Source: Bacillota bacterium (GTDB taxonomy: Bacteria; Bacillota; Dethiobacteria; DTU022; UBA8154). From it: a DNA stretch of 64,000 nucleotides. The position numbers were made by a program, and so were the translations under genes. How positions within the stretch are numbered: position 1 is the stretch's first letter; every line of letters begins with the position of its first letter. Below the pieces are notes generated by a model. It saw only the letters and a program-made list of their open reading frames with translations. It was not told where the DNA came from and searched no databases. Shown in pieces: positions 1 to 64,000 of this stretch. The stretch is taken from the NCBI GenBank assembly GCA_012728375.1, contig JAAYFF010000012.1, positions 1 through 64,000 on the forward strand, written 5' to 3'.

Positions 1-2
1 AT

Positions 3-1778
3 TTAGGTACTATCAGGTTGAGAAGCACCGGCAGTTCCTCGCGATATTCATCGGAAAGAGTTATAACGGGACGGGTGACCGATGAAGACGGTTACTTCGT
101 TCAGGGGGCCGAAGTTTACTTAATAGACGAGGATGGCGAAGAGATTAAGACAACGACAGATGCCAGGGGGTATTACACATTCCGGGATGTTGAAACGGGA
201 ACATATACAATAGGAGTTAATGCTTCAGGGTATGAATTGCTGGAAAGAATAGATTATGTGAGAGTTCTTTCCACGGATGATGAAAAAGAAGTAAATCTTA
301 TGGTAAAAACTGAAAGCAGGACAGGCTATGATGTGTATGGAAGAGTCGTTGACGAAGACGGAGAGTATCTTGAAGGTGTTGAGGTTTCATTAATTGACGG
401 CAATACGAGAATAAAAAGAGTGACCACGGATTCAAGGGGGTACTATGAATTTAGATATGTTCCCAATGGAAGATACACCATTGAATTTAAAAAAATGGGT
501 TATCAGACAAAAAGGCTGACAAATGAGGTCAGGGTAGACGGAACTTATTACCCGGTTTCTCAAACAGAATTAATAGAAAAAGAAGGCATGACCACCGTTA
601 TTGGGGGATTGGTGGGAGACGCTCAGTCGGGTTTAAGCAATATTACCGTCTATCTGGAAAATGACCTCAATAAGTATACTGCCAAGACAAATTACTATGG
701 TTATTTTACTTTTAATGAGGTAAAAGAAGGTAGGTATAGTCTTTATGCAGCAATAGGCAATTCCAAGAAACTTCTGGAAACCAATTTAAGGGTGTCGGGA
801 TCGCGAACTGATATTGGAGATATAAATGTTAACAGGATTGATTCGGGTTACAAGATAACCGGTAATGTCAAAGATACTGATAATTACAGTATCAGCAATG
901 CAAAAATTGCTGTTACCGCCGGCGGAATAAATAAAGAAACCACTTCAGATAATTACGGTTATTTTTCCATCTCAGGGCTTGAACGGGGAGAATATACCAT
1001 TACTATAACTAAGGAAGGGTATGGCACTGTAAGCGAGAAAATAACTATAACAAGTTACGATCTGGATAGAAGCTTTACTTTACGGCCAAATGATTATGTT
1101 AAAGTTAGTTCTTCCGATATTACTCTGGCTGTCAACGAAAGAATCGATTTAAATAAATATATATCAAAAGTGGAAATATATTCTTCAAAGGATATTCTCC
1201 TTGATAACATAACTTCCCGTTATGAAGTTACGGTTCCTGCAGAGTATACGGAGTATCTGGCGGCCTATTCCAGCAACGAGATAATGGGCAAGAAAGCCGG
1301 AACTGCCTATCTACAAATAAGCGTCAGAAATAGCCGGGATTATGATAACCTTTCTCCGGCCTTGCTTAAAGTAACCATAACTGAACCTGTTTTAGCAAGG
1401 GAAGCAATCCTTACAATTGGAAGTAATTATTATATCCTTGATGGGAAAACGGAAATATCAGACGCCTCCCCGTATATTAAAAATGACCGGAGTTTTTTCC
1501 CTATCAGGGTAATGGCCAGAGCTTTAGGGGTTACAGATGAAAATATTAAGTGGGATGCTGCTACCCAAACAGTGACTCTGGTTAAAGGCTCCGACACTGT
1601 TGAGTTTACGGTAGGGAAGAAAAGTTATAAGCATAATGGAAAGACGTTATCTATGGATGTCGAGGCGGAAAATGTTCTGGGAAGAGTTTATTTGCCGGCG
1701 CGTTATGTTTCCGAGGCCCTGGGGGGAGAAATTGTGTGGGATAGCGCAACGAAAACATTGACCATAAGATCAAACTAA
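3..1778 (+). CDS. Secreted/surface protein with tandem carboxypeptidase-regulatory-like (CnaB-like) domains and C-terminal copper-amine-oxidase N-terminal-like domain; probably truncated by left window edge
   Basis: Frame is open to the window start; repeated 'G.V.DEDG..L.GVEV.L.D......TTDSRGYYEFR.V..G.YTI' units; C-terminal 'DGKTEISDASPYIKNDRSFFPIRVMARALG...WD..TQTVTLVKG'. Confidence 0.85.
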   Translation, partial: LGTIRLRSTGSSSRYSSERVITGRVTDEDGYFVQGAEVYLIDEDGEEIKTTTDARGYYTFRDVETGTYTIGVNASGYELLERIDYVRVLSTDDEKEVNLMVKTESRTGYDVYGRVVDEDGEYLEGVEVSLIDGNTRIKRVTTDSRGYYEFRYVPNGRYTIEFKKMGYQTKRLTNEVRVDGTYYPVSQTELIEKEGMTTVIGGLVGDAQSGLSNITVYLENDLNKYTAKTNYYGYFTFNEVKEGRYSLYAAIGNSKKLLETNLRVSGSRTDIGDINVNRIDSGYKITGNVKDTDNYSISNAKIAVTAGGINKETTSDNYGYFSISGLERGEYTITITKEGYGTVSEKITITSYDLDRSFTLRPNDYVKVSSSDITLAVNERIDLNKYISKVEIYSSKDILLDNITSRYEVTVPAEYTEYLAAYSSNEIMGKKAGTAYLQISVRNSRDYDNLSPALLKVTITEPVLAREAILTIGSNYYILDGKTEISDASPYIKNDRSFFPIRVMARALGVTDENIKWDAATQTVTLVKGSDTVEFTVGKKSYKHNGKTLSMDVEAENVLGRVYLPARYVSEALGGEIVWDSATKTLTIRSN

Positions 1779-1819
1779 TGTTTTTCCATATGGAAACAAG
1801 AGTGAACGTTTACAGAAGA

Positions 1820-1856
1820 AAGGGGATATTTATACATAAAACCCCCTTTTTTTTTG
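1820..1856 (+). terminator. Rho-independent terminator
   Basis: GGGG...CCCC stem followed by a T9 run. Confidence 0.6.
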
Positions 1857-2030
1857 ATTTTAGCAGGATTTCCATAAGTGCCCATCGAATACAGTAAAAT
1901 AATGATTACAGTATATACCCTTCACTAAACCGGATAGTTCTACTTTTCTGATAAAATAAAAAGGATATTTTATTTACAATTTAGAGATGTATGGAAAATA
2001 AAGCAGATTTAAGGAGTGATTAAATAAAGC

Positions 2031-2061
2031 ATTTACTTCTCCAAACATTTTGGAGTGTAAA
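2031..2061 (+). promoter_or_regulatory. Leader hairpin upstream of SLH gene
   Basis: TTTAC-tt-CTCCAAA-cat-TTTGGAG-t-GTAAA, 12 bp of stem, no T-run. Confidence 0.45.
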
Positions 2062-2176
2062 GGCACAGTATACGCGGGTAGGAAAAGAGGTGATTTTTTC
2101 GGAAAAGTTGGCATCAATTGACATACAGGCTACTATTGTGGAGGTATATTAACTTTTACGGAGGAGGAGTAATGGT

Positions 2177-4213
2177 TTGAAACTAAAAAGGCTTAGTTGT
2201 TTTGTTTTGTTTTGTTTCCTGATGAGCATTTTCCTGCCGTCTGTTTCTTTAGCTAGCGGATCGGGAGGAACAATAGACAAGATTGCCGACGAGCTTTGGA
2301 GTATCTATCCTTACCTGGATGAGACGGATAAGGCTGCTCTTCGAGCCGCAAGGGAAAACTTGCAAATATTTGTGGACGAAAATCGATATTCCGATGTGTA
2401 TTCCGGCGGTGACAGCTACGACGATGCCTGGGATACAGTAATCGGAGCCCTGATGACAGATGAGGTAAAAGCAATATATGGAAGCAAAGAGGATGCAAGG
2501 ACTGCACTAATTGAGTTTGCTACCGGTGTTGCCAATAGTTATTATGCCAGTAGCAGGGAAGACTTAATAATTAGACTGACCAAGTTTAAGGATGATTACA
2601 AGGACGATTTCCAGAAATTATTTGGCAGTGATATCAAGCTCGAAACCCTATATAATCTATTGGAGCATACTCGCAAGGAAATTCCGAATGTCATTAAAAC
2701 TAAAACTGACCCTGACTACCTGAATAAATTGGCGTTTGGAACTAATACGGACTTGATCAATACCATTCCGAAGATAACTAAGGATGCGATGCTGGCAGCA
2801 TTAGATGCTTTTCCTTATTTTAAGGGCAAGCTTTCCGCCATTGGCTGGTCTGTAGATAAGATTATTGAGCAAAGGACAGAATTAAGCCAACTGATCGATC
2901 CAAACAATGCGGCGGAGTTGGCTTTAGCCAAGGCAGCTGTTCGCTCGGAAACTGAGCTTGTTGAAGATAAAACTACTCTGAGTATTGGTGAATCAACAAC
3001 ATACAAAATCCAAATAATGGGTAAGAATGCAACTGGTCTAGTAAATTGGCACAGTTCAGACCCTCAAGTCGCTGAATTTAACAAATTGGATGACGGACGC
3101 TATGGAGAAACCCTAACAGCAAAAAGTGCAGGGACTACGTTAATTACAGCCTACCGTGCCTATAACGGAGGCACTCCTGAAAATGATTGGATTATCCGCT
3201 TTCCAGTAGTAGTAAATCCAGCAGGCACTGGTGGCGGCGGCGGCGGAGGAGGAGGCGGTCCTTCGGCACCAGTTACCCCGCCTGCAGAGAGCAAGGAAGT
3301 AGTCATTGAGGTCCTTAAAGGCGGTAAAATTACCGTGAATGGTGTAATTGTCGAAATTCTTCCGAACGCACTGCCCGAAGATACCAAAGTATTAGTAATA
3401 CTGGTGGAAGATATCAGTGATTTGCCGCTGCTTAGCAGCTTGTTAAGTGATGTCTATGAAATTACAAAGGATAAAGCAGGTATCTTTACGGAACCGGTGA
3501 AGATTACGCTGTCTTTCGATAAGTCGAAAGTAGATCCAAATAAGTATGACATTGTCATCGCCTGGTACTGTGAAAAGATCGGCAAATGGATAGTTCTCGA
3601 TGATGTTGAAGTAGATTTTGAAGCGGGAACGGTATGCGGAATGACCGACCACTTTACCAAATTTGCTGTTCTTGCCATGGATAAAGTTGCTCTTCAATTA
3701 AAAGATATTAAAGGGCACTGGGCCGAGAACTTGATTACCCGGTTGGTTAGACTTGGCTCCATTTCAGGTTATCCGGACGGTACATTCAAACCCAATAATA
3801 ATATTACCAGGGGAGAGTTTGCCACAATACTCGTAGAAACTTACGGTTTAACCCAGAAAACCGGAGGAGGCAAGACCTTTAAGGATACCGAACAACACTG
3901 GGCAAAAGAATATATTTCCATCGCAGCCTCTCATGGTATTCTGAAGGGTTACAGCGATACGGAATTTGGTCCGGATGACAAGATTACTCGTGAACAGATG
4001 GCTGTAATGATCGTCAATGCAGCACAAGCAGAACAAAATGCTGCCGCAACTGCTTTCCAAGATCAAAATAAGGTTTCTGGTTGGGCTGCAGAAGCTGTGA
4101 AGGCAGCAACGAAAGCCGGGATTATTCAGGGATATCCGGATAATACCTTCAAACCCCAAAACAATGCCACAAGAGCTGAGGCAGTGACGGTTATTCTAAA
4201 TTCACTACGATAA
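2177..4213 (+). CDS. S-layer-homology (SLH) domain surface protein with signal peptide and poly-Gly linker
   Basis: N-terminal signal peptide; GTGGGGGGGGGGPS linker; three C-terminal SLH repeats (DIKGHWAENLITRLVRLGSISGYPDGTFKPNNNITRGEFA...). Confidence 0.9.
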   Translation: MKLKRLSCFVLFCFLMSIFLPSVSLASGSGGTIDKIADELWSIYPYLDETDKAALRAARENLQIFVDENRYSDVYSGGDSYDDAWDTVIGALMTDEVKAIYGSKEDARTALIEFATGVANSYYASSREDLIIRLTKFKDDYKDDFQKLFGSDIKLETLYNLLEHTRKEIPNVIKTKTDPDYLNKLAFGTNTDLINTIPKITKDAMLAALDAFPYFKGKLSAIGWSVDKIIEQRTELSQLIDPNNAAELALAKAAVRSETELVEDKTTLSIGESTTYKIQIMGKNATGLVNWHSSDPQVAEFNKLDDGRYGETLTAKSAGTTLITAYRAYNGGTPENDWIIRFPVVVNPAGTGGGGGGGGGGPSAPVTPPAESKEVVIEVLKGGKITVNGVIVEILPNALPEDTKVLVILVEDISDLPLLSSLLSDVYEITKDKAGIFTEPVKITLSFDKSKVDPNKYDIVIAWYCEKIGKWIVLDDVEVDFEAGTVCGMTDHFTKFAVLAMDKVALQLKDIKGHWAENLITRLVRLGSISGYPDGTFKPNNNITRGEFATILVETYGLTQKTGGGKTFKDTEQHWAKEYISIAASHGILKGYSDTEFGPDDKITREQMAVMIVNAAQAEQNAAATAFQDQNKVSGWAAEAVKAATKAGIIQGYPDNTFKPQNNATRAEAVTVILNSLR

Positions 4214-4225
4214 TAATTGTGAAAA

Positions 4226-4258
4226 ATGCCCCTCAATTTTGGGGGGCGTTCTTTTTTT
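4226..4258 (+). terminator. Rho-independent terminator
   Basis: GCCCCTCAATTTTGGGGGGC followed by TTCTTTTTTT. Confidence 0.7.
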
Positions 4259-4354
4259 AAAACTTTGTTGAAAAAATGCAACTTTTTGTCGTTTAATGCG
4301 TTTTATAAAGCAGAAGGTAGAAAGCAGAAAGTAGACAGAAGAAAGAGGGAATAT

Positions 4355-5800
4355 ATGGAGATGAAAAAAAGGATAATCATCACTTTGGTGACATTATTCG
4401 TTCTTGGAGCTGTTGTTTTGACAATGACATCGGTACATCTTATGGCGGCAGGTTTATTATCTAGTTATCAGCTGATCAAAGACGATTACCCGGAGTTCGT
4501 CACCCGCTTAAAAAACGGTGGTGCAACAGAAGCAGATATCGAACGCTTTTTACTGGCGCTCGATCAAAAAGTAATAGAAAAAGGGCCGCTAAATGAAGCA
4601 AACTTTAATCAAATAATGTTGTCCTGCGTGGAAGAATTACTAGGAATGACGGCCCATCGCAGTATTTTGCAAGCCCTTTTAACTGGATTCCCCGATGAAG
4701 TTAAGTATGCCATGCAGGGAAAGCTTCATCCAGGTCTGGTTCCTTTGCGCAATGCCGTTCTCCAAGCTATGCTGGGAACAGAAGAGAGTACTCCTGGCTC
4801 GTCGCCCACTTCAGGTGGACCGGCTTCTAGTGGAAAGACTTCTGATGTAGCTAAAGAAGTATCACGTCAATTGTCGCAAAATCGCGCCTTCATTGAATTA
4901 AAAACCGAACCGCAGGTAACCACCCTATCAATCCCTGGCTCTGCCCTGCAGGAGATTAGTAGCGCTGCAAAAAATTTGGATATCATTATCGGGAAAGTGC
5001 TTTTCCGCCTGCAGCCCGGCACCGTCCAGGTCAGCGCTGGAAACAACATTGCTTTTAGTTCCCAGCAATTGTCTGCAGAGAAAGCGGCGCAAGTACTGCG
5101 CTATCTTTCTTCCGGGCAAAAAGCCATCGGCCCGATTTACGAATTTTCCTGCAGCACTGAAGACAGTATCTTTGGTATTAACTTTGCCAAGCCTGTCACG
5201 GTTATTATCTCATATGAAGGAGAAAACCTTAGCGGCATAGATGAGGATAAGCTGGATGTTTTTCGTTTTAATGAGCAAACGAAAAAGTGGGTGCCCATGA
5301 ACGGCTCTCCTAACCCTGCAACAAAAACGATAACATTTACAACCAGCAGTTTTGGCAAGTATGCCATTTTAGAAGATATCGCCGAAATTGCTGCCGATGG
5401 GAAACCGGAAGTCCCTGTAGAAATAATGCTGAAGCTTGATGAATTGAATGCTACTGTCAACGGCAAATCTGTAACCCTTGATGCAAAACCCTACCTTAAA
5501 CCGGTAGTAAACAGGACCATGGTGCCCCTGCGCTTCCTAAGCGAAAGCCTGGGTGCAAAAGTGACATGGAAGGCAGAAAGTGAGCAGGTTGTTATTGAAG
5601 ACAACAACAGTGCAAAAACAATGATACTCACTATAAATTCAGAAAAAGCCATTGTGGATGGAATGGAAAAAAATCTTGACTGTCCTGCAGAAATGCTGCC
5701 GCCCGGGAGGACTTTCGTGCCCTTGCGCTTTGTGAGCGAGAACCTGGACGCAAAAGTAGTTTACGATGCCAAAAACAGAGCGATTACGATAAGCAGATAA
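4355..5800 (+). CDS. Secreted protein with C-terminal copper-amine-oxidase N-terminal-like domain
   Basis: Likely start MEMKKRIIITLVTLFVLGAVV (signal peptide) inside ORF 4226-5800; C-term 'LKPVVNRTMVPLRFLSESLGAKVTW...FVPLRFVSENLDAKVVYD'. Confidence 0.8.
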   Translation: MEMKKRIIITLVTLFVLGAVVLTMTSVHLMAAGLLSSYQLIKDDYPEFVTRLKNGGATEADIERFLLALDQKVIEKGPLNEANFNQIMLSCVEELLGMTAHRSILQALLTGFPDEVKYAMQGKLHPGLVPLRNAVLQAMLGTEESTPGSSPTSGGPASSGKTSDVAKEVSRQLSQNRAFIELKTEPQVTTLSIPGSALQEISSAAKNLDIIIGKVLFRLQPGTVQVSAGNNIAFSSQQLSAEKAAQVLRYLSSGQKAIGPIYEFSCSTEDSIFGINFAKPVTVIISYEGENLSGIDEDKLDVFRFNEQTKKWVPMNGSPNPATKTITFTTSSFGKYAILEDIAEIAADGKPEVPVEIMLKLDELNATVNGKSVTLDAKPYLKPVVNRTMVPLRFLSESLGAKVTWKAESEQVVIEDNNSAKTMILTINSEKAIVDGMEKNLDCPAEMLPPGRTFVPLRFVSENLDAKVVYDAKNRAITISR

Positions 5801-5883
5801 ACCGGAATTGAGGAACCGTCTTAATGTATAACGGATTCTCTTAGACTGGCAGTTACCTTTTAATTTTATCTGCAGCTTCTTTC

Positions 5884-7503
5884 GTGTCCAAGCAGGAAAT
5901 GTCTAATTATGCAGAGAATTACTATAAGCATAAACGGGAAAAAGCGGAACCGGTGAAAAAGAATGTCATTTTGCCGCGCCCATTATTTGTCCATAATTTT
6001 ACAGGCAATGCAGGAGGAGAAAAAGTGGATATAAATAACCTGAAAGACAAGATTGAGGTAATCCTTAAAAATGAAGAACAGCCCCTTGATGAAGAGATTT
6101 CCCTGCGCGCCATTATCGAAGCGCTCCTTAAAGGGAAAAAGCTCATCGCTGTTACTGTGATAATTTGTCTGCTGGCTGCCTACCTGGTCACCGGCTTTCT
6201 CAGCCCATACCGCGACACCCGGGCTATCGCGGAGACGATTATTACCTTTAACTTTGAAGGCATCGAAAAAGGGCTGGACCCCCACGGGCGCCGTTTTGAC
6301 CTAGGCATTATAAAAGCTCCCGTTGTGCTCGACAAGGTCATCGAATCCCTGGAACTGGACAAGGACGATATTACAGTGGATCTGCTGCGCAACAACCTGG
6401 AAATAGTTCCTATTGTGCCGGGCGACGTGGTGGAGAAGATCCGCCGGCGTATCGAAGCCTATGATCCTGCAAAGGCGGATATCGCTGTCCTGGAAGACTA
6501 TACCTATTATCCCAACCGCTTTACCATAATGTTTAAAATTCCAAAGGACAAAAATATCGACAATGAGCGCGGCCGCAAGATCCTTGACGGTGTGATTGAC
6601 GCCTATATCCAGTATTTTTACGACACCTATTCCGACCGCGCCGTGTTGGCCAACGCGCTGGGCATTATTGACTACGACGATTACGATTACCCGGAAGTAC
6701 CCATCGTTATGCGCAGCCAGATTAATATCATGCAGAGTTTCCTTTCGGCCAAGCACCGGCAAGCGCCTGAATTCCGTTCCAAGATTACCGGGCTGGCTTT
6801 TAACGACATTGTGGAGGCCATATCCCTGATTGATACAATGGATCTTAACCGCCTGAACTCCATTATCAGCTCTTACCGCATCAGTAAGGATATTGATAAA
6901 CTGATCCGTTCCCTGGAGTACCGCATTAAGAGCTACGAACTCAGTCAGGCCAAAAAAGAAGAAGAAGCAGCTAAAGCGGGAGAAGTCATGGATAAGTTTG
7001 AAAAGGAAAGAAGCATCGTTTTCATGGGGGGGGTAGGCACACCCGAAGGTGTCATTGAAACAGAGAAGACAAGCGAACTATACGATGAACTGGCCCAGCG
7101 TTCCCTGGACTCCGGCATATCCGCCGCACACATCCGGCAGGATATTGAATACCTACACCGTGAAATAGAGATATTTACTTCGGATGATGATATTTCGCTG
7201 GAAGTGAAGCGCCAGGCCGAAGCAGAAGTAATAGCCATGATTGAGGATATCGACGCCAAATTGAAAACCTGGATCGACCTGTCCAACCGCACGCTCGAGG
7301 ACTATTTTGAGAATATTTATTTCCAGCGGGCCATTATGCGCCTCGCCCCGGTGCAGGTTTCCAAGGCCCCTCTGGACAAACTAATGCTAAACATGGCTAT
7401 CGCCCTGGTGCTGGGCTTGATGCTCGGAGCGCTCGCCGCCCTGTTCCGGGAATACTGGCACAGCAGCAGTGAGAAAAAGGACAGGCCGGCGGGAACCGCA
7501 TAG
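5884..7503 (+). CDS. Wzz/GumC-like polysaccharide chain-length/co-polymerase protein
   Basis: N-terminal and C-terminal transmembrane segments (LIAVTVIICLLAAYLV; LMLNMAIALVLGLMLGALAALF) around coiled-coil; precedes EPS cluster. Confidence 0.7.
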   Translation: MSKQEMSNYAENYYKHKREKAEPVKKNVILPRPLFVHNFTGNAGGEKVDINNLKDKIEVILKNEEQPLDEEISLRAIIEALLKGKKLIAVTVIICLLAAYLVTGFLSPYRDTRAIAETIITFNFEGIEKGLDPHGRRFDLGIIKAPVVLDKVIESLELDKDDITVDLLRNNLEIVPIVPGDVVEKIRRRIEAYDPAKADIAVLEDYTYYPNRFTIMFKIPKDKNIDNERGRKILDGVIDAYIQYFYDTYSDRAVLANALGIIDYDDYDYPEVPIVMRSQINIMQSFLSAKHRQAPEFRSKITGLAFNDIVEAISLIDTMDLNRLNSIISSYRISKDIDKLIRSLEYRIKSYELSQAKKEEEAAKAGEVMDKFEKERSIVFMGGVGTPEGVIETEKTSELYDELAQRSLDSGISAAHIRQDIEYLHREIEIFTSDDDISLEVKRQAEAEVIAMIEDIDAKLKTWIDLSNRTLEDYFENIYFQRAIMRLAPVQVSKAPLDKLMLNMAIALVLGLMLGALAALFREYWHSSSEKKDRPAGTA

Positions 7504-7585
7504 GCAACAGAATTCATATCCATTTAGCAGAAAGAAGGAAGACTTGGGGACATTCCTCTCTTCAAAGAGATAGGGGTGCTTTTCA

Positions 7586-8122
7586 TTGTGGGCTGCCAAC
7601 AACGTAGGAAGCTGGCATGCATTATTTGTTGCCACCGGCCATGAAGAAAGAATTAAAAGAGCCCTGGATAAGCATTTTGACGATCAACTAAAATTTATCA
7701 TCCCCAAAAGGGAACTTAAAGAAAGAAAAGCAGGTAAATGGCATCTGGTCAAACGATACTTATTCCCCGGCTATATCCTGCTTAAAGGTAAGGTTACCGT
7801 CGAAACATACTATCGGCTTAAACAAATACCTGTGCTGGCTAGACTGCTGAAAAACGAAGACGGCCCATTGGAAATAGAAAAAAATGAAATCGAAGTCATA
7901 AAAAAACTGATTGGCAATGAAGATGGGCATATAGGAATATCCACAGCCTACAAGATAAATGACAGGGTTAAAATAATAAGCGGTCCTTTAGCCGGCCTGG
8001 AAGGCTACATACAAAGCGTTGACAAAAAACATGGCCGGGCTAAAGTCAGTCTTCGCTTTTTAGGCGAGCCAAGAACTGTTCAACTTGGTATCGATATCGT
8101 GGATAAAGTCAACGTTTTCTGA
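7586..8122 (+). CDS. loaP: NusG paralog of the LoaP type (transcription antiterminator)
   Basis: 'WHALFVATGHEERIKRAL...PKRELKERKAGKWHLVKRYLFPGYILLKG' NGN domain plus KOW 'KINDRVKIISGPLAGLEGYIQSVDKKHGRAKV'. Confidence 0.85.
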   Translation: MWAANNVGSWHALFVATGHEERIKRALDKHFDDQLKFIIPKRELKERKAGKWHLVKRYLFPGYILLKGKVTVETYYRLKQIPVLARLLKNEDGPLEIEKNEIEVIKKLIGNEDGHIGISTAYKINDRVKIISGPLAGLEGYIQSVDKKHGRAKVSLRFLGEPRTVQLGIDIVDKVNVF

Positions 8123-8129
8123 CACAAAA

Positions 8130-8232
8130 TCTGATGCGGCTATTCGGCAGTTTCGACTCCAATAGAAACATCAGAGGTCATAGCAATTCCGGTAGCATGA
8201 CGCAAATCATGTGACTGGGCGAAGCTATACCT
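8130..8232 (+). promoter_or_regulatory. Tandem structured RNA hairpins immediately downstream of loaP
   Basis: TCTGATG(8130-8136)/CATCAGA(8169-8175) with nested CTATT/AATAG, GG/CC and AGT-TTCG-ACT; then AGGT-c-ATAGC(8175-8184)/GCTATACCT(8224-8232) with nested TCC/GGG and CATGA-cgcaaa-TCATG. Confidence 0.6.
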
Positions 8233-8234
8233 TT

Positions 8235-8264
8235 AAAAGTTGGAAAGTTGGTCTGTTGGAAAGG
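8235..8264 (+). repeat. Left inverted repeat flanking four-helix-bundle gene
   Basis: AAAAGTTGGAAAGTTGGTCTGTTGGAAAGG, near reverse complement of 8634-8668. Confidence 0.75.
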
Positions 8265-8272
8265 ATAAGCAT

Positions 8273-8626
8273 ATGTATGACGATACTAATAAATTAATAG
8301 TTTGGCAAAAAGCTCACGAATTAGTATTAAAAACATATGAGATAACAAAAGATTTTCCAAAAGACGAGCAGTTCGGTTTAACCTCTCAAATTAGAAGGGC
8401 AGCTGTATCAATTCCAAGCAATATTGTCGAAGGTAAAGCAAGAGGATCCAACAAGGAATACAAAAGATTCTTGTTGATGGCAAGGGGATCTTTAGAAGAA
8501 GTAAAATACCAGTTGTTCTTAGCAAAAGATTTGAATTACATAGATGAAGAAAAGTATAAAGGTGTATTGAACTTAGCGATGGAAACTGGGAAATTGTTGG
8601 CTGGTTTAATTAAGAAATTGGATTAG
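8273..8626 (+). CDS. Four-helix-bundle protein (S23 / 23S rRNA intervening-sequence protein family)
   Basis: 'LIVWQKAHELVLKTYEITKDFPKDEQFGLTSQIRRAAVSIPSNIVEGKARGSNKEYKRFLLMARGSLEEVKYQL' is the family signature. Confidence 0.9.
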   Translation: MYDDTNKLIVWQKAHELVLKTYEITKDFPKDEQFGLTSQIRRAAVSIPSNIVEGKARGSNKEYKRFLLMARGSLEEVKYQLFLAKDLNYIDEEKYKGVLNLAMETGKLLAGLIKKLD

Positions 8627-8633
8627 GCTTTAA

Positions 8634-8668
8634 CCTTTCCAACTTTCTGCTTTCCAACCTTCCAACTT
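8634..8668 (-). repeat. Right inverted repeat flanking four-helix-bundle gene
   Basis: CCTTTCCAACTTTCTGCTTTCCAACCTTCCAACTT. Confidence 0.75.
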
Positions 8669-8690
8669 AAACGAAGGAGGCACGACTGAG

Positions 8691-9800
8691 TTGTCCGATA
8701 GAATCTTCCTCTCCTCCCCCCACATGAGCGATGAAGGTTATGAAATGCAATATATAAAGGAAGCTTTTGATACAAACTGGATTGCCCCCCTGGGACCAAA
8801 CGTTAATGAATTTGAGAAAGAGTTTGCCAAAAAAGTTGGTGCAAAACATGCTGCCGCTCTTTCTTCAGGAACAGCTGCTATTCAGATGGCACTTAAAGCA
8901 GCTGGTGTTGGTGAAGGGGATATAGTATTTTGCCAAAGCCTCACCTTCTCGGCTACAGCTAATCCAATTATTTATCAAAATGCAATTCCTGTATTTATTG
9001 ATAGTGATTATGAAACCTGGAATATAGATCCTAATGCATTAGAAGAAGCTTTTAGAAAATATCCAAATGTAAAAGCTGTTTTAGTAGTTCACTTATATGG
9101 CCTATCTGCTGATATGGACAGCATTATGGAAATTTGCCATAAGCACAATGTGGTTGTTATCGAAGACGCTGCTGAATCTCTCGGAACTTACTATAAAGGA
9201 AGGCATACGGGCACCATCGGGGATTACGGCATCTTTTCCTTTAACGGCAATAAAATTATTACTACCTCCGGCGGCGGGATGCTTGTTTCAGACGATGAAG
9301 AGAGAATTGCCAAAGTAAAATTTTGGGCCACTCAGTCCAGAGATCCCGCCCGGCACTACCAGCATAGCGAACTGGGCTTCAACTACCGCTTGAGCAACGT
9401 CCTCGCCGGCATAGGCAGAGGGCAGCTTAAAGTCCTGGAACAGAGGGTAGAGAAGAAGAAGTACATCTTCGAATATTACAAAAGGGAGCTCAGCGGACTG
9501 AATGGCGTTCAGTTCATGCCGATCAATGAATGGAACGAGCCGAACTACTGGCTGAGCTGCATCACCCTAAGCGGACCGGTCAGGCCGCTTGACATTATAG
9601 TAGCTTTAGAGAAAGAGAATATTGAATCCAGGCCCCTCTGGAAGCCGATGCACATGCAGCCATTTTTTGCTGAATATGATTATATAGGTGGAGAGGTATC
9701 GGAGAAGCTGTTTGAAAACGGCGTATGCCTCCCGAGCGATACAAAAATGACAGATGAGGAACTGGAGAGAGTGGCCGGAATAATTAAGCGGTTGTTTTAG
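8691..9800 (+). CDS. DegT/DnrJ/EryC1/StrS aminotransferase, PglE-like
   Basis: PLP aminotransferase motifs 'AALSSGTAAIQMALKAAGVGEGD', 'VIEDAAESLGTYYKGRHTGTIGDYGIFSFNGNKIITTSGGGML'. Confidence 0.9.
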   Translation: MSDRIFLSSPHMSDEGYEMQYIKEAFDTNWIAPLGPNVNEFEKEFAKKVGAKHAAALSSGTAAIQMALKAAGVGEGDIVFCQSLTFSATANPIIYQNAIPVFIDSDYETWNIDPNALEEAFRKYPNVKAVLVVHLYGLSADMDSIMEICHKHNVVVIEDAAESLGTYYKGRHTGTIGDYGIFSFNGNKIITTSGGGMLVSDDEERIAKVKFWATQSRDPARHYQHSELGFNYRLSNVLAGIGRGQLKVLEQRVEKKKYIFEYYKRELSGLNGVQFMPINEWNEPNYWLSCITLSGPVRPLDIIVALEKENIESRPLWKPMHMQPFFAEYDYIGGEVSEKLFENGVCLPSDTKMTDEELERVAGIIKRLF

Positions 9801-9865
9801 CAATAGTGAAACAATGGCTTAACAATTGCTTAACTACTGCTCAGCCATTGCTCAACTACTGTTAA
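9800..9865 (+). repeat. Degenerate 11-bp tandem repeat, 5-6 copies
   Basis: ACAATGGCTTA ACAATTGCTTA ACTACTGCTCA GCCATTGCTCA ACTACTGTTAA (9811-9865), weaker unit at 9800-9810. Confidence 0.7.
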
Positions 9866-9885
9866 AAAGGGTTGTGGAAATAGAT

Positions 9886-10575
9886 ATGCAGACCGAGCTT
9901 AAACAGACTATAAGATCAACCTTATCTAGGCCTGCAAAAGGCGGCATTTATAGAAAGTATATCAAAAGGCCGTTAGACTTTATTTTATCGCTTATTGCAA
10001 TTATATTATTATCACCGGTCTTATTGACAGTGGCAATATTAGTAAAAATTTACCTGGGCAGTCCGGTAATATTTAAGCAGAAACGTCCTGGATTAAATGA
10101 GAAGATTTTTACATTGTATAAATTTAGAACAATGACGGATGAAAGAGATGAAAATGGCGAGCTTCTACCAGACAGCCAGAGGTTGACGAAGTTTGGGAAA
10201 ATGCTGAGAGCTACAAGCCTGGATGAGCTGCCGGAGCTATTTAATGTTTTAAAAGGTGATATGAGCATCGTTGGGCCGAGGCCTTTATTAACTAAATATC
10301 TTTCGCTTTATGATGACTATCAGAAACAAAGGCATAAGGTAAGACCTGGTCTATCGGGTTTAGCAATGGCAAAGGGAAGAAATGCACTGACGTGGGAAGA
10401 AAAATTTTTTTACGATATATATTACGTAAAAAATGTATCATTTTTACTTGATATAAAAATTATCTTTTGGACGTTAGCTATTGTATTCAAGCGTGAAGGC
10501 ATAAATGAAAAAGGCTATGTTACAACAAGTGAATTTAAGGGTCCTAATAAAAAAGCAGGAGCAGAATTAAAATGA
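9886..10575 (+). CDS. Phosphoglycosyl transferase (bacterial sugar transferase), PglC/WcaJ-like
   Basis: '[59 protein letters not shown]...[21 protein letters not shown]'; start probably internal ATG after the 11-bp repeats. Confidence 0.9.
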
Positions 10576-11225
10576 TTTTAGCTATTTACTGTTGCGGTGG
10601 CCATGGTAAGGAAGTTCAATTTTTGGCTAATAGGATAAATGAAGTTGAAAGTAGATGGAATGAAATTTTATTTGTTGATGACAATCCAAACTATTTTTTA
10701 ATTAAAAACAAGGTTTTAACACTGGAAGAAATAAAGGCAAAATACAATAGTGATGAATGTGAATTTGTAATTGCTTCCGGCGAACCGTATGTATTAAAAA
10801 AGCTTTCTAATAAAGTATTGGATAGTAATTATCGGCTTACAAATCTTGTAGCGCCTGATGCAATAATAGATAGTGTTCTTCAGACCGGTCAAGGGTATAT
10901 TATTCAAAAACAAGTGGTAATAGCTTGCGATGTTAAGATTGGAAGAAGTTCATGCGTAAATTTTTCATCGATATTGCACCATGATGTTAGCATAGGTAAT
11001 TATTGTTTTATTGCATCCAGATCTACGATCTGTGGAAATGCGGTAATCAATAATGGGACTTATGTTGGAGCAGGAAGTATTATACGAGACGAAATCATGA
11101 TAGGTTCAAACTGTATCATTGGTATGGGCTCTGTCGTAACAAAAGATGTGCCAGATAATAGTGTAGTTTATGGAAATCCTGCAAAGGTAATTAAAAGCAA
11201 TAGTAACCAAAGAGTTTTTCAATAA
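10572..11225 (+). CDS. Sugar O/N-acetyltransferase, NeuD/PglD-like (left-handed beta-helix)
   Basis: N-term NeuD/PglD-like domain; hexapeptide repeats ending '[31 protein letters not shown]'. Confidence 0.85.
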
Positions 11226-11287
11226 AATAGAGCTGACATGTAAAAGAAGTTCTTTCACAAAACTTTAAGATAATTGGAGTAATTGGC

Positions 11288-11959
11288 ATGAAGATTTTGG
11301 TAATAGCAGCACACCCCGATGACGAAGTTTATGGAATGGGTGGTACAATAGCAAAACTAACTAAGCAAGGGCATGAGTTATATGTTTTAATTATTACAGA
11401 AGGATGCTCAACCCAATATAAAGATCGGCCACATTTAATTAGGGAAAAGAAAAAACAAGCATATGAGGCTAACGCTGTTCTTGGAGTCAAGGAAGTTATT
11501 TTTGGTGATTTGCCTGATATGAAACTTGATACCGTAGCGCATGTAAAGATAAATGCGGTTATCGAAAAAGCAATAAGAGACTTAAAACCTAATGTAGTTT
11601 ATACACATTTTTATGGTGATGTGAACAAAGATCATAGGTGTGTTTCTGAATCAACTATGGTAGCGGTAAGGCCCATACATTTACAGTGTGTCCGTGAAGT
11701 CTATTTTTATCAGGTTCCATCCTCGACAGAATGGGCCGCAAATGTAGCACTGAATACTTTTACACCAAACGTCTTTGAAGAAATATCGAAGTACTACGAT
11801 AGGAAGCAGGCTGCAATATTAGCCTATTCATCAGAAATTAGAGAATACCCCCATCCCCGCTCTCTTAAAGTAGTAGAAATGTACGATTTAGCACTTGCAA
11901 AGCGTAATGGATTAGAATTAGCGGAAGGATTTATGTTAATAAGAAAGGTTAATAAGTAG
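11288..11959 (+). CDS. PIG-L/LmbE family deacetylase
   Basis: 'ILVIAAHPDDEVYGMGGTIAKL' and 'VYTHFYGDVNKDHR'. Confidence 0.9.
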   Translation: MKILVIAAHPDDEVYGMGGTIAKLTKQGHELYVLIITEGCSTQYKDRPHLIREKKKQAYEANAVLGVKEVIFGDLPDMKLDTVAHVKINAVIEKAIRDLKPNVVYTHFYGDVNKDHRCVSESTMVAVRPIHLQCVREVYFYQVPSSTEWAANVALNTFTPNVFEEISKYYDRKQAAILAYSSEIREYPHPRSLKVVEMYDLALAKRNGLELAEGFMLIRKVNK

Positions 11960-11960
11960 A

Positions 11961-12851
11961 ATGAATTTTATATTAATAGGTTCTGTTGAATCCAGTAACA
12001 TTTTCCTCTTAAAGGCTATAGAAAATGGATTTTTACCTAGTCATGTTTTTGGATTAGATGAGCAGTATTCGGAAAATGTATCCGGGTTCTTCCCTATTTA
12101 TAAAACTGCAGAAGACAATAGGATACCTTTTACTAGATTCAAAAAAATAAATGATAATTTTAGTAAAATTAAAGAGATAAAACCTGATTACATATTCGTA
12201 ATTGGCTTATCACAGATAATAAGTAGAGAACTGATCACTTGTGCGAAAATTTTTGCGATAGGAATGCACCCCACGCCACTACCTAAATTTAGAGGTAGAG
12301 CAGCTATACCTTGGCAGATAATTCTTGGAGTGAAAGAGTCAGCAGTAACTTTTTTTAGAATTACAGATGGCATGGATGATGGTGATATTTTATGGCAAGA
12401 GCCATACTACATTGATTCAGATGATTATGCTTTTGATGTTCATCAGAAAGTCTACGCGGCATTGGGTAAGGCAACAGGCATTCTTTTAAATAAATTATCC
12501 GAAGGAACTATAAAACCAGTTCCGCAAGACCAGTCACAAGCCACCTATTTATTAATACGCAGAGAAGAAGATGGTCAGATTGACTGGAAAGAGCCAATTG
12601 AAAGCATATACTCTCTTATTAGAGGTGTATCAAAGCCTTATCCAGGAGCGTTTTCATATTATGAAGGAAAGAAGGTTATTTTTAATCGAGCTGAGATTAT
12701 TAAGAATAGTTCATATATAGGTATTAACGGCCAAATTGCAAAGATTGAAAATGGTGCTATTTACATTGTAGTTTATAATAATCTGCTTAAAATCACTGAC
12801 TATACTGCGAAAGAAAAAATTAGATTTGTTGTTGGCAAGAAATTTAGATAA
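11961..12851 (+). CDS. Sugar formyltransferase-like protein (methionyl-tRNA/ArnA formyltransferase fold)
   Basis: 'GMHPTPLPKFRGRAAIPWQIILGVKESAVTFFRITDGMDDGDILWQ'. Confidence 0.85.
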   Translation: MNFILIGSVESSNIFLLKAIENGFLPSHVFGLDEQYSENVSGFFPIYKTAEDNRIPFTRFKKINDNFSKIKEIKPDYIFVIGLSQIISRELITCAKIFAIGMHPTPLPKFRGRAAIPWQIILGVKESAVTFFRITDGMDDGDILWQEPYYIDSDDYAFDVHQKVYAALGKATGILLNKLSEGTIKPVPQDQSQATYLLIRREEDGQIDWKEPIESIYSLIRGVSKPYPGAFSYYEGKKVIFNRAEIIKNSSYIGINGQIAKIENGAIYIVVYNNLLKITDYTAKEKIRFVVGKKFR

Positions 12852-12936
12852 GGATAGGTATCAGCTGGAGTGAGCAAAAAATAATAGAACTAGTTTTCGT
12901 AGAGGTAAAAATAGCAAAGCTTGTTAGGAAGATTAC

Positions 12937-14190
12937 TTGATGAAGAAAAAAATATGGCTTATAAATCATTATGCTACTGATATGTATTTTAATGAAGGCG
13001 GGCGACATTATTGGTTTGCCAAAAACCTCTTGCAAAAAGGTTATGAGCCTACAATTTTTTGCGCAAATACAAGGCATAATGCTGGCGATATCATCGAAGT
13101 AAAAAGCGGAAAATATATAGTTAAAGCTGCTGGTAATATTCCTTTTGTATTTGTTAAAACAACAGTCTATAGTAGCAATGGATTAGATCGAATTATAAAT
13201 ATGGTGACTTTCTATAAAAATTTATTTCCAGCATCTAAAGAAAATGCAAAACTAAACGGCAAGCCGGATATTATACTTGCTTCTAGCGTTCATCCCCTTA
13301 CTTTAGTAGCTGGAATTCAGATTGCAAAGAAGTTCGGTATTCCCTGCATTTGCGAGGTAAGGGATCTATGGCCTGAGACCTTTGTCGACCTAAAGATAAT
13401 TAATAGGAATAACCCGATCCTTAAATTACTTTATGCAGGCGAAAAATGGATTTATAAAAAAGCGGACAAGCTTATCTTTACCATGGAAGGCGGCAAGGAC
13501 TACATCATTGAAAAAGGCTGGGACAAAAGCCATCATGGTCCAATTGATATTAGCAAAGTGTATCATATTAATAATGGGGTAGATTTAGAGGAATTCGACT
13601 ATAATAGGAAACATTACATTATTGAAGACAAAGATTTAGAAGATGAGAATACTTTTAAAGTAGTATATACTGGATCGATAAGATTAGCAAATAAAGTCGG
13701 AAAGATCATTGATGCAGCAAAACTTTTAAGTGACCAAAATGTTAAATTTTTAATTTGGGGCGACGGGGATCAGCTTGAACCTTTGAGAAAAAGAATTAAA
13801 AGTGAAAACATCAGAAATATTTGTTTTAAAGGAAGAATTGATAAAAAATATATACCTTATATAACATCAAAAGCTAATTTAAACATAATTTTATATGATA
13901 ACGTACCGCTTTTTAAATATGGTAGTTCTTCCAATAAAATGTTTGATTCATTAGCTTCTGGAAGGCCTACTTTATTTACAGCTAAGCATCGGTATTCAAT
14001 AATATCTCAATATGGAGCAGGTTTAGTAATGGAAGATAACAGCGCTGAAAGCATTGCCGAAAGTATTATGTATTTTAAAAATTTAAATAAGAATGACTAT
14101 GATAAATACTGTATAAATGCTCGAAAAGCTGCCCAAGACTATGACTTTCAAAATTTAACAAAAAAATTATTAAATATCATAGAAGAGTAA
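12937..14190 (+). CDS. Glycosyltransferase family 4 (WbuB-like)
   Basis: 'IPCICEVRDLWPETFVDL', 'VYTGSIRLANKVGKIIDAAKLL', 'SSSNKMFDSLASGRPTLF'. Confidence 0.85.
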   Translation: MMKKKIWLINHYATDMYFNEGGRHYWFAKNLLQKGYEPTIFCANTRHNAGDIIEVKSGKYIVKAAGNIPFVFVKTTVYSSNGLDRIINMVTFYKNLFPASKENAKLNGKPDIILASSVHPLTLVAGIQIAKKFGIPCICEVRDLWPETFVDLKIINRNNPILKLLYAGEKWIYKKADKLIFTMEGGKDYIIEKGWDKSHHGPIDISKVYHINNGVDLEEFDYNRKHYIIEDKDLEDENTFKVVYTGSIRLANKVGKIIDAAKLLSDQNVKFLIWGDGDQLEPLRKRIKSENIRNICFKGRIDKKYIPYITSKANLNIILYDNVPLFKYGSSSNKMFDSLASGRPTLFTAKHRYSIISQYGAGLVMEDNSAESIAESIMYFKNLNKNDYDKYCINARKAAQDYDFQNLTKKLLNIIEE

Positions 14191-14245
14191 ATAGAATTAT
14201 TGAAGAAGTGCGAGACTATTGTTTGTAACAAGTAAGGAGAAAAAA

Positions 14246-15247
14246 ATGAGCATAGGGATCAAGGCAATTGAATATGTTCTTCCTGAAAAAGTGTTGACAA
14301 ATGAGGAATTATCATGCCTATATGAAGATTGGACACCTGAAAAGATACTGGACAAAACAGGGATTGCTTCGCGTCATGTTGTTTCAAAGGACGAACATGC
14401 ATCGGATTTGGCAGAGAGAGCGGCAAAAAAACTATTCAGTACAGGTATTACAACACCGGAAGAAATTGATTTTCTTTTATTGGCAACCCAAAGCCCTGAC
14501 TATTTGTTGCCTGCTACGGCATGCATACTTCAGGACAAGCTGGGGATTCCACAAAATGCAGGGGCCTTTGATTTCAATTTGGGGTGTTCAGCTTATATAT
14601 ATGGTTTGGCTTTGGCAAAGAGTTTAATAAATACAGATATTGCCAAAAACGTACTTTTAATTATGTCAGAAACATATTCCAAATATATACACCCGTTGGA
14701 TAAGAGTGTACGTACAATATTTGGAGATGCCGCAGCAGCGACATTGATTAGTGATAATGGAAACAGAATAGGAAATTTTGATTTGGGAACTGATGGCCGC
14801 GGCAAAGATTTATTGATTGTCCCAGCCGGAGGCTCAATGCTTCCAAAATCAGAAGCAACTGCGACAGAGACTTATGATAGCGGTAATATTCGTTCTCTAG
14901 ACAACTTATTTATGGATGGAGCTGAAGTGTTTAACTTTACAATCCGTGTCGTTCCTGAAAGTATAAGAAATGTACTAAAGAAAAATAAACTAACGCTAGA
15001 TGAGATAGACCTATTTATTTTTCACCAGGCAAACAAGTTTATGTTGGATTTTTTAAGGAAGAAACTAAAAATACCAAAGGAAAAGTATTATATAAATATG
15101 CAGGACATTGGCAATACGGTATCTGCGTCAATTCCCATTGCTCTTAAAAGAGCTGAAGAAGAAGGAAAAATAAAAAAAGGTTACAAAGTATTGATTTCCG
15201 GATTTGGTGTAGGCTTGTCTTGGGGCTCGACAATTTTGTATTATTAA
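14246..15247 (+). CDS. 3-oxoacyl-ACP synthase III (KASIII) family protein, copy 1
   Basis: Cys-His-Asn triad motifs 'NLGCSAYIYGL', 'FIFHQANKFML', 'DIGNTVSASIPIAL'. Confidence 0.9.
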   Translation: MSIGIKAIEYVLPEKVLTNEELSCLYEDWTPEKILDKTGIASRHVVSKDEHASDLAERAAKKLFSTGITTPEEIDFLLLATQSPDYLLPATACILQDKLGIPQNAGAFDFNLGCSAYIYGLALAKSLINTDIAKNVLLIMSETYSKYIHPLDKSVRTIFGDAAAATLISDNGNRIGNFDLGTDGRGKDLLIVPAGGSMLPKSEATATETYDSGNIRSLDNLFMDGAEVFNFTIRVVPESIRNVLKKNKLTLDEIDLFIFHQANKFMLDFLRKKLKIPKEKYYINMQDIGNTVSASIPIALKRAEEEGKIKKGYKVLISGFGVGLSWGSTILYY

Positions 15248-16353
15248 GCCGAGGGAGGAGAGTAGTATTATATTTTCAACTTTTGATAATATCAAAAAGC
15301 GGGATTGCTTGTGCAGTCCCATCAACTAAAGAAATATTAATTGAAAAATATGCGGATGTTTTTGGAGAAGAAAATGTCAAGAAATTTAGCAAGATGACAG
15401 GTATATTCTCTAGATATACTACGATACAAGAGCAAACAGCTTCAGACCTGTCATATGAAGCTGCAAAACATTTGATTAATAAAAAAAACATTCAACTTGC
15501 AACGATAGGGGCCATTGTATTTGTTACCCAGACTCCGGATTATAGACTTCCATCTTCAGCATGCGTCCTTCATAAGCGGCTTAATCTTTCGAAGGATTGC
15601 ATGGCTTTTGATGTTAATTTGGGGTGCTCGGGTTATGTATATGGGCTGCAAATTTTATCGTCATTAATGGCCAGCAGCAATATAGAAAGGGGCTTGCTAT
15701 TGGCAGGAGATACACTTACTAAAAGTTGTGCACCGAAAGACAGCTCGTCCTGCATGTTGTTTGGGGACGCCGGGTCTGCAACTTTACTGGAAAGAACTGA
15801 TGAAAAAAGATGCATACAAATGGGTTTTAGAACCGATGGAAACAGGTTCAAAGCCATAATCATCCCTGCAGGCGCTTATAGAAATAGCGATTCTCCACAT
15901 GAAAGAGTATTATGGGGCGATGGTAATGTTCGTTCAGACTATGATTTATATATGAATGGTACCGATGTATTTACTTTTACTATTACTGAAGTTCCTTTAC
16001 TTATAAGTGAGTTTATGGATAAAACAAATACGAAACCCGATAATTATGACAGTTTTGTGATGCACCAGGCGAATTTGTTTATACTAAAGCAGGTTGCCAA
16101 ACGATGTAAAATTTCAATGGATAAAATGCTGATTTCAATGGATAGGTATGGCAATACCAGTGTTACATCCATTCCGTTGACAATGGCCGATAAATACGGC
16201 GATAATAATTATGGAAGTTCTAAAATGTTAATGAGTGGGTTTGGCATTGGGCTGTCATGGGGAGCTGTGTCGGCGGAAGTTGATACCAGGGATATTTATT
16301 CAATACTTGAAACGGATAGTTTTTTTAAAGAAGGAAGTGTAAGCCGTGATTAA
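15220..16353 (+). CDS. 3-oxoacyl-ACP synthase III (KASIII) family protein, copy 2; N-terminus/start uncertain
   Basis: 'VNLGCSGYVYGL', 'FVMHQANLFIL', 'RYGNTSVTSIPLTM'. Confidence 0.85.
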   Translation: MGLDNFVLLSRGRRVVLYFQLLIISKSGIACAVPSTKEILIEKYADVFGEENVKKFSKMTGIFSRYTTIQEQTASDLSYEAAKHLINKKNIQLATIGAIVFVTQTPDYRLPSSACVLHKRLNLSKDCMAFDVNLGCSGYVYGLQILSSLMASSNIERGLLLAGDTLTKSCAPKDSSSCMLFGDAGSATLLERTDEKRCIQMGFRTDGNRFKAIIIPAGAYRNSDSPHERVLWGDGNVRSDYDLYMNGTDVFTFTITEVPLLISEFMDKTNTKPDNYDSFVMHQANLFILKQVAKRCKISMDKMLISMDRYGNTSVTSIPLTMADKYGDNNYGSSKMLMSGFGIGLSWGAVSAEVDTRDIYSILETDSFFKEGSVSRD

Positions 16354-17104
16354 TCCTCTGGATTTGACGGGGAAACATATTTTAGTGACAGGTGCTTCCT
16401 CGGGAATAGGAAAAGCGACAGCCATATATATAAGCAAATTAGGGGCCAAAGTTACCTTGGTTGCGCGCAATGAAAAAAAGCTTGAAGACACATTATCTAA
16501 GCTTGAGGGTGAGGGGCATAGTGTGTACCCATTTGATTTAAAACAAGTAGAAGAAATCGAGGGTTTAATTAATAATATTGTTTCGCAAAAAGGTGCCCTA
16601 AATGGTTTGGTCCACTGCTCAGGAATTGCAACTATGAGGCCGCTGAGCATGACAAGAACCGCCTTTTTGCACGATATGATGCTGCTAAACTTTTATGCTT
16701 ATGTTGAATTGATAAGATGCTCTTCAAAGAAAAATAATTTTACTGAAGGGGCCAGCTTTATTGGAATTTCATCTGCCAGAAGTATATCCGGTGATAAGTC
16801 ACAGACCGCGTACTGTTCCTCCAAAGCTGCAATGGATGCTGCAACCAGATGCATGGCCAAAGAGCTTGCCACGAAGAAAATACGAGTAAATACGGTAATA
16901 GCTGGTTTTATAAAAACTGCTATGTATGATATGTTTGTAGGAAATGCCGGAGAAGAGGCCGTAAATTCTTATATTCTAGGAAGGCAATATCTAGGGATGG
17001 GAGAAACTGTAGATGTCGCCAATGCTGTAGCTTATCTATTGAGCGATGCAGCAAAATTCATCACCGGGACAGGCTTGATAGTCGATGGGGGCTTTTTATC
17101 GTAA
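16346..17104 (+). CDS. SDR-family 3-oxoacyl-ACP reductase-like (FabG-like)
   Basis: 'GKHILVTGASSGIGKATAIYISKLGAKV', 'YCSSKAAMDAATRCMAKELA', 'FITGTGLIVDGGFLS'. Confidence 0.9.
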   Translation: MINPLDLTGKHILVTGASSGIGKATAIYISKLGAKVTLVARNEKKLEDTLSKLEGEGHSVYPFDLKQVEEIEGLINNIVSQKGALNGLVHCSGIATMRPLSMTRTAFLHDMMLLNFYAYVELIRCSSKKNNFTEGASFIGISSARSISGDKSQTAYCSSKAAMDAATRCMAKELATKKIRVNTVIAGFIKTAMYDMFVGNAGEEAVNSYILGRQYLGMGETVDVANAVAYLLSDAAKFITGTGLIVDGGFLS

Positions 17105-17146
17105 TTAACGCTTTATTGAGCAAAATAAAGATGGAGGGAATGGAAA

Positions 17147-17365
17147 ATGACAACTCAAGAAAAACTTGCCATGCTGGAGGAAATAATGGAATTGGAATCA
17201 GGGTCTCTAAATGCAGGAACAAAGCTAGAAGATTTGGAGGAATGGAATTCAATGGCAGCTCTTGCCCTCATCGCTTTAATGGACGAGGAGTTTAATAAAA
17301 TATTAACCGGGAAACAGATTAAGGAATTTAAAACCGTGCAAGATATTTTGGACTTTATGGAATAG
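17147..17365 (+). CDS. Acyl carrier protein
   Basis: 72-aa acidic protein with phosphopantetheine-type serine context 'LEEWNSMAALALIALMDEEF'. Confidence 0.85.
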   Translation: MTTQEKLAMLEEIMELESGSLNAGTKLEDLEEWNSMAALALIALMDEEFNKILTGKQIKEFKTVQDILDFME

Positions 17366-17422
17366 GACATCACAAATCATTATATTTAACCAAAAATTAT
17401 ACCAAAGAAGAGGATATATATT

Positions 17423-18364
17423 ATGGGAAAAGTAGCATTTGTTTTTCCGGGTCAAGGAGCTCAATTTCCCGGAATGGGAAAAGATTTTTATGACAACTTT
17501 GATGTTGCGCGGCAAACATTTAACATTGCAGACAGCATTCTAAATTATAAGCTGTCTAAGATTTGTTTTGAAGGAAATGAAGATGAGTTGATGCTGACAA
17601 CCAATACTCAACCTGCAGTATTGGTAACATCTATTGCCATTTATAATGTCCTGAAGGAAGAAGGATTTGCTGCAGAGTTTACAGCAGGACTTAGTTTAGG
17701 CGAATACAGTGCTTTGGTAAGTTCGGATTCTATTGAACTGGAGCGGGCGGTAAAAATAGTGCAGAATCGAGCTGCTTATATGCAAGAGGTAGTACCTGTT
17801 GGGGTTGGGAAAATGGCAGCAATTGTTGGGCTTGGGTTTAAAGAATTGGATGAAGTACTGGAGAGTGCCAAAAACAAAGGAATTATTGAGATCGCTAATT
17901 TTAATACGCATGAGCAAACAGTAATCTCCGGAGAGACAGCGGCGATAAAAGAGGCAATAAAGAGCGCCAAAGCGTTAGGTGCAAAAAGAGCTCTTCAACT
18001 GCCTGTTAGTGCCCCATTTCATTGCAGTATGATGAAACCGGCTGGTGAACTGCTTAGAAATGATTTAAAGGATCTTAATATCAAACCTCCTAAAATTAAT
18101 TTTGTAAATAATGTAGATGCAAAAGTTGTATCAGACAGTGAGTATATAAGAAAGTCGCTGATAATGCAGGTAAGCAGTTCGGTAAAATGGTATCAAACAA
18201 TTGAGTTAATGTTAAATGAAGGTGTTAGGCGTTTTATAGAAATTGGGCCGGGAACAACACTGAGGAATTTTATTAAATCTATTTCTGCTCATTTAAATAT
18301 TGAGGTTGAAAGCTATTCCATTGGTGATATGGAAGGATATAAAAAAGTTTTAAAAGAATGGTAA
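17423..18364 (+). CDS. ACP S-malonyltransferase (FabD-like)
   Basis: 'FVFPGQGAQFPGMGKDFY', 'AGLSLGEYSALV', 'PVSAPFHCSMM'. Confidence 0.93.
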   Translation: MGKVAFVFPGQGAQFPGMGKDFYDNFDVARQTFNIADSILNYKLSKICFEGNEDELMLTTNTQPAVLVTSIAIYNVLKEEGFAAEFTAGLSLGEYSALVSSDSIELERAVKIVQNRAAYMQEVVPVGVGKMAAIVGLGFKELDEVLESAKNKGIIEIANFNTHEQTVISGETAAIKEAIKSAKALGAKRALQLPVSAPFHCSMMKPAGELLRNDLKDLNIKPPKINFVNNVDAKVVSDSEYIRKSLIMQVSSSVKWYQTIELMLNEGVRRFIEIGPGTTLRNFIKSISAHLNIEVESYSIGDMEGYKKVLKEW

Positions 18365-18376
18365 TACAGTTGTCTT

Positions 18377-18898
18377 ATGATTAAATTGTACTTTACAGAG
18401 ATTGAGAATTCTAAACTTCATTCGGATCACTTTGTAAAAAATCTTTTAGCCGAATTCTTATGTGTTGACTCCGACAGCCTTGTAATATGTAAAAATGGCT
18501 ATGGTAAACCTTATTTAAGGGATTACCCGGATATACATTACAATGTATCTCACACAAAAGGAGCTATTGTTTGCGCTCTGGCAGATGAGCCGGTAGGGGT
18601 TGATATTGAAAGAATAAAAAGGTTTAATAAGCATCTTGTAGAACATTTTTTTACGAAAGATGAACAAAAATATATTTATGCCGGCAAAACCAAACAGGAA
18701 GAAAGATTTGCAGAAATTTGGACAAAGAAAGAAGCCTATGTTAAATGGATAGGCAAGGGTATGGAATTACCTTTTCATACTTTTAGTGTGCTGCAAAAAG
18801 AAGAACTATCTATTTTACAGCAAGGCATTTATTATATTGCTGTTTGTACTAATAAATGCAATAACAACATTCAGGTGATAGAAGTTGGAGAAGAATGA
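18377..18898 (+). CDS. 4'-phosphopantetheinyl transferase (Sfp type)
   Basis: 'GVDIERIKRFNKHLVEHFFTKDE' and 'IWTKKEAYVKWIGKGM'. Confidence 0.92.
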   Translation: MIKLYFTEIENSKLHSDHFVKNLLAEFLCVDSDSLVICKNGYGKPYLRDYPDIHYNVSHTKGAIVCALADEPVGVDIERIKRFNKHLVEHFFTKDEQKYIYAGKTKQEERFAEIWTKKEAYVKWIGKGMELPFHTFSVLQKEELSILQQGIYYIAVCTNKCNNNIQVIEVGEE

Positions 18899-19626
18899 TG
18901 GAATTTACCTATAGCAAATACAGATTTTTACTGGAGTTACTTAAACATAAAAAATATGAATTTGCCTCTTATAGTAACTATAAGGCTATATCTAAGCCCG
19001 TTATTTTAAGACATGACATAGATAATTCCCTGACAAAAGCTTTGGAAATAGCAAAGATTGAAAATGAATTTCATGTTAAATCAACTTATTTTGTTTTGTT
19101 ATCCACCGATTTTTATAATATTTTTTCAAAAAGCTGCAATGCGATAATAAAAGAAATAATCAATTTAGGTCACGAGATAGGGTTACACTTTGATGAACAA
19201 AGATACATAATAAATTCAGAAAATGAACTAGAACGTTATGTCGAATACGAAAAAAAAATACTTGAGGGAGTAATAGAAAGATCTGTCGAAGCAGTCTCTA
19301 TGCATCGACCGTCCAAATGGATTCTAGAGAATAATATTCAGTTTAGATCTCTGATAAATACTTATGGGGCCGAATTTTTTATTACTTTTAAATATCTATC
19401 TGACTCCAGAATGCAATGGAGAGAAGATGTAATTGGTATAATAAACAGCGAGAGATATGATAAACTGCATATTTTAACCCATCCTTTTTGGTATGCTCAC
19501 GATAGCGGAAATATAAAAAGCCGGATTAAGGGATATATAAATAGTGCAAAAAAAGAAAGATATTATCAATTAAAAGAAAATATCACTAAATTAGAAGAAA
19601 TTCTTGAGTTAGAAGAGGTTTTATAA
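18895..19626 (+). CDS. Polysaccharide deacetylase-like protein
   Basis: 'PVILRHDIDNSLTKALEIAKIENEFHVKSTYFVLLSTDFYN...LGHEIGLHFDEQRY'. Confidence 0.75.
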   Translation: MMEFTYSKYRFLLELLKHKKYEFASYSNYKAISKPVILRHDIDNSLTKALEIAKIENEFHVKSTYFVLLSTDFYNIFSKSCNAIIKEIINLGHEIGLHFDEQRYIINSENELERYVEYEKKILEGVIERSVEAVSMHRPSKWILENNIQFRSLINTYGAEFFITFKYLSDSRMQWREDVIGIINSERYDKLHILTHPFWYAHDSGNIKSRIKGYINSAKKERYYQLKENITKLEEILELEEVL

Positions 19627-19656
19627 GGTTTTTTGTGCTAAAAGGAGATTTTTGTA

Positions 19657-20580
19657 ATGCTGCATATTGATGATATTAAAAATTATTTACTAGAAAATAA
19701 TTATGATTTCAAGTATTATGGAGACAAAGAAATCAAAATAGCAGGTTTTTGCTCATTGAGCAAACCAAAAAGAAAATCGATAACTTGGATAAAAAATTAT
19801 TCTTTCGATAAAATTAAGGAACTAAAAGAGCTTAAGGTTATTATAGTCACTGATCATAAAGGTCTGGAGTTATCTCATAAAGAAGGATATAATGTAATAA
19901 TTTGCGATAGCCCAAAAGAGGTTTTCTTTAAGATACTATCACACTTTTTTGTTGAGGATGTTAAAGCGAGCATAAGCCCTAACTCTATTATTGAAACTGA
20001 TAAAATAGGAAAGAATGTATCCATCGGAAACAATTGTTATATTTCCAAAGACGTTACTATAGGTGATAACGTCATTATAAAACATAATGTCGTAATCGAA
20101 TGCAAGTGTATAATTGGCCGCAACTCTATTATACATTCCGGGGTAGTCATTGGAACAGATGGATTTGGATATTACAAGGCCGGTGACGGAGCAAATATAA
20201 AAGTGCCCCATTTTGGAGGAGTCATAATTGGGGAGGATGTCGAAATCGGGGCTAATACCTGTATTGATAGAGGCACATTAGATGACACAGTAATTGGCGA
20301 TAATGTAAAAATTGATAACCTTTCCATGATTGCTCATAATGTAGAAATAGGTAGCCGGACTATGATATTACCGCAGGTTGTTTTGGCTGGCAGTTGCTTT
20401 ATCGGTAAAAATGCATATCTAGCACCAGGTGCAATCGTAAAAAATCAAGTTAGAGTTGGCAATAACAGTATGGTCGGAATGAATGTTGTTGTCACTAATG
20501 ATTTAGAAGATGATACAGTTCTTGCTGGAAACCCTGCAAAAAAATTTAGAGTAAATTATCTTGATATACTTGATCTTTAG
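19657..20580 (+). CDS. LpxD-like N-acyltransferase (left-handed beta-helix)
   Basis: '[48 protein letters not shown]', matching the LpxD core including the IAHNVEIG histidine. Confidence 0.88.
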
Positions 20581-20592
20581 GCGCAAATCGGA

Positions 20593-21921
20593 ATGAGGAT
20601 AGATGGAATGAAACAGAAACTATTACAAAAAATTCAAAATAGGCAAATAGCTGTAGGTGTAGTCGGACTTGGGTATGTTGGTCTTCCCCTTGCCGTTGAA
20701 AAAGCAAAAGCAGGCTTTAAGACCATTGGATTTGATATACAGCCTCATAAAGTTGCTATGGTCAACGCGGGAAAGAATTATATCGGGGACGTTGTAAGCA
20801 GCGATCTTTCACAGCTAGTTAAAAAAGGAATGCTATCTGCTTCATCCGATTTCTCTTTTATCAAAGACATGGATTTTATCGCCATCTGTGTTCCTACTCC
20901 CTTAGATATGTATCAGCAGCCGGATATAACTTACATAAAGAAATCTTCGGAGGATATTAGCAAATACCTGAAAAAAGAAACGATGGTTGTTCTTGAGTCC
21001 ACTACCTATCCGGGAACAACTGAAGAATTAATAAAACCCATTCTTGAGAAGGGCTCCGGTTTAAAATGCGGGATAGATTTTTATCTCGGATTTTCCCCGG
21101 AGCGCGTTGATCCCGGTAATTTAATCTACAATACGAAAAATACACCAAAAGTTGTTGGCGCTGTTGGCGAGGATGCTACTGAAGTGATTGCCGCGATGTA
21201 TCGCGCGGTTCTTAATGGCGATGTTTATACAGTATCCAGTCCAAAAGTGGCGGAGATGGAAAAAATACTTGAGAATGTATATAGAAATGTAAATATTGGA
21301 CTTGTAAATGAGCTGGCAATATTATGTAATAAAATGGGCATAAATTTCTGGGAAGTAATAGAGGCAGCGAAAACAAAGCCATACGGATTTCAGGCTTTCT
21401 ATCCTGGTCCCGGATTGGGTGGTCACTGTATTCCCATTGACCCCTATTACTTATCCTGGAAAGCGCGGGAATATGGATTTCACACATCAATGATTGAGTC
21501 TTCGATGATGATCAATGATCGCATGCCCGAGTATTGTGCCGAAAGAGCGAGCAAGATCTTGAATCGATATAAGAAGGCTGTTAACGGGGCCAAAATACTA
21601 GTTCTTGGGGTGGCTTACAAGCAAGATATTGATGATTACCGGGAAAGCCCCGCCATTAAAGTTATTAATGAACTTAAAAAAGAAGGGGCAGATGTTGTTT
21701 ATTTTGACCCGTTTGTACCCGAGTATCGTGATCGCGGCAAAGTCTTTAAAGGGGAGTTAGAACTGACCAAAGAACTGCTTCAAAGTGCTGATTTGGTTAT
21801 CGTTGCTACGGCACATACTGCAGTGGATTATGACTTTGTGCAGAAACACGCCCGGATTATTTTTGACACCAAGAATGCCATGAAGAATGTAAAAAACAGG
21901 GATAATATTGAGCTTCTCTAG
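20593..21921 (+). CDS. UDP-N-acetylglucosamine 6-dehydrogenase-like nucleotide sugar dehydrogenase (WbpA/WecC-like)
   Basis: 'VGVVGLGYVGLPLAVEKAKAGF', 'VLESTTYPGTTEE', 'GPGLGGHCIPIDPYYLSWKARE'. Confidence 0.93.
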   Translation: MRIDGMKQKLLQKIQNRQIAVGVVGLGYVGLPLAVEKAKAGFKTIGFDIQPHKVAMVNAGKNYIGDVVSSDLSQLVKKGMLSASSDFSFIKDMDFIAICVPTPLDMYQQPDITYIKKSSEDISKYLKKETMVVLESTTYPGTTEELIKPILEKGSGLKCGIDFYLGFSPERVDPGNLIYNTKNTPKVVGAVGEDATEVIAAMYRAVLNGDVYTVSSPKVAEMEKILENVYRNVNIGLVNELAILCNKMGINFWEVIEAAKTKPYGFQAFYPGPGLGGHCIPIDPYYLSWKAREYGFHTSMIESSMMINDRMPEYCAERASKILNRYKKAVNGAKILVLGVAYKQDIDDYRESPAIKVINELKKEGADVVYFDPFVPEYRDRGKVFKGELELTKELLQSADLVIVATAHTAVDYDFVQKHARIIFDTKNAMKNVKNRDNIELL

Positions 21922-21934
21922 GAGGAAACACTGA

Positions 21935-22894
21935 ATGCGGAAAAAATTATGTGTCATTGGAGGGGGGCGGTGGGGTGAAAATCATATCAGAACTCTCTTC
22001 CAGATGGGCAACCTGGCGGGTATTGTAGAAACTAATTCGCAAAGAATGGACGAGTTGCTAGAAAAATACCCCGTCCAGGGATTTACTCAAATAGATGATG
22101 CGATTCAGCAAGAATTTGATGGTTATATCTTAGCCACGCCGGCGGAAACGCATTATCCTGTTGCAAGAAAATTATTGGAGAGAGGATTAAGCATACTTAT
22201 AGAAAAACCGATGGCCCTTTCCTCCAAACATTCCCGGGAACTGCTTGAAATTGCCGGGCGGACAAAGGCCAGGCTTATGGTTGGGCATCTTTTATTATTT
22301 CATCCGGCCATTAGAAAAATTAAAGAAATTATCGATAGCGGCAAAATCGGCCGGCTTTATTATATTTACTCCACCAGGTTAAATTTAGGCACAGTCAGAA
22401 CAGAGGAGAATGTTTTCTGGTCTTTTGCGCCCCACGATATATCGGTTCTTGATTATTTCGTCGGACAACCTCCTTTGAAGATACAAGCCAAGGGTGCAAA
22501 ATTCCTGCAAAACAATATCTATGATGTCACTATAGCCCAATTTGAATACCCGGATAACATTCATGCGCATATCTTTGTTTCCTGGCTGCATCCATTTAAA
22601 GAACAAAGGTTGGTTGTGGTCGGGAGCCAAGGGATGGTTTCTTTTGACGATTCTTCCTTGGAAAAGAACATTCTTTACTATAATAAACGTATAGATTGGA
22701 TGGATGGAAGACCGGTTAAGGTGGAGCAGCCGGATGAGATCATTGCTTATGAGAAACGCATGCCGCTGTCTGAAGAACTTAAGTACTTTATAGAAAACCT
22801 CGATAAAGAAATAAATATCTCCAGCGGAAAGACCGGTCATGAAGTAGTAAAAGTGCTGGAGAAGGTGCATAATCAAATCTCCCGTGAGGAGTAA
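21935..22894 (+). CDS. Gfo/Idh/MocA-family oxidoreductase (WbpB-like)
   Basis: 'CVIGGGRWGENHIRTLFQMG', 'GLSILIEKPMALS'. Confidence 0.88.
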   Translation: MRKKLCVIGGGRWGENHIRTLFQMGNLAGIVETNSQRMDELLEKYPVQGFTQIDDAIQQEFDGYILATPAETHYPVARKLLERGLSILIEKPMALSSKHSRELLEIAGRTKARLMVGHLLLFHPAIRKIKEIIDSGKIGRLYYIYSTRLNLGTVRTEENVFWSFAPHDISVLDYFVGQPPLKIQAKGAKFLQNNIYDVTIAQFEYPDNIHAHIFVSWLHPFKEQRLVVVGSQGMVSFDDSSLEKNILYYNKRIDWMDGRPVKVEQPDEIIAYEKRMPLSEELKYFIENLDKEINISSGKTGHEVVKVLEKVHNQISREE

Positions 22895-22910
22895 ACTGTG
22901 GTGATGGTAG

Positions 22911-23474
22911 ATGGAAGATTATTTTGTACATGAAAGCAGTTATGTGGATGAAGGAGTGTCTATCGGCAGCGGTACAAAGATATGGCATTTCTGCCATATT
23001 CAAAAAGGCGCTCGACTGGGAGAAAACTGTATCCTTGGCCAGAATGTCAATATATCTAATAACGTGAAGATAGGTAACGGTGTAAAGATCCAGAACAACG
23101 TTTCAGTGTATGAAGGTGTGGAACTTGAAGACTATGTATTTTGCGGGCCTTCTATGGTATTTACCAATGATCTGACACCAAGAAGCAAATACCCCAAAGG
23201 CAGCAAAGGGTATAAAAAAACTCTGGTCAAGCACGGAGCTACTATCGGCGCTAATGCGACTATTGTTTCAGGAATTACTATAGGGCGGTGGGCTATGATC
23301 GCTGCCGGTGCCGTAGTGACCAAAGATGTACCGGATTATGCTTTGATGGCGGGGATGCCTGCGAGATTAATAGGTTGGGTCTGTGAATGCGGAAAGCCGC
23401 TTAAAGAAAGGTTAAAGTGCAGAGACTGTGGAAGGGAATATAAGTTAGAAAAAGGGTTACTTCTGGAGAGATGA
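22911..23474 (+). CDS. UDP-amino-sugar N-acetyltransferase (WbpD-like) with C-terminal Cys-rich zinc-ribbon-like tail
   Basis: Hexapeptide repeats '[31 protein letters not shown]...[10 protein letters not shown]'; tail '[20 protein letters not shown]'. Confidence 0.9.
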
Positions 23475-23492
23475 AGATAAAGGAGCAGTAAA

Positions 23493-24632
23493 GTGCAATT
23501 CAGGGATTTGAGAGCCCAATATCAACGTTATAAAACCGAGATCGATGCAGCAATACAAAAAGTGCTATGTAGCGCAAACTTCATTGGCGGAAACGAAGTT
23601 GCCGAGCTGGAAGAACAGTTAGCTGAATACGTGGGTGTTAAACACTGCGTCACCTGTGCCAACGGCACTGAGGCCATGACGCTTGTTCTGATGGCCTGGG
23701 GTATTAAAGAGGGGGATGCGGTTTTTGTCCCGGATTTTACATTTTTTGCAACGGGTGAAGTTGTAGCTTTTCGAGGGGCAACACCTGTATTTGTAGATGT
23801 AGAGCGGGATACCTTTAACATTGATCCCTTAAAGCTGGAAAAAGCAATTAAGAGGACAATTAAAGAAGGTAAATTAACACCTAAAGCCGTTATTCCTGTT
23901 GACTTATTTGGCTTGCCGGCAAACTATCCTGAGATCGAGAAGATTGCCCGCAAGTATAATCTTCTGGTGCTTGAAGACGGAGCACAGGGTATGGGAGGCA
24001 ATATAAACGGGAAAAGAGCCTGCAGCTTTGGCAACGCGGCTACTACTTCTTTTTTCCCTGCCAAACCGCTGGGCTGCTATGGAGACGGCGGAGCTGTATT
24101 TACTGACGATGACGGTCTTGCACAGCTTGTCAAATCCCTGAAAGTGCACGGCAAAGGGAAAAATAAATATGATAATGTGAGGATTGGCGTTAACTCAAGG
24201 CTAGACGCTATCCAAGCAGCTATTCTTAAAGTAAAACTAAGAGCGTTAATTGAACATGAACTGGAAGATGTAAACAGGGTCTATCGTTTATACAATGAAA
24301 GGCTTCAAGGCATTGTTGAAACCCCTGTTATCCCTGAAGGATACTATTCCAGCTTTGCTCAGTACACAATTAAATTAAAAAACAAGCAACAGCGTGACGA
24401 GCTCCAAGCAAAATTAAAAGAACAGGGCATCCCCAGCATGATTTATTACATAAAACCAATGCATAAACAGGGAGCTTTTTCATATTTGGAGTATGACGAT
24501 CAGGATTTTAAAGTAGTCAACGAACTTTGCGACATTGTACTTTCCCTGCCAATGCATCCGTATTTAAGTGAGGAGGCCGTTGAATCTGTGGCTGAAAGTA
24601 TACAAAAATTTTATCACTTTTTATATAAGTGA
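23493..24632 (+). CDS. DegT/DnrJ/EryC1/StrS aminotransferase (WbpE-like)
   Basis: 'CVTCANGTEAMTLVLMAWGIKEGDAVFVPDFTFFATGEVV', 'SFFPAKPLGCYGDGGAVFTDD'. Confidence 0.93.
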   Translation: MQFRDLRAQYQRYKTEIDAAIQKVLCSANFIGGNEVAELEEQLAEYVGVKHCVTCANGTEAMTLVLMAWGIKEGDAVFVPDFTFFATGEVVAFRGATPVFVDVERDTFNIDPLKLEKAIKRTIKEGKLTPKAVIPVDLFGLPANYPEIEKIARKYNLLVLEDGAQGMGGNINGKRACSFGNAATTSFFPAKPLGCYGDGGAVFTDDDGLAQLVKSLKVHGKGKNKYDNVRIGVNSRLDAIQAAILKVKLRALIEHELEDVNRVYRLYNERLQGIVETPVIPEGYYSSFAQYTIKLKNKQQRDELQAKLKEQGIPSMIYYIKPMHKQGAFSYLEYDDQDFKVVNELCDIVLSLPMHPYLSEEAVESVAESIQKFYHFLYK

Positions 24633-24652
24633 TTAATTCGAGGAGAAAACGG

Positions 24653-25732
24653 ATGAAAATACTATCTATTGTAGGTGCAAGACCTCAATTTGTTAAAGAG
24701 GCTATAGTACAACATGAAATTAATAAATTTAATGATATAAAGGAAGTAGTAGTCCATACTGGACAGCATTATGATGAAAATATGTCTGATGTTTTTTTTG
24801 ATGTTTTAAATATGCGAAAACCGAAATACAACCTGGGAATAAGTGCATCAATGCATGGTGAAATGACAGGTAAAATGATAATTGAATTAGAGAAGATCAT
24901 GGTCAAGGAAAATCCTCATGTAGTTTTATTATATGGGGATACAAATTCAACATTGGCGGGAGCTATAGCGGCATCAAAACTAAAGTTTAAAATTGCTCAT
25001 GTAGAAGCAGGACTCAGGCAAGAACCAAAAGACGCGCCAGAAGAAATTAATAGGGTGCTTACTGACAGGATATCAAATTATTTATTCTGTCCTAGTGAAT
25101 TGAGTATAGAAAACCTTAATAAAGAAGGCATTGTAAAAGGAATTTATTTTACCGGAGATGTTATGTATGATTTATACCTAAAAATGAAACCCAGATTTAA
25201 TTATTCACTAATGGAAAAATTGGGATTAAAGAAAAATGAATTTATTATGATGACATTACATAGGGACTTTAATGTTGATCTTCCGGAGAGACTTAAAAAA
25301 ATTCTTACGGAAATAAATAAGGTTTCAAAACAAATAAAAGTAGTTTTTCCCATACATCCAAGAACAAAGAAAAGAATTAACGATTTTAACCTTGAGGATT
25401 TTATTAAAGATGTTATGGTAATAGAGCCGATTAATTATTTGGAATTGATGGGCTTAACAGAGAGTTGTTATAAAGTAATTACTGATAGTGGCGGATACCA
25501 AAAGGAAGCATATTTTGCCGGAAAACAAGCTGTAGTAATAATGCCTGATACAGGCTGGAGAGAATTAACGGATTTAGGGTTTAATAAGTTAGCAAACGAA
25601 AACAATATATACCGAAAAATTATGGAAGACAATATAACAAAATATACCAAGAACATATATGGTGACGGTAATGCAGCAGAGAAGATAGTAAGCATTTTAA
25701 GAAATGATTTTTTAAAGGCTTATGGGGTATAG
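24653..25732 (+). CDS. Non-hydrolysing UDP-N-acetylglucosamine 2-epimerase (WbpI/WecB-like)
   Basis: 'MKILSIVGARPQFVKEAIV', 'VHTGQHYDENMSDVFF', 'HVEAGLRQEPKDAPEEINRVLTD', 'VITDSGGYQKEAYFAGK'. Confidence 0.92.
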   Translation: MKILSIVGARPQFVKEAIVQHEINKFNDIKEVVVHTGQHYDENMSDVFFDVLNMRKPKYNLGISASMHGEMTGKMIIELEKIMVKENPHVVLLYGDTNSTLAGAIAASKLKFKIAHVEAGLRQEPKDAPEEINRVLTDRISNYLFCPSELSIENLNKEGIVKGIYFTGDVMYDLYLKMKPRFNYSLMEKLGLKKNEFIMMTLHRDFNVDLPERLKKILTEINKVSKQIKVVFPIHPRTKKRINDFNLEDFIKDVMVIEPINYLELMGLTESCYKVITDSGGYQKEAYFAGKQAVVIMPDTGWRELTDLGFNKLANENNIYRKIMEDNITKYTKNIYGDGNAAEKIVSILRNDFLKAYGV

Positions 25733-26846
25733 GAGAATGGGTAAAAAAATTTGTCATATTACAAGTGTACATAGAAGATATGATGTTAGAATATTTATTA
25801 AGCAATGTCAATCACTTGCTAAAAATGGTTATGATGTTACATTGCTAGTCAATGATGAAAAAAATGATGAAACCCTTGAAGGGGTAAAAATTATATCTAC
25901 AAAATATAAACCAAAAAATAGAATAGATAGGTTTATATATTCCTCAAAAAAAATGTTTAATAAGGCGATTGAAATTGATGCAGATATATATCAATTGCAT
26001 GATCCTGATCTATTACCACTGGGAAATAAATTAAAAAAACTAGGTAAAAAGGTTATTTTTGACTCTCACGAGGATGTACCTCAACAAATAAAGGATAAAC
26101 AGTGGATTCCTAAATTGTTTAGAAACGCAATCTCAAAATTTTATGAAAGCTATGAGAAGAATACCGTAAAGCAGTATGATGCCGTAATAAGTGTAACCCC
26201 TCATTTAGTAGAAAGGTTTAAAAAAATTAATTTAAACGCATCTCTTGTTACAAACTACCCAATCGTAGATAAAGATGAAATTATAATTAAAAAGTCTGAA
26301 AGGGCTATCTGTTTTGCCGGTGGGATTACAGAACAATGGAGCCATCACAATATACTAAAAGCCTTAAAAAATATAGATAATATTAAATATATACTTGCCG
26401 GTAGCGCGACTAATGATTATTTAAAATTGTTAAAAGAAATGCCTGCATGGCAAAGTGTTGAATATAAAGGCGTAATTCCCCATCAGGAAGTTAAAAATGT
26501 TTATTTAAGATCTATTGCAGGTATGGCACTAAACAATTCAAGTCAGGCAAAAGGCCAAGGAACTTTAGGCAATACTAAACTTTTTGAATTTATGGAGGCC
26601 AAGTTGCCTGTTATATGCACTGATTATTTATTATGGAAAGAAATAATTAATGAATACAAATGCGGAATTTGTGTGAACCCAGATAATGTTGCTGAGATAA
26701 AAGAAGCTATAGAATATATAATAAATAACCCCAAAGAAGCGGAACAAATGGGCGAGAACGGACGAAGAGCAGTCCTTGAAAAATTTAATTGGGGAACGCA
26801 AGAAAAGGTTTTGTTGGAGATATATGAAGTTTTGTCTTTAGATTAG
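25722..26846 (+). CDS. Glycosyltransferase family 4
   Basis: 'KICHITSVHRRYDVRIFIKQCQSLAKNGYDVTLLV', 'GTLGNTKLFEFMEAKLPVICTDY'. Confidence 0.85.
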   Translation: MGYRRMGKKICHITSVHRRYDVRIFIKQCQSLAKNGYDVTLLVNDEKNDETLEGVKIISTKYKPKNRIDRFIYSSKKMFNKAIEIDADIYQLHDPDLLPLGNKLKKLGKKVIFDSHEDVPQQIKDKQWIPKLFRNAISKFYESYEKNTVKQYDAVISVTPHLVERFKKINLNASLVTNYPIVDKDEIIIKKSERAICFAGGITEQWSHHNILKALKNIDNIKYILAGSATNDYLKLLKEMPAWQSVEYKGVIPHQEVKNVYLRSIAGMALNNSSQAKGQGTLGNTKLFEFMEAKLPVICTDYLLWKEIINEYKCGICVNPDNVAEIKEAIEYIINNPKEAEQMGENGRRAVLEKFNWGTQEKVLLEIYEVLSLD

Positions 26847-26866
26847 GCAGCAAATGGAAACTCAAG

Positions 26867-28243
26867 ATGACGAGAGTAAAACGGTTATATAAAGTTAAAA
26901 TAGGTTGGGACACAAGCAGTATGAACTTTGCAATAAAGAAATCAACATTAAAATTAACCCTGCTACTTTTACTATTCAAGGCAGCTTTAGATCTTGCCTA
27001 TGTGTATGTAATATCTCCCGTTTATGCATATTCAGGCTTTACTATTGCAATAGACTTTTTGGCTCTGATTGAATCTTATATACTTACTTTAATCATTGGC
27101 TTTATGGTTCCATCCAATATTGGCAGACCCTCTCATTTTTTCATTTGGATGCTGGCGGTAGGCGCATTAATTCCTTCCCTAACTTATTACGCTATTCATT
27201 CCGGTAGCAGGATGTTTATGTATATGCTGGTGCTGAGCTTTATTTGTGTAGTAGTTATGAGTAAAATAGCTCTTGTTAAAATTGGAACATTAAAGGAGGG
27301 GCGTGTTATTGGGATTGGCTTATTGATAGCTACAGTAATTATTGTAGCGGTATCTATGATAGTTAAGGGAGGGTTAAGCCATTTCAATTTGAATATAAGC
27401 AAAGTATACGAACATCGTAGGGATGTAGGGGCTTTAATTGGTACAGGGTTATGGGGGTATATAAATACATGGGCTTTCAAGGTTATCAATCCCGCTTTAA
27501 TCGGATGGGCCTTTTGGCAAAATAGGACTAAGCTAGTACTAGCCTTCTCAGTTTTACAAATTCTGTTCTTTGGTATTAGTTCACATAAGTCAGTATTGTT
27601 TTATCCAGCTCTCATTTTGGTACTTTATTTGTTTGCAGAAAAGCGAAAAGCGTTAAACCTTATGACCTGGGGTTTAATAGTAGTTATCATTGTATCCTCA
27701 GCAGTTTCTATTCTTATAGATTATCATTGGTTATCGTCATTATTTATTAGGCGTGTTTTTTTAGTGCCTGCTTCATTAAATTTTGTTTATTATGAACTAT
27801 TCTCCCGAATAGGCCATGTTTTTATGTCAAATAGTGTGTTGTCTTGGTTGTTTGAGTATCCCTTTCATGTTAACCCAGTGCTGCTGGTAAGTGAATATTT
27901 ATATGGTCACCAAAACACATGGGCAAACAATGGCTTTTTAGCAACAGGATATATGCATTTCGGCTTTTTGGGAATGATAATATTTTCTTTGATAGTGGGA
28001 GTGTTGCTATGGCTGTTGGATATTTTGGTATACAGAAGGCTACCTTTGTGGTTAGGCATTAGTATTGTTACCATGCCTATTTTTAGTTTGTTTACCAGTG
28101 CAGATCTGACTACTGCCCTATTAACCCATGGTATTTTGGTAGGAATGTTAGTTTTACTTGTATTGGGCAACAAGCAAAATGTTACGGAAAAGGAAATCAA
28201 ACAGGGAGCCGAGGCATATTTGTCATCTGACCTCGGTTCATGA
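26867..28243 (+). CDS. Wzy-like O-antigen/EPS polymerase (multi-spanning membrane protein)
   Basis: 458 aa, about ten or more hydrophobic segments, located between GT and flippase genes. Confidence 0.7.
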   Translation: MTRVKRLYKVKIGWDTSSMNFAIKKSTLKLTLLLLLFKAALDLAYVYVISPVYAYSGFTIAIDFLALIESYILTLIIGFMVPSNIGRPSHFFIWMLAVGALIPSLTYYAIHSGSRMFMYMLVLSFICVVVMSKIALVKIGTLKEGRVIGIGLLIATVIIVAVSMIVKGGLSHFNLNISKVYEHRRDVGALIGTGLWGYINTWAFKVINPALIGWAFWQNRTKLVLAFSVLQILFFGISSHKSVLFYPALILVLYLFAEKRKALNLMTWGLIVVIIVSSAVSILIDYHWLSSLFIRRVFLVPASLNFVYYELFSRIGHVFMSNSVLSWLFEYPFHVNPVLLVSEYLYGHQNTWANNGFLATGYMHFGFLGMIIFSLIVGVLLWLLDILVYRRLPLWLGISIVTMPIFSLFTSADLTTALLTHGILVGMLVLLVLGNKQNVTEKEIKQGAEAYLSSDLGS

Positions 28244-28302
28244 CCTAAACGATACCTGTATCTTTTATAAGGGGGTGTCGATTTTGCCCCCGGAGGAGTT
28301 TA
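28215..28302 (+). pseudogene. Short N-terminal remnant of a GT4 glycosyltransferase
   Basis: 'HICHLTSVHDLNDTCIFYKGVSIL' resembles the N-terminus of the intact GT at 25722 ('KICHITSVHRRYDVRIFIKQCQSL'). Confidence 0.55.
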
Positions 28303-28303
28303 A

Positions 28304-29875
28304 TTGTCGCAGTCAAAAAAAGCAGCAAAGTCTATTTTAATAATGATAATATTAGGTATAGGTGGTAAACTTTTTGGATTTATACGAGAAATGTTAATTG
28401 CTGCAAGGTTCGGTTCTGGGATAGAAACTGATACCTTTTTTATTGCGCTAACAGCTACAAGCCTTTGTACCTCCTTGTTAACCCATTCACTAAGTACTAC
28501 TATGATACCGGTATTGTCCGAAATTGAAGAAAGGGAAGGTAAAGAGAAAAAGAGGATTTATACAAGTAACCTACTAAATCTCATTATTTTAGTTTCATTA
28601 GCCATAGTTTTGCTGGGGTGGCTATTTTCCCCTTTAATAATTAAAGTGTTGGCCCATGGGTTTGAGGGCGATCAATTTGATTTAGCAGTTACATTGATGA
28701 GAATTGGATTGCCAGCAGTGATTTTTGCTGGTATTGTGGGGGTCTATAGAGGTTATTTACAAAGTGAATTAAGGTTCGTGGAGTACGCTGCTGCTCCATT
28801 TCCGTTCAACTTTACTTACATCATTTTTTTAATATTTTTGTCGGGTGTTTTTGGAATTAAAGGATTAATGGTTACTAGTGTACTGGCAGTTGGAGCACAA
28901 ATTTTAATTCAACTGCCGGGAATTAAAAAGACTAAATATCAATACCATTTTTTTATTGATTTAAAAGATCAGTATATTAAAAAGATATTTTGTTTAATAT
29001 TCCCGGTAATACTCAGTGTAACAGTAAATGACCTGAATGTGATTGTAGATAGATCTTTGGCTTCAACTTTAATTGAAGGAAGCATCTCCGCTCTTAATTA
29101 TTCCAGCAGGCTCAATGGTTTCATTTTGGCTATTTTTATAACTGCTATAGCAACGGTGCTTTTCCCGTTGCTTTCGAAGGAGGCAGCAAAAGAAAGCAAT
29201 GATAATTTAAAAAAATTGATAAAAAATGGTGTTAACATAATTTTATTAATTACTATTCCGGCTACTGTAGGCATGATTGTTTTAACTCAACCGATAGTAA
29301 GATTAGCATTTGAAAGAGGAGCTTTTGATGCATTTGCAACTCAAATGACTTCTACAGCTTTATTTTTTTATTCCTTAGGATTAATTGGTATGGCACTGCG
29401 TATTTTCATGGAGAGAGTTTATTACTCACTGCAAGATACTAGAACACCTATGCTCAATGGCTTTTTGGCTGTTGGATTAAATGTTGTCTTGAACTTAATT
29501 TTAATCCGGTTCATGGCGCATGCTGGGCTAGCCCTGGCAACTTCAATTGCAACTACAATTACATCCGTATTGTTAATTTATGGGCTAAGAAGAAAAATTG
29601 GAAGTTTAAAGTTTTCAGATTTTGTCAGATGTGGTTTTAAATCTTTGGTCTCATCTTTAGTTATGGGTTTACTGGTATTCCTAACGTACTATCCATTGGA
29701 AAGTAAAGTTCTGGGCAATACCATCTTAGAGTTATCGTTATTATTAGGGGTGGTTTCTCTTGGAGCAGTTGTATATTTTATCATAATATATTTATTTAAA
29801 GTCGATGAAATAATTTGGTTTGTAAACTTATTAAAGAAAAGCTTGAAGAGCAAACAAATTCTGTATAAGGAATAA
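28304..29875 (+). CDS. MurJ/MviN-like flippase, probable Wzx role (TTG start)
   Basis: 'GKLFGFIREMLIAARFGSGIETDTFFIALTATSL', 'LAFERGAFDAFATQMTSTALFFYSLGLIGMALRIFMERVYYSLQDTRTPM'. Confidence 0.92.
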   Translation: MSQSKKAAKSILIMIILGIGGKLFGFIREMLIAARFGSGIETDTFFIALTATSLCTSLLTHSLSTTMIPVLSEIEEREGKEKKRIYTSNLLNLIILVSLAIVLLGWLFSPLIIKVLAHGFEGDQFDLAVTLMRIGLPAVIFAGIVGVYRGYLQSELRFVEYAAAPFPFNFTYIIFLIFLSGVFGIKGLMVTSVLAVGAQILIQLPGIKKTKYQYHFFIDLKDQYIKKIFCLIFPVILSVTVNDLNVIVDRSLASTLIEGSISALNYSSRLNGFILAIFITAIATVLFPLLSKEAAKESNDNLKKLIKNGVNIILLITIPATVGMIVLTQPIVRLAFERGAFDAFATQMTSTALFFYSLGLIGMALRIFMERVYYSLQDTRTPMLNGFLAVGLNVVLNLILIRFMAHAGLALATSIATTITSVLLIYGLRRKIGSLKFSDFVRCGFKSLVSSLVMGLLVFLTYYPLESKVLGNTILELSLLLGVVSLGAVVYFIIIYLFKVDEIIWFVNLLKKSLKSKQILYKE

Positions 29876-30074
29876 GTAAAGGTATCCTGTTTTTTGCAGG
29901 ATATTTGTGCTTTCTTAGGGAATATTTTAGAAAAAATGGATTGGTGGAAGGCAATGTGTTTAAAAGTAGGCTTAATGGAAAACTAAAGCAGTTTTTATGT
30001 ACCTGCGACCAATCCACAGGCTGCACCCCCACCCCCCCTGGGGGACTTTTAGATTATCATAAACAGCTAAATTT

Positions 30075-30313
30075 ACAAAACTGGGATTAAGGGGTTCGGA
30101 TACCTCTCATCTTGGATTATAATTGATGCACTTCTGGTGGTCGGTTCCCTGGTTGTTGCCTTGCTTTTGCGCTTTGATATGGATGTGCCCTTAGAGTATA
30201 TTCTTAAGCTGGAAAAGTTATGGTTGCCGGTTGTCATTATAAGCATTATCATATTTTTTTTGTTCGGGCTTTACCGCAGGTGTTACTGCCGCCTCACTTT
30301 GTCCGGAAATTGA
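30075..30313 (+). pseudogene. N-terminal transmembrane remnant of PglF/CapD-type polysaccharide biosynthesis protein
   Basis: Reading 'KGFGYLSSWIIIDALLVVGSLVVALLLRFDMDVPLEYILKLEKLWLPVVIISIIIFFLFGLYRR' then stop; resembles 38090 ORF N-terminus. Confidence 0.65.
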
Positions 30314-30345
30314 TGGCTTAAAGTGCCGCTTAACAGACGGAAACC

Positions 30346-30594
30346 GTGACCATGCAGGTGTTGACACAGGCCGGCACGGGAGGGGAGATACAGCTGACCG
30401 ATGCTCTGAACGCACAGGTGGGTCGGCTGCCGGTCTGGGCTTATATTTTCAGCGGCAAGCGCTATGATGTAGGCGACCGGCTGGGTTTTGTGGAGGCGAC
30501 CATTGAGTATGCCCTGCGCCGGGATGACCTGGCCGGGGAGCTCAGCAACTACCTGAGGCGGATCGTTGAAGAGGGGAAGCTGTTAAAGAGGTAG
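30346..30594 (+). pseudogene. C-terminal remnant of UTP-glucose-1-phosphate uridylyltransferase (GalU)
   Basis: 'GTGGEIQLTDALNAQVGRLPVWAYIFSGKRYDVGDRLGFVEATIEYALRRDDL'. Confidence 0.8.
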
Positions 30595-30595
30595 A

Positions 30596-30703
30596 TTTAC
30601 CTATAATGGTATTTATATATGCCTTGAAAATGTCTTAATTGATACTGGTTGTACAGTATCAATTTTTGATGTTGATGCAGTAGAATATCTGATTGAGAGG
30701 TAA
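30596..30703 (+). pseudogene. Fragment of retropepsin-like aspartyl protease domain
   Basis: 'FTYNGIYICLENVLIDTGCTVSIFDVDAVEYLIER*' with DTG motif, no start. Confidence 0.45.
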
Positions 30704-30710
30704 CAACGGC

Positions 30711-31724
30711 ATGACAATACTGGTAACCGGGGCAGCTGGCTTTATCGGCTTTCATTTGAGCAAGAGGTTGCTTGAAAACGGTTATAATGTTGTGGGCCTG
30801 GATAACCTTAACGATTATTACGAGGTGGAGCTGAAGAAAAGCCGTCTGGCGCTGCTGCAGGAATATAAAGGTTTTACTTTTGTTAAGGCCTCCCTGGAGG
30901 AGCGGAAGGCGATAGAGGGGCTTTTTTCAGAGTTTACTTTTTCCCGTGTCATTAACCTGGCTGCTCAGGCCGGGGTGCGCTACAGTATTGAAAATCCCTA
31001 CGTCTATATAGATTCCAATGTAGTGGGCTTTATGAATATCCTGGAAGCCTGCCGCCGCCACCGGGTAGGGCACCTTATTTTCGCCTCCTCCAGTTCCGTC
31101 TATGGAGCAAACAGGACAAAGCCTTTTTCTGTACATCACAATGTGGACCATCCGGTAAGTCTTTATGCCGCCACCAAAAAGGCGGGTGAGCTGATGGCGC
31201 ATACTTACAGCAGTTTGTACGGTTTGCCGGTAACGGGGCTGCGCTTTTTTACCGTGTACGGTCCCTGGGGCAGGCCTGATATGGCATATTTTTCTTTTAC
31301 CAGGGCTATTTTAGAAGGGAAGCCTATCAAGGTTTTTAATTACGGAAAGATGAAGCGGGATTTTACCTATATTGACGATATTGTAGAGGGAACCGTGCGG
31401 CTGATAGACAGAGTGCCGCAGCCGGACCCGCAGTGGGACGGGATGCGGCCGAATCCGGGGCGGAGCTATGCGCCGTATCGCATATATAACATTGGCAACA
31501 ATCAGCCGGTGGAACTGCTCTATTTTATTGAGGTGCTGGAACGTGCCCTGGGGAGGGAAGCAAAGAAGGAACTGCTGCCCATGCAGCCGGGGGACGTTTT
31601 GGAGACCTATGCCGATATTGACGACCTGGCGCTGGAGACGGGCTTTAAGCCGGGGACGAGCATTGAGGAAGGTATCGGGAAATTTGTGGCGTGGTATAAA
31701 GAGTATTATAGGCATCACTCCTAA
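30711..31724 (+). CDS. UDP-glucuronate 4-epimerase-like NAD-dependent epimerase, copy 1
   Basis: 'ILVTGAAGFIGFHLSKRLLENGYNVVGLDNLNDYY', 'YAATKKAGELMAHTYSSLYGLPVTGLRFFTVYGPWGRPDMA'. Confidence 0.93.
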   Translation: MTILVTGAAGFIGFHLSKRLLENGYNVVGLDNLNDYYEVELKKSRLALLQEYKGFTFVKASLEERKAIEGLFSEFTFSRVINLAAQAGVRYSIENPYVYIDSNVVGFMNILEACRRHRVGHLIFASSSSVYGANRTKPFSVHHNVDHPVSLYAATKKAGELMAHTYSSLYGLPVTGLRFFTVYGPWGRPDMAYFSFTRAILEGKPIKVFNYGKMKRDFTYIDDIVEGTVRLIDRVPQPDPQWDGMRPNPGRSYAPYRIYNIGNNQPVELLYFIEVLERALGREAKKELLPMQPGDVLETYADIDDLALETGFKPGTSIEEGIGKFVAWYKEYYRHHS

Positions 31725-31779
31725 AAATAGGTAGGAAAAAAGCACCTATAAAAGTAGATGCCTAAAGCAAAAACTATTT

Positions 31780-32832
31780 TTAACATGTTATTTGATATCG
31801 AACTTTAAGGTCATTAAATCGGTTGTAAGGGACATAATTATCTTTTTGAAGGCGTCCTAAAACAATTCCAGGGGCAATTTCAATTTTATTTGCGAACTCA
31901 ATAACGCATTCCCTAGTAAAGCAGTTTGCTTTTATAAAAGCTTTGTACTGCTTTGGAGGTATAAGGGTATCTCTTGCAAAAACATCCGCCTCTTCTTCTT
32001 GTTCTTGACTGGTTCCATTTGGTTCACTAATATGACCCCGAATAACGTGGCATATTTCGTGAAACAAACTAAACCAAAATTTATCTGCATATTTACCCCG
32101 AACGGTTAACCCCATAACAATGCGGTTGCCATCATAAAATGATGCTCCATGCAGAAAAGATCCACCAATGTGGGGTAAGAACACCAAAGCAATACCACAC
32201 TCAGCAAATAAATCCGTAAGTTTACTACAAAACTCTTCGGGATTCTTTACTGTCATTCCCCGAATTCGAGGTATTTCCTTTTCTAGCTTGCTAATGTTAA
32301 TCGGAGCAGTTTTATACTTTCTTGCTTCTATTCTTGCTTTCTGTGCCCAAGCAGCAAGGCTGTAGTCACTTGTTTCATTTTTGCCTGTTTTTCGGTAAGC
32401 AATACCGGGAATTCTCAATCTTTCAAGTAAATCAAGCTTTGCAACTTCAAAAAAGCGCCTTAAATTAAGGGCCTTTTCTTCGGCATTTCGTGCGGGCTCA
32501 ACCCAACCCAAAGCAGCCATCTTTGAATAGGGGAATACAGACGCAAGCTTAGCATCTCGTTCCAATTCTCTCTCCGCAATTATTCGTGCCAACTTTTCAC
32601 GATAAATAGCCTCAAGATTATTCCAAAAGCTTGCCGGCACACCGAGAACAGACTCAAGTCTCAAGGCGACATCCTTAGTAAGTTCAACCTGTCCGTTAAT
32701 CAAACGACTAATATGCTTTTCCGATAATCCCATCCTTAGTGCGAACTCTTTTTGTTTCATACCACGATTTTCAAGCTGCTCTCGTATTGTCGCACCTGGT
32801 GGAATAGCAACCGTGTTTTTGCTATATATCAT
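31780..32832 (-). CDS. HigA-type XRE antitoxin fused to ImmA/IrrE metallopeptidase domain
   Basis: N-term HTH 'MKQKEFALRMGLSEKHISRLINGQVELT'; zinc peptidase 'FSLFHEICHVIRGH...QEEEADVFARDTLIP'. Confidence 0.92.
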   Translation of the reverse strand: MIYSKNTVAIPPGATIREQLENRGMKQKEFALRMGLSEKHISRLINGQVELTKDVALRLESVLGVPASFWNNLEAIYREKLARIIAERELERDAKLASVFPYSKMAALGWVEPARNAEEKALNLRRFFEVAKLDLLERLRIPGIAYRKTGKNETSDYSLAAWAQKARIEARKYKTAPINISKLEKEIPRIRGMTVKNPEEFCSKLTDLFAECGIALVFLPHIGGSFLHGASFYDGNRIVMGLTVRGKYADKFWFSLFHEICHVIRGHISEPNGTSQEQEEEADVFARDTLIPPKQYKAFIKANCFTRECVIEFANKIEIAPGIVLGRLQKDNYVPYNRFNDLKVRYQITC

Positions 32833-32865
32833 ATATAATCCTCCTCATCACATGACTTCAACAAG

Positions 32866-33165
32866 TTAGTGGTAGTCTTCAATTTTAACAATTCTAACTA
32901 CTTGGATATCGGTATTACTTTTTTCAAATATTAAGCGATATGGATGTACCAAATCCATAGCATATTTACCTTTTCTATCGCCTTCAAGAGGATGACATCT
33001 GCCGATGGAGTATTGAATAAGCATCTCAACTGATACTGCGGATTTTAACTCATCAATTCGTTGATGTATAAGCCTGGCCATTCTCTCTCCATATTTTCGT
33101 TTCGCTATTGAATAATTTGTACATATACGCTCTAAACGATTAGATTTATAAATTATTTGAAGCAA
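32866..33165 (-). CDS. HigB/RelE-family toxin
   Basis: 99-aa 'LERICTNYSIAKRKYGERMARLIHQRIDELKSAVSVEMLI...GRCHPLEGDRKGKYAMDLVHPYRLIFE' typical of HigB killer proteins. Confidence 0.85.
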   Translation of the reverse strand: MLQIIYKSNRLERICTNYSIAKRKYGERMARLIHQRIDELKSAVSVEMLIQYSIGRCHPLEGDRKGKYAMDLVHPYRLIFEKSNTDIQVVRIVKIEDYH

Positions 33166-33176
33166 AAAGCCACCTC

Positions 33177-33225
33177 TTTACCTTCCAGGTAAATTTATCA
33201 TAGCGCTTTTTAATGTCATTGTCAA
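33177..33225 (-). promoter_or_regulatory. higBA promoter and palindromic operator
   Basis: Minus strand TTGACA-N17-TATGAT (33225-33197) followed by 17-bp palindrome TTTACCT-TCC-AGGTAAA (33177-33193). Confidence 0.75.
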
Positions 33226-33228
33226 TAT

Positions 33229-33288
33229 AAAGCGGTGGCTGCAGGGATAGAGGATATTCTCATTATTACGGGCAGAAATAAGCGGGCG
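33229..33288 (+). pseudogene. Internal GalU fragment
   Basis: 'AVAAGIEDILIITGRNKRA' matches the GalU core motif. Confidence 0.7.
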
Positions 33289-33438
33289 AAGGTCAAAAGG
33301 AATGCCGCCGTAACGAACGGAGCTACGTAAAAACATGTTCACAGCGGTGGACATGTTGAGACCTAGTTCGTTAAAGATAGCCTCGGCTTTATGCTTTAAT
33401 TCCTTATCGACACGAATATTTATATTGATAGTGCGGCT
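33288..33438 (-). pseudogene. RelB/DinJ antitoxin fragment without start
   Basis: Minus strand 'INIRVDKELKHKAEAIFNELGLNMSTAVNMFLRSSVRYGGIPFDL'. Confidence 0.75.
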
Positions 33439-33500
33439 GTGACAGCATCCAGAGCCAAAGTTGTCTCGTTGTAGTAAGCGTTTAATTCATCATTAACGGC
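33434..33500 (-). repeat. Partial duplicate of grpE-like gene 5' region (copy of 46090-46156)
   Basis: 67 bp with 4 mismatches to 46090-46156. Confidence 0.8.
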
Positions 33501-33619
33501 TTAACAACAAAAATCGCCAAATTTTAATAGTTTATTGGAAGGAAAAAGAAGAAACGTATAGAAAATACCAATAAATGGTCAGATGAGTACTTTTTGGCAC
33601 TATTAAATTAGAGGACGAT

Positions 33620-36600
33620 ATGATTATGAAAACATGTAAGAGACTTTCCGGTCATTATTCCGAACATTGTGCTTTTGCAATGTACCTGTTGCTGAGCATT
33701 TTTATATTTATTCTTCTTGCCGCGGGCTCTGTGCCTGCCTATGCCCAGGGCAGCACTATCCCCCGGCGGGCTATTATGAGCGCAATGGAGGGATCCGTTC
33801 TTGTTCAGGCTGCAGGACAGGCTGTTGCCGTTCCCGCCCGCAAAAATATGGAAATAAAAAATGGCGACCGCGTTATTACCGGCAACGACGGCACATGCGA
33901 ATTCAAATACGACGATGGCAGCGTCAGCCGTATTGGCCCGAACAGCCGTGTTGATATCTCTGCCCTTTCCCGCACAGGTGCGGATGGGTCCGAAACTACT
34001 GTCCTCAATGTGAAGCGCGGCAGTATCTGGAACAACACCAAGCAGGTTGTGAAACGCAACTCACGTTTTGAAGTAAACACCCCGGCTGCTGCCGCCAGCG
34101 TGCGGGGAACCCAGTTTTATATTAATGTCGAAAGTTTTTTAGATACCATTGTACGTGTCTATACTGGCCTGGTTGGGTTGGCATCGGCACCGGAGGATCA
34201 GCAGGAAGATGTGGGCGATGAAGGCGACTCTGCTTCTCCTCCGCCACCTCCGTCAGGGCAGGAAACAGCTGTGAGCGCTTTTCAACAGATATTATTTACG
34301 ACTGATGCGCCTCCGGCCCCGCCGGCTCCTCTGGACGCCCTAGCCGTGGACGATTTTGAAAAAGATAATCTTGTAGAAGATTTTCCTTCTGCATATGTGG
34401 AAATTGAAACAGAAGTAAAGACCTACCAGCTACAACAAACCGAATTAAAAGTGCTGGGAGAGCTAAAAAACCTGGTGCTCATTACTCAGGAACTTGAACT
34501 CTTAAAGCAGCAGCTTGAACGGGAAACGGATCCTGCCAAGATTAGCCAGCTCCAGTCGTTGCAGCAGCAACTGCAAATTGAAATGGAGAGCCGCCTGGAG
34601 ATGGCTAAAAATTTAGAAAAAGAACGGCAGCAACTGGCTCAGGAAAAAGAAAAGCTTGCTGAATTAAAAGAAAAGATGGATACCCTTACTCCGGAGCAGG
34701 TAAAAGAAGAAGCCAAAGCTGTGCGGCAGGAGGAAAAAGCAAAAGCTGCCGAGCGTGAAGAACGCTTGGAGCAGATAACGAAGCAGGAGCAAGCTGTTAC
34801 GGAAATACGCGAACAGGTAACCAAGCAAGCGGAAGAAATAGGTGTGCAAGAAACCTTGCAGCAGGCTGCAGAAAAGGTTACGGTCGAACTTATCCGACAG
34901 TTGGCTGAAGAAGTATTGCCGGAAGGGCTCCAAACTGAAGAAAAAGAACAGGAAAAAGAAGAAGAGAAGAAAGAAGAAGAGGAGAAAGACCCCACGCCGC
35001 CGGCAACTGGAGGAGGTGGCGGAGGTGGAGGTGGTGGTGCATCGCCGGTGTCATATACATTGACTGTTAGCGCTTCACCTGAAGATGCCGGTACTGTTAG
35101 CGGAGGAGGTTCTTTTACCAGCGGAAGTAATGTCACAGTGAGTGCAACAGCTAACAGCGGTTATAGTTTTGTCAACTGGACGGAAGGGGGAGCGGTTGTT
35201 AGTTCCGAGGCAAATTATTCTTTTGTATTGAGCGGAAATCGTACCCTGGTGGCAAATTTTGTTGTAAAAATTCCTGATACACCTGAAGTAACCACCTGGC
35301 CGACGGCAAGCGGGCTTGTCTATGGTCAGCCGCTGGCGGACGCGGTTTTAATCGGAGGTGAAGCATCGGTTTTCGGCACCTTTGCCTTTGCTAATCCGTC
35401 CATGGTTCCGGATGCGGGTTCTACACTGCAGGCGGTTGTCTTCACACCGCAAGATACGGTCAATTATAAAACTGTTATCGGGAACGTAACAGTCATCGTC
35501 AATAAAGCCCCGGCGACAGTAACCCTTGAAGACTTGGAGCACACATACGACGGCACCCCCAAAACTGCTAAGGTGATAACCAATCCGTCTGGTTTAAACG
35601 TAACCATTACTTATAACGGTTCTCCTGAAGCTCCCGTAACTGCTGGGAGTTACGTAGTAGAAGCGACCATTGCCGATGCCAACTATACAGGTACAACAAA
35701 GGGCACCCTTGTCATAGGCAAGGCCACTCCGTCAGTAAGCACCTGGCCTTTGGCAAGCGAACTTGTCTATGGCCAGACGCTGGCGGACGCGGTTTTGAGC
35801 GGCGGTGAAGCTTCGGTTCCGGGCACCTTTGCCTTTGCCTCTCCGTCAATGATTCCATCAGCGGGTACAGCTTTACAAGAAGTCATTTTCCTGCCGTCAG
35901 ATACAGTCAATTATAATGAAGTAAAAGGCACCACCGAAGTGACTGTCAAGCAATCAGCCGCGACAATAACCCTTGAAGACTTGGAGCATACGTATGATGG
36001 TACCCCCAAAACTGCTACGGTGGTAACCAATCCGTCTGGTTTAAACGTAACCATTACCTATAACGGGTCTACTGAAGCGCCCGTCAATGCTGGGGAATAT
36101 GAAGTAGAAGCGACCATTGCAGATGCCAATTATACGGGTACAGCCACCGGGACCCTTGTCATCAACGAGTCCACTCCGGCGATAATTGCTGCAAGTTTGT
36201 TTAGTTATAAAACTGATTACGGCGAAGGAGTACCGATCATCCGCAACAGTACATTTGAAACACCGGAAATATACTTTACCTTAAATATGGATCTACCGGC
36301 AGGGGCACCAAGGGAAATTACCCTCTCCTTCAGCCGGCTGGCTTTTAACCAAGAAGCTACAACGGGAGAAATATATATGGATATAGACGGCGAGTATCAG
36401 TCAGTAGCGTATAATATCATTTCAAAAGGGACCCTTGATGAGAACAAAGACTCCGTTGTTAAAATCACTATTCCTGAAGGGGTGAACCTTGCAGCAGGGG
36501 AGTATGAAATAGATGGAGGCTTCGACTACTTTGCTTTCACCACGGCCGATGTGCCCCAGGGAACTTTTAAAATAGAGATAGACGGAGCCTCGCCACTGGA

Positions 36601-37942
36601 GTGCCCCTACTATATGAGTTCAATTAGCAGCGCCCGGCTTTATACCACAGGATTGGAATACGATCCTCTGTTTAATAATTGCAGTGCACCGCAGGATGGA
36701 ATAGCTAGTTTTGAACCGGGGACAAATATAACAGCGGAAACAGATAAAACCATAACCATTTCCATCCCCTACGTGGAAATTGACCCGGCAGCAAACTGGT
36801 CGGTAACCGATGACGAGGGGCAACCTGTTTCCGGGCTGACCATAACAAGCATAACCAGGGGAGATATTGGTTCGGGAGCAAATGCCGTAATTACCCTTTC
36901 CTTGGCAGCAGGGAGTTCCCTAAAAAAAGGTACAGAATACCTCATATCCGGCACCAATGTTATTCTGAAAACGGCTGATGTAGAAGGAGGCGACCTTTAC
37001 GTTCAACTGGAAGGAGAAGCTCCCCATCCCGAGTCATTTAGGATGGAGGAGAAAACATGGCCTGGCAATTTTACTGTCGAACCTATAACAGCCCTGTCTG
37101 GCATCACTCAGACCATAACTCTGACCTACACACCTGGAGAGGCGATAGACTTTCTCGAAGTCTCTATCCCGTTTGAAATAGGTGTTCTAGGCACAGACCT
37201 CATTAAGATAGGTTCCGGGGACGAAACAACACTAGCAGAAGCAAGCAAGGCAGAAGTAAATGAAGAATATGGTTACCTGTATCTAACCTTTGAGCCTCCC
37301 TTGGGCCCGGAAGACTCCATCATCATTACTCTTCTGGATAAACCCATGCCTGTTGCCGGGTACTATGAATTTGAGATATGGGCTTGTGCTGGGGAGAAAT
37401 TCCCAAGTATGGAGATAGCGGCAATTGAGGTAATTGACGGGCAGGGAAACCCTGCGCCGCCTCCGAGTGTCGTCCTCGATCTGACTACAATACCGCAGCT
37501 TACGGGGCTTGACGAAACGATGGAATATTCGCTGGATGGCGGTGAGAGCTGGATCGCTATAGACGAGGGAGAGACTACCGCAATCCTTGACTACTTTGAA
37601 ATTTTGGAATACAAGGTTGTGAAGGTCAGGATAAAAGAAGTACCTGCAAGTGAGGCGCACATCACTGTGGCAAGTATAGATGACGGCGAGGGTGAAGAAT
37701 GTTTCCTTAACCTTGACCCGGGAGATGATCAGGAGTGGGAAACAGACGATGATAAAATAACCAATCTTTTACCTGGTGCTAAATACGCTGTTTGCATTTT
37801 TTCAAGTGACGAGAATGTTTACTGGAATGTTTATGAGGCAGATATCTATGGCGAGATCAACTACCCTTACATCTTTGACATAGCAGGAGCAGTGAAGGTA
37901 GAACCTCAGGCTATCGGGACTTTTCTTCAAATACCTAAATAG
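33620..37942 (+). CDS. Large secreted FecR-domain protein with coiled coil, poly-Gly linker, InlB-B-like repeat and MBG-like repeats
   Basis: FecR-like 'GDRVITGNDGTCEFKYDDGSVSRIGPNSRV...VNTPAAAASVRGTQFYI'; 'VSASPEDAGTVSGGGSF...YSFVNWTEGG'; two MBG units 'ITLEDLEHTYDGTPKTATVVTNPSGLNVTITYNGS'. Confidence 0.85.
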   Translation: MIMKTCKRLSGHYSEHCAFAMYLLLSIFIFILLAAGSVPAYAQGSTIPRRAIMSAMEGSVLVQAAGQAVAVPARKNMEIKNGDRVITGNDGTCEFKYDDGSVSRIGPNSRVDISALSRTGADGSETTVLNVKRGSIWNNTKQVVKRNSRFEVNTPAAAASVRGTQFYINVESFLDTIVRVYTGLVGLASAPEDQQEDVGDEGDSASPPPPPSGQETAVSAFQQILFTTDAPPAPPAPLDALAVDDFEKDNLVEDFPSAYVEIETEVKTYQLQQTELKVLGELKNLVLITQELELLKQQLERETDPAKISQLQSLQQQLQIEMESRLEMAKNLEKERQQLAQEKEKLAELKEKMDTLTPEQVKEEAKAVRQEEKAKAAEREERLEQITKQEQAVTEIREQVTKQAEEIGVQETLQQAAEKVTVELIRQLAEEVLPEGLQTEEKEQEKEEEKKEEEEKDPTPPATGGGGGGGGGGASPVSYTLTVSASPEDAGTVSGGGSFTSGSNVTVSATANSGYSFVNWTEGGAVVSSEANYSFVLSGNRTLVANFVVKIPDTPEVTTWPTASGLVYGQPLADAVLIGGEASVFGTFAFANPSMVPDAGSTLQAVVFTPQDTVNYKTVIGNVTVIVNKAPATVTLEDLEHTYDGTPKTAKVITNPSGLNVTITYNGSPEAPVTAGSYVVEATIADANYTGTTKGTLVIGKATPSVSTWPLASELVYGQTLADAVLSGGEASVPGTFAFASPSMIPSAGTALQEVIFLPSDTVNYNEVKGTTEVTVKQSAATITLEDLEHTYDGTPKTATVVTNPSGLNVTITYNGSTEAPVNAGEYEVEATIADANYTGTATGTLVINESTPAIIAASLFSYKTDYGEGVPIIRNSTFETPEIYFTLNMDLPAGAPREITLSFSRLAFNQEATTGEIYMDIDGEYQSVAYNIISKGTLDENKDSVVKITIPEGVNLAAGEYEIDGGFDYFAFTTADVPQGTFKIEIDGASPLECPYYMSSISSARLYTTGLEYDPLFNNCSAPQDGIASFEPGTNITAETDKTITISIPYVEIDPAANWSVTDDEGQPVSGLTITSITRGDIGSGANAVITLSLAAGSSLKKGTEYLISGTNVILKTADVEGGDLYVQLEGEAPHPESFRMEEKTWPGNFTVEPITALSGITQTITLTYTPGEAIDFLEVSIPFEIGVLGTDLIKIGSGDETTLAEASKAEVNEEYGYLYLTFEPPLGPEDSIIITLLDKPMPVAGYYEFEIWACAGEKFPSMEIAAIEVIDGQGNPAPPPSVVLDLTTIPQLTGLDETMEYSLDGGESWIAIDEGETTAILDYFEILEYKVVKVRIKEVPASEAHITVASIDDGEGEECFLNLDPGDDQEWETDDDKITNLLPGAKYAVCIFSSDENVYWNVYEADIYGEINYPYIFDIAGAVKVEPQAIGTFLQIPK

Positions 37943-38089
37943 TAGAGTGATAGCTTAAACGTCGAAATAACAAAAGTATAAGAAAAAATTTGATGAATAA
38001 AGAAGGAATTGGAGGGTTATTGGAGAATTAATCTTTAAGATCCAAAATTAACCTTTGGTGTAAGTTGCTATTTGTTAGGAGTTCTCTAG

Positions 38090-39970
38090 ATGATCCCATA
38101 CCGGATGAAACGGACGTTTTTACTTGTTGTATTGGATGTCGGTATTGTTCTTTTTTCTTTGTATATGGCCCTTCAGCTCAGGTTTGAGTGGAAAGTGCCT
38201 CCGGGTTATTGGGTTAACCTGGAAAAGGTTTTGCTGCCGACAGTGTTGTTATTTATCTTCTTTTTTGCCGTATGGGGTTTTTACCGCACTTCGTGGCGTT
38301 ATGCCAGTATTGATGAAATTATGCTGATTACTTTGGCAGTGAGTTCCGGCGTACTTGGAGCTTATCTTTACGGCTCGTTTTCAGGGTTGGCTTTCCCAAG
38401 GTCGGTTTATATAATTATTTGGTTCATGCTATTGTTTTTTCTTGGAGGTTCCCGGCTCTCGCTGCGCGTCTTCAATTCTTTAACATGGAGATTTAATGGA
38501 AATAATAACGGTTTTTCATTGCTGAACAACCATCACGGCGCAAAGGTTAATCTCCTTATTTACGGAGCGGGGGATGCCGGGATCCTAGTGGCTAATGAGC
38601 TGAAAAAGCATGGCGGAAATTATCATTTACTGGGGTATATTGATGACGACAAGGCAAAGCATAGGCAGGTCATTCAGGGCTTACCTGTTCTGGGGGGCCG
38701 GGACAAGCTTTTGCAGTTAGCTGAAGAAAAAAAGATTTCAGAAGTCGTTATCGCGATACCATCAGCTTCTTATGCAGTGGTAAAGGGTGTCGTTAACCTT
38801 TGCTTGGAAGCCGGCGTTAAGGTTAAGACTATCCCCGGTATCTATGAGATACTGGAGGGAAAAGCCCGGTTTACTAAATTGAAAGAAGTGCAAATAGAAG
38901 ATTTGTTGAAACGGCCTCCGGTAAAAGTGGATATTCGACGGATCGCCGGTTATTTAAGCGGCGAAACGGTTATGATTACCGGCTGCGGAGGCTCAATCGG
39001 CTCGGAACTTTGCCGCCAGGTTGTCAATTTAAAGCCGGATAGACTAATTCTTTTTGAGCGGGATGAAAATAATCTTTTCTTAATAAACCGGGAATTGGAA
39101 GAACGTACAGATGATGTGGAACTCGTGCCGGTAGTCGGAGATATTCAAAATCTTGACCGCCTGGAAGAAGTTTTTTCCCTATACCGCCCCGGAGTGGTCT
39201 TTCATGCCGCTGCCTACAAACATGTGCCGATGATGGAAAATAATATTAATGAGGCGATTAAAAACAATATATACGGCACCAAGAATGTTGCCGACATGGC
39301 CGATGCGTTTGGGGCAAAGCGGTTTGTTATGGTTTCGACGGATAAAGCTGTTAATCCCACCAGTGTCATGGGCGCTACCAAGAGAGTGGCTGAGCTTTAT
39401 ATCCAATTGTTGAGCAAGATGAGCAGGACCATTTTTTGCGCAGTTCGTTTTGGCAATGTCCTGGATAGCCGGGGCAGTGTAGTTCCTCTTTTCCGCGAAC
39501 AGATAATCAAGGGCGGGCCGGTTACTGTTACTCATCCGGAAATGGTACGGTTTTTTATGACTATTCCGGAGGCTGTTCAGCTGATTATACAGTCGGGAGC
39601 AATGGCTGAAAAAGGAGAGGTCTTTGTGCTCGATATGGGCGAGCCTGTCCGTATTGTGGATTTGGCGAGAGATATGATCATGCTTTCCGGCTTAAAGCCT
39701 GATCAGGATATTAAGATTCAGTTTACGGGCATCAGGCCGGGGGAAAAGCTGTTTGAAGAGTTGTTCACAAATAGGGAATCCTTTACGCGTACATCAAACG
39801 AGCGTATTTTTATTGCCCGTGAAAACGGTTTTAATGAAGATGCTTTCAACAAGGAATTAAATTCGCTGCAGAAAATACTTGGGGCGGATTTTATCTTTAT
39901 CCAGAAAAAGTTGAACGAGCTCCCTGCCTCGGGTCTTGAGCCAGTGCTTACACAACAAAAAAGAGAATAA
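38090..39970 (+). CDS. UDP-GlcNAc 4,6-dehydratase-like polysaccharide biosynthesis protein (PglF/FlaA1/CapD family)
   Basis: N-terminal TM domain; 'GETVMITGCGGSIGSELCRQVVNLKPDRLILFERDENNLF', 'VMVSTDKAVNPTSVMGATKRVAEL'. Confidence 0.92.
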   Translation: MIPYRMKRTFLLVVLDVGIVLFSLYMALQLRFEWKVPPGYWVNLEKVLLPTVLLFIFFFAVWGFYRTSWRYASIDEIMLITLAVSSGVLGAYLYGSFSGLAFPRSVYIIIWFMLLFFLGGSRLSLRVFNSLTWRFNGNNNGFSLLNNHHGAKVNLLIYGAGDAGILVANELKKHGGNYHLLGYIDDDKAKHRQVIQGLPVLGGRDKLLQLAEEKKISEVVIAIPSASYAVVKGVVNLCLEAGVKVKTIPGIYEILEGKARFTKLKEVQIEDLLKRPPVKVDIRRIAGYLSGETVMITGCGGSIGSELCRQVVNLKPDRLILFERDENNLFLINRELEERTDDVELVPVVGDIQNLDRLEEVFSLYRPGVVFHAAAYKHVPMMENNINEAIKNNIYGTKNVADMADAFGAKRFVMVSTDKAVNPTSVMGATKRVAELYIQLLSKMSRTIFCAVRFGNVLDSRGSVVPLFREQIIKGGPVTVTHPEMVRFFMTIPEAVQLIIQSGAMAEKGEVFVLDMGEPVRIVDLARDMIMLSGLKPDQDIKIQFTGIRPGEKLFEELFTNRESFTRTSNERIFIARENGFNEDAFNKELNSLQKILGADFIFIQKKLNELPASGLEPVLTQQKRE

Positions 39971-40007
39971 AAAATGGAAGTTCCTTCTTAACGAAAGAGG
40001 ACAATTT

Positions 40008-41126
40008 ATGAGCAGGATTATTGTTAAAACCTTAGCAGTGCTGGTTTTAACCTTTTTAATTTGTCAATTGGTAAAAAGTGTTGTGGAGCCGTACGCGAAA
40101 ACGACGTTTTTTTGTTTTCCTGCCTATTCCCAGGAGTCGGCAGCTAACGAAAGGGAAAGGCAAAATAATGAGGAAGCCGGTAATGTTATTACTGAAAGAT
40201 CCGGTGGGCAAACCATAGCAGTAACTGATGAGGAAACTACAAAAACAGAGGTCGGGAATGTCGATCATTTAAGCGTGCCCAGCGGAGAACCGGCTATTGC
40301 TGTTGAGGTAGGGCGTATTGTTTTTTTGCACAGCGAAGGGGAGGAAGCCTTTGTCTTTCACTTCAATGTACACGTTTCTCCTGAAAATATAGGCGGGACG
40401 ATAAGACTGGACATTTTTAAAAACCTGCCGGGACCCGAAGGTAAAGATCCCATCCACTCAATTTATGTTGATGCTGAGGTTCCGGGCAGTTTGTATGTGG
40501 TGAAAGAGACATGGCCTGTTCCCGCTGCTCTGGAACAGGGAAAGGATAAGTATAAAGTCGTAGCTGTCTACCAGAAGGATGGTCTAATTGTCAGGAGTGA
40601 ACCAAAGAAATTTTCCCTTTGGAAAATTCTCAAGCCGCTGGCTGATCCCCTTCCGGAGGAAGCAGGCAAACCCAGCGCTCCGATCAAGGTTAAACTAAAA
40701 ATGCCATCCGGTGGACCTTCCGGTGTAAATTTCTACTATACCCTGGATAGTACAATTCCTGACTATCATAGCTTTAAATATCCTGAAGACGAAATCGAAA
40801 TCAGTTCCTTTTTGGAACCTTTATTTACTGTGGCAGAAAAGGACGGCGTCTTTAGCGAAACAGCAAACTACTTTTATTCTTTTTCTTACGAAGATTGTTT
40901 TATTGCTACTGCTGCCTTCGGTTCCCCACTGGAACCGTCGGTGTTATTGCTGCGCCAATTCCGCGATCAATACCTGCTCACTAACAGTCCGGGCAGACTT
41001 GCCGCCGGACTTTACTATCGTTTTTCCCCGCCGCTCGCCCGCATTATTCATAAGAATGAGCTATTGAAGGAAACAGTCAGATGCCTTTTAAAGCCGGTTG
41101 TCTTTTTAATTTCTTTTCTTCCATAA
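40008..41126 (+). CDS. Exported protein with C-terminal CFI-box domain
   Basis: Signal segment 'MSRIIVKTLAVLVLTFLICQLVK'; C-term 'DCFIATAAFGSPLEPSVLLLRQFRDQYLLTNSPGRLAAGLYYRFSPPLARII'. Confidence 0.75.
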   Translation: MSRIIVKTLAVLVLTFLICQLVKSVVEPYAKTTFFCFPAYSQESAANERERQNNEEAGNVITERSGGQTIAVTDEETTKTEVGNVDHLSVPSGEPAIAVEVGRIVFLHSEGEEAFVFHFNVHVSPENIGGTIRLDIFKNLPGPEGKDPIHSIYVDAEVPGSLYVVKETWPVPAALEQGKDKYKVVAVYQKDGLIVRSEPKKFSLWKILKPLADPLPEEAGKPSAPIKVKLKMPSGGPSGVNFYYTLDSTIPDYHSFKYPEDEIEISSFLEPLFTVAEKDGVFSETANYFYSFSYEDCFIATAAFGSPLEPSVLLLRQFRDQYLLTNSPGRLAAGLYYRFSPPLARIIHKNELLKETVRCLLKPVVFLISFLP

Positions 41127-41152
41127 AGGAAAGGCGAGAGATATTTTGGGTA

Positions 41153-41746
41153 TTATAATAAGCCTTTGTACTTTTGATAGACTTCTTTAATTCGCTGCAA
41201 CTCTTCCGGCGTAAATTTTTCCCTCAGTTTTTTCAGGAGCTCACCCCTTGATTTATTTCCATCAGCGTAGAGACGATACATTTCCTGCAGTTCACCCGCA
41301 GAAAATTTCCTTAACATCTGCATAGTAAAGAGCTGGTCTTGCAACTCGAGATTTTTAAGAGCAGGCGAATATTTTTCTTCCAGTTCGTTAAGTGTCTTTC
41401 CTTTTGGAGTTTTTTCCATGAGCGATCCTGAAGCTGCAGGATCGTTTCCTGTGTTATTGTTATTTCCCGTGCTCGTATTTTCGGTAGCGTTCTCTTCCGG
41501 TGTTTCCAAACCGGATGCTGCCCCATTAAAATTGTTTTCTGCAGCTTCGTTCAAGTTGCCTGCCTTTCCCTCGTTTTCCGGCAGTTCCCCTTTCATCGTT
41601 TCTGCTGATAAAATATCCATTAAATTATCTATTGTTCCAATATAATGGTTAAGCAGATAAAAATAACTTCCTACGGCTAGTGCTGCCAGTATCAGAGCTA
41701 TAAGACCTGTATAAAAGAAAAATTTCCTAAAATTCAACACTACCAC
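41153..41746 (-). CDS. Membrane-anchored hypothetical protein (probable GTG start)
   Basis: ORF 41899-41153; plausible start 'VVVLNFRKFFFYTGLIALILAALAVGSYFYLL' after AAGCAAGG; upstream part of ORF is out-of-frame AbrB remnant. Confidence 0.55.
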   Translation of the reverse strand: MVVLNFRKFFFYTGLIALILAALAVGSYFYLLNHYIGTIDNLMDILSAETMKGELPENEGKAGNLNEAAENNFNGAASGLETPEENATENTSTGNNNNTGNDPAASGSLMEKTPKGKTLNELEEKYSPALKNLELQDQLFTMQMLRKFSAGELQEMYRLYADGNKSRGELLKKLREKFTPEELQRIKEVYQKYKGLL

Positions 41747-41947
41747 CTTGCTTTCTACATTCTGTTTCCAATTATAACATGGTCTTACAAGGCAAGCAAT
41801 TCTAAACCTGGTAGCCCAATTTTGAGTCCTCCGAGCCAAAAATGTCATCAAAATTAGCTGCTTCCTTTTCGCCGGCTGCAATAGCATCTGCTTCTTCAAG
41901 CATATTAGTAACAGCTTTTTTAATATTTTTGCTTTGTATTTTAAATT
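41704..41947 (+). repeat. Direct repeat copy A (84 + 123 bp blocks) including AbrB C-terminal fragment
   Basis: 41704-41787 matches 46248-46331; 41825-41947 matches 46398-46520 almost identically. Confidence 0.85.
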
Positions 41948-41960
41948 ACGGTCAGCCTCT

Positions 41961-43310
41961 TCACGCCCCGCAGCATTTTTTGTATTTTTTTCCGCTACCG
42001 CAGGGGCACGGATCGTTGCGTCCTATCTTTGGCCCGGGGCGTACGTAGGGTTGAGGAGGCTCAAAGCCATACATTTCATCATCATCGTCTAAAGCGAATT
42101 TTTCAGGATAAAGCTTCTCAAGTTTTTTGTGTTTCTTTCGATAGGTATTGAGCAGTTGGTCTTCTTTTTTGCTGTTGATGACGTTGTTAAAAAAATCTTT
42201 CTTCAATTCATATAAAGCGGGATAGTTTTTTTTCAAACGCAATATTTGCGGTCGAAAAAGTTCAAGGTCCATAATTATTTCCATTTCGTGAAGAAATTGC
42301 TCGACAATACATTGGGCGCAAAACTGGTCATCGCACATTTGCAGCTCAAAGGCAAGCATCTCCGGTAGCCGGCTGTCTATCGCGGCGTCTTCTTCAAGTT
42401 CCCTTAGATGCAGGTGAACAGCGGACTGGGCATCTATTTCTTCCTTGATGTTAAGCAGTTCTTCGTCATCCGGCTTTAAGGAAAAGGCGGTCTCTATTGT
42501 CTCGGCCGCCTGCTCATATAAGCCCATCCGGTGGATTTGTTTGGCCAGAATAGCCAGGAACCAGGCGACATGATCTTTTTCTTCTTCCTTTTCCAGGGCT
42601 TTTGTTTTCATTTCGTCCAGATGTTTTTTCAAATTGTCCAGATCATGGGAATAGATGTCAATTTGAACGATATGGTAATAGAGCTCGAGGTTGTCCCAGC
42701 CTTTTCTGTTGCTGACCTCCAGCCCTTCCCAAACTGTTTCCTGAGCTCGAATAAGATCGTCTGTTTCCAGGTAGCAGTCGATGAGCCCCAACCAGAGAGA
42801 GATGTTATCTTCATCGAGAGTTAGGGCGCGGCGATACTGGTCGATGGCTTTCCGGTACCAGCCGCGGCGAGCGTAGGCTTGAGCCAGACGGCGCGCAAAA
42901 CCGGCATTAGTCGGCTCCAGTGCGGCGAGGTTCTCGAAGATGCGGATCGCTTTAACGCTGTTTCCATTTGCCAGATAGGCATCGCCCAGCAGGCTGTTGA
43001 CAACAGAAAAGTTTGGGTGCACTGCACGGACTTCTTCCAGAAGGCGGATCGCCCTGCCGGTATTCCCTTCGTTCAGTGCTTGGGATCCTTCTTGAAAATA
43101 TGCCTTCACTACTGCGGGCATGGAGTCTATCAGGTCATACTGCCGCCGCGTATTTTCATCAATCAGGACCTCGTACGCTTCACGGATCCGCATAAATTCC
43201 TGGGGATGACGTTCAGGGGGGAATTTTCTGACGAGGGTAAAATAAGCCTTTTTAATCTCTGCAGGCGTTGCGCTTCTGGTGATGTTTAATGTTCCATAAT
43301 AATCCTTCAT
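41961..43310 (-). CDS. J-like domain + TPR + C-terminal SEC-C protein
   Basis: N-term '[49 protein letters not shown]'; TPR units; C-term '[19 protein letters not shown]'. Confidence 0.9.
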
Positions 43311-43903
43311 CGCTCAGCATCATCCTTCTGTGTGGCTTTGGCTATCCGCATCCATAGTTTTTCTTTCCACTTGAGCAATTTGCAGCTTAAACGGTGTTCA
43401 ACCGCTTCAAGATAGCGGGTTGCCGCGACATTGGATTTGTCGATGGAGAGAACGGTTTGCCAGCATTTTACGGCAGCGTTGGTCCGGCCGCTAAGAAGGT
43501 GTATAACCCCCAGATAATTCCACAGGGCAGCGGATAAAGCAAAGCGGCTGCAAATTTCTTTGCTGAGTATCCCGGCGGCCTGCCGGTAATGTTGCTGCCG
43601 GCAGAGGGAGAGAACCCGGGAAAAATAGGGGTCCGTTTCCTCCAGGGCGTTTTGCAAATCCGCCAGATAGGTGGTTGCCCCATTATTTTCGGGGACCTGC
43701 CGGAGACTCTGCGTCCAGCAGTATGCCGCGCTTTTGTACTCTCCCAAGCGGTAATAACAAAGACCGGCCAGGTTCCAGGCCTGAATGTTGCCGCGGTCAT
43801 AGCTCACGGCTTTGACCAGGGTTTTTGCCGCTGTGCTGATCCGGGATTCTCTTGCTTGCTGCAGCCCTTTGTTATAGTAAAAAAGGGAAAGGTTTTCAAA
43901 CAT
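43307..43903 (-). CDS. TPR protein
   Basis: Start '[21 protein letters not shown]' overlapping dnaK-like stop; '[29 protein letters not shown]'. Confidence 0.8.
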
Positions 43904-45614
43904 CGCTTTCCTCTGTAAGTTCATAGATGATCTCGTGCAGCTCTTCTTTCCATGCATCAAGGGTTTCCTTTGTTTCTCCCAGCACCAATCCTTCCTTAAT
44001 TTTGCGCATGAGGCTTTCCATTTCAATGGCATAATAGCCGGCCTTTCCGCTTTCCACCATCCGGGCCGCCTTCCTGAGAATGGCCTTATATTTGCGGGCA
44101 TGGGGCGCTTTTTCCCAGCCGTCCAGGTCCACCTCTTTTTGCATCTTAGCGCCGGTTGTCTCAATAACCAAATTGGCCTTTTTCCCCGTGCTGATTATTT
44201 TTCCTTCGACCTGCAGGATGCCATTAAGGTCATAGGCAAAAGATACGCTGATTTTTTCCTGGAACGCAGGTGCCGGCGGAATACCTTTCAACATGAATTT
44301 TCCCAGAAAATTATTTTGGGAAGCTTTACGATTTTCGCCCTGGTAGATATTTATTTCTACCTGGGTTTGGTTATCAGCAACGGTCCCGTAGATCTTTTCT
44401 TTAACTACCGGGATGGTTACATTCCTGGGGATAATAACGTCGTAGGCGTCGGTAACAGGGAAGCCGCCGACAAAATCGAGGACGGAGATGCCCAGAGTGT
44501 ACGGGCAGACATCGGTAATGATAATGTCTTTTTCCGGTGACAAATCATTGTTGATGATGCCGGCCTGAACAGCAGCACCTCGTACCACGGCCAGGTCCGG
44601 GTCAACTAACGCTTGCGGCGATTGACCAAGGGCCTTCTCGATGAAGCGACGCACATAGGGGATACGGGTAGAGCCGCCCACTAGGAGGATCAGGTCAATA
44701 TCCGCGGCACTAAGCTGCGCATCGGCCAGAGCTGCATTGATCTGTTCGGCTGTGGAATCGATTAAATCTTTAATCAGGCTTTCAAAAAGTTCCCTGCTCA
44801 CCGTTTCCTCAAGGGAGACAGGATTTCCTCCTGACGTGGTGAAAAACGGAATAATCAGTTGATATTCTTCGTGTTCGCTCAAGGCTATTTTGCATTTTTC
44901 CACTGCCTCTTTCAGGCGCATTAAGGCTCTTTTATCTTCGGAAAGATCCACTTGCCACTTTGCGGTAAATCTGTCCAAGAGGTAATTCATGAGCCGCCGG
45001 TCGAAATCTTTCCCGCCCAGCTGATTGTTGCCGCTGCTTGCTTTAACGTCCAGGACGCCTTCAAACATTTCCAGGACGGTAACGTCAAGCGTGCCGCCGC
45101 CCAGGTCATAGATGAGAATGTTTCGGCATTCCTGCAGATGTTCGAGCCCGTAGTCCAGCGCCGCGGCGGTTGGTTCATTGATGATGCGTTCCACCTTGAT
45201 CCCGGCAAGCTGTCCCGCTTCCACGGTAGCTCGCCGCTGCCAATCGGAAAAATAGGCAGGTACTGTTATCACCGCTCTTTCTATTTTTTCACCCAGGTAT
45301 TTTCCGGCGCAAGCCAAGAGATAGGACAAAATATAGGAAGAAATTTGCTGGGGAGTGTATTCTTTTCCGCCCATGGTAACGGTTGTGTCGCTGCCCATTA
45401 AGCGTTTAACCTCAATGACGGTATTGTCCGGTTTCAGCAGCAGCTGGTCCCTGGCTTGCCTGCCCGCAATAATCCTTCCGTCATCGTCAAGTCCTACAAC
45501 GGATGGGGTTATGAATTCTCCCAGGTCGTTGGGGATGACAAAGGGTTTTCCGTCCTTTAAAACAGCGATTTCCGATGTTGAGGTGCCAAGATCAATCCCG
45601 ACGATGCTGCTCAA
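43896..45614 (-). CDS. DnaK-like Hsp70 (572 aa)
   Basis: 'VGIDLGTSTSEIAVL', 'VITVPAYFSDWQRRATVEAGQLAGIKVERIINEPTAAALDYG', 'LIYDLGGGTLDVTVLEMFEG'. Confidence 0.95.
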   Translation of the reverse strand: MSSIVGIDLGTSTSEIAVLKDGKPFVIPNDLGEFITPSVVGLDDDGRIIAGRQARDQLLLKPDNTVIEVKRLMGSDTTVTMGGKEYTPQQISSYILSYLLACAGKYLGEKIERAVITVPAYFSDWQRRATVEAGQLAGIKVERIINEPTAAALDYGLEHLQECRNILIYDLGGGTLDVTVLEMFEGVLDVKASSGNNQLGGKDFDRRLMNYLLDRFTAKWQVDLSEDKRALMRLKEAVEKCKIALSEHEEYQLIIPFFTTSGGNPVSLEETVSRELFESLIKDLIDSTAEQINAALADAQLSAADIDLILLVGGSTRIPYVRRFIEKALGQSPQALVDPDLAVVRGAAVQAGIINNDLSPEKDIIITDVCPYTLGISVLDFVGGFPVTDAYDVIIPRNVTIPVVKEKIYGTVADNQTQVEINIYQGENRKASQNNFLGKFMLKGIPPAPAFQEKISVSFAYDLNGILQVEGKIISTGKKANLVIETTGAKMQKEVDLDGWEKAPHARKYKAILRKAARMVESGKAGYYAIEMESLMRKIKEGLVLGETKETLDAWKEELHEIIYELTEESDV

Positions 45615-46198
45615 TTTTTCTCTGTGCCTCCGCTTGTTTTATTAACCATAACCTGAGCCTTTCGCAGCAAAGTTGATCTGTAGACATAGCCGCAACGCAA
45701 TATTTCCAGGATAATTCCATTTGGTTTGCTAACGTCTTCTTTGACCTGCACCGCGGCGTGAAGCCGGGCATCGAAAAAGGTATTTTCACCTTCAATGCGG
45801 ACAAGGCCCAGCGGCAACAGGTCAGCAGATATGCTTTTCCATAAAAGCTCCATTTGTGCGGACCAGCCGGCGTCTTCGTTTTTTAATGCATACCTGTAGA
45901 TATCCTCAAGCTTGTCCAGGGTTGTCACCAGTCCCTTAATTAGGGAGAGCTTTTCTTCTTCAGCAACGGCCAGCGCTTTTTTTAGTTCTTTGATCTGTTC
46001 GTTTTTCTCCTCGTCTTCTTCGTGCTGCGATAGAATTTCTTCAAGCTGAATGTTGGTATTGTTGATTTCTTTGCCGATGCGCTTCAGCACGGCTGTAACA
46101 GCATCCAAAGCCAAAGTTGTCTCGTTGTGGTAAGCGTTTAATTCATCATTGACGGCAAAAAAATCGAATTTTGACAGTTCTTTTTCAAAATCAATCAT
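45611..46198 (-). CDS. GrpE-like nucleotide exchange factor
   Basis: Coiled coil plus C-terminal 'FFDARLHAAVQVKEDVSKPNGIILEILRCGYVYRSTLLRKAQVMVNK'. Confidence 0.82.
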   Translation of the reverse strand: MIDFEKELSKFDFFAVNDELNAYHNETTLALDAVTAVLKRIGKEINNTNIQLEEILSQHEEDEEKNEQIKELKKALAVAEEEKLSLIKGLVTTLDKLEDIYRYALKNEDAGWSAQMELLWKSISADLLPLGLVRIEGENTFFDARLHAAVQVKEDVSKPNGIILEILRCGYVYRSTLLRKAQVMVNKTSGGTEKN

Positions 46199-46247
46199 AC
46201 GGCAGCTGTTTTCTCCTTGTCCTGGAAGGTGCTTTTCGCTTTTTAGT

Positions 46248-46520
46248 GACCTGTATAGATGAAGAATTTCCGAAAATTCAACAATAACACCTTGCTTTCA
46301 ACATTCTGTTTCCAATTATAACATGGCCTTAGGTTTTTCTTTTATTTTTTTAAAGAAGCGTTCAGCCTGAGGACTGAATAATATTTCATACATAATCAGT
46401 CCTCCGAGCCAAAAATGTCATCAAAATTAGCTGCTTCCTTTTCGCCGGCTGCAATAGCATCTGCTTCTTCAAGCATATTAGTAACAGCTTTTTTAATATT
46501 TTTGCTTTGTATTTCAAATT
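46248..46520 (+). repeat. Direct repeat copy B
   Basis: Matches 41704-41947 in two blocks; includes minus-strand remnant 'VLLLNFRKFFIYTGH*' of the 41153 gene. Confidence 0.85.
46316..46393 (-). pseudogene. Truncated RelE-family toxin (25 aa)
   Basis: 'MYEILFSPQAERFFKKIKEKPKAML*' directly downstream of the AbrB-type antitoxin. Confidence 0.65.
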
Positions 46521-46764
46521 GCTTTACCAATTCATCGCCGGAATACCCTTGGGAAACGAGATCTTTTAGAATCTCAACGGAAAATTCACTAGTTTCTCGG
46601 TGCAGGGGCTGAATAATAATTTTACCGTCTTCAAGTAGGCATTCAACCTCGCTGCCAAGATTAAGGTGTTTATAGAATTGTAAGGGTATCGTAATTTGAC
46701 GCTTCTTTGAAACGCTGATTATTTTACGATTCATAATATCACGCTCCACAGCACCTGCGGACAT
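46396..46764 (-). CDS. AbrB/MazE/SpoVT-fold antitoxin-like protein
   Basis: 'MNRKIISVSKKRQITIPLQFYKHLNLGSEVECLLEDGKIIIQPL'. Confidence 0.85.
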   Translation of the reverse strand: MSAGAVERDIMNRKIISVSKKRQITIPLQFYKHLNLGSEVECLLEDGKIIIQPLHRETSEFSVEILKDLVSQGYSGDELVKQFEIQSKNIKKAVTNMLEEADAIAAGEKEAANFDDIFGSED

Positions 46765-46881
46765 AGTTCAAACCTCCTTTATAGTATGCCAAAGAAATAA
46801 ATAAAATACAAATTTCTTTACATCTTTATAAGAATTATAACAAAGAAACAAAGAAAACTCAATCAAATAAAGGGTATAAAC

Positions 46882-47127
46882 ATGGACATTCAAAAAAGAC
46901 CGCTGGAAAAGTTAAGCCCAGCGAAATACAACCCCAGGAAAGACTTAAAGCCCGGCGGTCCGGAGCACGAAAAACTGGAAAAATCCATGGAAACCTTCGG
47001 CTATGTGGAACCGATCGTCATATTTGATAAAAAGTTGAACAAAAAGCAATATTGGAAATATCTAGAAAATCGTTTTTCCCAGGAACGGGCAGCTATAATC
47101 GGCGTCATAGTGAATAGAGATAATTAA
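46882..47127 (+). pseudogene. ParB N-terminal domain fragment
   Basis: 'RPLEKLSPAKYNPRKDLKPGGPEHEKLEKSMETFGYVEPIV' then unrelated tail; lacks the GGHQR box. Confidence 0.65.
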
Positions 47128-47156
47128 AAGAGACAATCGGGAAAGGGAGAAGTAAG

Positions 47157-49304
47157 ATGAAAAAAGTGAGCTTGCTGCTTGCGGTTTTGCTGTTGTTGAA
47201 TGTTTTAGGGTTGGGGGCCTTTTCTTCGGCACTGGCTGCCGGTTCTCCGCGGGCGCCGGAAGGATTGGAGGCAAAGGCAGTATCAGGTTCGGTAATTGAC
47301 CTGTCCTGGAGCGACAGATCCAATGATGAAATAGGGTTTATCATTGAGAGAAGTGCGGCGGAAAATGGGGATTACGTTCCGATCCATACCGTTGGCCGGA
47401 ATGTAAAGGTGTTTTCCGATACGGGCCTGACGCCCGGCACCGTTTACTGGTACCGTGTAAAAGCTTACAATAAAGCAGGTGTTTCTGAGCCCTCTAATGC
47501 GGCTTTCGCGGCTACTTTTGCGCCTCCTCCTGCAGCGCCGGCGGGGCTGAAAGCTACAGCCGCTACGGACACGCAGATTAATTTATCCTGGACGGACAGG
47601 TCCGATAATGAAGCAGGGTTTAAAATTGAAAGGAAGACGGGTGAGGGCGATTTTCAAGAAATTGCCGATGTAGGCGCAAATATTGCCTTTTATGCGGATA
47701 CGGGCCTCACTCCGGGAGTTGCCTATACTTACCGGGTCAGGGCCTATAACATCGGAGGAGTTTCGGATTACTCCAACACCGCGGGTGCGGTGACAGGAGG
47801 TGTGCCTTCTGCTCCCCAAGATCTGAAGGCTGCGGCCTCGGGCGCACAGATCAGGCTGACCTGGAAAGATACATCCAATAACGAGGCCGGGTTTAAGATC
47901 GAAAGAAAGGCGGGCAGTGGGGATTTTGTGCAAATTGACGCTGTCAAGGCAAACAGCACGGCATATCTTGATACGGATGTAACTGCAGGGGTGCTTTATA
48001 CTTACAGGGTTAGGGCGTACAACGATGCGGGTGATTCGGGATATTCGGCGGAGGCTTCCTCCGCGCTGGAATCCGCCCCCGCGGCGCCCTCCAATCTGAC
48101 TGCCGTGCCGGTTTCCAAATACCAGATAAAATTGACCTGGACCGACAACGCCAGTAATGAAGAGGGTTTCAAAATTGAAAGAAGGACGGAAGGGGGAAAG
48201 TACGTTCAGATCGCTGAGGTTGAGCATAATACGACAACCTATACCGATTCCTGGCTTTCTCCCAATAAGACGTATTATTACCGGGTGAGGGCCTACAATT
48301 CCAGGGGCCACTCCGAGTATTCAAACGAATCGTCCGCGGTTACGGGAGTGGTCCCCGCGGCCCCGTCGGACCTTGCAGCTGAAGCTGTTTCCCGCTCCCA
48401 AATTACTCTTTCCTGGAAGGACAATTCCGATAATGAAACGGGATTTAAAATTGAGCGAAGGACTTCCGGCGGCAGCTATGTCCAGATTGCCACCTTGGGA
48501 GCCAATAAGAGATCTTACACCGATACAGGCCTTTCGCCCAACACTTCTTACTACTACAGGGTAAGGGCCTACAACTCTGTGGGTAATTCGCCTTATTCCA
48601 ACGAGGTGGTAGTTTCCACCGGTGTACCTGCCGCGCCAACCGGGCTGACGGCAACGGCTGTGTCTGAAAACGCCATTATGTTGACCTGGGAGGATAATGC
48701 CTCCAATGAAACGGGGTTTAAGATTGAAAGGAAAACCTCCGGCGGCAGTTTTGCACAGGTTGCCACGGCCGGAGCGAATACAAGGGTATACTACGATAAC
48801 GGTCTTGCCGCCGACACAGTATACTATTACCGGGTAAGGGCGTACAATTCCGCCGGCAATTCGCCCTATTCAAGCGAAGTCAAAGCTGCCACACCTGCTG
48901 AAGCTCAACATGTAATTGTCCTTCATGTGGGCAAGACCGCCTATTATGTTGACAACCAGCGCCGGGTAATGGATACTGTACCCATTATAAGGGAAAATAG
49001 GACTTTTCTACCCATCAGGTATGTGGCCGAACCCCTTGGCGCAGCCCTGACCTGGGACGCCGCTCAGCAAAAGGTGACCATAACTTTTAAGGGCAAGGTT
49101 ATCGAACTCTGGATAGGGAGCAACGCGGCCAGGGTGGACGGCAAGATGGTGAGCATTGATCCCGAAAATCCCAATGTCAAGCCCCTCATCGTCCCGCCGG
49201 GGAGAACGATGCTTCCACTGAGGTTTATCAGCGAAAACCTGGGCTGCCGGGTGGACTGGAATTCAAAGACGCAGCAAATAACAGTCACCTACCCAGCCCC
49301 ATGA
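47157..49304 (+). CDS. Secreted protein with six fibronectin type III repeats and C-terminal copper-amine-oxidase N-terminal-like domain
   Basis: Six units '..L.W.DNS.NE.GFKIERK...G....Y.DTGL...T.YYYRVRAYNS.G.S.YS'; C-term 'PIIRENRTFLPIRYVAEPLGAALTWD'. Confidence 0.92.
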   Translation: MKKVSLLLAVLLLLNVLGLGAFSSALAAGSPRAPEGLEAKAVSGSVIDLSWSDRSNDEIGFIIERSAAENGDYVPIHTVGRNVKVFSDTGLTPGTVYWYRVKAYNKAGVSEPSNAAFAATFAPPPAAPAGLKATAATDTQINLSWTDRSDNEAGFKIERKTGEGDFQEIADVGANIAFYADTGLTPGVAYTYRVRAYNIGGVSDYSNTAGAVTGGVPSAPQDLKAAASGAQIRLTWKDTSNNEAGFKIERKAGSGDFVQIDAVKANSTAYLDTDVTAGVLYTYRVRAYNDAGDSGYSAEASSALESAPAAPSNLTAVPVSKYQIKLTWTDNASNEEGFKIERRTEGGKYVQIAEVEHNTTTYTDSWLSPNKTYYYRVRAYNSRGHSEYSNESSAVTGVVPAAPSDLAAEAVSRSQITLSWKDNSDNETGFKIERRTSGGSYVQIATLGANKRSYTDTGLSPNTSYYYRVRAYNSVGNSPYSNEVVVSTGVPAAPTGLTATAVSENAIMLTWEDNASNETGFKIERKTSGGSFAQVATAGANTRVYYDNGLAADTVYYYRVRAYNSAGNSPYSSEVKAATPAEAQHVIVLHVGKTAYYVDNQRRVMDTVPIIRENRTFLPIRYVAEPLGAALTWDAAQQKVTITFKGKVIELWIGSNAARVDGKMVSIDPENPNVKPLIVPPGRTMLPLRFISENLGCRVDWNSKTQQITVTYPAP

Positions 49305-49344
49305 AGCATAGGGACGGTTCTCGTGCTTCGCTATAGCCCGAAAG

Positions 49345-49378
49345 GCCCGGAAGAAAGATAAATCTTCCGGGCTTTTTC
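49345..49378. terminator. Terminator hairpin, copy 1 of 26-bp repeat
   Basis: GCCCGGAAGAAAGATAAATCTTCCGGGC-TTTTT. Confidence 0.8.
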
Positions 49379-49608
49379 TAAAAAAAGAGGAGTTCATCAG
49401 CAAGTGCTCTATCCCAAATATGCCGTTCTTTCAGCTCTTCTTCCCATTGCTCAGTGTTTTGCTTGAGTGCCAGAAAAGCTTTGTTTGCTTCTTCCAACAA
49501 CAGCTTACGCCGGTACTCTTCTACAGATTTCTCCAGTATTTCTTGCATGGTCATGCCGGTTTGTTCAGCTGTTTGCCGCAATGATTTCCAGGTCTTTTTG
49601 GTAACCAC
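49378..49608 (-). CDS. RHH-type antitoxin-like protein, orphan
   Basis: 'KKTWKSLRQTAEQTGMTMQEILEKSVEEYRRKLLLEEANKAFLALKQNTEQWEEELKERHIWDRALADEL'. Confidence 0.65.
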   Translation of the reverse strand: MVTKKTWKSLRQTAEQTGMTMQEILEKSVEEYRRKLLLEEANKAFLALKQNTEQWEEELKERHIWDRALADELLFF

Positions 49609-49674
49609 TTTTTTTGAAAAGTTTATTTGATAAATAACCCTGTAGTCACCGACTCGTAGCCTGTATATAGCTTC
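49609..49674 (-). pseudogene. RelE toxin C-terminal fragment
   Basis: 'EAIYRLRVGDYRVIYQINFSKK' in frame with and upstream of the 76-aa ORF. Confidence 0.65.
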
Positions 49675-49680
49675 TCAATT

Positions 49681-49866
49681 CTATAAGACCCCATCGGTTC
49701 TTAACTTTTCCTTCAATTTTTTAAAGCTTATTGTCGGTTCATCACGACGCTCAGCAGCAACGGCTAAATCATGAAGGTCTTCTAATATATTTTTGTACTT
49801 TTGATATGGAATAACTACAGCCCTTTTTTTGCCTTTTCTATCCACAATATAACGGTGTGGTTGCAT
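49681..49866 (-). CDS. Phd/YefM-like antitoxin
   Basis: 'MQPHRYIVDRKGKKRAVVIPYQKYKNILEDLHDLAVAAERRDEPTISFKKLKEKL'. Confidence 0.7.
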   Translation of the reverse strand: MQPHRYIVDRKGKKRAVVIPYQKYKNILEDLHDLAVAAERRDEPTISFKKLKEKLRTDGVL

Positions 49867-49961
49867 TTTTTCACCTACATATACTAAAAATATAAATATT
49901 AACGTTTGCTTAATTATAACATATGGCTAATACAAAATAAAAGCAGGGGGCTATTTACAAA

Positions 49962-49987
49962 GCCCGGAAGAAAGATAAATCTTCCGG
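49962..49987 (+). repeat. Copy 2 of 26-bp terminator-hairpin repeat
   Basis: GCCCGGAAGAAAGATAAATCTTCCGG identical to 49345-49370. Confidence 0.85.
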
Positions 49988-50084
49988 ACCTTCCATTATT
50001 AATCTCTGAGCAGTTACTATTATTTTTCTTATATGCCAGAGCATAAAAGAAACTTGTATCGGCAAAAATGAGCTTTATTGTTAA

Positions 50085-50219
50085 TCACCGCTTATAAAGG
50101 CGTTCGTCAATGTTTCTGCTGTTTGCACCAGGATTATTAGTAGCTGTTTTTTTACGCTCGGCCAAGTTGCGCAGATATTGATAATGCCAGTCTTCAAGAA
50201 GTACTTGAACTCTACACAC
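50085..50219 (-). pseudogene. Truncated RHH/CopG-like antitoxin small ORF (44 aa, GTG start)
   Basis: AAGGAGG-7nt-GTG; 'MCRVQVLLEDWHYQYLRNLAERKKTA...'; RHH N-terminal pattern. Confidence 0.45.
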
Positions 50220-50298
50220 AGCGCTACCTCCTTACACATTACACAATAAGTATGATTTATAATTATGATATTGTCAACGAAACATATAAAGGCTTTTA

Positions 50299-51339
50299 TT
50301 AAAAAAACATTTTGGCGATTTTTAGTATTCCCTGTTTCCAGGGGACCCGGTGTGAAACCCCCGTTTTGCCGGCAAAAGAGGAGGCATTGTCCAGGTACCA
50401 CTTAAAGTTGCGGATGAGGGCCTGCTGATTGGAATACTGCGGGGCAAAGCCGAGGAGATTTTCCGCTTTTTCTATGGAAACGAAGGAATCTTTGAACGCT
50501 GTTTCGTAAACCCACTTGTACAGGGGCGACAGGTGCAAAAATTCCAGGAGGCGCAGTATGAAAACCAGCGGTCCTGCGGGGAGGGTGATAATTCTTTTCC
50601 CAAAACCCGCGTAGTCCAGGACAGCCTGGAAGTCTTCCTTCATGGTGGCAAACTCTTTGGCACCGATGTTGAAGGTGTCGTTTGCTGTCTTTTCGTCGGC
50701 TGTTGCCGCCAGGTAGACGGCTGCGCAGAGGTCTTCCACGTCCAGGAGCTGGTAACGGTTTTTCCCGCTTCCGGGCAAGGGAAAGTTTTTTCCGTCTTTG
50801 GCCCAATCGTAGAGCAGGGCAAAGACGCCAAGCCTTTCCGGGCCGATAAAAGATTTCGGCCGGATAATGGGGATGCACATGCCTTTTTTACGGTACTGCA
50901 GGCAAATTTCTTCTGCCATTATTTTCGCTCTGCCGTAATGCCCCACTCCGCTCAATGGGTCGTCTTCCTTAATGGGATGATGATCCGGGATGCCGTAAAC
51001 AGCGGTGGAGGAAATGTGGATCACTCTTGTTATGTTATTTTGGAGCGCTGCCTGCAGGACATTGCCGGTGCCGTCAACATCCGTGGAATAAATGTCCGCC
51101 GCAGTGTAGAGCGGCAGCGCGGCTGCCGCATGGACGATTATATCCATGCCTGCCGCGGCTTTGCCCACTGTCTTGGGGTCGCGAATGTCCCCTGTTATGG
51201 CTTCGACCTGCCCTTTTTCCGGGTAATCGAACTCGGCAATATCCAGCGTCCTGACATAGTGCCCCCGCCTGAGCAGGTACCTGGCCAGATTGATTCCCAG
51301 AAAACCCGATCCGCCTGTGATTAGATATCTACTGGCTAT
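50299..51339 (-). CDS. NAD-dependent epimerase/dehydratase; probable non-AUG (ATA) start
   Basis: Rossmann '[31 protein letters not shown]' lies upstream of first Met of ORF track; GGGAGG 9-10 nt before ATA. Confidence 0.75.
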
Positions 51340-51366
51340 AGCTCAAAACCTCCCTTATGCTTTTTG

Positions 51367-52350
51367 TTATGGCGTTTTGGTTTTAAAAAATTCCCTTTGG
51401 ACCAGCGCAAGCCCCGCAATACCGATGAGGACTCCCAGCCAGAGGGTTGAAAACCTGGTGATAATGGTGGCTGCTGCCGCTATTTCGCTGCTGATCCCCG
51501 TCAGCAGCAGGATGGCCATGATACTCCCTTCCGCGACGCCGAGACCGCCGGGTAAAAAGGAGAGCGCTCCCAAAAGGGAGGAAAAGGATACGGCAAAAAA
51601 CGAAGCCAGGAGGGATATCTCCCCGCCCAGCGCGATAACGGCAAGGTAAACGACAAAGCCCTCGAACCCCCAGGAGATGACCCCGATCCCCACGGCAAAA
51701 AGGAGGCTGCGCGGTGCCAGCAGGATCTTGGCGCTGCGCTGAAATCCGGTGATAAAGAGGATACCCCTTTGAAGTAATTTGTTTTTGCTTAAGACTGCCG
51801 TCTTTTCCACCAGGAAATTAAACAGACCGTCAACATGAAAGAAAAGGATGAACAAAAACAGTATGGCCGCAGAGACGGGGACCACAATTTTGCCGTAAGG
51901 GTAAGCCAAAAACCCGCAAAAGGCCAGGACAACCACTGCCAGCGCATCTGTTACCCTCTCTGCCATGACGATGGAGCTTGTCCGGCTTACCGGAGCATTC
52001 ATATGCTCCTTTAAAAGGTAGCATTTCAACAGTTCGCCCAGCTTCCCCGGGGTAATGGTCATGCTCAGCCCGCTGAGAAAAATGTACCTGTTCATGCGGG
52101 GATCGGGAAAAATGCCGGTCAGTTTCAGGTAGTAGTTCCATTTAATAAAGCGGAAGAAATAGTTTAAAGGGGCAAGAAGCAGGATCAAAGGAAGAAACCT
52201 GAGATCCATATTGTAATAGACTTGGAGGACATTTTTAAAGTCAGCCATGATCATTAAGGCAGCAATAACGGAAACGCCGAACACCAAGCCCGTAAAAAGC
52301 GGTTTTTTTAATTTGCGCAAGAAATCTTTTGTTTCGGTCATCTTAGCCAA
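51367..52350 (-). CDS. Lysylphosphatidylglycerol synthase TM-region/flippase-like (UPF0104) membrane protein
   Basis: 'NRYIFLSGLSMTITPGKLGELLKCYLLKEHMNAPVSRTSSIVMAERVTDALAVV', 'FLPGGLGVAEGSIMAILLL'. Confidence 0.88.
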   Translation of the reverse strand: MAKMTETKDFLRKLKKPLFTGLVFGVSVIAALMIMADFKNVLQVYYNMDLRFLPLILLLAPLNYFFRFIKWNYYLKLTGIFPDPRMNRYIFLSGLSMTITPGKLGELLKCYLLKEHMNAPVSRTSSIVMAERVTDALAVVVLAFCGFLAYPYGKIVVPVSAAILFLFILFFHVDGLFNFLVEKTAVLSKNKLLQRGILFITGFQRSAKILLAPRSLLFAVGIGVISWGFEGFVVYLAVIALGGEISLLASFFAVSFSSLLGALSFLPGGLGVAEGSIMAILLLTGISSEIAAAATIITRFSTLWLGVLIGIAGLALVQREFFKTKTP

Positions 52351-53294
52351 TCCAGATAGAGGATGAAAATGCTGACAAGCGCCCAGAGTATTATATTGAC
52401 GAGCGTCGGTGTATCGCGAAGCAAGATTTCCTCCGGGTTTTCGCCCAGTTTTTCATTGTGCACGAGATAGAGATAACGGAAAATGCCGTAAATGACAAAG
52501 GGTATCGTCAACATGTACAGGGAGGAGCGGCTTGCGGTAAAAGTATAAAGGGAATAGGCCAGAATGGTGGCTGCGGTCACAATGGAGATGAGCTGGTCGA
52601 GATATTGGACGGGATAGTGCTCCAGCACTTTGCGGTGCCATTTCCCGTTATCCTCCAGGTTGATGGATTCCTGCCGCCTTTTTGTGAGCGCGAGAAAGAG
52701 GGCCAGAAGCAGCGTGCAGACCAGTAGCCACGGTGAGATTTCCACATTTATGGCCGCTCCCCCGGCCGCGGCCCGCAGCAAAAAACCGAAGGCAATGGCA
52801 AAAACATCGAGTATGACCGTATATTTAAGCCACAGCGAGTAGGCAAGGCATAAAGCAAAATAAATCAGGCCCATGACCAGAAAAAGAGTGTTGATCGACC
52901 AGGCCAGGAAAAGGGAAACGAGAAGGAGAATGATCAGCACGCCCGCGGCCTGCCTAATCCCTATTTTTCCGGCGGCAAGGGGGCGGTGCCTTTTTCGGGG
53001 GTGTTTTCTGTCTTCTTCAATATCGACGATGTCGTTGACGATATAAACGCATGAGGAGAGAAGGCAAAAGGAGACGAAAGCTATCAGCGAGTCAAGGAGC
53101 AGATTCAATTTAAAAAGGTTCAGGGAAAAGATAAGGCCTGCAAAAAGGAGCAGGTTTTTTGTCCACTGCCGGGGGCGCAGCAGCAAGAGGATATCGGCGG
53201 CCTTGAAGGTCATTGTCATCACGCTTTCATTGCAAGATAGCCGGGCGGGTGATATAATTTCAGTAACATACATTAACTTTTGAGCAGTTCCCAA
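52338..53294 (-). CDS. UbiA prenyltransferase, decaprenyl-phosphate phosphoribosyltransferase-like
   Basis: 'LLLRPRQWTKNLLLFAGLIFS', 'VNDIVDIEEDRKHPRKRHRPLAAGKI'. Confidence 0.88.
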   Translation of the reverse strand: MGTAQKLMYVTEIISPARLSCNESVMTMTFKAADILLLLRPRQWTKNLLLFAGLIFSLNLFKLNLLLDSLIAFVSFCLLSSCVYIVNDIVDIEEDRKHPRKRHRPLAAGKIGIRQAAGVLIILLLVSLFLAWSINTLFLVMGLIYFALCLAYSLWLKYTVILDVFAIAFGFLLRAAAGGAAINVEISPWLLVCTLLLALFLALTKRRQESINLEDNGKWHRKVLEHYPVQYLDQLISIVTAATILAYSLYTFTASRSSLYMLTIPFVIYGIFRYLYLVHNEKLGENPEEILLRDTPTLVNIILWALVSIFILYLDWLR

Positions 53295-53373
53295 TACTTA
53301 ACTACGTCGTCAAAGGCGAATGTCCTTCTTTTTATTTGCAAGTTAATCAAAACTCTGCCGAGAGGTAACGGAT

Positions 53374-54384
53374 ATGACGCTGCTGGTCACCGGGGCCGCA
53401 GGCTTTATCGGCTTCCATTTGAGCAAAAGACTGCTTGAAAGCGGGTTTAACGTTGTCGGACTGGATAATCTCAACGACTATTACGATGTGAGGCTGAAGG
53501 AAAGCCGTCTGGCCCTGTTGCAGAAATTCAGCGGTTTTGCTTTTGTTAAAGCCTCCCTGGAGGAGCAAGAGGCGATAGACCGGCTCTTTTCTAAATATGC
53601 TTTTTCCTGCGTCTTCAACCTGGCCGCGCAGGCCGGGGTGCGTTACAGCATGGAAAATCCTCGCGCTTATATCGACTCCAATATCGCGGGGTTTTTGAAT
53701 ATTCTTGAAGCATGCCGCAGCCACCGGGTGGAGCACCTCATCTTTGCCTCATCCAGTTCTGTTTATGGAGCAAACCGGACCAGACCCTTCTCCGTACACC
53801 ACAACGTGGACCATCCCGTCAGCCTTTATGCTGCCACCAAAAAGGCGGGCGAGCTGATGGCGCACACTTACAGCAGCCTTTACGGACTGCCGGTGACGGG
53901 GCTGCGCTTTTTTACCGTGTACGGACCCTGGGGCAGGCCTGATATGGCCTATTTTTCTTTTACCAGGGCTATTCTGGAGGGAAAACCCATCAAAGTTTTT
54001 AATTACGGAAAGATGAAGCGCGATTTTACATATATTGACGATATCGTGGAGGGGATTGTTCGGCTCATAGACAGGGTTCCGCAGCCGGATCCGCACTGGG
54101 ACGGGACGCGGCCGCACCCCGGGCGGAGCTGCGCGCCTTACCGCATCTACAACATCGGCAACAACCGGCCGGTGGAGCTCCTCTATTTTATCGAAGTGCT
54201 GGAAAGGAACCTGGGGAAGAAGGCAAAAAAGGAGCTGCTGCCCATGCAGCCCGGAGAAGTGCCGGAGACGTATGCTGATATTGACGACCTGACCCGGGAG
54301 ACCGGCTTCCGCCCGAAAACGGGCATTGAGGAAGGGATCGAAAAATTTGTGGCCTGGTATAAAGATTACTACAAGGCATTTTAG
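53374..54384 (+). CDS. UDP-glucuronate 4-epimerase-like NAD-dependent epimerase, copy 2
   Basis: Near-identical to 30711-31724 product. Confidence 0.93.
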   Translation: MTLLVTGAAGFIGFHLSKRLLESGFNVVGLDNLNDYYDVRLKESRLALLQKFSGFAFVKASLEEQEAIDRLFSKYAFSCVFNLAAQAGVRYSMENPRAYIDSNIAGFLNILEACRSHRVEHLIFASSSSVYGANRTRPFSVHHNVDHPVSLYAATKKAGELMAHTYSSLYGLPVTGLRFFTVYGPWGRPDMAYFSFTRAILEGKPIKVFNYGKMKRDFTYIDDIVEGIVRLIDRVPQPDPHWDGTRPHPGRSCAPYRIYNIGNNRPVELLYFIEVLERNLGKKAKKELLPMQPGEVPETYADIDDLTRETGFRPKTGIEEGIEKFVAWYKDYYKAF

Positions 54385-54566
54385 CAAATTGAAGAAATAT
54401 TTTTGACGCTGGATAGGGTGCAGTGGTGTGCAGTCCCAATTTGGGCATACTATTATTGACGAAAAATTGTTAGTCGAATGGTTGCCGGTTTTAAGCGAAC
54501 GCTTTGCAAATGGAGTTTATGCAGTAAAGCCATTACTAGTTGGCAGAATGCGGGAGTACGATCACA

Positions 54567-54968
54567 ATGAATCCAAAAGAAATGCGCTGGCGCCAGCGGT
54601 TTGAAAATTTTGAAAAAGCCTATCGTCAATTTGACTCAGCTGTACAAAATTTTGAAAATCTTAATGTGCTCGAAAAGGAAGGCCTGATTCAAAGGTTTGA
54701 GTATACATTCGAACTGGCCTGGAAAACCCTTAAGGATTATTTAGAGTCTCAAGGAGTACAGGTTTCTTTTCCAAGGGAAGTAATAAAAGCATCCTTTCAC
54801 TATGGCTTGATCAAGGACGGCGAAACGTGGATGGACATGCTGGAAAAAAGGAATTTATTGGCTCATACTTATGACGAAGAGCGTTTTCAATTTGCGGTGA
54901 GGAAGGTTAAAGATAGTTATTATGCAGCAATAACGCAGGTATATCGTGATCTGGGGGCAAAAAAATAA
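54567..54968 (+). CDS. HI0074/HEPN-like nucleotidyltransferase substrate-binding protein
   Basis: 'RFENFEKAYRQFDSAVQNF...FEYTFELAWKTLKDYLESQG...RNLLAHTYDEE'. Confidence 0.88.
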   Translation: MNPKEMRWRQRFENFEKAYRQFDSAVQNFENLNVLEKEGLIQRFEYTFELAWKTLKDYLESQGVQVSFPREVIKASFHYGLIKDGETWMDMLEKRNLLAHTYDEERFQFAVRKVKDSYYAAITQVYRDLGAKK

Positions 54969-55282
54969 TGTTCGGAATACCAAAAAAAAGTATGGATTTA
55001 ATTACCGGGGCCTTGTCAGCATTCCCGGAGATTGAAAAAGCATCTTTTTTTGGAAGCCGAGCCATGGGCAATTATAAAAACGGATCCGATGTTGATCTGG
55101 TTGTCTACGGTTCCCGGCTGACCCCGGAGATGTTGAACCGCCTGAGCAGGCAATTAAACGAAGAATTGCCTTTAGCTTATTATTTTGATCTTGTTCATTA
55201 CGATACTTTACAGCAGGGGGCTTTAAAGGACCATATCGATGAATATGCAAAATGCTTTTACAAATGCCCGCAAACAAATTAA
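54968..55282 (+). CDS. MNT-type minimal nucleotidyltransferase
   Basis: 'FFGSRAMGNYKNGSDVDLVVYG'. Confidence 0.88.
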   Translation: MFGIPKKSMDLITGALSAFPEIEKASFFGSRAMGNYKNGSDVDLVVYGSRLTPEMLNRLSRQLNEELPLAYYFDLVHYDTLQQGALKDHIDEYAKCFYKCPQTN

Positions 55283-56606
55283 AGCAGCCAAGCTGATAGG
55301 GCCGGCTTACCTGCTCCTTGTTACCGCTGCCGCTGCGTATCTGCGCTTCTGGTTTGTCCTAACGGTACCCACAGAGCAGGTGTTTGATTTTGCCACGTAC
55401 CAGGAGATTGCGGTCAATATTTTTAATCACGCGGGGCACAGTTTTCGGGGCATGCCCGTCGCCTGGCAGGGCCCGGCATACCCCCTGGTGCTGGGGTACT
55501 TTTACCGTTTAGCCGGTGAGGCCGATGTATTGCTTGGCAAGCTCTTCAATGCCTCTCTTTCGGTCCTGACCCTGGTAATGATGTATTTTTTGTTGCGGAG
55601 GATGAGCAAAAACAAGTTTTTTACCTGCGGGGCTTATACCCTGGCCGCCTTTTTGCCGAATTTTCTGGCTTACAATAATGTGATCGGCACGGAAGTTTTT
55701 TTCACCTTCCTTTTTGTCCTCATTTTGCTCCTTCAGGTGTATACTTTTCATAATTGGCTGCGAATCCCGCTGTTGGGAATCTTAATCGGTGCGGCTACCC
55801 TGACCAAGCCCTTTTTTCTTGCCTACCCCCCGGTGGCCGCGCTGTATGTTTGGCTCAAGGAAAGGGACATGAAAAATACCGCTGTTGCCCTGGCGGTCCT
55901 GCTGGTGGCGGCATCTGCAGTGGTGGCTCCCTGGACATACCGGAACTACCGGAAATTCGGCAGGTTTATCCCTGTTTCCTATAATTCGGGTTATGTGCTG
56001 TATATTAATAACAATGATGTGAATCTGACGGGCGGCTGGATGGATCTGCAGGATGTGCCGGCCGCGCCTGAACTGAAAAAAACGGTGGATGCTGCTTTGC
56101 GCAAATACGGCGGTTATGTGCAGCAGGCTTACGAGCTGGAGCCTGTCTTAAAAAAGGCTGCTTACCGGTGGATAGCTGAAAATCCGCTGGAGTTTTTGAA
56201 GCTGGGCTTCTTGCGCGTGAAAACAACTTTTTTCATGGGAGCCTGGGATATCAGAAGCTGGGCTATGAACGAAGTGCCCTCCACACAGGATCCGGAGGAA
56301 GACGCGGCCTACAGGAGAAGCCTTAGTTTTTTTTATTCCCTGAGCGATGTGCTGGTTTACCTTTTGTCTTCCTGCGGGCTTTTGTATATGCTTATCAATA
56401 TCATCCCCGTTGCCCGGGCTGTTTGGCAAAAAGGCATTAAACTGCCGGACCGCATCCTCATCCCCACCGTCAACCTGGCTTTTTTGGTTTTGATTATTTT
56501 TATTTTTGAAGGGCAGGCCAGGTACAATTTTCCAGCTCTTTTTTTGCTGATTTGCGGTATGTTTTCCTTGCCGGCAAAGGATGGGGGGGATGCCAAAGCC
56601 CCGTGA
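55239..56606 (+). CDS. GT39/ArnT-like membrane glycosyltransferase
   Basis: Multi-spanning 'YLRFWFVLTVPTEQVFDFATYQEIAVNIFNHAGHSFRGMPVAWQGPAYPLVLGYFYRLAG'. Confidence 0.82.
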   Translation: MNMQNAFTNARKQIKAAKLIGPAYLLLVTAAAAYLRFWFVLTVPTEQVFDFATYQEIAVNIFNHAGHSFRGMPVAWQGPAYPLVLGYFYRLAGEADVLLGKLFNASLSVLTLVMMYFLLRRMSKNKFFTCGAYTLAAFLPNFLAYNNVIGTEVFFTFLFVLILLLQVYTFHNWLRIPLLGILIGAATLTKPFFLAYPPVAALYVWLKERDMKNTAVALAVLLVAASAVVAPWTYRNYRKFGRFIPVSYNSGYVLYINNNDVNLTGGWMDLQDVPAAPELKKTVDAALRKYGGYVQQAYELEPVLKKAAYRWIAENPLEFLKLGFLRVKTTFFMGAWDIRSWAMNEVPSTQDPEEDAAYRRSLSFFYSLSDVLVYLLSSCGLLYMLINIIPVARAVWQKGIKLPDRILIPTVNLAFLVLIIFIFEGQARYNFPALFLLICGMFSLPAKDGGDAKAP

Positions 56607-56805
56607 AATAAGCCAAAGGAAAAAAGAAGCAAACCTTATCATTGCTTCTTTCGTCTTAAAATTAGAATAAGGGTAGAAAGAGGGCAGGGAGCAGTTCTGG
56701 AAGAATATGCCGCTACCCCGGGCATTTCTTTTTGATATAATTACTATGTAGGCCGGGCGCTGCGCATGCTGCGGCCTACTACCGGAAAAGGGGAGGCCGG
56801 CAAAA

Positions 56806-57234
56806 ATGGATGAAGCAGGTGCTGCGGCAAAGGCGAAAAAGCGCATAAGGGATAAACGGCTGAAAACAGCCCTTTCTGTTGCTCTTCTGTTGTTATTGTG
56901 GGCGGGGCTTGCCTTTGGGGGATACTTCTATGCCTTAAACCGGATGCAGGGGATAGCGCAGCATTTTTCAGAACAAATTGACGAATTGAAAGAGGAAAAT
57001 CGGCGCATTGGGGAAGAGTTGACCGAAGCCATGCAGTCGTTTCAGAGCGGGATGCAGCAGGTCCAAAACGAGATGAGCCTGATCCGGGAAGAGCTGGAGC
57101 TTGCCGGGGAGTCGATTACAGGGACGGACAGCACGCGGCAGGGCCTGCAGGAGCGCATGACGGAGCTGGACAAGCAGCTGGCAGCCTTAAGAGAACAACT
57201 GCGCAAACTGGAGGAAGCCACCCGTGCGTTTTAA
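56806..57234 (+). CDS. Hypothetical single-pass membrane coiled-coil protein
   Basis: TM 'TALSVALLLLLWAGLAFGGYFYAL' followed by coiled coil; overlaps next gene. Confidence 0.65.
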   Translation: MDEAGAAAKAKKRIRDKRLKTALSVALLLLLWAGLAFGGYFYALNRMQGIAQHFSEQIDELKEENRRIGEELTEAMQSFQSGMQQVQNEMSLIREELELAGESITGTDSTRQGLQERMTELDKQLAALREQLRKLEEATRAF

Positions 57235-58321
57235 CGGTTTTAGCATGTACATATTTTTTATTTTTCTTCTGGCACCTTTTGTCGGGCTGGGGATCGCCTG
57301 TGCCCAGTTGCAGCCTTTTTCTTCCGAAATGCAGGCCCTGGCCCTGGAAAGCGGGGCGCTGCAGGGCCCCGCCGGCGAAGCAGTTGAACAACTCCATGCT
57401 TTGCAGAAGTCCATGGGGGAAACCCTGCAGGCCGCGGAAATGAGCGGACAGTTGGCCGGGTTGATACGCCGGGAAGCCCAGGAGGAACTGCTGGCCTATG
57501 AACAGCAGCACTCCCTCTTGCAGGAGCTGGTGCAATCTTCTGCCGAGCAAAAGAATGTTTCTTCGGAAATGCTGGAGTATCTGCTCGCCAATATGCTGGG
57601 AGATCCCATCGGGCAGACTTTTGGGGAAAATGCCACCATTAAAGTCTACTCCCTGCAGGAGGCGGGGTACCGGGGTTATATGGCGAAGGTGCGGCTGCAT
57701 AATATTGGTGCGCTGCGCATGGTCCTGGCCGGGGACCGCGTCGGCAGCCCCGGGGAAACGACAAGTTCCGCGGCTAAACGTACCGGAGCGGTTCTGGCTG
57801 TAAATGCCGGAGGGTTTTATGCGCATGAAGGGGGGCTGCTGCCCGTAGGCATTACGGTTATTGACGGGAAGGTGCTCACTTTTTACACTTATGACAAAGA
57901 TTTGAGTTTTGTGGGCTTTAATCGCTCCGGCCGGCTTGTGGGCGGGCGGATTGAAACGGAGGAGCAGCTTGCCGCGCTGGATGTGTTACATGGGGCCAGC
58001 TTTTTACCCACACTGTTAAAAGACGGCAAGAAACAGCCCATTCCGCCGGCATGGGCCAACACTAGACATCCCCGCACGCTCATCGGCCATTTTAAAAATG
58101 ACGATCTCCTTTTCATCGTCATTGACGGGCGCAGAGAGGGCTGGAGCAAAGGTGTAACCCTGGAAGAGGCGCAGAACAAGCTGCTGGAGTTTAATGTCCG
58201 GGATGCCTATAATTTGGATGGGGGCGGCTCCAGCACTTTTTATTATAACGGAAAGGTCTTAAACCGCCCTTCCGACGGCAAAGAAAGGCGGGTGGCTACG
58301 AATATTGTCGTAATTCCATGA
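57224..58321 (+). CDS. Phosphodiester glycosidase (NAGPA-domain) family protein
   Basis: 'AVNAGGFYAHEGGLLPVGITVIDGKV', 'YNLDGGGSSTFYYNGKVLNRPSDGKERRVATNIVVIP'. Confidence 0.88.
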   Translation: MRFNGFSMYIFFIFLLAPFVGLGIACAQLQPFSSEMQALALESGALQGPAGEAVEQLHALQKSMGETLQAAEMSGQLAGLIRREAQEELLAYEQQHSLLQELVQSSAEQKNVSSEMLEYLLANMLGDPIGQTFGENATIKVYSLQEAGYRGYMAKVRLHNIGALRMVLAGDRVGSPGETTSSAAKRTGAVLAVNAGGFYAHEGGLLPVGITVIDGKVLTFYTYDKDLSFVGFNRSGRLVGGRIETEEQLAALDVLHGASFLPTLLKDGKKQPIPPAWANTRHPRTLIGHFKNDDLLFIVIDGRREGWSKGVTLEEAQNKLLEFNVRDAYNLDGGGSSTFYYNGKVLNRPSDGKERRVATNIVVIP

Positions 58322-58431
58322 TGCTGCAATTACATTATAATCTTTATAATCTTTCCCAAAAATTATATTTGTGATAATTTGTGATAAAATTGTATTACAA
58401 ACTCGTCCCATTTATAAAGGAGGTACTTTTC

Positions 58432-59832
58432 TTGAAGAATGCCAGCATTGCGGATATGAAAACTCTGTTGGAATATTCCAGTGATGCACTGTTGATTTCG
58501 GATTCGAAAGGAAAAATACTCTACGTCACGCCGTCAATAGAAAGAATCTCCGGAATAAGTGTGGAAACTCACCTAAACAGGAACATTCGCGATCTGATCA
58601 GAGAGAAGTATCTTAATCATTCAGCCACTCTGGAAGCCCTGGAAAAAGAGGAATCCGTTACTTGCAAGGTTAAGACCATAGCCGGAATGCACCAGCTCAA
58701 TACCGCTTTGCCCGTCCTTGATACCTCGGGCAAAATTAGTCGCATTGTTTGCAATATTCGGAATTATAAGCTTTATCAGGGCCAGCTGCGGCACCGGGAA
58801 AAAGATAGAACAGGCACTTCGACTTTCACCCCCTATGCACCGGATTACGACTATCCTTACAGGTTAATTCAGAGCGGTGAATACGAAATTGTTGTCAAAA
58901 GCAAAAAGATGAATTACACGGTGGAAATGGCCATGAGGGTGGGGCAGGTGGATTCAACCGTTCTTATTTACGGTGAAACGGGTGTAGGCAAGGAATTGAT
59001 TGCGCGGTTAGTCCATAGCAGCAGCTATAGATCCAAAACGGGTGCTTTTATTAAAGTAAACTGCGCTTCATTTAACCAAAGCCTCATTGAAGCGGAACTG
59101 TTCGGTTATGAACCCGGCGCTTTTACCGGCGCGCTGAGAAGCGGCAAAGTCGGGTATTTTGAACTGGCGGACAGAGGAACCCTTTTTTTAGACGAGATTG
59201 CCGAGCTCTCTCTGGAAGCCCAGGCCAAGCTGCTTGGAGTTTTGCAGGACAGAGAGCTCTTCAAAGTGGGAGGCACCAAGCCGAAAACTGTAGATATCCG
59301 CATTGTTGCCGCCACCAACAAAAACCTGGAAAAAATGGTCAAAGAGGGCCGTTTCCGGGAAGATCTCTTTTACCGCCTGAATGTTGTTCCCATCGAGGTT
59401 CCTCCCCTCAGAGAAAGGAGAGACGATATTCCCGCCTTAATACATTACTTCAACCACAAGCTTCAGGAACGATATTCCCTGCAGAAGGAGATGGGCATGG
59501 ATCTGATCGAGCATCTTACCCGTTACTCCTGGCCGGGAAATGTGCGGGAATTGTACAACCTTATCGAAAGGCTCTTTGTTACCGTCCCTCAAAAGGTTAT
59601 CACCGCGGCTCACCTTTCAGGCCCTTATATTTCCGCTTTATCCGAGCACTTCCCGCCTGTTAAGGAAAAAAGGGGGAACTTGAAAGAAATGGTCGAAGAA
59701 TTTGAGATAGCCGTAGTGAAAAGAACCCTGGAAACTTGCAGCACCCAGGAGGAAGCGGCCAGAATGCTCGGTATCAGCCTCTCCAGCCTTACCAGAAGGT
59801 TAAGAAAGATCAATAAAGATAAAAAGGGATAA
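58432..59832 (+). CDS. Sigma-54-dependent activator: PAS + AAA+ + Fis HTH (TTG start after AAAGGAGG)
   Basis: 'GETGVGKELIARLVH', 'GAFTGA', 'REDLFYRLNVVPIEVPPLRERRDDIPAL', C-term 'EEAARMLGISLSSLTRRLRKI'. Confidence 0.95.
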   Translation: MKNASIADMKTLLEYSSDALLISDSKGKILYVTPSIERISGISVETHLNRNIRDLIREKYLNHSATLEALEKEESVTCKVKTIAGMHQLNTALPVLDTSGKISRIVCNIRNYKLYQGQLRHREKDRTGTSTFTPYAPDYDYPYRLIQSGEYEIVVKSKKMNYTVEMAMRVGQVDSTVLIYGETGVGKELIARLVHSSSYRSKTGAFIKVNCASFNQSLIEAELFGYEPGAFTGALRSGKVGYFELADRGTLFLDEIAELSLEAQAKLLGVLQDRELFKVGGTKPKTVDIRIVAATNKNLEKMVKEGRFREDLFYRLNVVPIEVPPLRERRDDIPALIHYFNHKLQERYSLQKEMGMDLIEHLTRYSWPGNVRELYNLIERLFVTVPQKVITAAHLSGPYISALSEHFPPVKEKRGNLKEMVEEFEIAVVKRTLETCSTQEEAARMLGISLSSLTRRLRKINKDKKG

Positions 59833-59850
59833 AAGCCGTCAAAGCATTAA

Positions 59851-59875
59851 AAAGCGCAGGAGCCGGCTGCGCATC
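59851..59875 (+). terminator. Possible terminator hairpin
   Basis: GCGCAG-gagccgg-CTGCGC then ATCTTT. Confidence 0.4.
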
Positions 59876-59902
59876 TTTGCAGCATTTCGAAGCGGCAATG
59901 CC

Positions 59903-59942
59903 GTCAATATTGACTATTTCAGCGGAATAAGTCAAGAGTGAC
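59903..59942. promoter_or_regulatory. Candidate enhancer: two GTCA-N4-TGAC palindromes
   Basis: GTCAATATTGAC (59903-59914) and GTCAAGAGTGAC (59931-59942), centres 28 bp apart. Confidence 0.55.
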
Positions 59943-60029
59943 TAAAGAACTAAGAATTGCAGAAAATTTTTCCTCCCCGTAATTCCTCAAATTTAGCCTG
60001 TTTAGACAAAAGAAGAATTCTTGTTAATT

Positions 60030-60045
60030 TGGCATTACAATTGCA
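60030..60045 (+). promoter_or_regulatory. Sigma-54 (-24/-12) promoter
   Basis: TGGCATTACAATTGCA: GG-N10-GC spacing, matches TGGCAY-N5-TTGCA. Confidence 0.75.
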
Positions 60046-60129
60046 ATACTTATCTACAAGGAAAAAGATTTTAGATTTTTTTTAAATAGCAATTTCTCAA
60101 ATTTTTAACAAAAGGGAGGAGGGTAGAAA

Positions 60130-60324
60130 TTGTCAAATACACAGGTAGATTATCCGGTTGACTTAAAAGAAATGGATGCAATCATCCGGGATGTCAAGGA
60201 AAAAATTCAGCGTTTAAAAGAGATTTCCGGCGGCATGCAGTGTGTGGACAGAAACTGTGATCGCATCCTGGCAAGCGTTAAAATGCTGGAGTTGAACATT
60301 TGCGACGTTATAGAATTTTTATAG
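60130..60324 (+). CDS. Small conserved-looking protein (64 aa)
   Basis: Good SD (GGGAGGAGGG), co-directional between sigma-54 promoter and ligase. Confidence 0.65.
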   Translation: MSNTQVDYPVDLKEMDAIIRDVKEKIQRLKEISGGMQCVDRNCDRILASVKMLELNICDVIEFL

Positions 60325-60452
60325 GTATAAAAAAGGGACATGCTTTGGGGCATTAAAGCGCTTTAATGCCGGAACAGGAAAGGCAGTCCGGCCGAGAAGT
60401 TTTATGGCGCACCCATTGGGTAGGTTTAATTGCAAAGAAGGGAGACTTTATT

Positions 60453-61781
60453 ATGGATGTAAATAAGTACTGGAATCCCATTTTGGAAACTTTGCCCCGG
60501 GAAAAGTTAAGAGCGCTGCAGTTTAAAAAGTTTAAACGCGTTGTGGAATGGGGCTACAATAATTCCAAAATGTACCGGAGAATGTATGACGAAGCCGGCT
60601 TTAAGCCGTCAGATCTAAAGACCTGGGACGATATTAAAAAGGTGCCCATGTTGGAGAAGGAAACCTACAGGACAGCTCAGGCAAAAGAGCCCTGGCCCTA
60701 TGGGGACAGCCTTTGCGTTCCGCTGGAGAAGGTGACGGAATACAGGCAGACCAGCGGCACTACCGGCCAACCCGTTTTCCAGCCGGATACCTGGCAGGAC
60801 TGGGAATGGCAGAGTGAAATGTGGTCTTACATCCTCTATGCCCAAGGTTTCCGGGATACGGACCGCGTCTTCATTCCTTTTGGATACAATGTTTTTACCG
60901 CTTTCTGGAACGGGCACTATGCCGCGGAAAAAGTGGGCTGTGAAGTTGTTCCCGGCGGTATTCTCAATACCGAGGAGAGGGTGCTGAAAATAAGGGATCT
61001 GCGGGCCACGGCCATGATGGCAACTCCAACCTATGTTCTGGGGATGGCGGATGCCGCGCGGAAACGTCTTGGCATAGATCCCACCCAATTGACCATTAAG
61101 AAGATTCTCTGCGCCGGGGAACCGGGAGCAAGCGTTCCCGCAACCAAGAAGCGCCTGGAAGAAGCATGGGATGCCAAGGTCTATGACCATGCAGGCGCAA
61201 CTGAAATCGGCGGCTGGTCCTTTGAATGCACAGAACAGCCCGGCGGCATCCATGTCAACGAAGCCTTCTTCCTGGTTGAACTGATTGATATTGAGACCGG
61301 CGAACCCATCGAAGAGCCCGGCAAAGAGGGAAAAATTGTTATCACTGCTTTTGACCGTACTGCCCAACCCGCGATCAGGTTTGACGCCAAAGACGTGGCC
61401 ATGTGGGGCGAGCCCTGCTCATGCGGGCGGACTTTCCGGGTTTTAAAAGGCGGTATCAGGGGCCGTGTGGACCATATTACCAAGGTAAAAGGCGTGCTCT
61501 TTAGCCCCATTGCCGTGGAAGAAGTGGTTCGGGCCATGCCGGAACTGGGGGATGAGTATGAACTTATTGTCAGCAAGAAAGGCGACATCGATGTCATTAC
61601 CCTTAAAGTGGAAATAGCGCCCGGCTGCACGGCTACGGAGGAGGAAATACTTCAAAAACTGGTCCCCGAGCTGCGGTTGAAGACCAACCTGGCATACAAG
61701 ATCGAGTTTCATCCCTACGGCAGCCTGCCGAGATACGAGGTAAAAGCCAAGCGGTTCAAGGATTTAAGAGGCGATCATTAA
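60453..61781 (+). CDS. Phenylacetate-CoA-ligase-like acyl-CoA synthetase
   Basis: 'YRQTSGTTGQPVFQPDTWQDW', 'DHAGATEIGGWSFEC', 'TAFDRTAQPAIRFDAKDVAMW', C-term 'LPRYEVKAKRFKD'. Confidence 0.92.
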   Translation: MDVNKYWNPILETLPREKLRALQFKKFKRVVEWGYNNSKMYRRMYDEAGFKPSDLKTWDDIKKVPMLEKETYRTAQAKEPWPYGDSLCVPLEKVTEYRQTSGTTGQPVFQPDTWQDWEWQSEMWSYILYAQGFRDTDRVFIPFGYNVFTAFWNGHYAAEKVGCEVVPGGILNTEERVLKIRDLRATAMMATPTYVLGMADAARKRLGIDPTQLTIKKILCAGEPGASVPATKKRLEEAWDAKVYDHAGATEIGGWSFECTEQPGGIHVNEAFFLVELIDIETGEPIEEPGKEGKIVITAFDRTAQPAIRFDAKDVAMWGEPCSCGRTFRVLKGGIRGRVDHITKVKGVLFSPIAVEEVVRAMPELGDEYELIVSKKGDIDVITLKVEIAPGCTATEEEILQKLVPELRLKTNLAYKIEFHPYGSLPRYEVKAKRFKDLRGDH

Positions 61782-61896
61782 TTAAATCTACCTATTGGCA
61801 TACTTACACAGCATTATTGAATATAAAAGATGGAACGGGAAAAGGCGCAGTTTCTGCGCCTTTTTTCGGTAATGCCCGATATTTATTTTAATTTCC

Positions 61897-61925
61897 TTGA
61901 CAGGAACAGGAGGGGAAGGTATAAT
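61897..61925 (+). promoter_or_regulatory. Consensus sigma-A promoter
   Basis: TTGACA-N17-TATAAT. Confidence 0.88.
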
Positions 61926-61936
61926 TTTTTTTGTAT

Positions 61937-61952
61937 GACCGGCTGGTCGGTC
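61937..61952. promoter_or_regulatory. TetR-type operator candidate over transcription start
   Basis: GACCG-gctggt-CGGTC imperfect palindrome 12 nt after -10. Confidence 0.55.
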
Positions 61953-62014
61953 GGTTTTTTCTATTGTTTAAATCTTTTTTATCTTGGACGGAGTTAACAG
62001 GGAGGGAGAAAAGG

Positions 62015-63109
62015 TTGAGAGTGAAGGGGATGTGGGCAATTTTGCCGGTCCTGGCTCTGATGGCGATGCTGCTTTGCGGGTGCAATGCAGGGCAGAAAAC
62101 TGCCCAGGAGGTCGAAGAAACCGCTGTGCCTGTGGAGGTGGCGGAAGCATACCGCGGCAGCGTGGAGGTGACCGGCAGTTTTACGGGTGTACTGGAGCCG
62201 GAAATGGTGGTAGACGTGGTACATAAAATGGGCGGAAAGGTAAGCGAAGTAAAGGTAAAAGACGGTGATGAAGTAGGGAAGGGCGATCTGCTGCTAAGCT
62301 TGGATTCAGCAGAACTTTCCGCCCAGCTGGCCCAAGCTGAAGCAAACCTGCAGGTGATCCAGGTTCAGCTGGAGGCCGCGGCAAGCTCCCTGGAAGACAC
62401 AAGGATCCTTTATGAAGAGGATATTGTGCCCCGCCAGCAATTTGAACAGGCAGAAACGCAATATAAAGTTTTGGAAGCCCAGGCCGCCCAAGTTGCAGCA
62501 ACCCTGCAGCTTATCCGCACTCAGCTCAATGAGACCCGAATTACCGCGCCGGTTGGCGGGACGGTCAGCGGGGTAACAATAAACCCGGGAGAGATAGTCG
62601 CTCCCGGTGTTCCTGTAATGACCATCAACAAGCTGGATACAATGGAAGCACACGTCCAGCTGACGGAGAAAGATGTGGGCCGCGTCGCCAAGGGGCAAAA
62701 GGTGAGCGTCCTTGTTTCTGCAGTCGCTCCGGAACCTCTGGAAGGAAAAGTGGTCTCGGTCAGCCCGGTTGCCGATCCCCGGACGAAATCTTATCTAATG
62801 AAGGTAGCCCTTTCCAATAAAGATCGCCGTTTAAAGGCAGGGATGACGGCAACAGTTCAGCTGGTCCTTGCGGAGGAAAAGGATACGGTCGTTGTCCCTG
62901 CAGAAGCGGTGCTGACTAAGGAAGGCCGGCAGGTTGTTTATGTTGTGGAAGGGGACGTGGCTCGGTGCCGCGACGTAACCCCGGGGCTGGAGAACGGGAC
63001 GTCGGTCAGCGTGCTTGAAGGGGTTGAGCCCGGCGAGCTGGTGGTGGTAAGAGGTCAGCATTACCTCGAGGAAGGAAGCCAGGTGACGGTGGTAGGAGGG
63101 GTTGACTGA
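62015..63109 (+). CDS. RND efflux periplasmic-adaptor/HlyD-like lipoprotein
   Basis: 'LALMAMLLCGCNAG' lipobox; 'VSEVKVKDGDEVGKGDLLLSLDSAELSAQLAQAEANL'; 'RITAPVGGTVSGVTINPGEIVAPGVPV'. Confidence 0.92.
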   Translation: MRVKGMWAILPVLALMAMLLCGCNAGQKTAQEVEETAVPVEVAEAYRGSVEVTGSFTGVLEPEMVVDVVHKMGGKVSEVKVKDGDEVGKGDLLLSLDSAELSAQLAQAEANLQVIQVQLEAAASSLEDTRILYEEDIVPRQQFEQAETQYKVLEAQAAQVAATLQLIRTQLNETRITAPVGGTVSGVTINPGEIVAPGVPVMTINKLDTMEAHVQLTEKDVGRVAKGQKVSVLVSAVAPEPLEGKVVSVSPVADPRTKSYLMKVALSNKDRRLKAGMTATVQLVLAEEKDTVVVPAEAVLTKEGRQVVYVVEGDVARCRDVTPGLENGTSVSVLEGVEPGELVVVRGQHYLEEGSQVTVVGGVD

Positions 63110-64000
63110 TGAATCCGGCAAATTTTTCCGTCAACCGACCCGTAGCGGTAATCATGGCCGTGCTGGTGGTTATGATGATCGGCACTGTCTCCCTGAGCGG
63201 GCTGTACGTGGACTTGCTTCCGGAGATGAACTTTCCAATGGCTATTGTGCTGACCAGTTATCAGGGATCTGCTCCGCAGGAAGTGGAAAATTTGATCAGC
63301 AAGCCTTTGGAAGAGGTTTTGGGGACAGTGGGAAATATCAAGAATATCAGCTCCATGTCCTCCATGGGGAACTCCATTATTATTGCGGAGTTTGAAACCG
63401 GCACAGATATGGATTTTGCCTCCCTGGAAATGCGTGAAAAGATCGATATGGTCAGGGGGTATCTGCCGGAAGATGCGGGCGACCCCATGGTTATCCAAAT
63501 GGATATTAATATGATGCCCGTGCTGCTTTTGGCCGTCAGCGGCGATCGCCCGCTGGACGAATTAAAAAGCATCGCCGAGGATACTATTAAGCCCCGTATT
63601 GAACGGCGGGACGGGGTGGCCTCGGTAGAAGTGACCGGCGGGCTGACAAGGGAAATTCAGGTGATCGTGGAGCCGGAGAAGCTTGCCGCCCATGGGCTGA
63701 GCATTGCCAATGTGGTGCAGGCCCTGCAGGCGCAAAATATGAATCTTTCCGCGGGCCTGGCTACCAGGGGCAGTCAGGAAATGGCGCTGCGGGTAATCGG
63801 AGAGTTCTCCGGGGTAGACGAGATTGCCGCCGGCAGCCTGACAACTCCTTCGGGCGCGCAGATCCGTTTGGATGATGTGGCCGTAGTTAAGGATGGTTTT
63901 AAAGATACGACCGGTTTCAACAGAAGCGGGGAGCAGCCCGGCATTTTGCTGTCCATACAGAAGCAGTCCGGAGCCAATACGGTTTCTGTGGTGCGGGATG
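63109..64000 (+). CDS. RND-family efflux permease (AcrB-like), truncated by right window edge
   Basis: ATGA overlap with adaptor stop; 'NPANFSVNRPVAVIMAVLVVMMIGTVSLSGLYVDLLPEMNFPMAIVLTSYQGSAPQEVENLISKPLEE'. Confidence 0.93.
   Translation, partial: MNPANFSVNRPVAVIMAVLVVMMIGTVSLSGLYVDLLPEMNFPMAIVLTSYQGSAPQEVENLISKPLEEVLGTVGNIKNISSMSSMGNSIIIAEFETGTDMDFASLEMREKIDMVRGYLPEDAGDPMVIQMDINMMPVLLLAVSGDRPLDELKSIAEDTIKPRIERRDGVASVEVTGGLTREIQVIVEPEKLAAHGLSIANVVQALQAQNMNLSAGLATRGSQEMALRVIGEFSGVDEIAAGSLTTPSGAQIRLDDVAVVKDGFKDTTGFNRSGEQPGILLSIQKQSGANTVSVVRD

Follow-up and report, generated by a model that had tools for sequence, protein, structure and literature searches.

Why should a surface-polysaccharide operon in a member of the Bacillota carry its own genes for acyl-ACP synthesis, and which of its sugar acyltransferases would use the product? 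The window, i.e. the whole stretch of DNA analysed, comprises positions 1-64,000 of contig JAAYFF010000012.1 from Bacillota bacterium (UBA8154; GCA_012728375.1). Within the operon, an acyl-ACP block and two adjoining genes form eight tightly spaced + strand genes (14246-20580), with positions, orientation and packing as given in a preliminary description made from the sequence:

14246-15247, + strand: KS3a, KASIII of a cassette-specific 'a' clade (Cys113-His259-Asn289, initial Met uncounted)
15220-16353, + strand: KS3b ORF, KASIII of a cassette-specific 'b' clade
16346-17104, + strand: SDR (FabG-like) 3-oxoacyl reductase (Pfam match; 46 % to the G352 cassette SDR)
17147-17365, + strand: dedicated ACP (PF00550; WNSM serine site)
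17423-18364, + strand: FabD malonyltransferase (TIGR00128, over cut-off)
18377-18898, + strand: Sfp-type phosphopantetheinyl transferase (PPTase; PF01648)
18895-19626, + strand: PDA, NodB-like deacetylase homologue (conserved RHDxD, GHxxGLH and THP motifs)
19657-20580, + strand: LpxD-like hexapeptide N-acyltransferase of a non-lipid-A grade (NF002060; His227)

No KASII, dehydratase or enoyl reductase genes occur within this eight-gene block, and promoter and terminator scans gave signals no better than chance. The neighbouring genes of the operon include:

8691-9800, + strand: LegC/PseC-type sugar aminotransferase (TIGR04181, 9.1e-116, under cut-off)
10572-11225, + strand: NeuD-type sugar N-acyltransferase, a rival acyl recipient (TIGR03570, over cut-off)
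11288-11959, + strand: PIG-L family deacetylase (PF02585, 8.1e-30), probably the partner of the following gene
11961-12851, + strand: formyltransferase-like protein, a probable sugar N-formyltransferase (family matches)
20593-25732, + strand: wbpA-B-D-E-I-like genes (wbpD-like gene at 22911-23474), a probable UDP-2,3-diacetamido-2,3-dideoxy-uronic acid pathway and the likely source of the acyl acceptor

Enzymes of the acyl-ACP cassette

The family assignments previously made for the eight genes hold, with most profile matches far beyond chance, although that of PDA is weak by library. KS3a matches NF006829 (8.5e-89), while KS3b, the start of which is uncertain (TTG 15220 or TTG 15283), falls slightly below the cut-off of this model (3.8e-70) and matches Pfam ACP_syn_III_C (1.1e-22). 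Both retain the Cys-His-Asn triad, as had been described, and belong to two distinct KASIII clades that are repeatedly found side by side in other cassettes, a pairing that the preliminary description did not include. The SDR (Pfam, 2.9e-48), FabD (1.6e-91) and PPTase (3.7e-18) are likewise matched, and the ACP scores over the PF00550 cut-off (7.6e-5). The serine of the latter lies in WNSM, resembling the W(D/N)S(L/M) of related cassette ACPs rather than the DSL of the host primary ACP. A search of the genome contigs with the SDR returned two loci.

Fatty acid synthesis and lipid A in the host

On the enzyme names alone, the block could be read as the primary fatty acid synthase (FAS) or as a piece of a lipid A pathway. 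The former is excluded by a full plsX-fabH-fabD-fabG-acpP-fabF cluster (contig C79) and a separate AcpS (contig C27) elsewhere in the genome; the block is thus not the sole source of FAS genes, and its description as a second, dedicated acyl-ACP set stands. Whole-genome searches of the host (96 % complete, so that roughly 4 % may be missing) found neither LpxC nor any LpxA/LpxD relative besides the LpxD-like protein of the window, which itself falls outside the true LpxD clade (support 99/99). The host is therefore probably lipid-A-free, as had been supposed, and a lipid A pathway, already contradicted, would need to have its genes in the ~4 % of possibly missing genome. Either role for the block is accordingly extremely improbable.

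Related cassettes

The acyl-ACP cassette belongs to an already known kind, and the LpxD-like partner is the less expected part. Similar sets of KASIII, ACP and SDR genes, in some cases with KASIII of both types, adjoin genes for sugar aminotransferases and N-acyltransferases in a genome of the same genus, in other members of the phylum and in a viosamine-type island of Burkholderia glumae, and the window has this same viosamine-type arrangement. The viosamine precedent invoked in the preliminary description is borne out, with the B. glumae cassette adjoining vioA and a NeuD/VioB-like acyltransferase, and the product of the Pseudomonas viosamine pathway being N-(3-hydroxybutyryl)viosamine (PMC3927599). 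NeuD/VioB-like enzymes also adjoin the cassette in G352 and G365, while a QdtC-like enzyme occupies the acyltransferase slot in G001, of the same genus as the host. At the syntenic locus position in a same-order genome, both the cassette and the LpxD-like gene are absent.

The LpxD-like acyltransferase and its putative deacetylase partner

The LpxD-like protein matches NF002060 over the cut-off (9e-70) and scores 234.7 bits against TIGR01853, under its cut-off of 242.5. The histidine noted earlier in the motif IAHNVEIG is confirmed as H227, equivalent to the catalytic H239 of E. coli LpxD, and the oxyanion glycine is likewise kept (G245 = G257). Furthermore, D220 is retained at a site where the corresponding LpxD residue binds the acyl 3-hydroxyl (PMC6286764). 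By contrast with true LpxDs, Q264 replaces the second histidine (H276, retained in 24/24 true LpxDs examined), M224 replaces Q236, and the C-terminal tail comprises 13 rather than 30-52 residues. The missing segment includes the ACP-binding helices, which are present in 24/24 true LpxDs and form the bundle responsible for ACP recognition (PMC6286764, PMC6820557). R193 of E. coli LpxD, as numbered in a review, was not locatable in the sequence and was dropped from the residue comparison. An AlphaFold2 model made without an alignment (mean pLDDT 57.5) was too poor for judging pocket depth, and viral contigs held no relative with which the alignment could be improved. Relatives of the protein do occur in haloarchaea, which are not known to possess a bacterial type II FAS; these relatives argue against an ACP donor as a rule for the whole non-lipid-A LpxD-like grade.

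PDA has no Pfam match and falls under the TIGR03006 cut-off (2.4e-4), and its earlier assignment as polysaccharide-deacetylase-like depends on homologues. The RHDxD, GHxxGLH and THP motifs, candidates for a metal site, are conserved among the closest of these. Deacetylases unrelated to LpxC (PIG-L or NodB-like) occur in 9/9 loci of the non-lipid-A LpxD-like grade as opposed to 0/5 loci of the sister clade, a post hoc count over few loci, made after the pattern had been noticed; order searches around three relatives had added two LpxD-like loci. This link formed no part of the preliminary description, and the open-access literature searched yielded no paper connecting LpxD-like enzymes with deacetylases of the PIG-L or NodB-like kind. 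On the basis of sequence, we infer at this locus a deacetylate-then-reacylate step resembling that of LpxC and LpxD, although the chance that the amine acylated is the one freed by the deacetylase falls a little short of even.

Proposed pathway and alternatives

A portable acyl-ACP cassette may have been acquired as a single block by a wbp-type polysaccharide operon. The Sfp-type PPTase would convert the dedicated ACP to its holo form and FabD would load malonate, which KS3a would condense with a short acyl-CoA, as would KS3b, perhaps with another starter. Reduction of the 3-keto group by the SDR would yield a short 3-hydroxyacyl thioester, most likely 3-hydroxybutyryl. The substrate of the NodB-like enzyme would be an amino sugar, probably the 2,3-diacetamido-uronic sugar produced by the neighbouring wbp genes; once an N-acetyl group had been removed from it, the LpxD-like enzyme would place the hydroxyacyl group on the freed amine. 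Chain length, donor, acceptor and order of steps are those that we infer. That the cassette supplies a short 3-hydroxyacyl group for an amino sugar is likely; that the LpxD-like enzyme uses it is slightly favoured; and the scheme as a whole is given an even chance. It is supported by the position of the LpxD-like gene next to the cassette and its absence, together with the cassette, from the same-order locus, by the separate primary FAS and AcpS, the lipid A genes not being found, the recurrence of cassettes beside sugar aminotransferases and acyltransferases, the characterised N-(3-hydroxybutyryl) product of the viosamine pathway (PMC3927599), the retained D220 and the deacetylase count. It is weakened by the altered LpxD residues and lost helices, the weak library match of PDA, the small post hoc sample of loci, and the NeuD-like acyltransferases that adjoin other two-KASIII cassettes, the window also encoding a NeuD.

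The cassette could instead feed this NeuD-type enzyme in acylating a LegC-type 4-amino sugar, with the LpxD-like enzyme using acetyl-CoA or another donor. The NeuD/VioB-like neighbours that the cassette has in G352, in G365 and in B. glumae, the membership of P. syringae VioB in this enzyme type (PMC3927599) and the LpxD-like enzyme's want of ACP-binding helices all point this way. The neuD gene, however, sits 3 kb upstream, whereas the LpxD-like gene directly adjoins the cassette, and cassette-free G024 carries PglC-NeuD at the same place as the window, so that NeuD can do without the cassette; we consider this route unlikely. More improbable still is direct replacement of an N-acetyltransferase, in which the LpxD-like enzyme would acylate the 3-amine from the WbpE-like aminotransferase without deacetylation. 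Sister-clade LpxD-like genes do fill the wbpD slot of wbpA-wbpB-X-wbpE in G024 and G500, but the window already has its own wbpD-like gene and its LpxD-like protein belongs to the deacetylase-linked grade. Of the earlier claim, the parts concerning a dedicated cassette, a probably lipid-A-free host and the viosamine precedent stand, while ACP as acyl donor to the LpxD-like enzyme is not established, given the lost helices and second histidine, the haloarchaeal relatives and the rival NeuD-type recipient.

Comparison with known systems

The proposed step shares with LpxC-LpxD of lipid A a deacetylase that would free the amine and an LpxD-fold enzyme, its catalytic histidine kept, that would add a 3-hydroxyacyl group. 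It differs in the deacetylase fold, the absence of ACP-binding helices, the lost second histidine and the LpxA and LpxC not found. More tentatively, and with rather less than even confidence, non-lipid-A LpxD-family enzymes may constitute a general re-acylation module with deacetylases of unrelated fold (PIG-L or NodB-like enzymes substituting for LpxC) across bacteria and haloarchaea, fed here by its own short-chain acyl-ACP factory. If so, deacetylate-then-reacylate logic would extend past lipid A and past LpxC, the lipid A pair would exemplify a broader strategy of swapping amine substituents on surface sugars, and short acyl-ACP cassettes would be portable modules coupled to varied sugar acyltransferases. 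The locus offers a testable route toward hydroxyacyl-amide polysaccharides, and genes of this kind should not be annotated lpxD in hosts without lipid A.

QdtC, a CoA-dependent acetyltransferase (PMC2943079), typifies the dTDP-3-amino-sugar N-acyltransferases; a like enzyme fills the slot in G001 that the LpxD-like enzyme holds in the window. The viosamine islands of P. syringae pv. tabaci 6605 (vioA, vioS, acp, vioR and vioB), the homologous PAK glycosylation island (PMC3927599) and that of B. glumae pBGF3 resemble the window in grouping KASIII, ACP and SDR with a sugar aminotransferase and an N-acyltransferase. The window goes further in having FabD, an Sfp-type PPTase and, in common with B. 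glumae, a second KASIII; an LpxD-like enzyme replaces the VioB-like transferase, a deacetylase is present, and the setting is that of a polysaccharide rather than of flagellin.

Gene content and genomic setting of the block

The eight genes on the + strand between 14246 and 20580, which are separated by short gaps or overlap, have the content and packing claimed for them in the preliminary description, and both KASIII proteins (KS3a and KS3b) retain the Cys-His-Asn residues. The block sits within a polysaccharide operon that extends at least from an aminotransferase gene (8691) to a flippase gene (29875):

Upstream of the block: LegC-type aminotransferase, PglC-like transferase, NeuD-type transferase, PIG-L deacetylase and formyltransferase-like gene
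14246-20580, +: KS3a, KS3b, SDR reductase, 72-residue ACP, FabD, Sfp-type PPTase, NodB-like deacetylase homologue (PDA) and LpxD-like hexapeptide transferase
Directly downstream of the block: wbpA-B-D-E-I-like genes

The segment 7586-8626 has a NusG/LoaP-like gene, which heads the operon, and, inside the operon, a gene for a four-helix 23S-intervening-sequence-type protein. Upstream of the operon lies the gene of an S-layer-homology protein (2177-4213); on its downstream side (33620-37942) is that of a protein of 1440 residues whose matches are MBG, FecR and BslA-like.

The host genome assembly comprises 2.38 Mb in 88 contigs and is 96 % complete, so that approximately 4 % may be missing. It encodes the full plsX-fabH-fabD-fabG-acpP-fabF set as one cluster (contig C79) and, on contig C27, a PPTase of the AcpS type. 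Both are separate from the block, which rules out that the latter is the primary FAS or holds the only FAS genes. The earlier interpretation is thus partly supported: it stands as regards a dedicated set, while ACP is a candidate donor to the LpxD-like enzyme. No match to LpxC was found in this 96 % complete genome, with control genomes giving signal where expected, and no other LpxD or LpxA relatives of the LpxD-like protein were found in it, the sole second match being the NeuD-type transferase. The proposed lipid-A-free host is therefore probable.

In G024, a genome of the same order, a locus syntenic to the window (WbpA 71 %, WbpB 70 %, WbpE 77 %, glycosyltransferase 60 % and flippase 66 % identity) is missing the cassette, which suggests that the block was inserted. 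In 98 genomes from the host's class, strong LpxD-like matches occur only in the window genome and G024, where the gene occupies the window's wbpD position and belongs to a different clade.

The LpxD-like enzyme and its deacetylase partners

By its sequence, the LpxD-like protein (19657-20580) is not a standard LpxD. H239, G257 and D232 of LpxD are kept as H227, G245 and D220, as is the aromatic residue of the uracil site (W44), while H276, conserved in 24/24 true LpxDs, is changed to Q264 and Q236 to M224. In LpxD, D232 bonds the 3-hydroxyl and the C-terminal helices bind ACP (PMC6286764, PMC6820557). The C-terminal tail comprises 13 residues, versus 30-52 in the 24 true LpxDs, and the enzyme, if it uses acyl-ACP, must thus dock ACP otherwise. 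The VioB-type enzymes of viosamine islands are likewise short, so the missing helices are no proof of a CoA donor. The quality of the structure model is too low for judging the acyl pocket.

Trees place the protein outside the true LpxD clade, within a non-monophyletic grade of ~300-residue homologues. A deacetylase is encoded in the cluster of every grade member (9/9 loci), from adjacent to the LpxD-like gene up to a few kb away:

PIG-L: G168, G207, G129, G204, G490
PDA: Sphingomonas plasmid, Halobaculum, Haloprofundus
PIG-L and PDA: window

By sequence comparison with the window's two deacetylases, none was found in the five loci of the LpxD-like sister clade (G248, G198, G024, G068, G500). 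The contrast (9/9 versus 0/5; one-sided Fisher 0.0005) is descriptive only, as the pattern was seen before counting, the loci are few and related, the grade is non-monophyletic, the distances vary and the zero for the sister clade depends on that comparison. Sister-clade genes fill the wbpD slot of the wbpA-wbpB-X-wbpE operons of G024 and G500 (L069 9299-10222; L143 9848-10741), which suggests a 3-N-acyltransferase role. The PDA homologues occur mostly in wbpA/B/D/E-type loci, suggesting that PDA acts on a 2,3-diamino-uronic sugar. The PIG-L deacetylase gene is followed, one base on, by the formyltransferase-like gene (11288-12851), and the operon may thus hold two deacetylase-acyltransferase pairs. 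LpxD-like and PDA homologues are also found in sugar loci of haloarchaeal plasmids (L135 8006-9762; L136 9001-14162). The bacterial acyl-ACP system is not known from archaea, and these relatives speak against ACP as a donor common to the whole grade.

Proposed pathway and comparison with related cassettes

The best reading combines putative acyl-ACP synthesis, de-N-acetylation by PDA (18895-19626) and LpxD-like re-acylation, in a tentative order of steps. The ACP would be converted to holo-ACP, malonyl-ACP would be formed, and KASIII condensation would precede reduction to 3-hydroxyacyl-ACP, or reduction may follow acyl transfer; PDA would remove the N-acetyl group and the LpxD-like enzyme would re-acylate. 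The main rival has the NeuD-type transferase (10572-11225) as recipient of the acyl group. Cassettes with KASIII related to KS3a occur alongside such transferases in G352 (PglC, KS3a 58 %, ACP, KS3b 46 %, SDR 46 %, NeuD-like, DegT) and on the B. glumae plasmid pBGF3 (vioA, KS3a 52 %, ACP, KS3b in two frames, SDR, NeuD/VioB-like transferase, with flagellin nearby), while further variants (G365, G392, G087) include a NeuD-like or other candidate transferase. In G001, of the same genus, the order is DegT, QdtC-like transferase, KASIII (55 % to KS3a), ACP, SDR (43 %), FabD (49 %) and DegT.

The pBGF3 KS3b copy (L115 20449-21550) is unannotated, its two overlapping frames reflecting a frameshift or sequencing error. 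On Azospirillum brasilense plasmid p3, two b-type KASIII (L139 2605-3717, 15851-17053) and SDR and ACP genes surround a flagellin/pseudaminic acid region.

A KASIII tree places KS3a and KS3b in two distinct cassette clades, each apart from the primary FabH clade. KS3b is probably accessory, since G001 has a KS3a-type KASIII without KS3b and one KASIII is reported for the viosamine island of P. syringae pv. tabaci (PMC3927599). This island (vioA, vioS, acp, vioR, vioB) yields N-(3-hydroxy-1-oxobutyl)viosamine, which is lost upon vioR deletion (PMC3927599), and the viosamine precedent invoked previously is borne out by this pathway and by the pBGF3 cassette beside vioA and a NeuD/VioB-like transferase. 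Judged by these relatives, the cassette is a variant of a known, portable kind; the pairing of a deacetylase with the LpxD-like enzyme was less to be expected.
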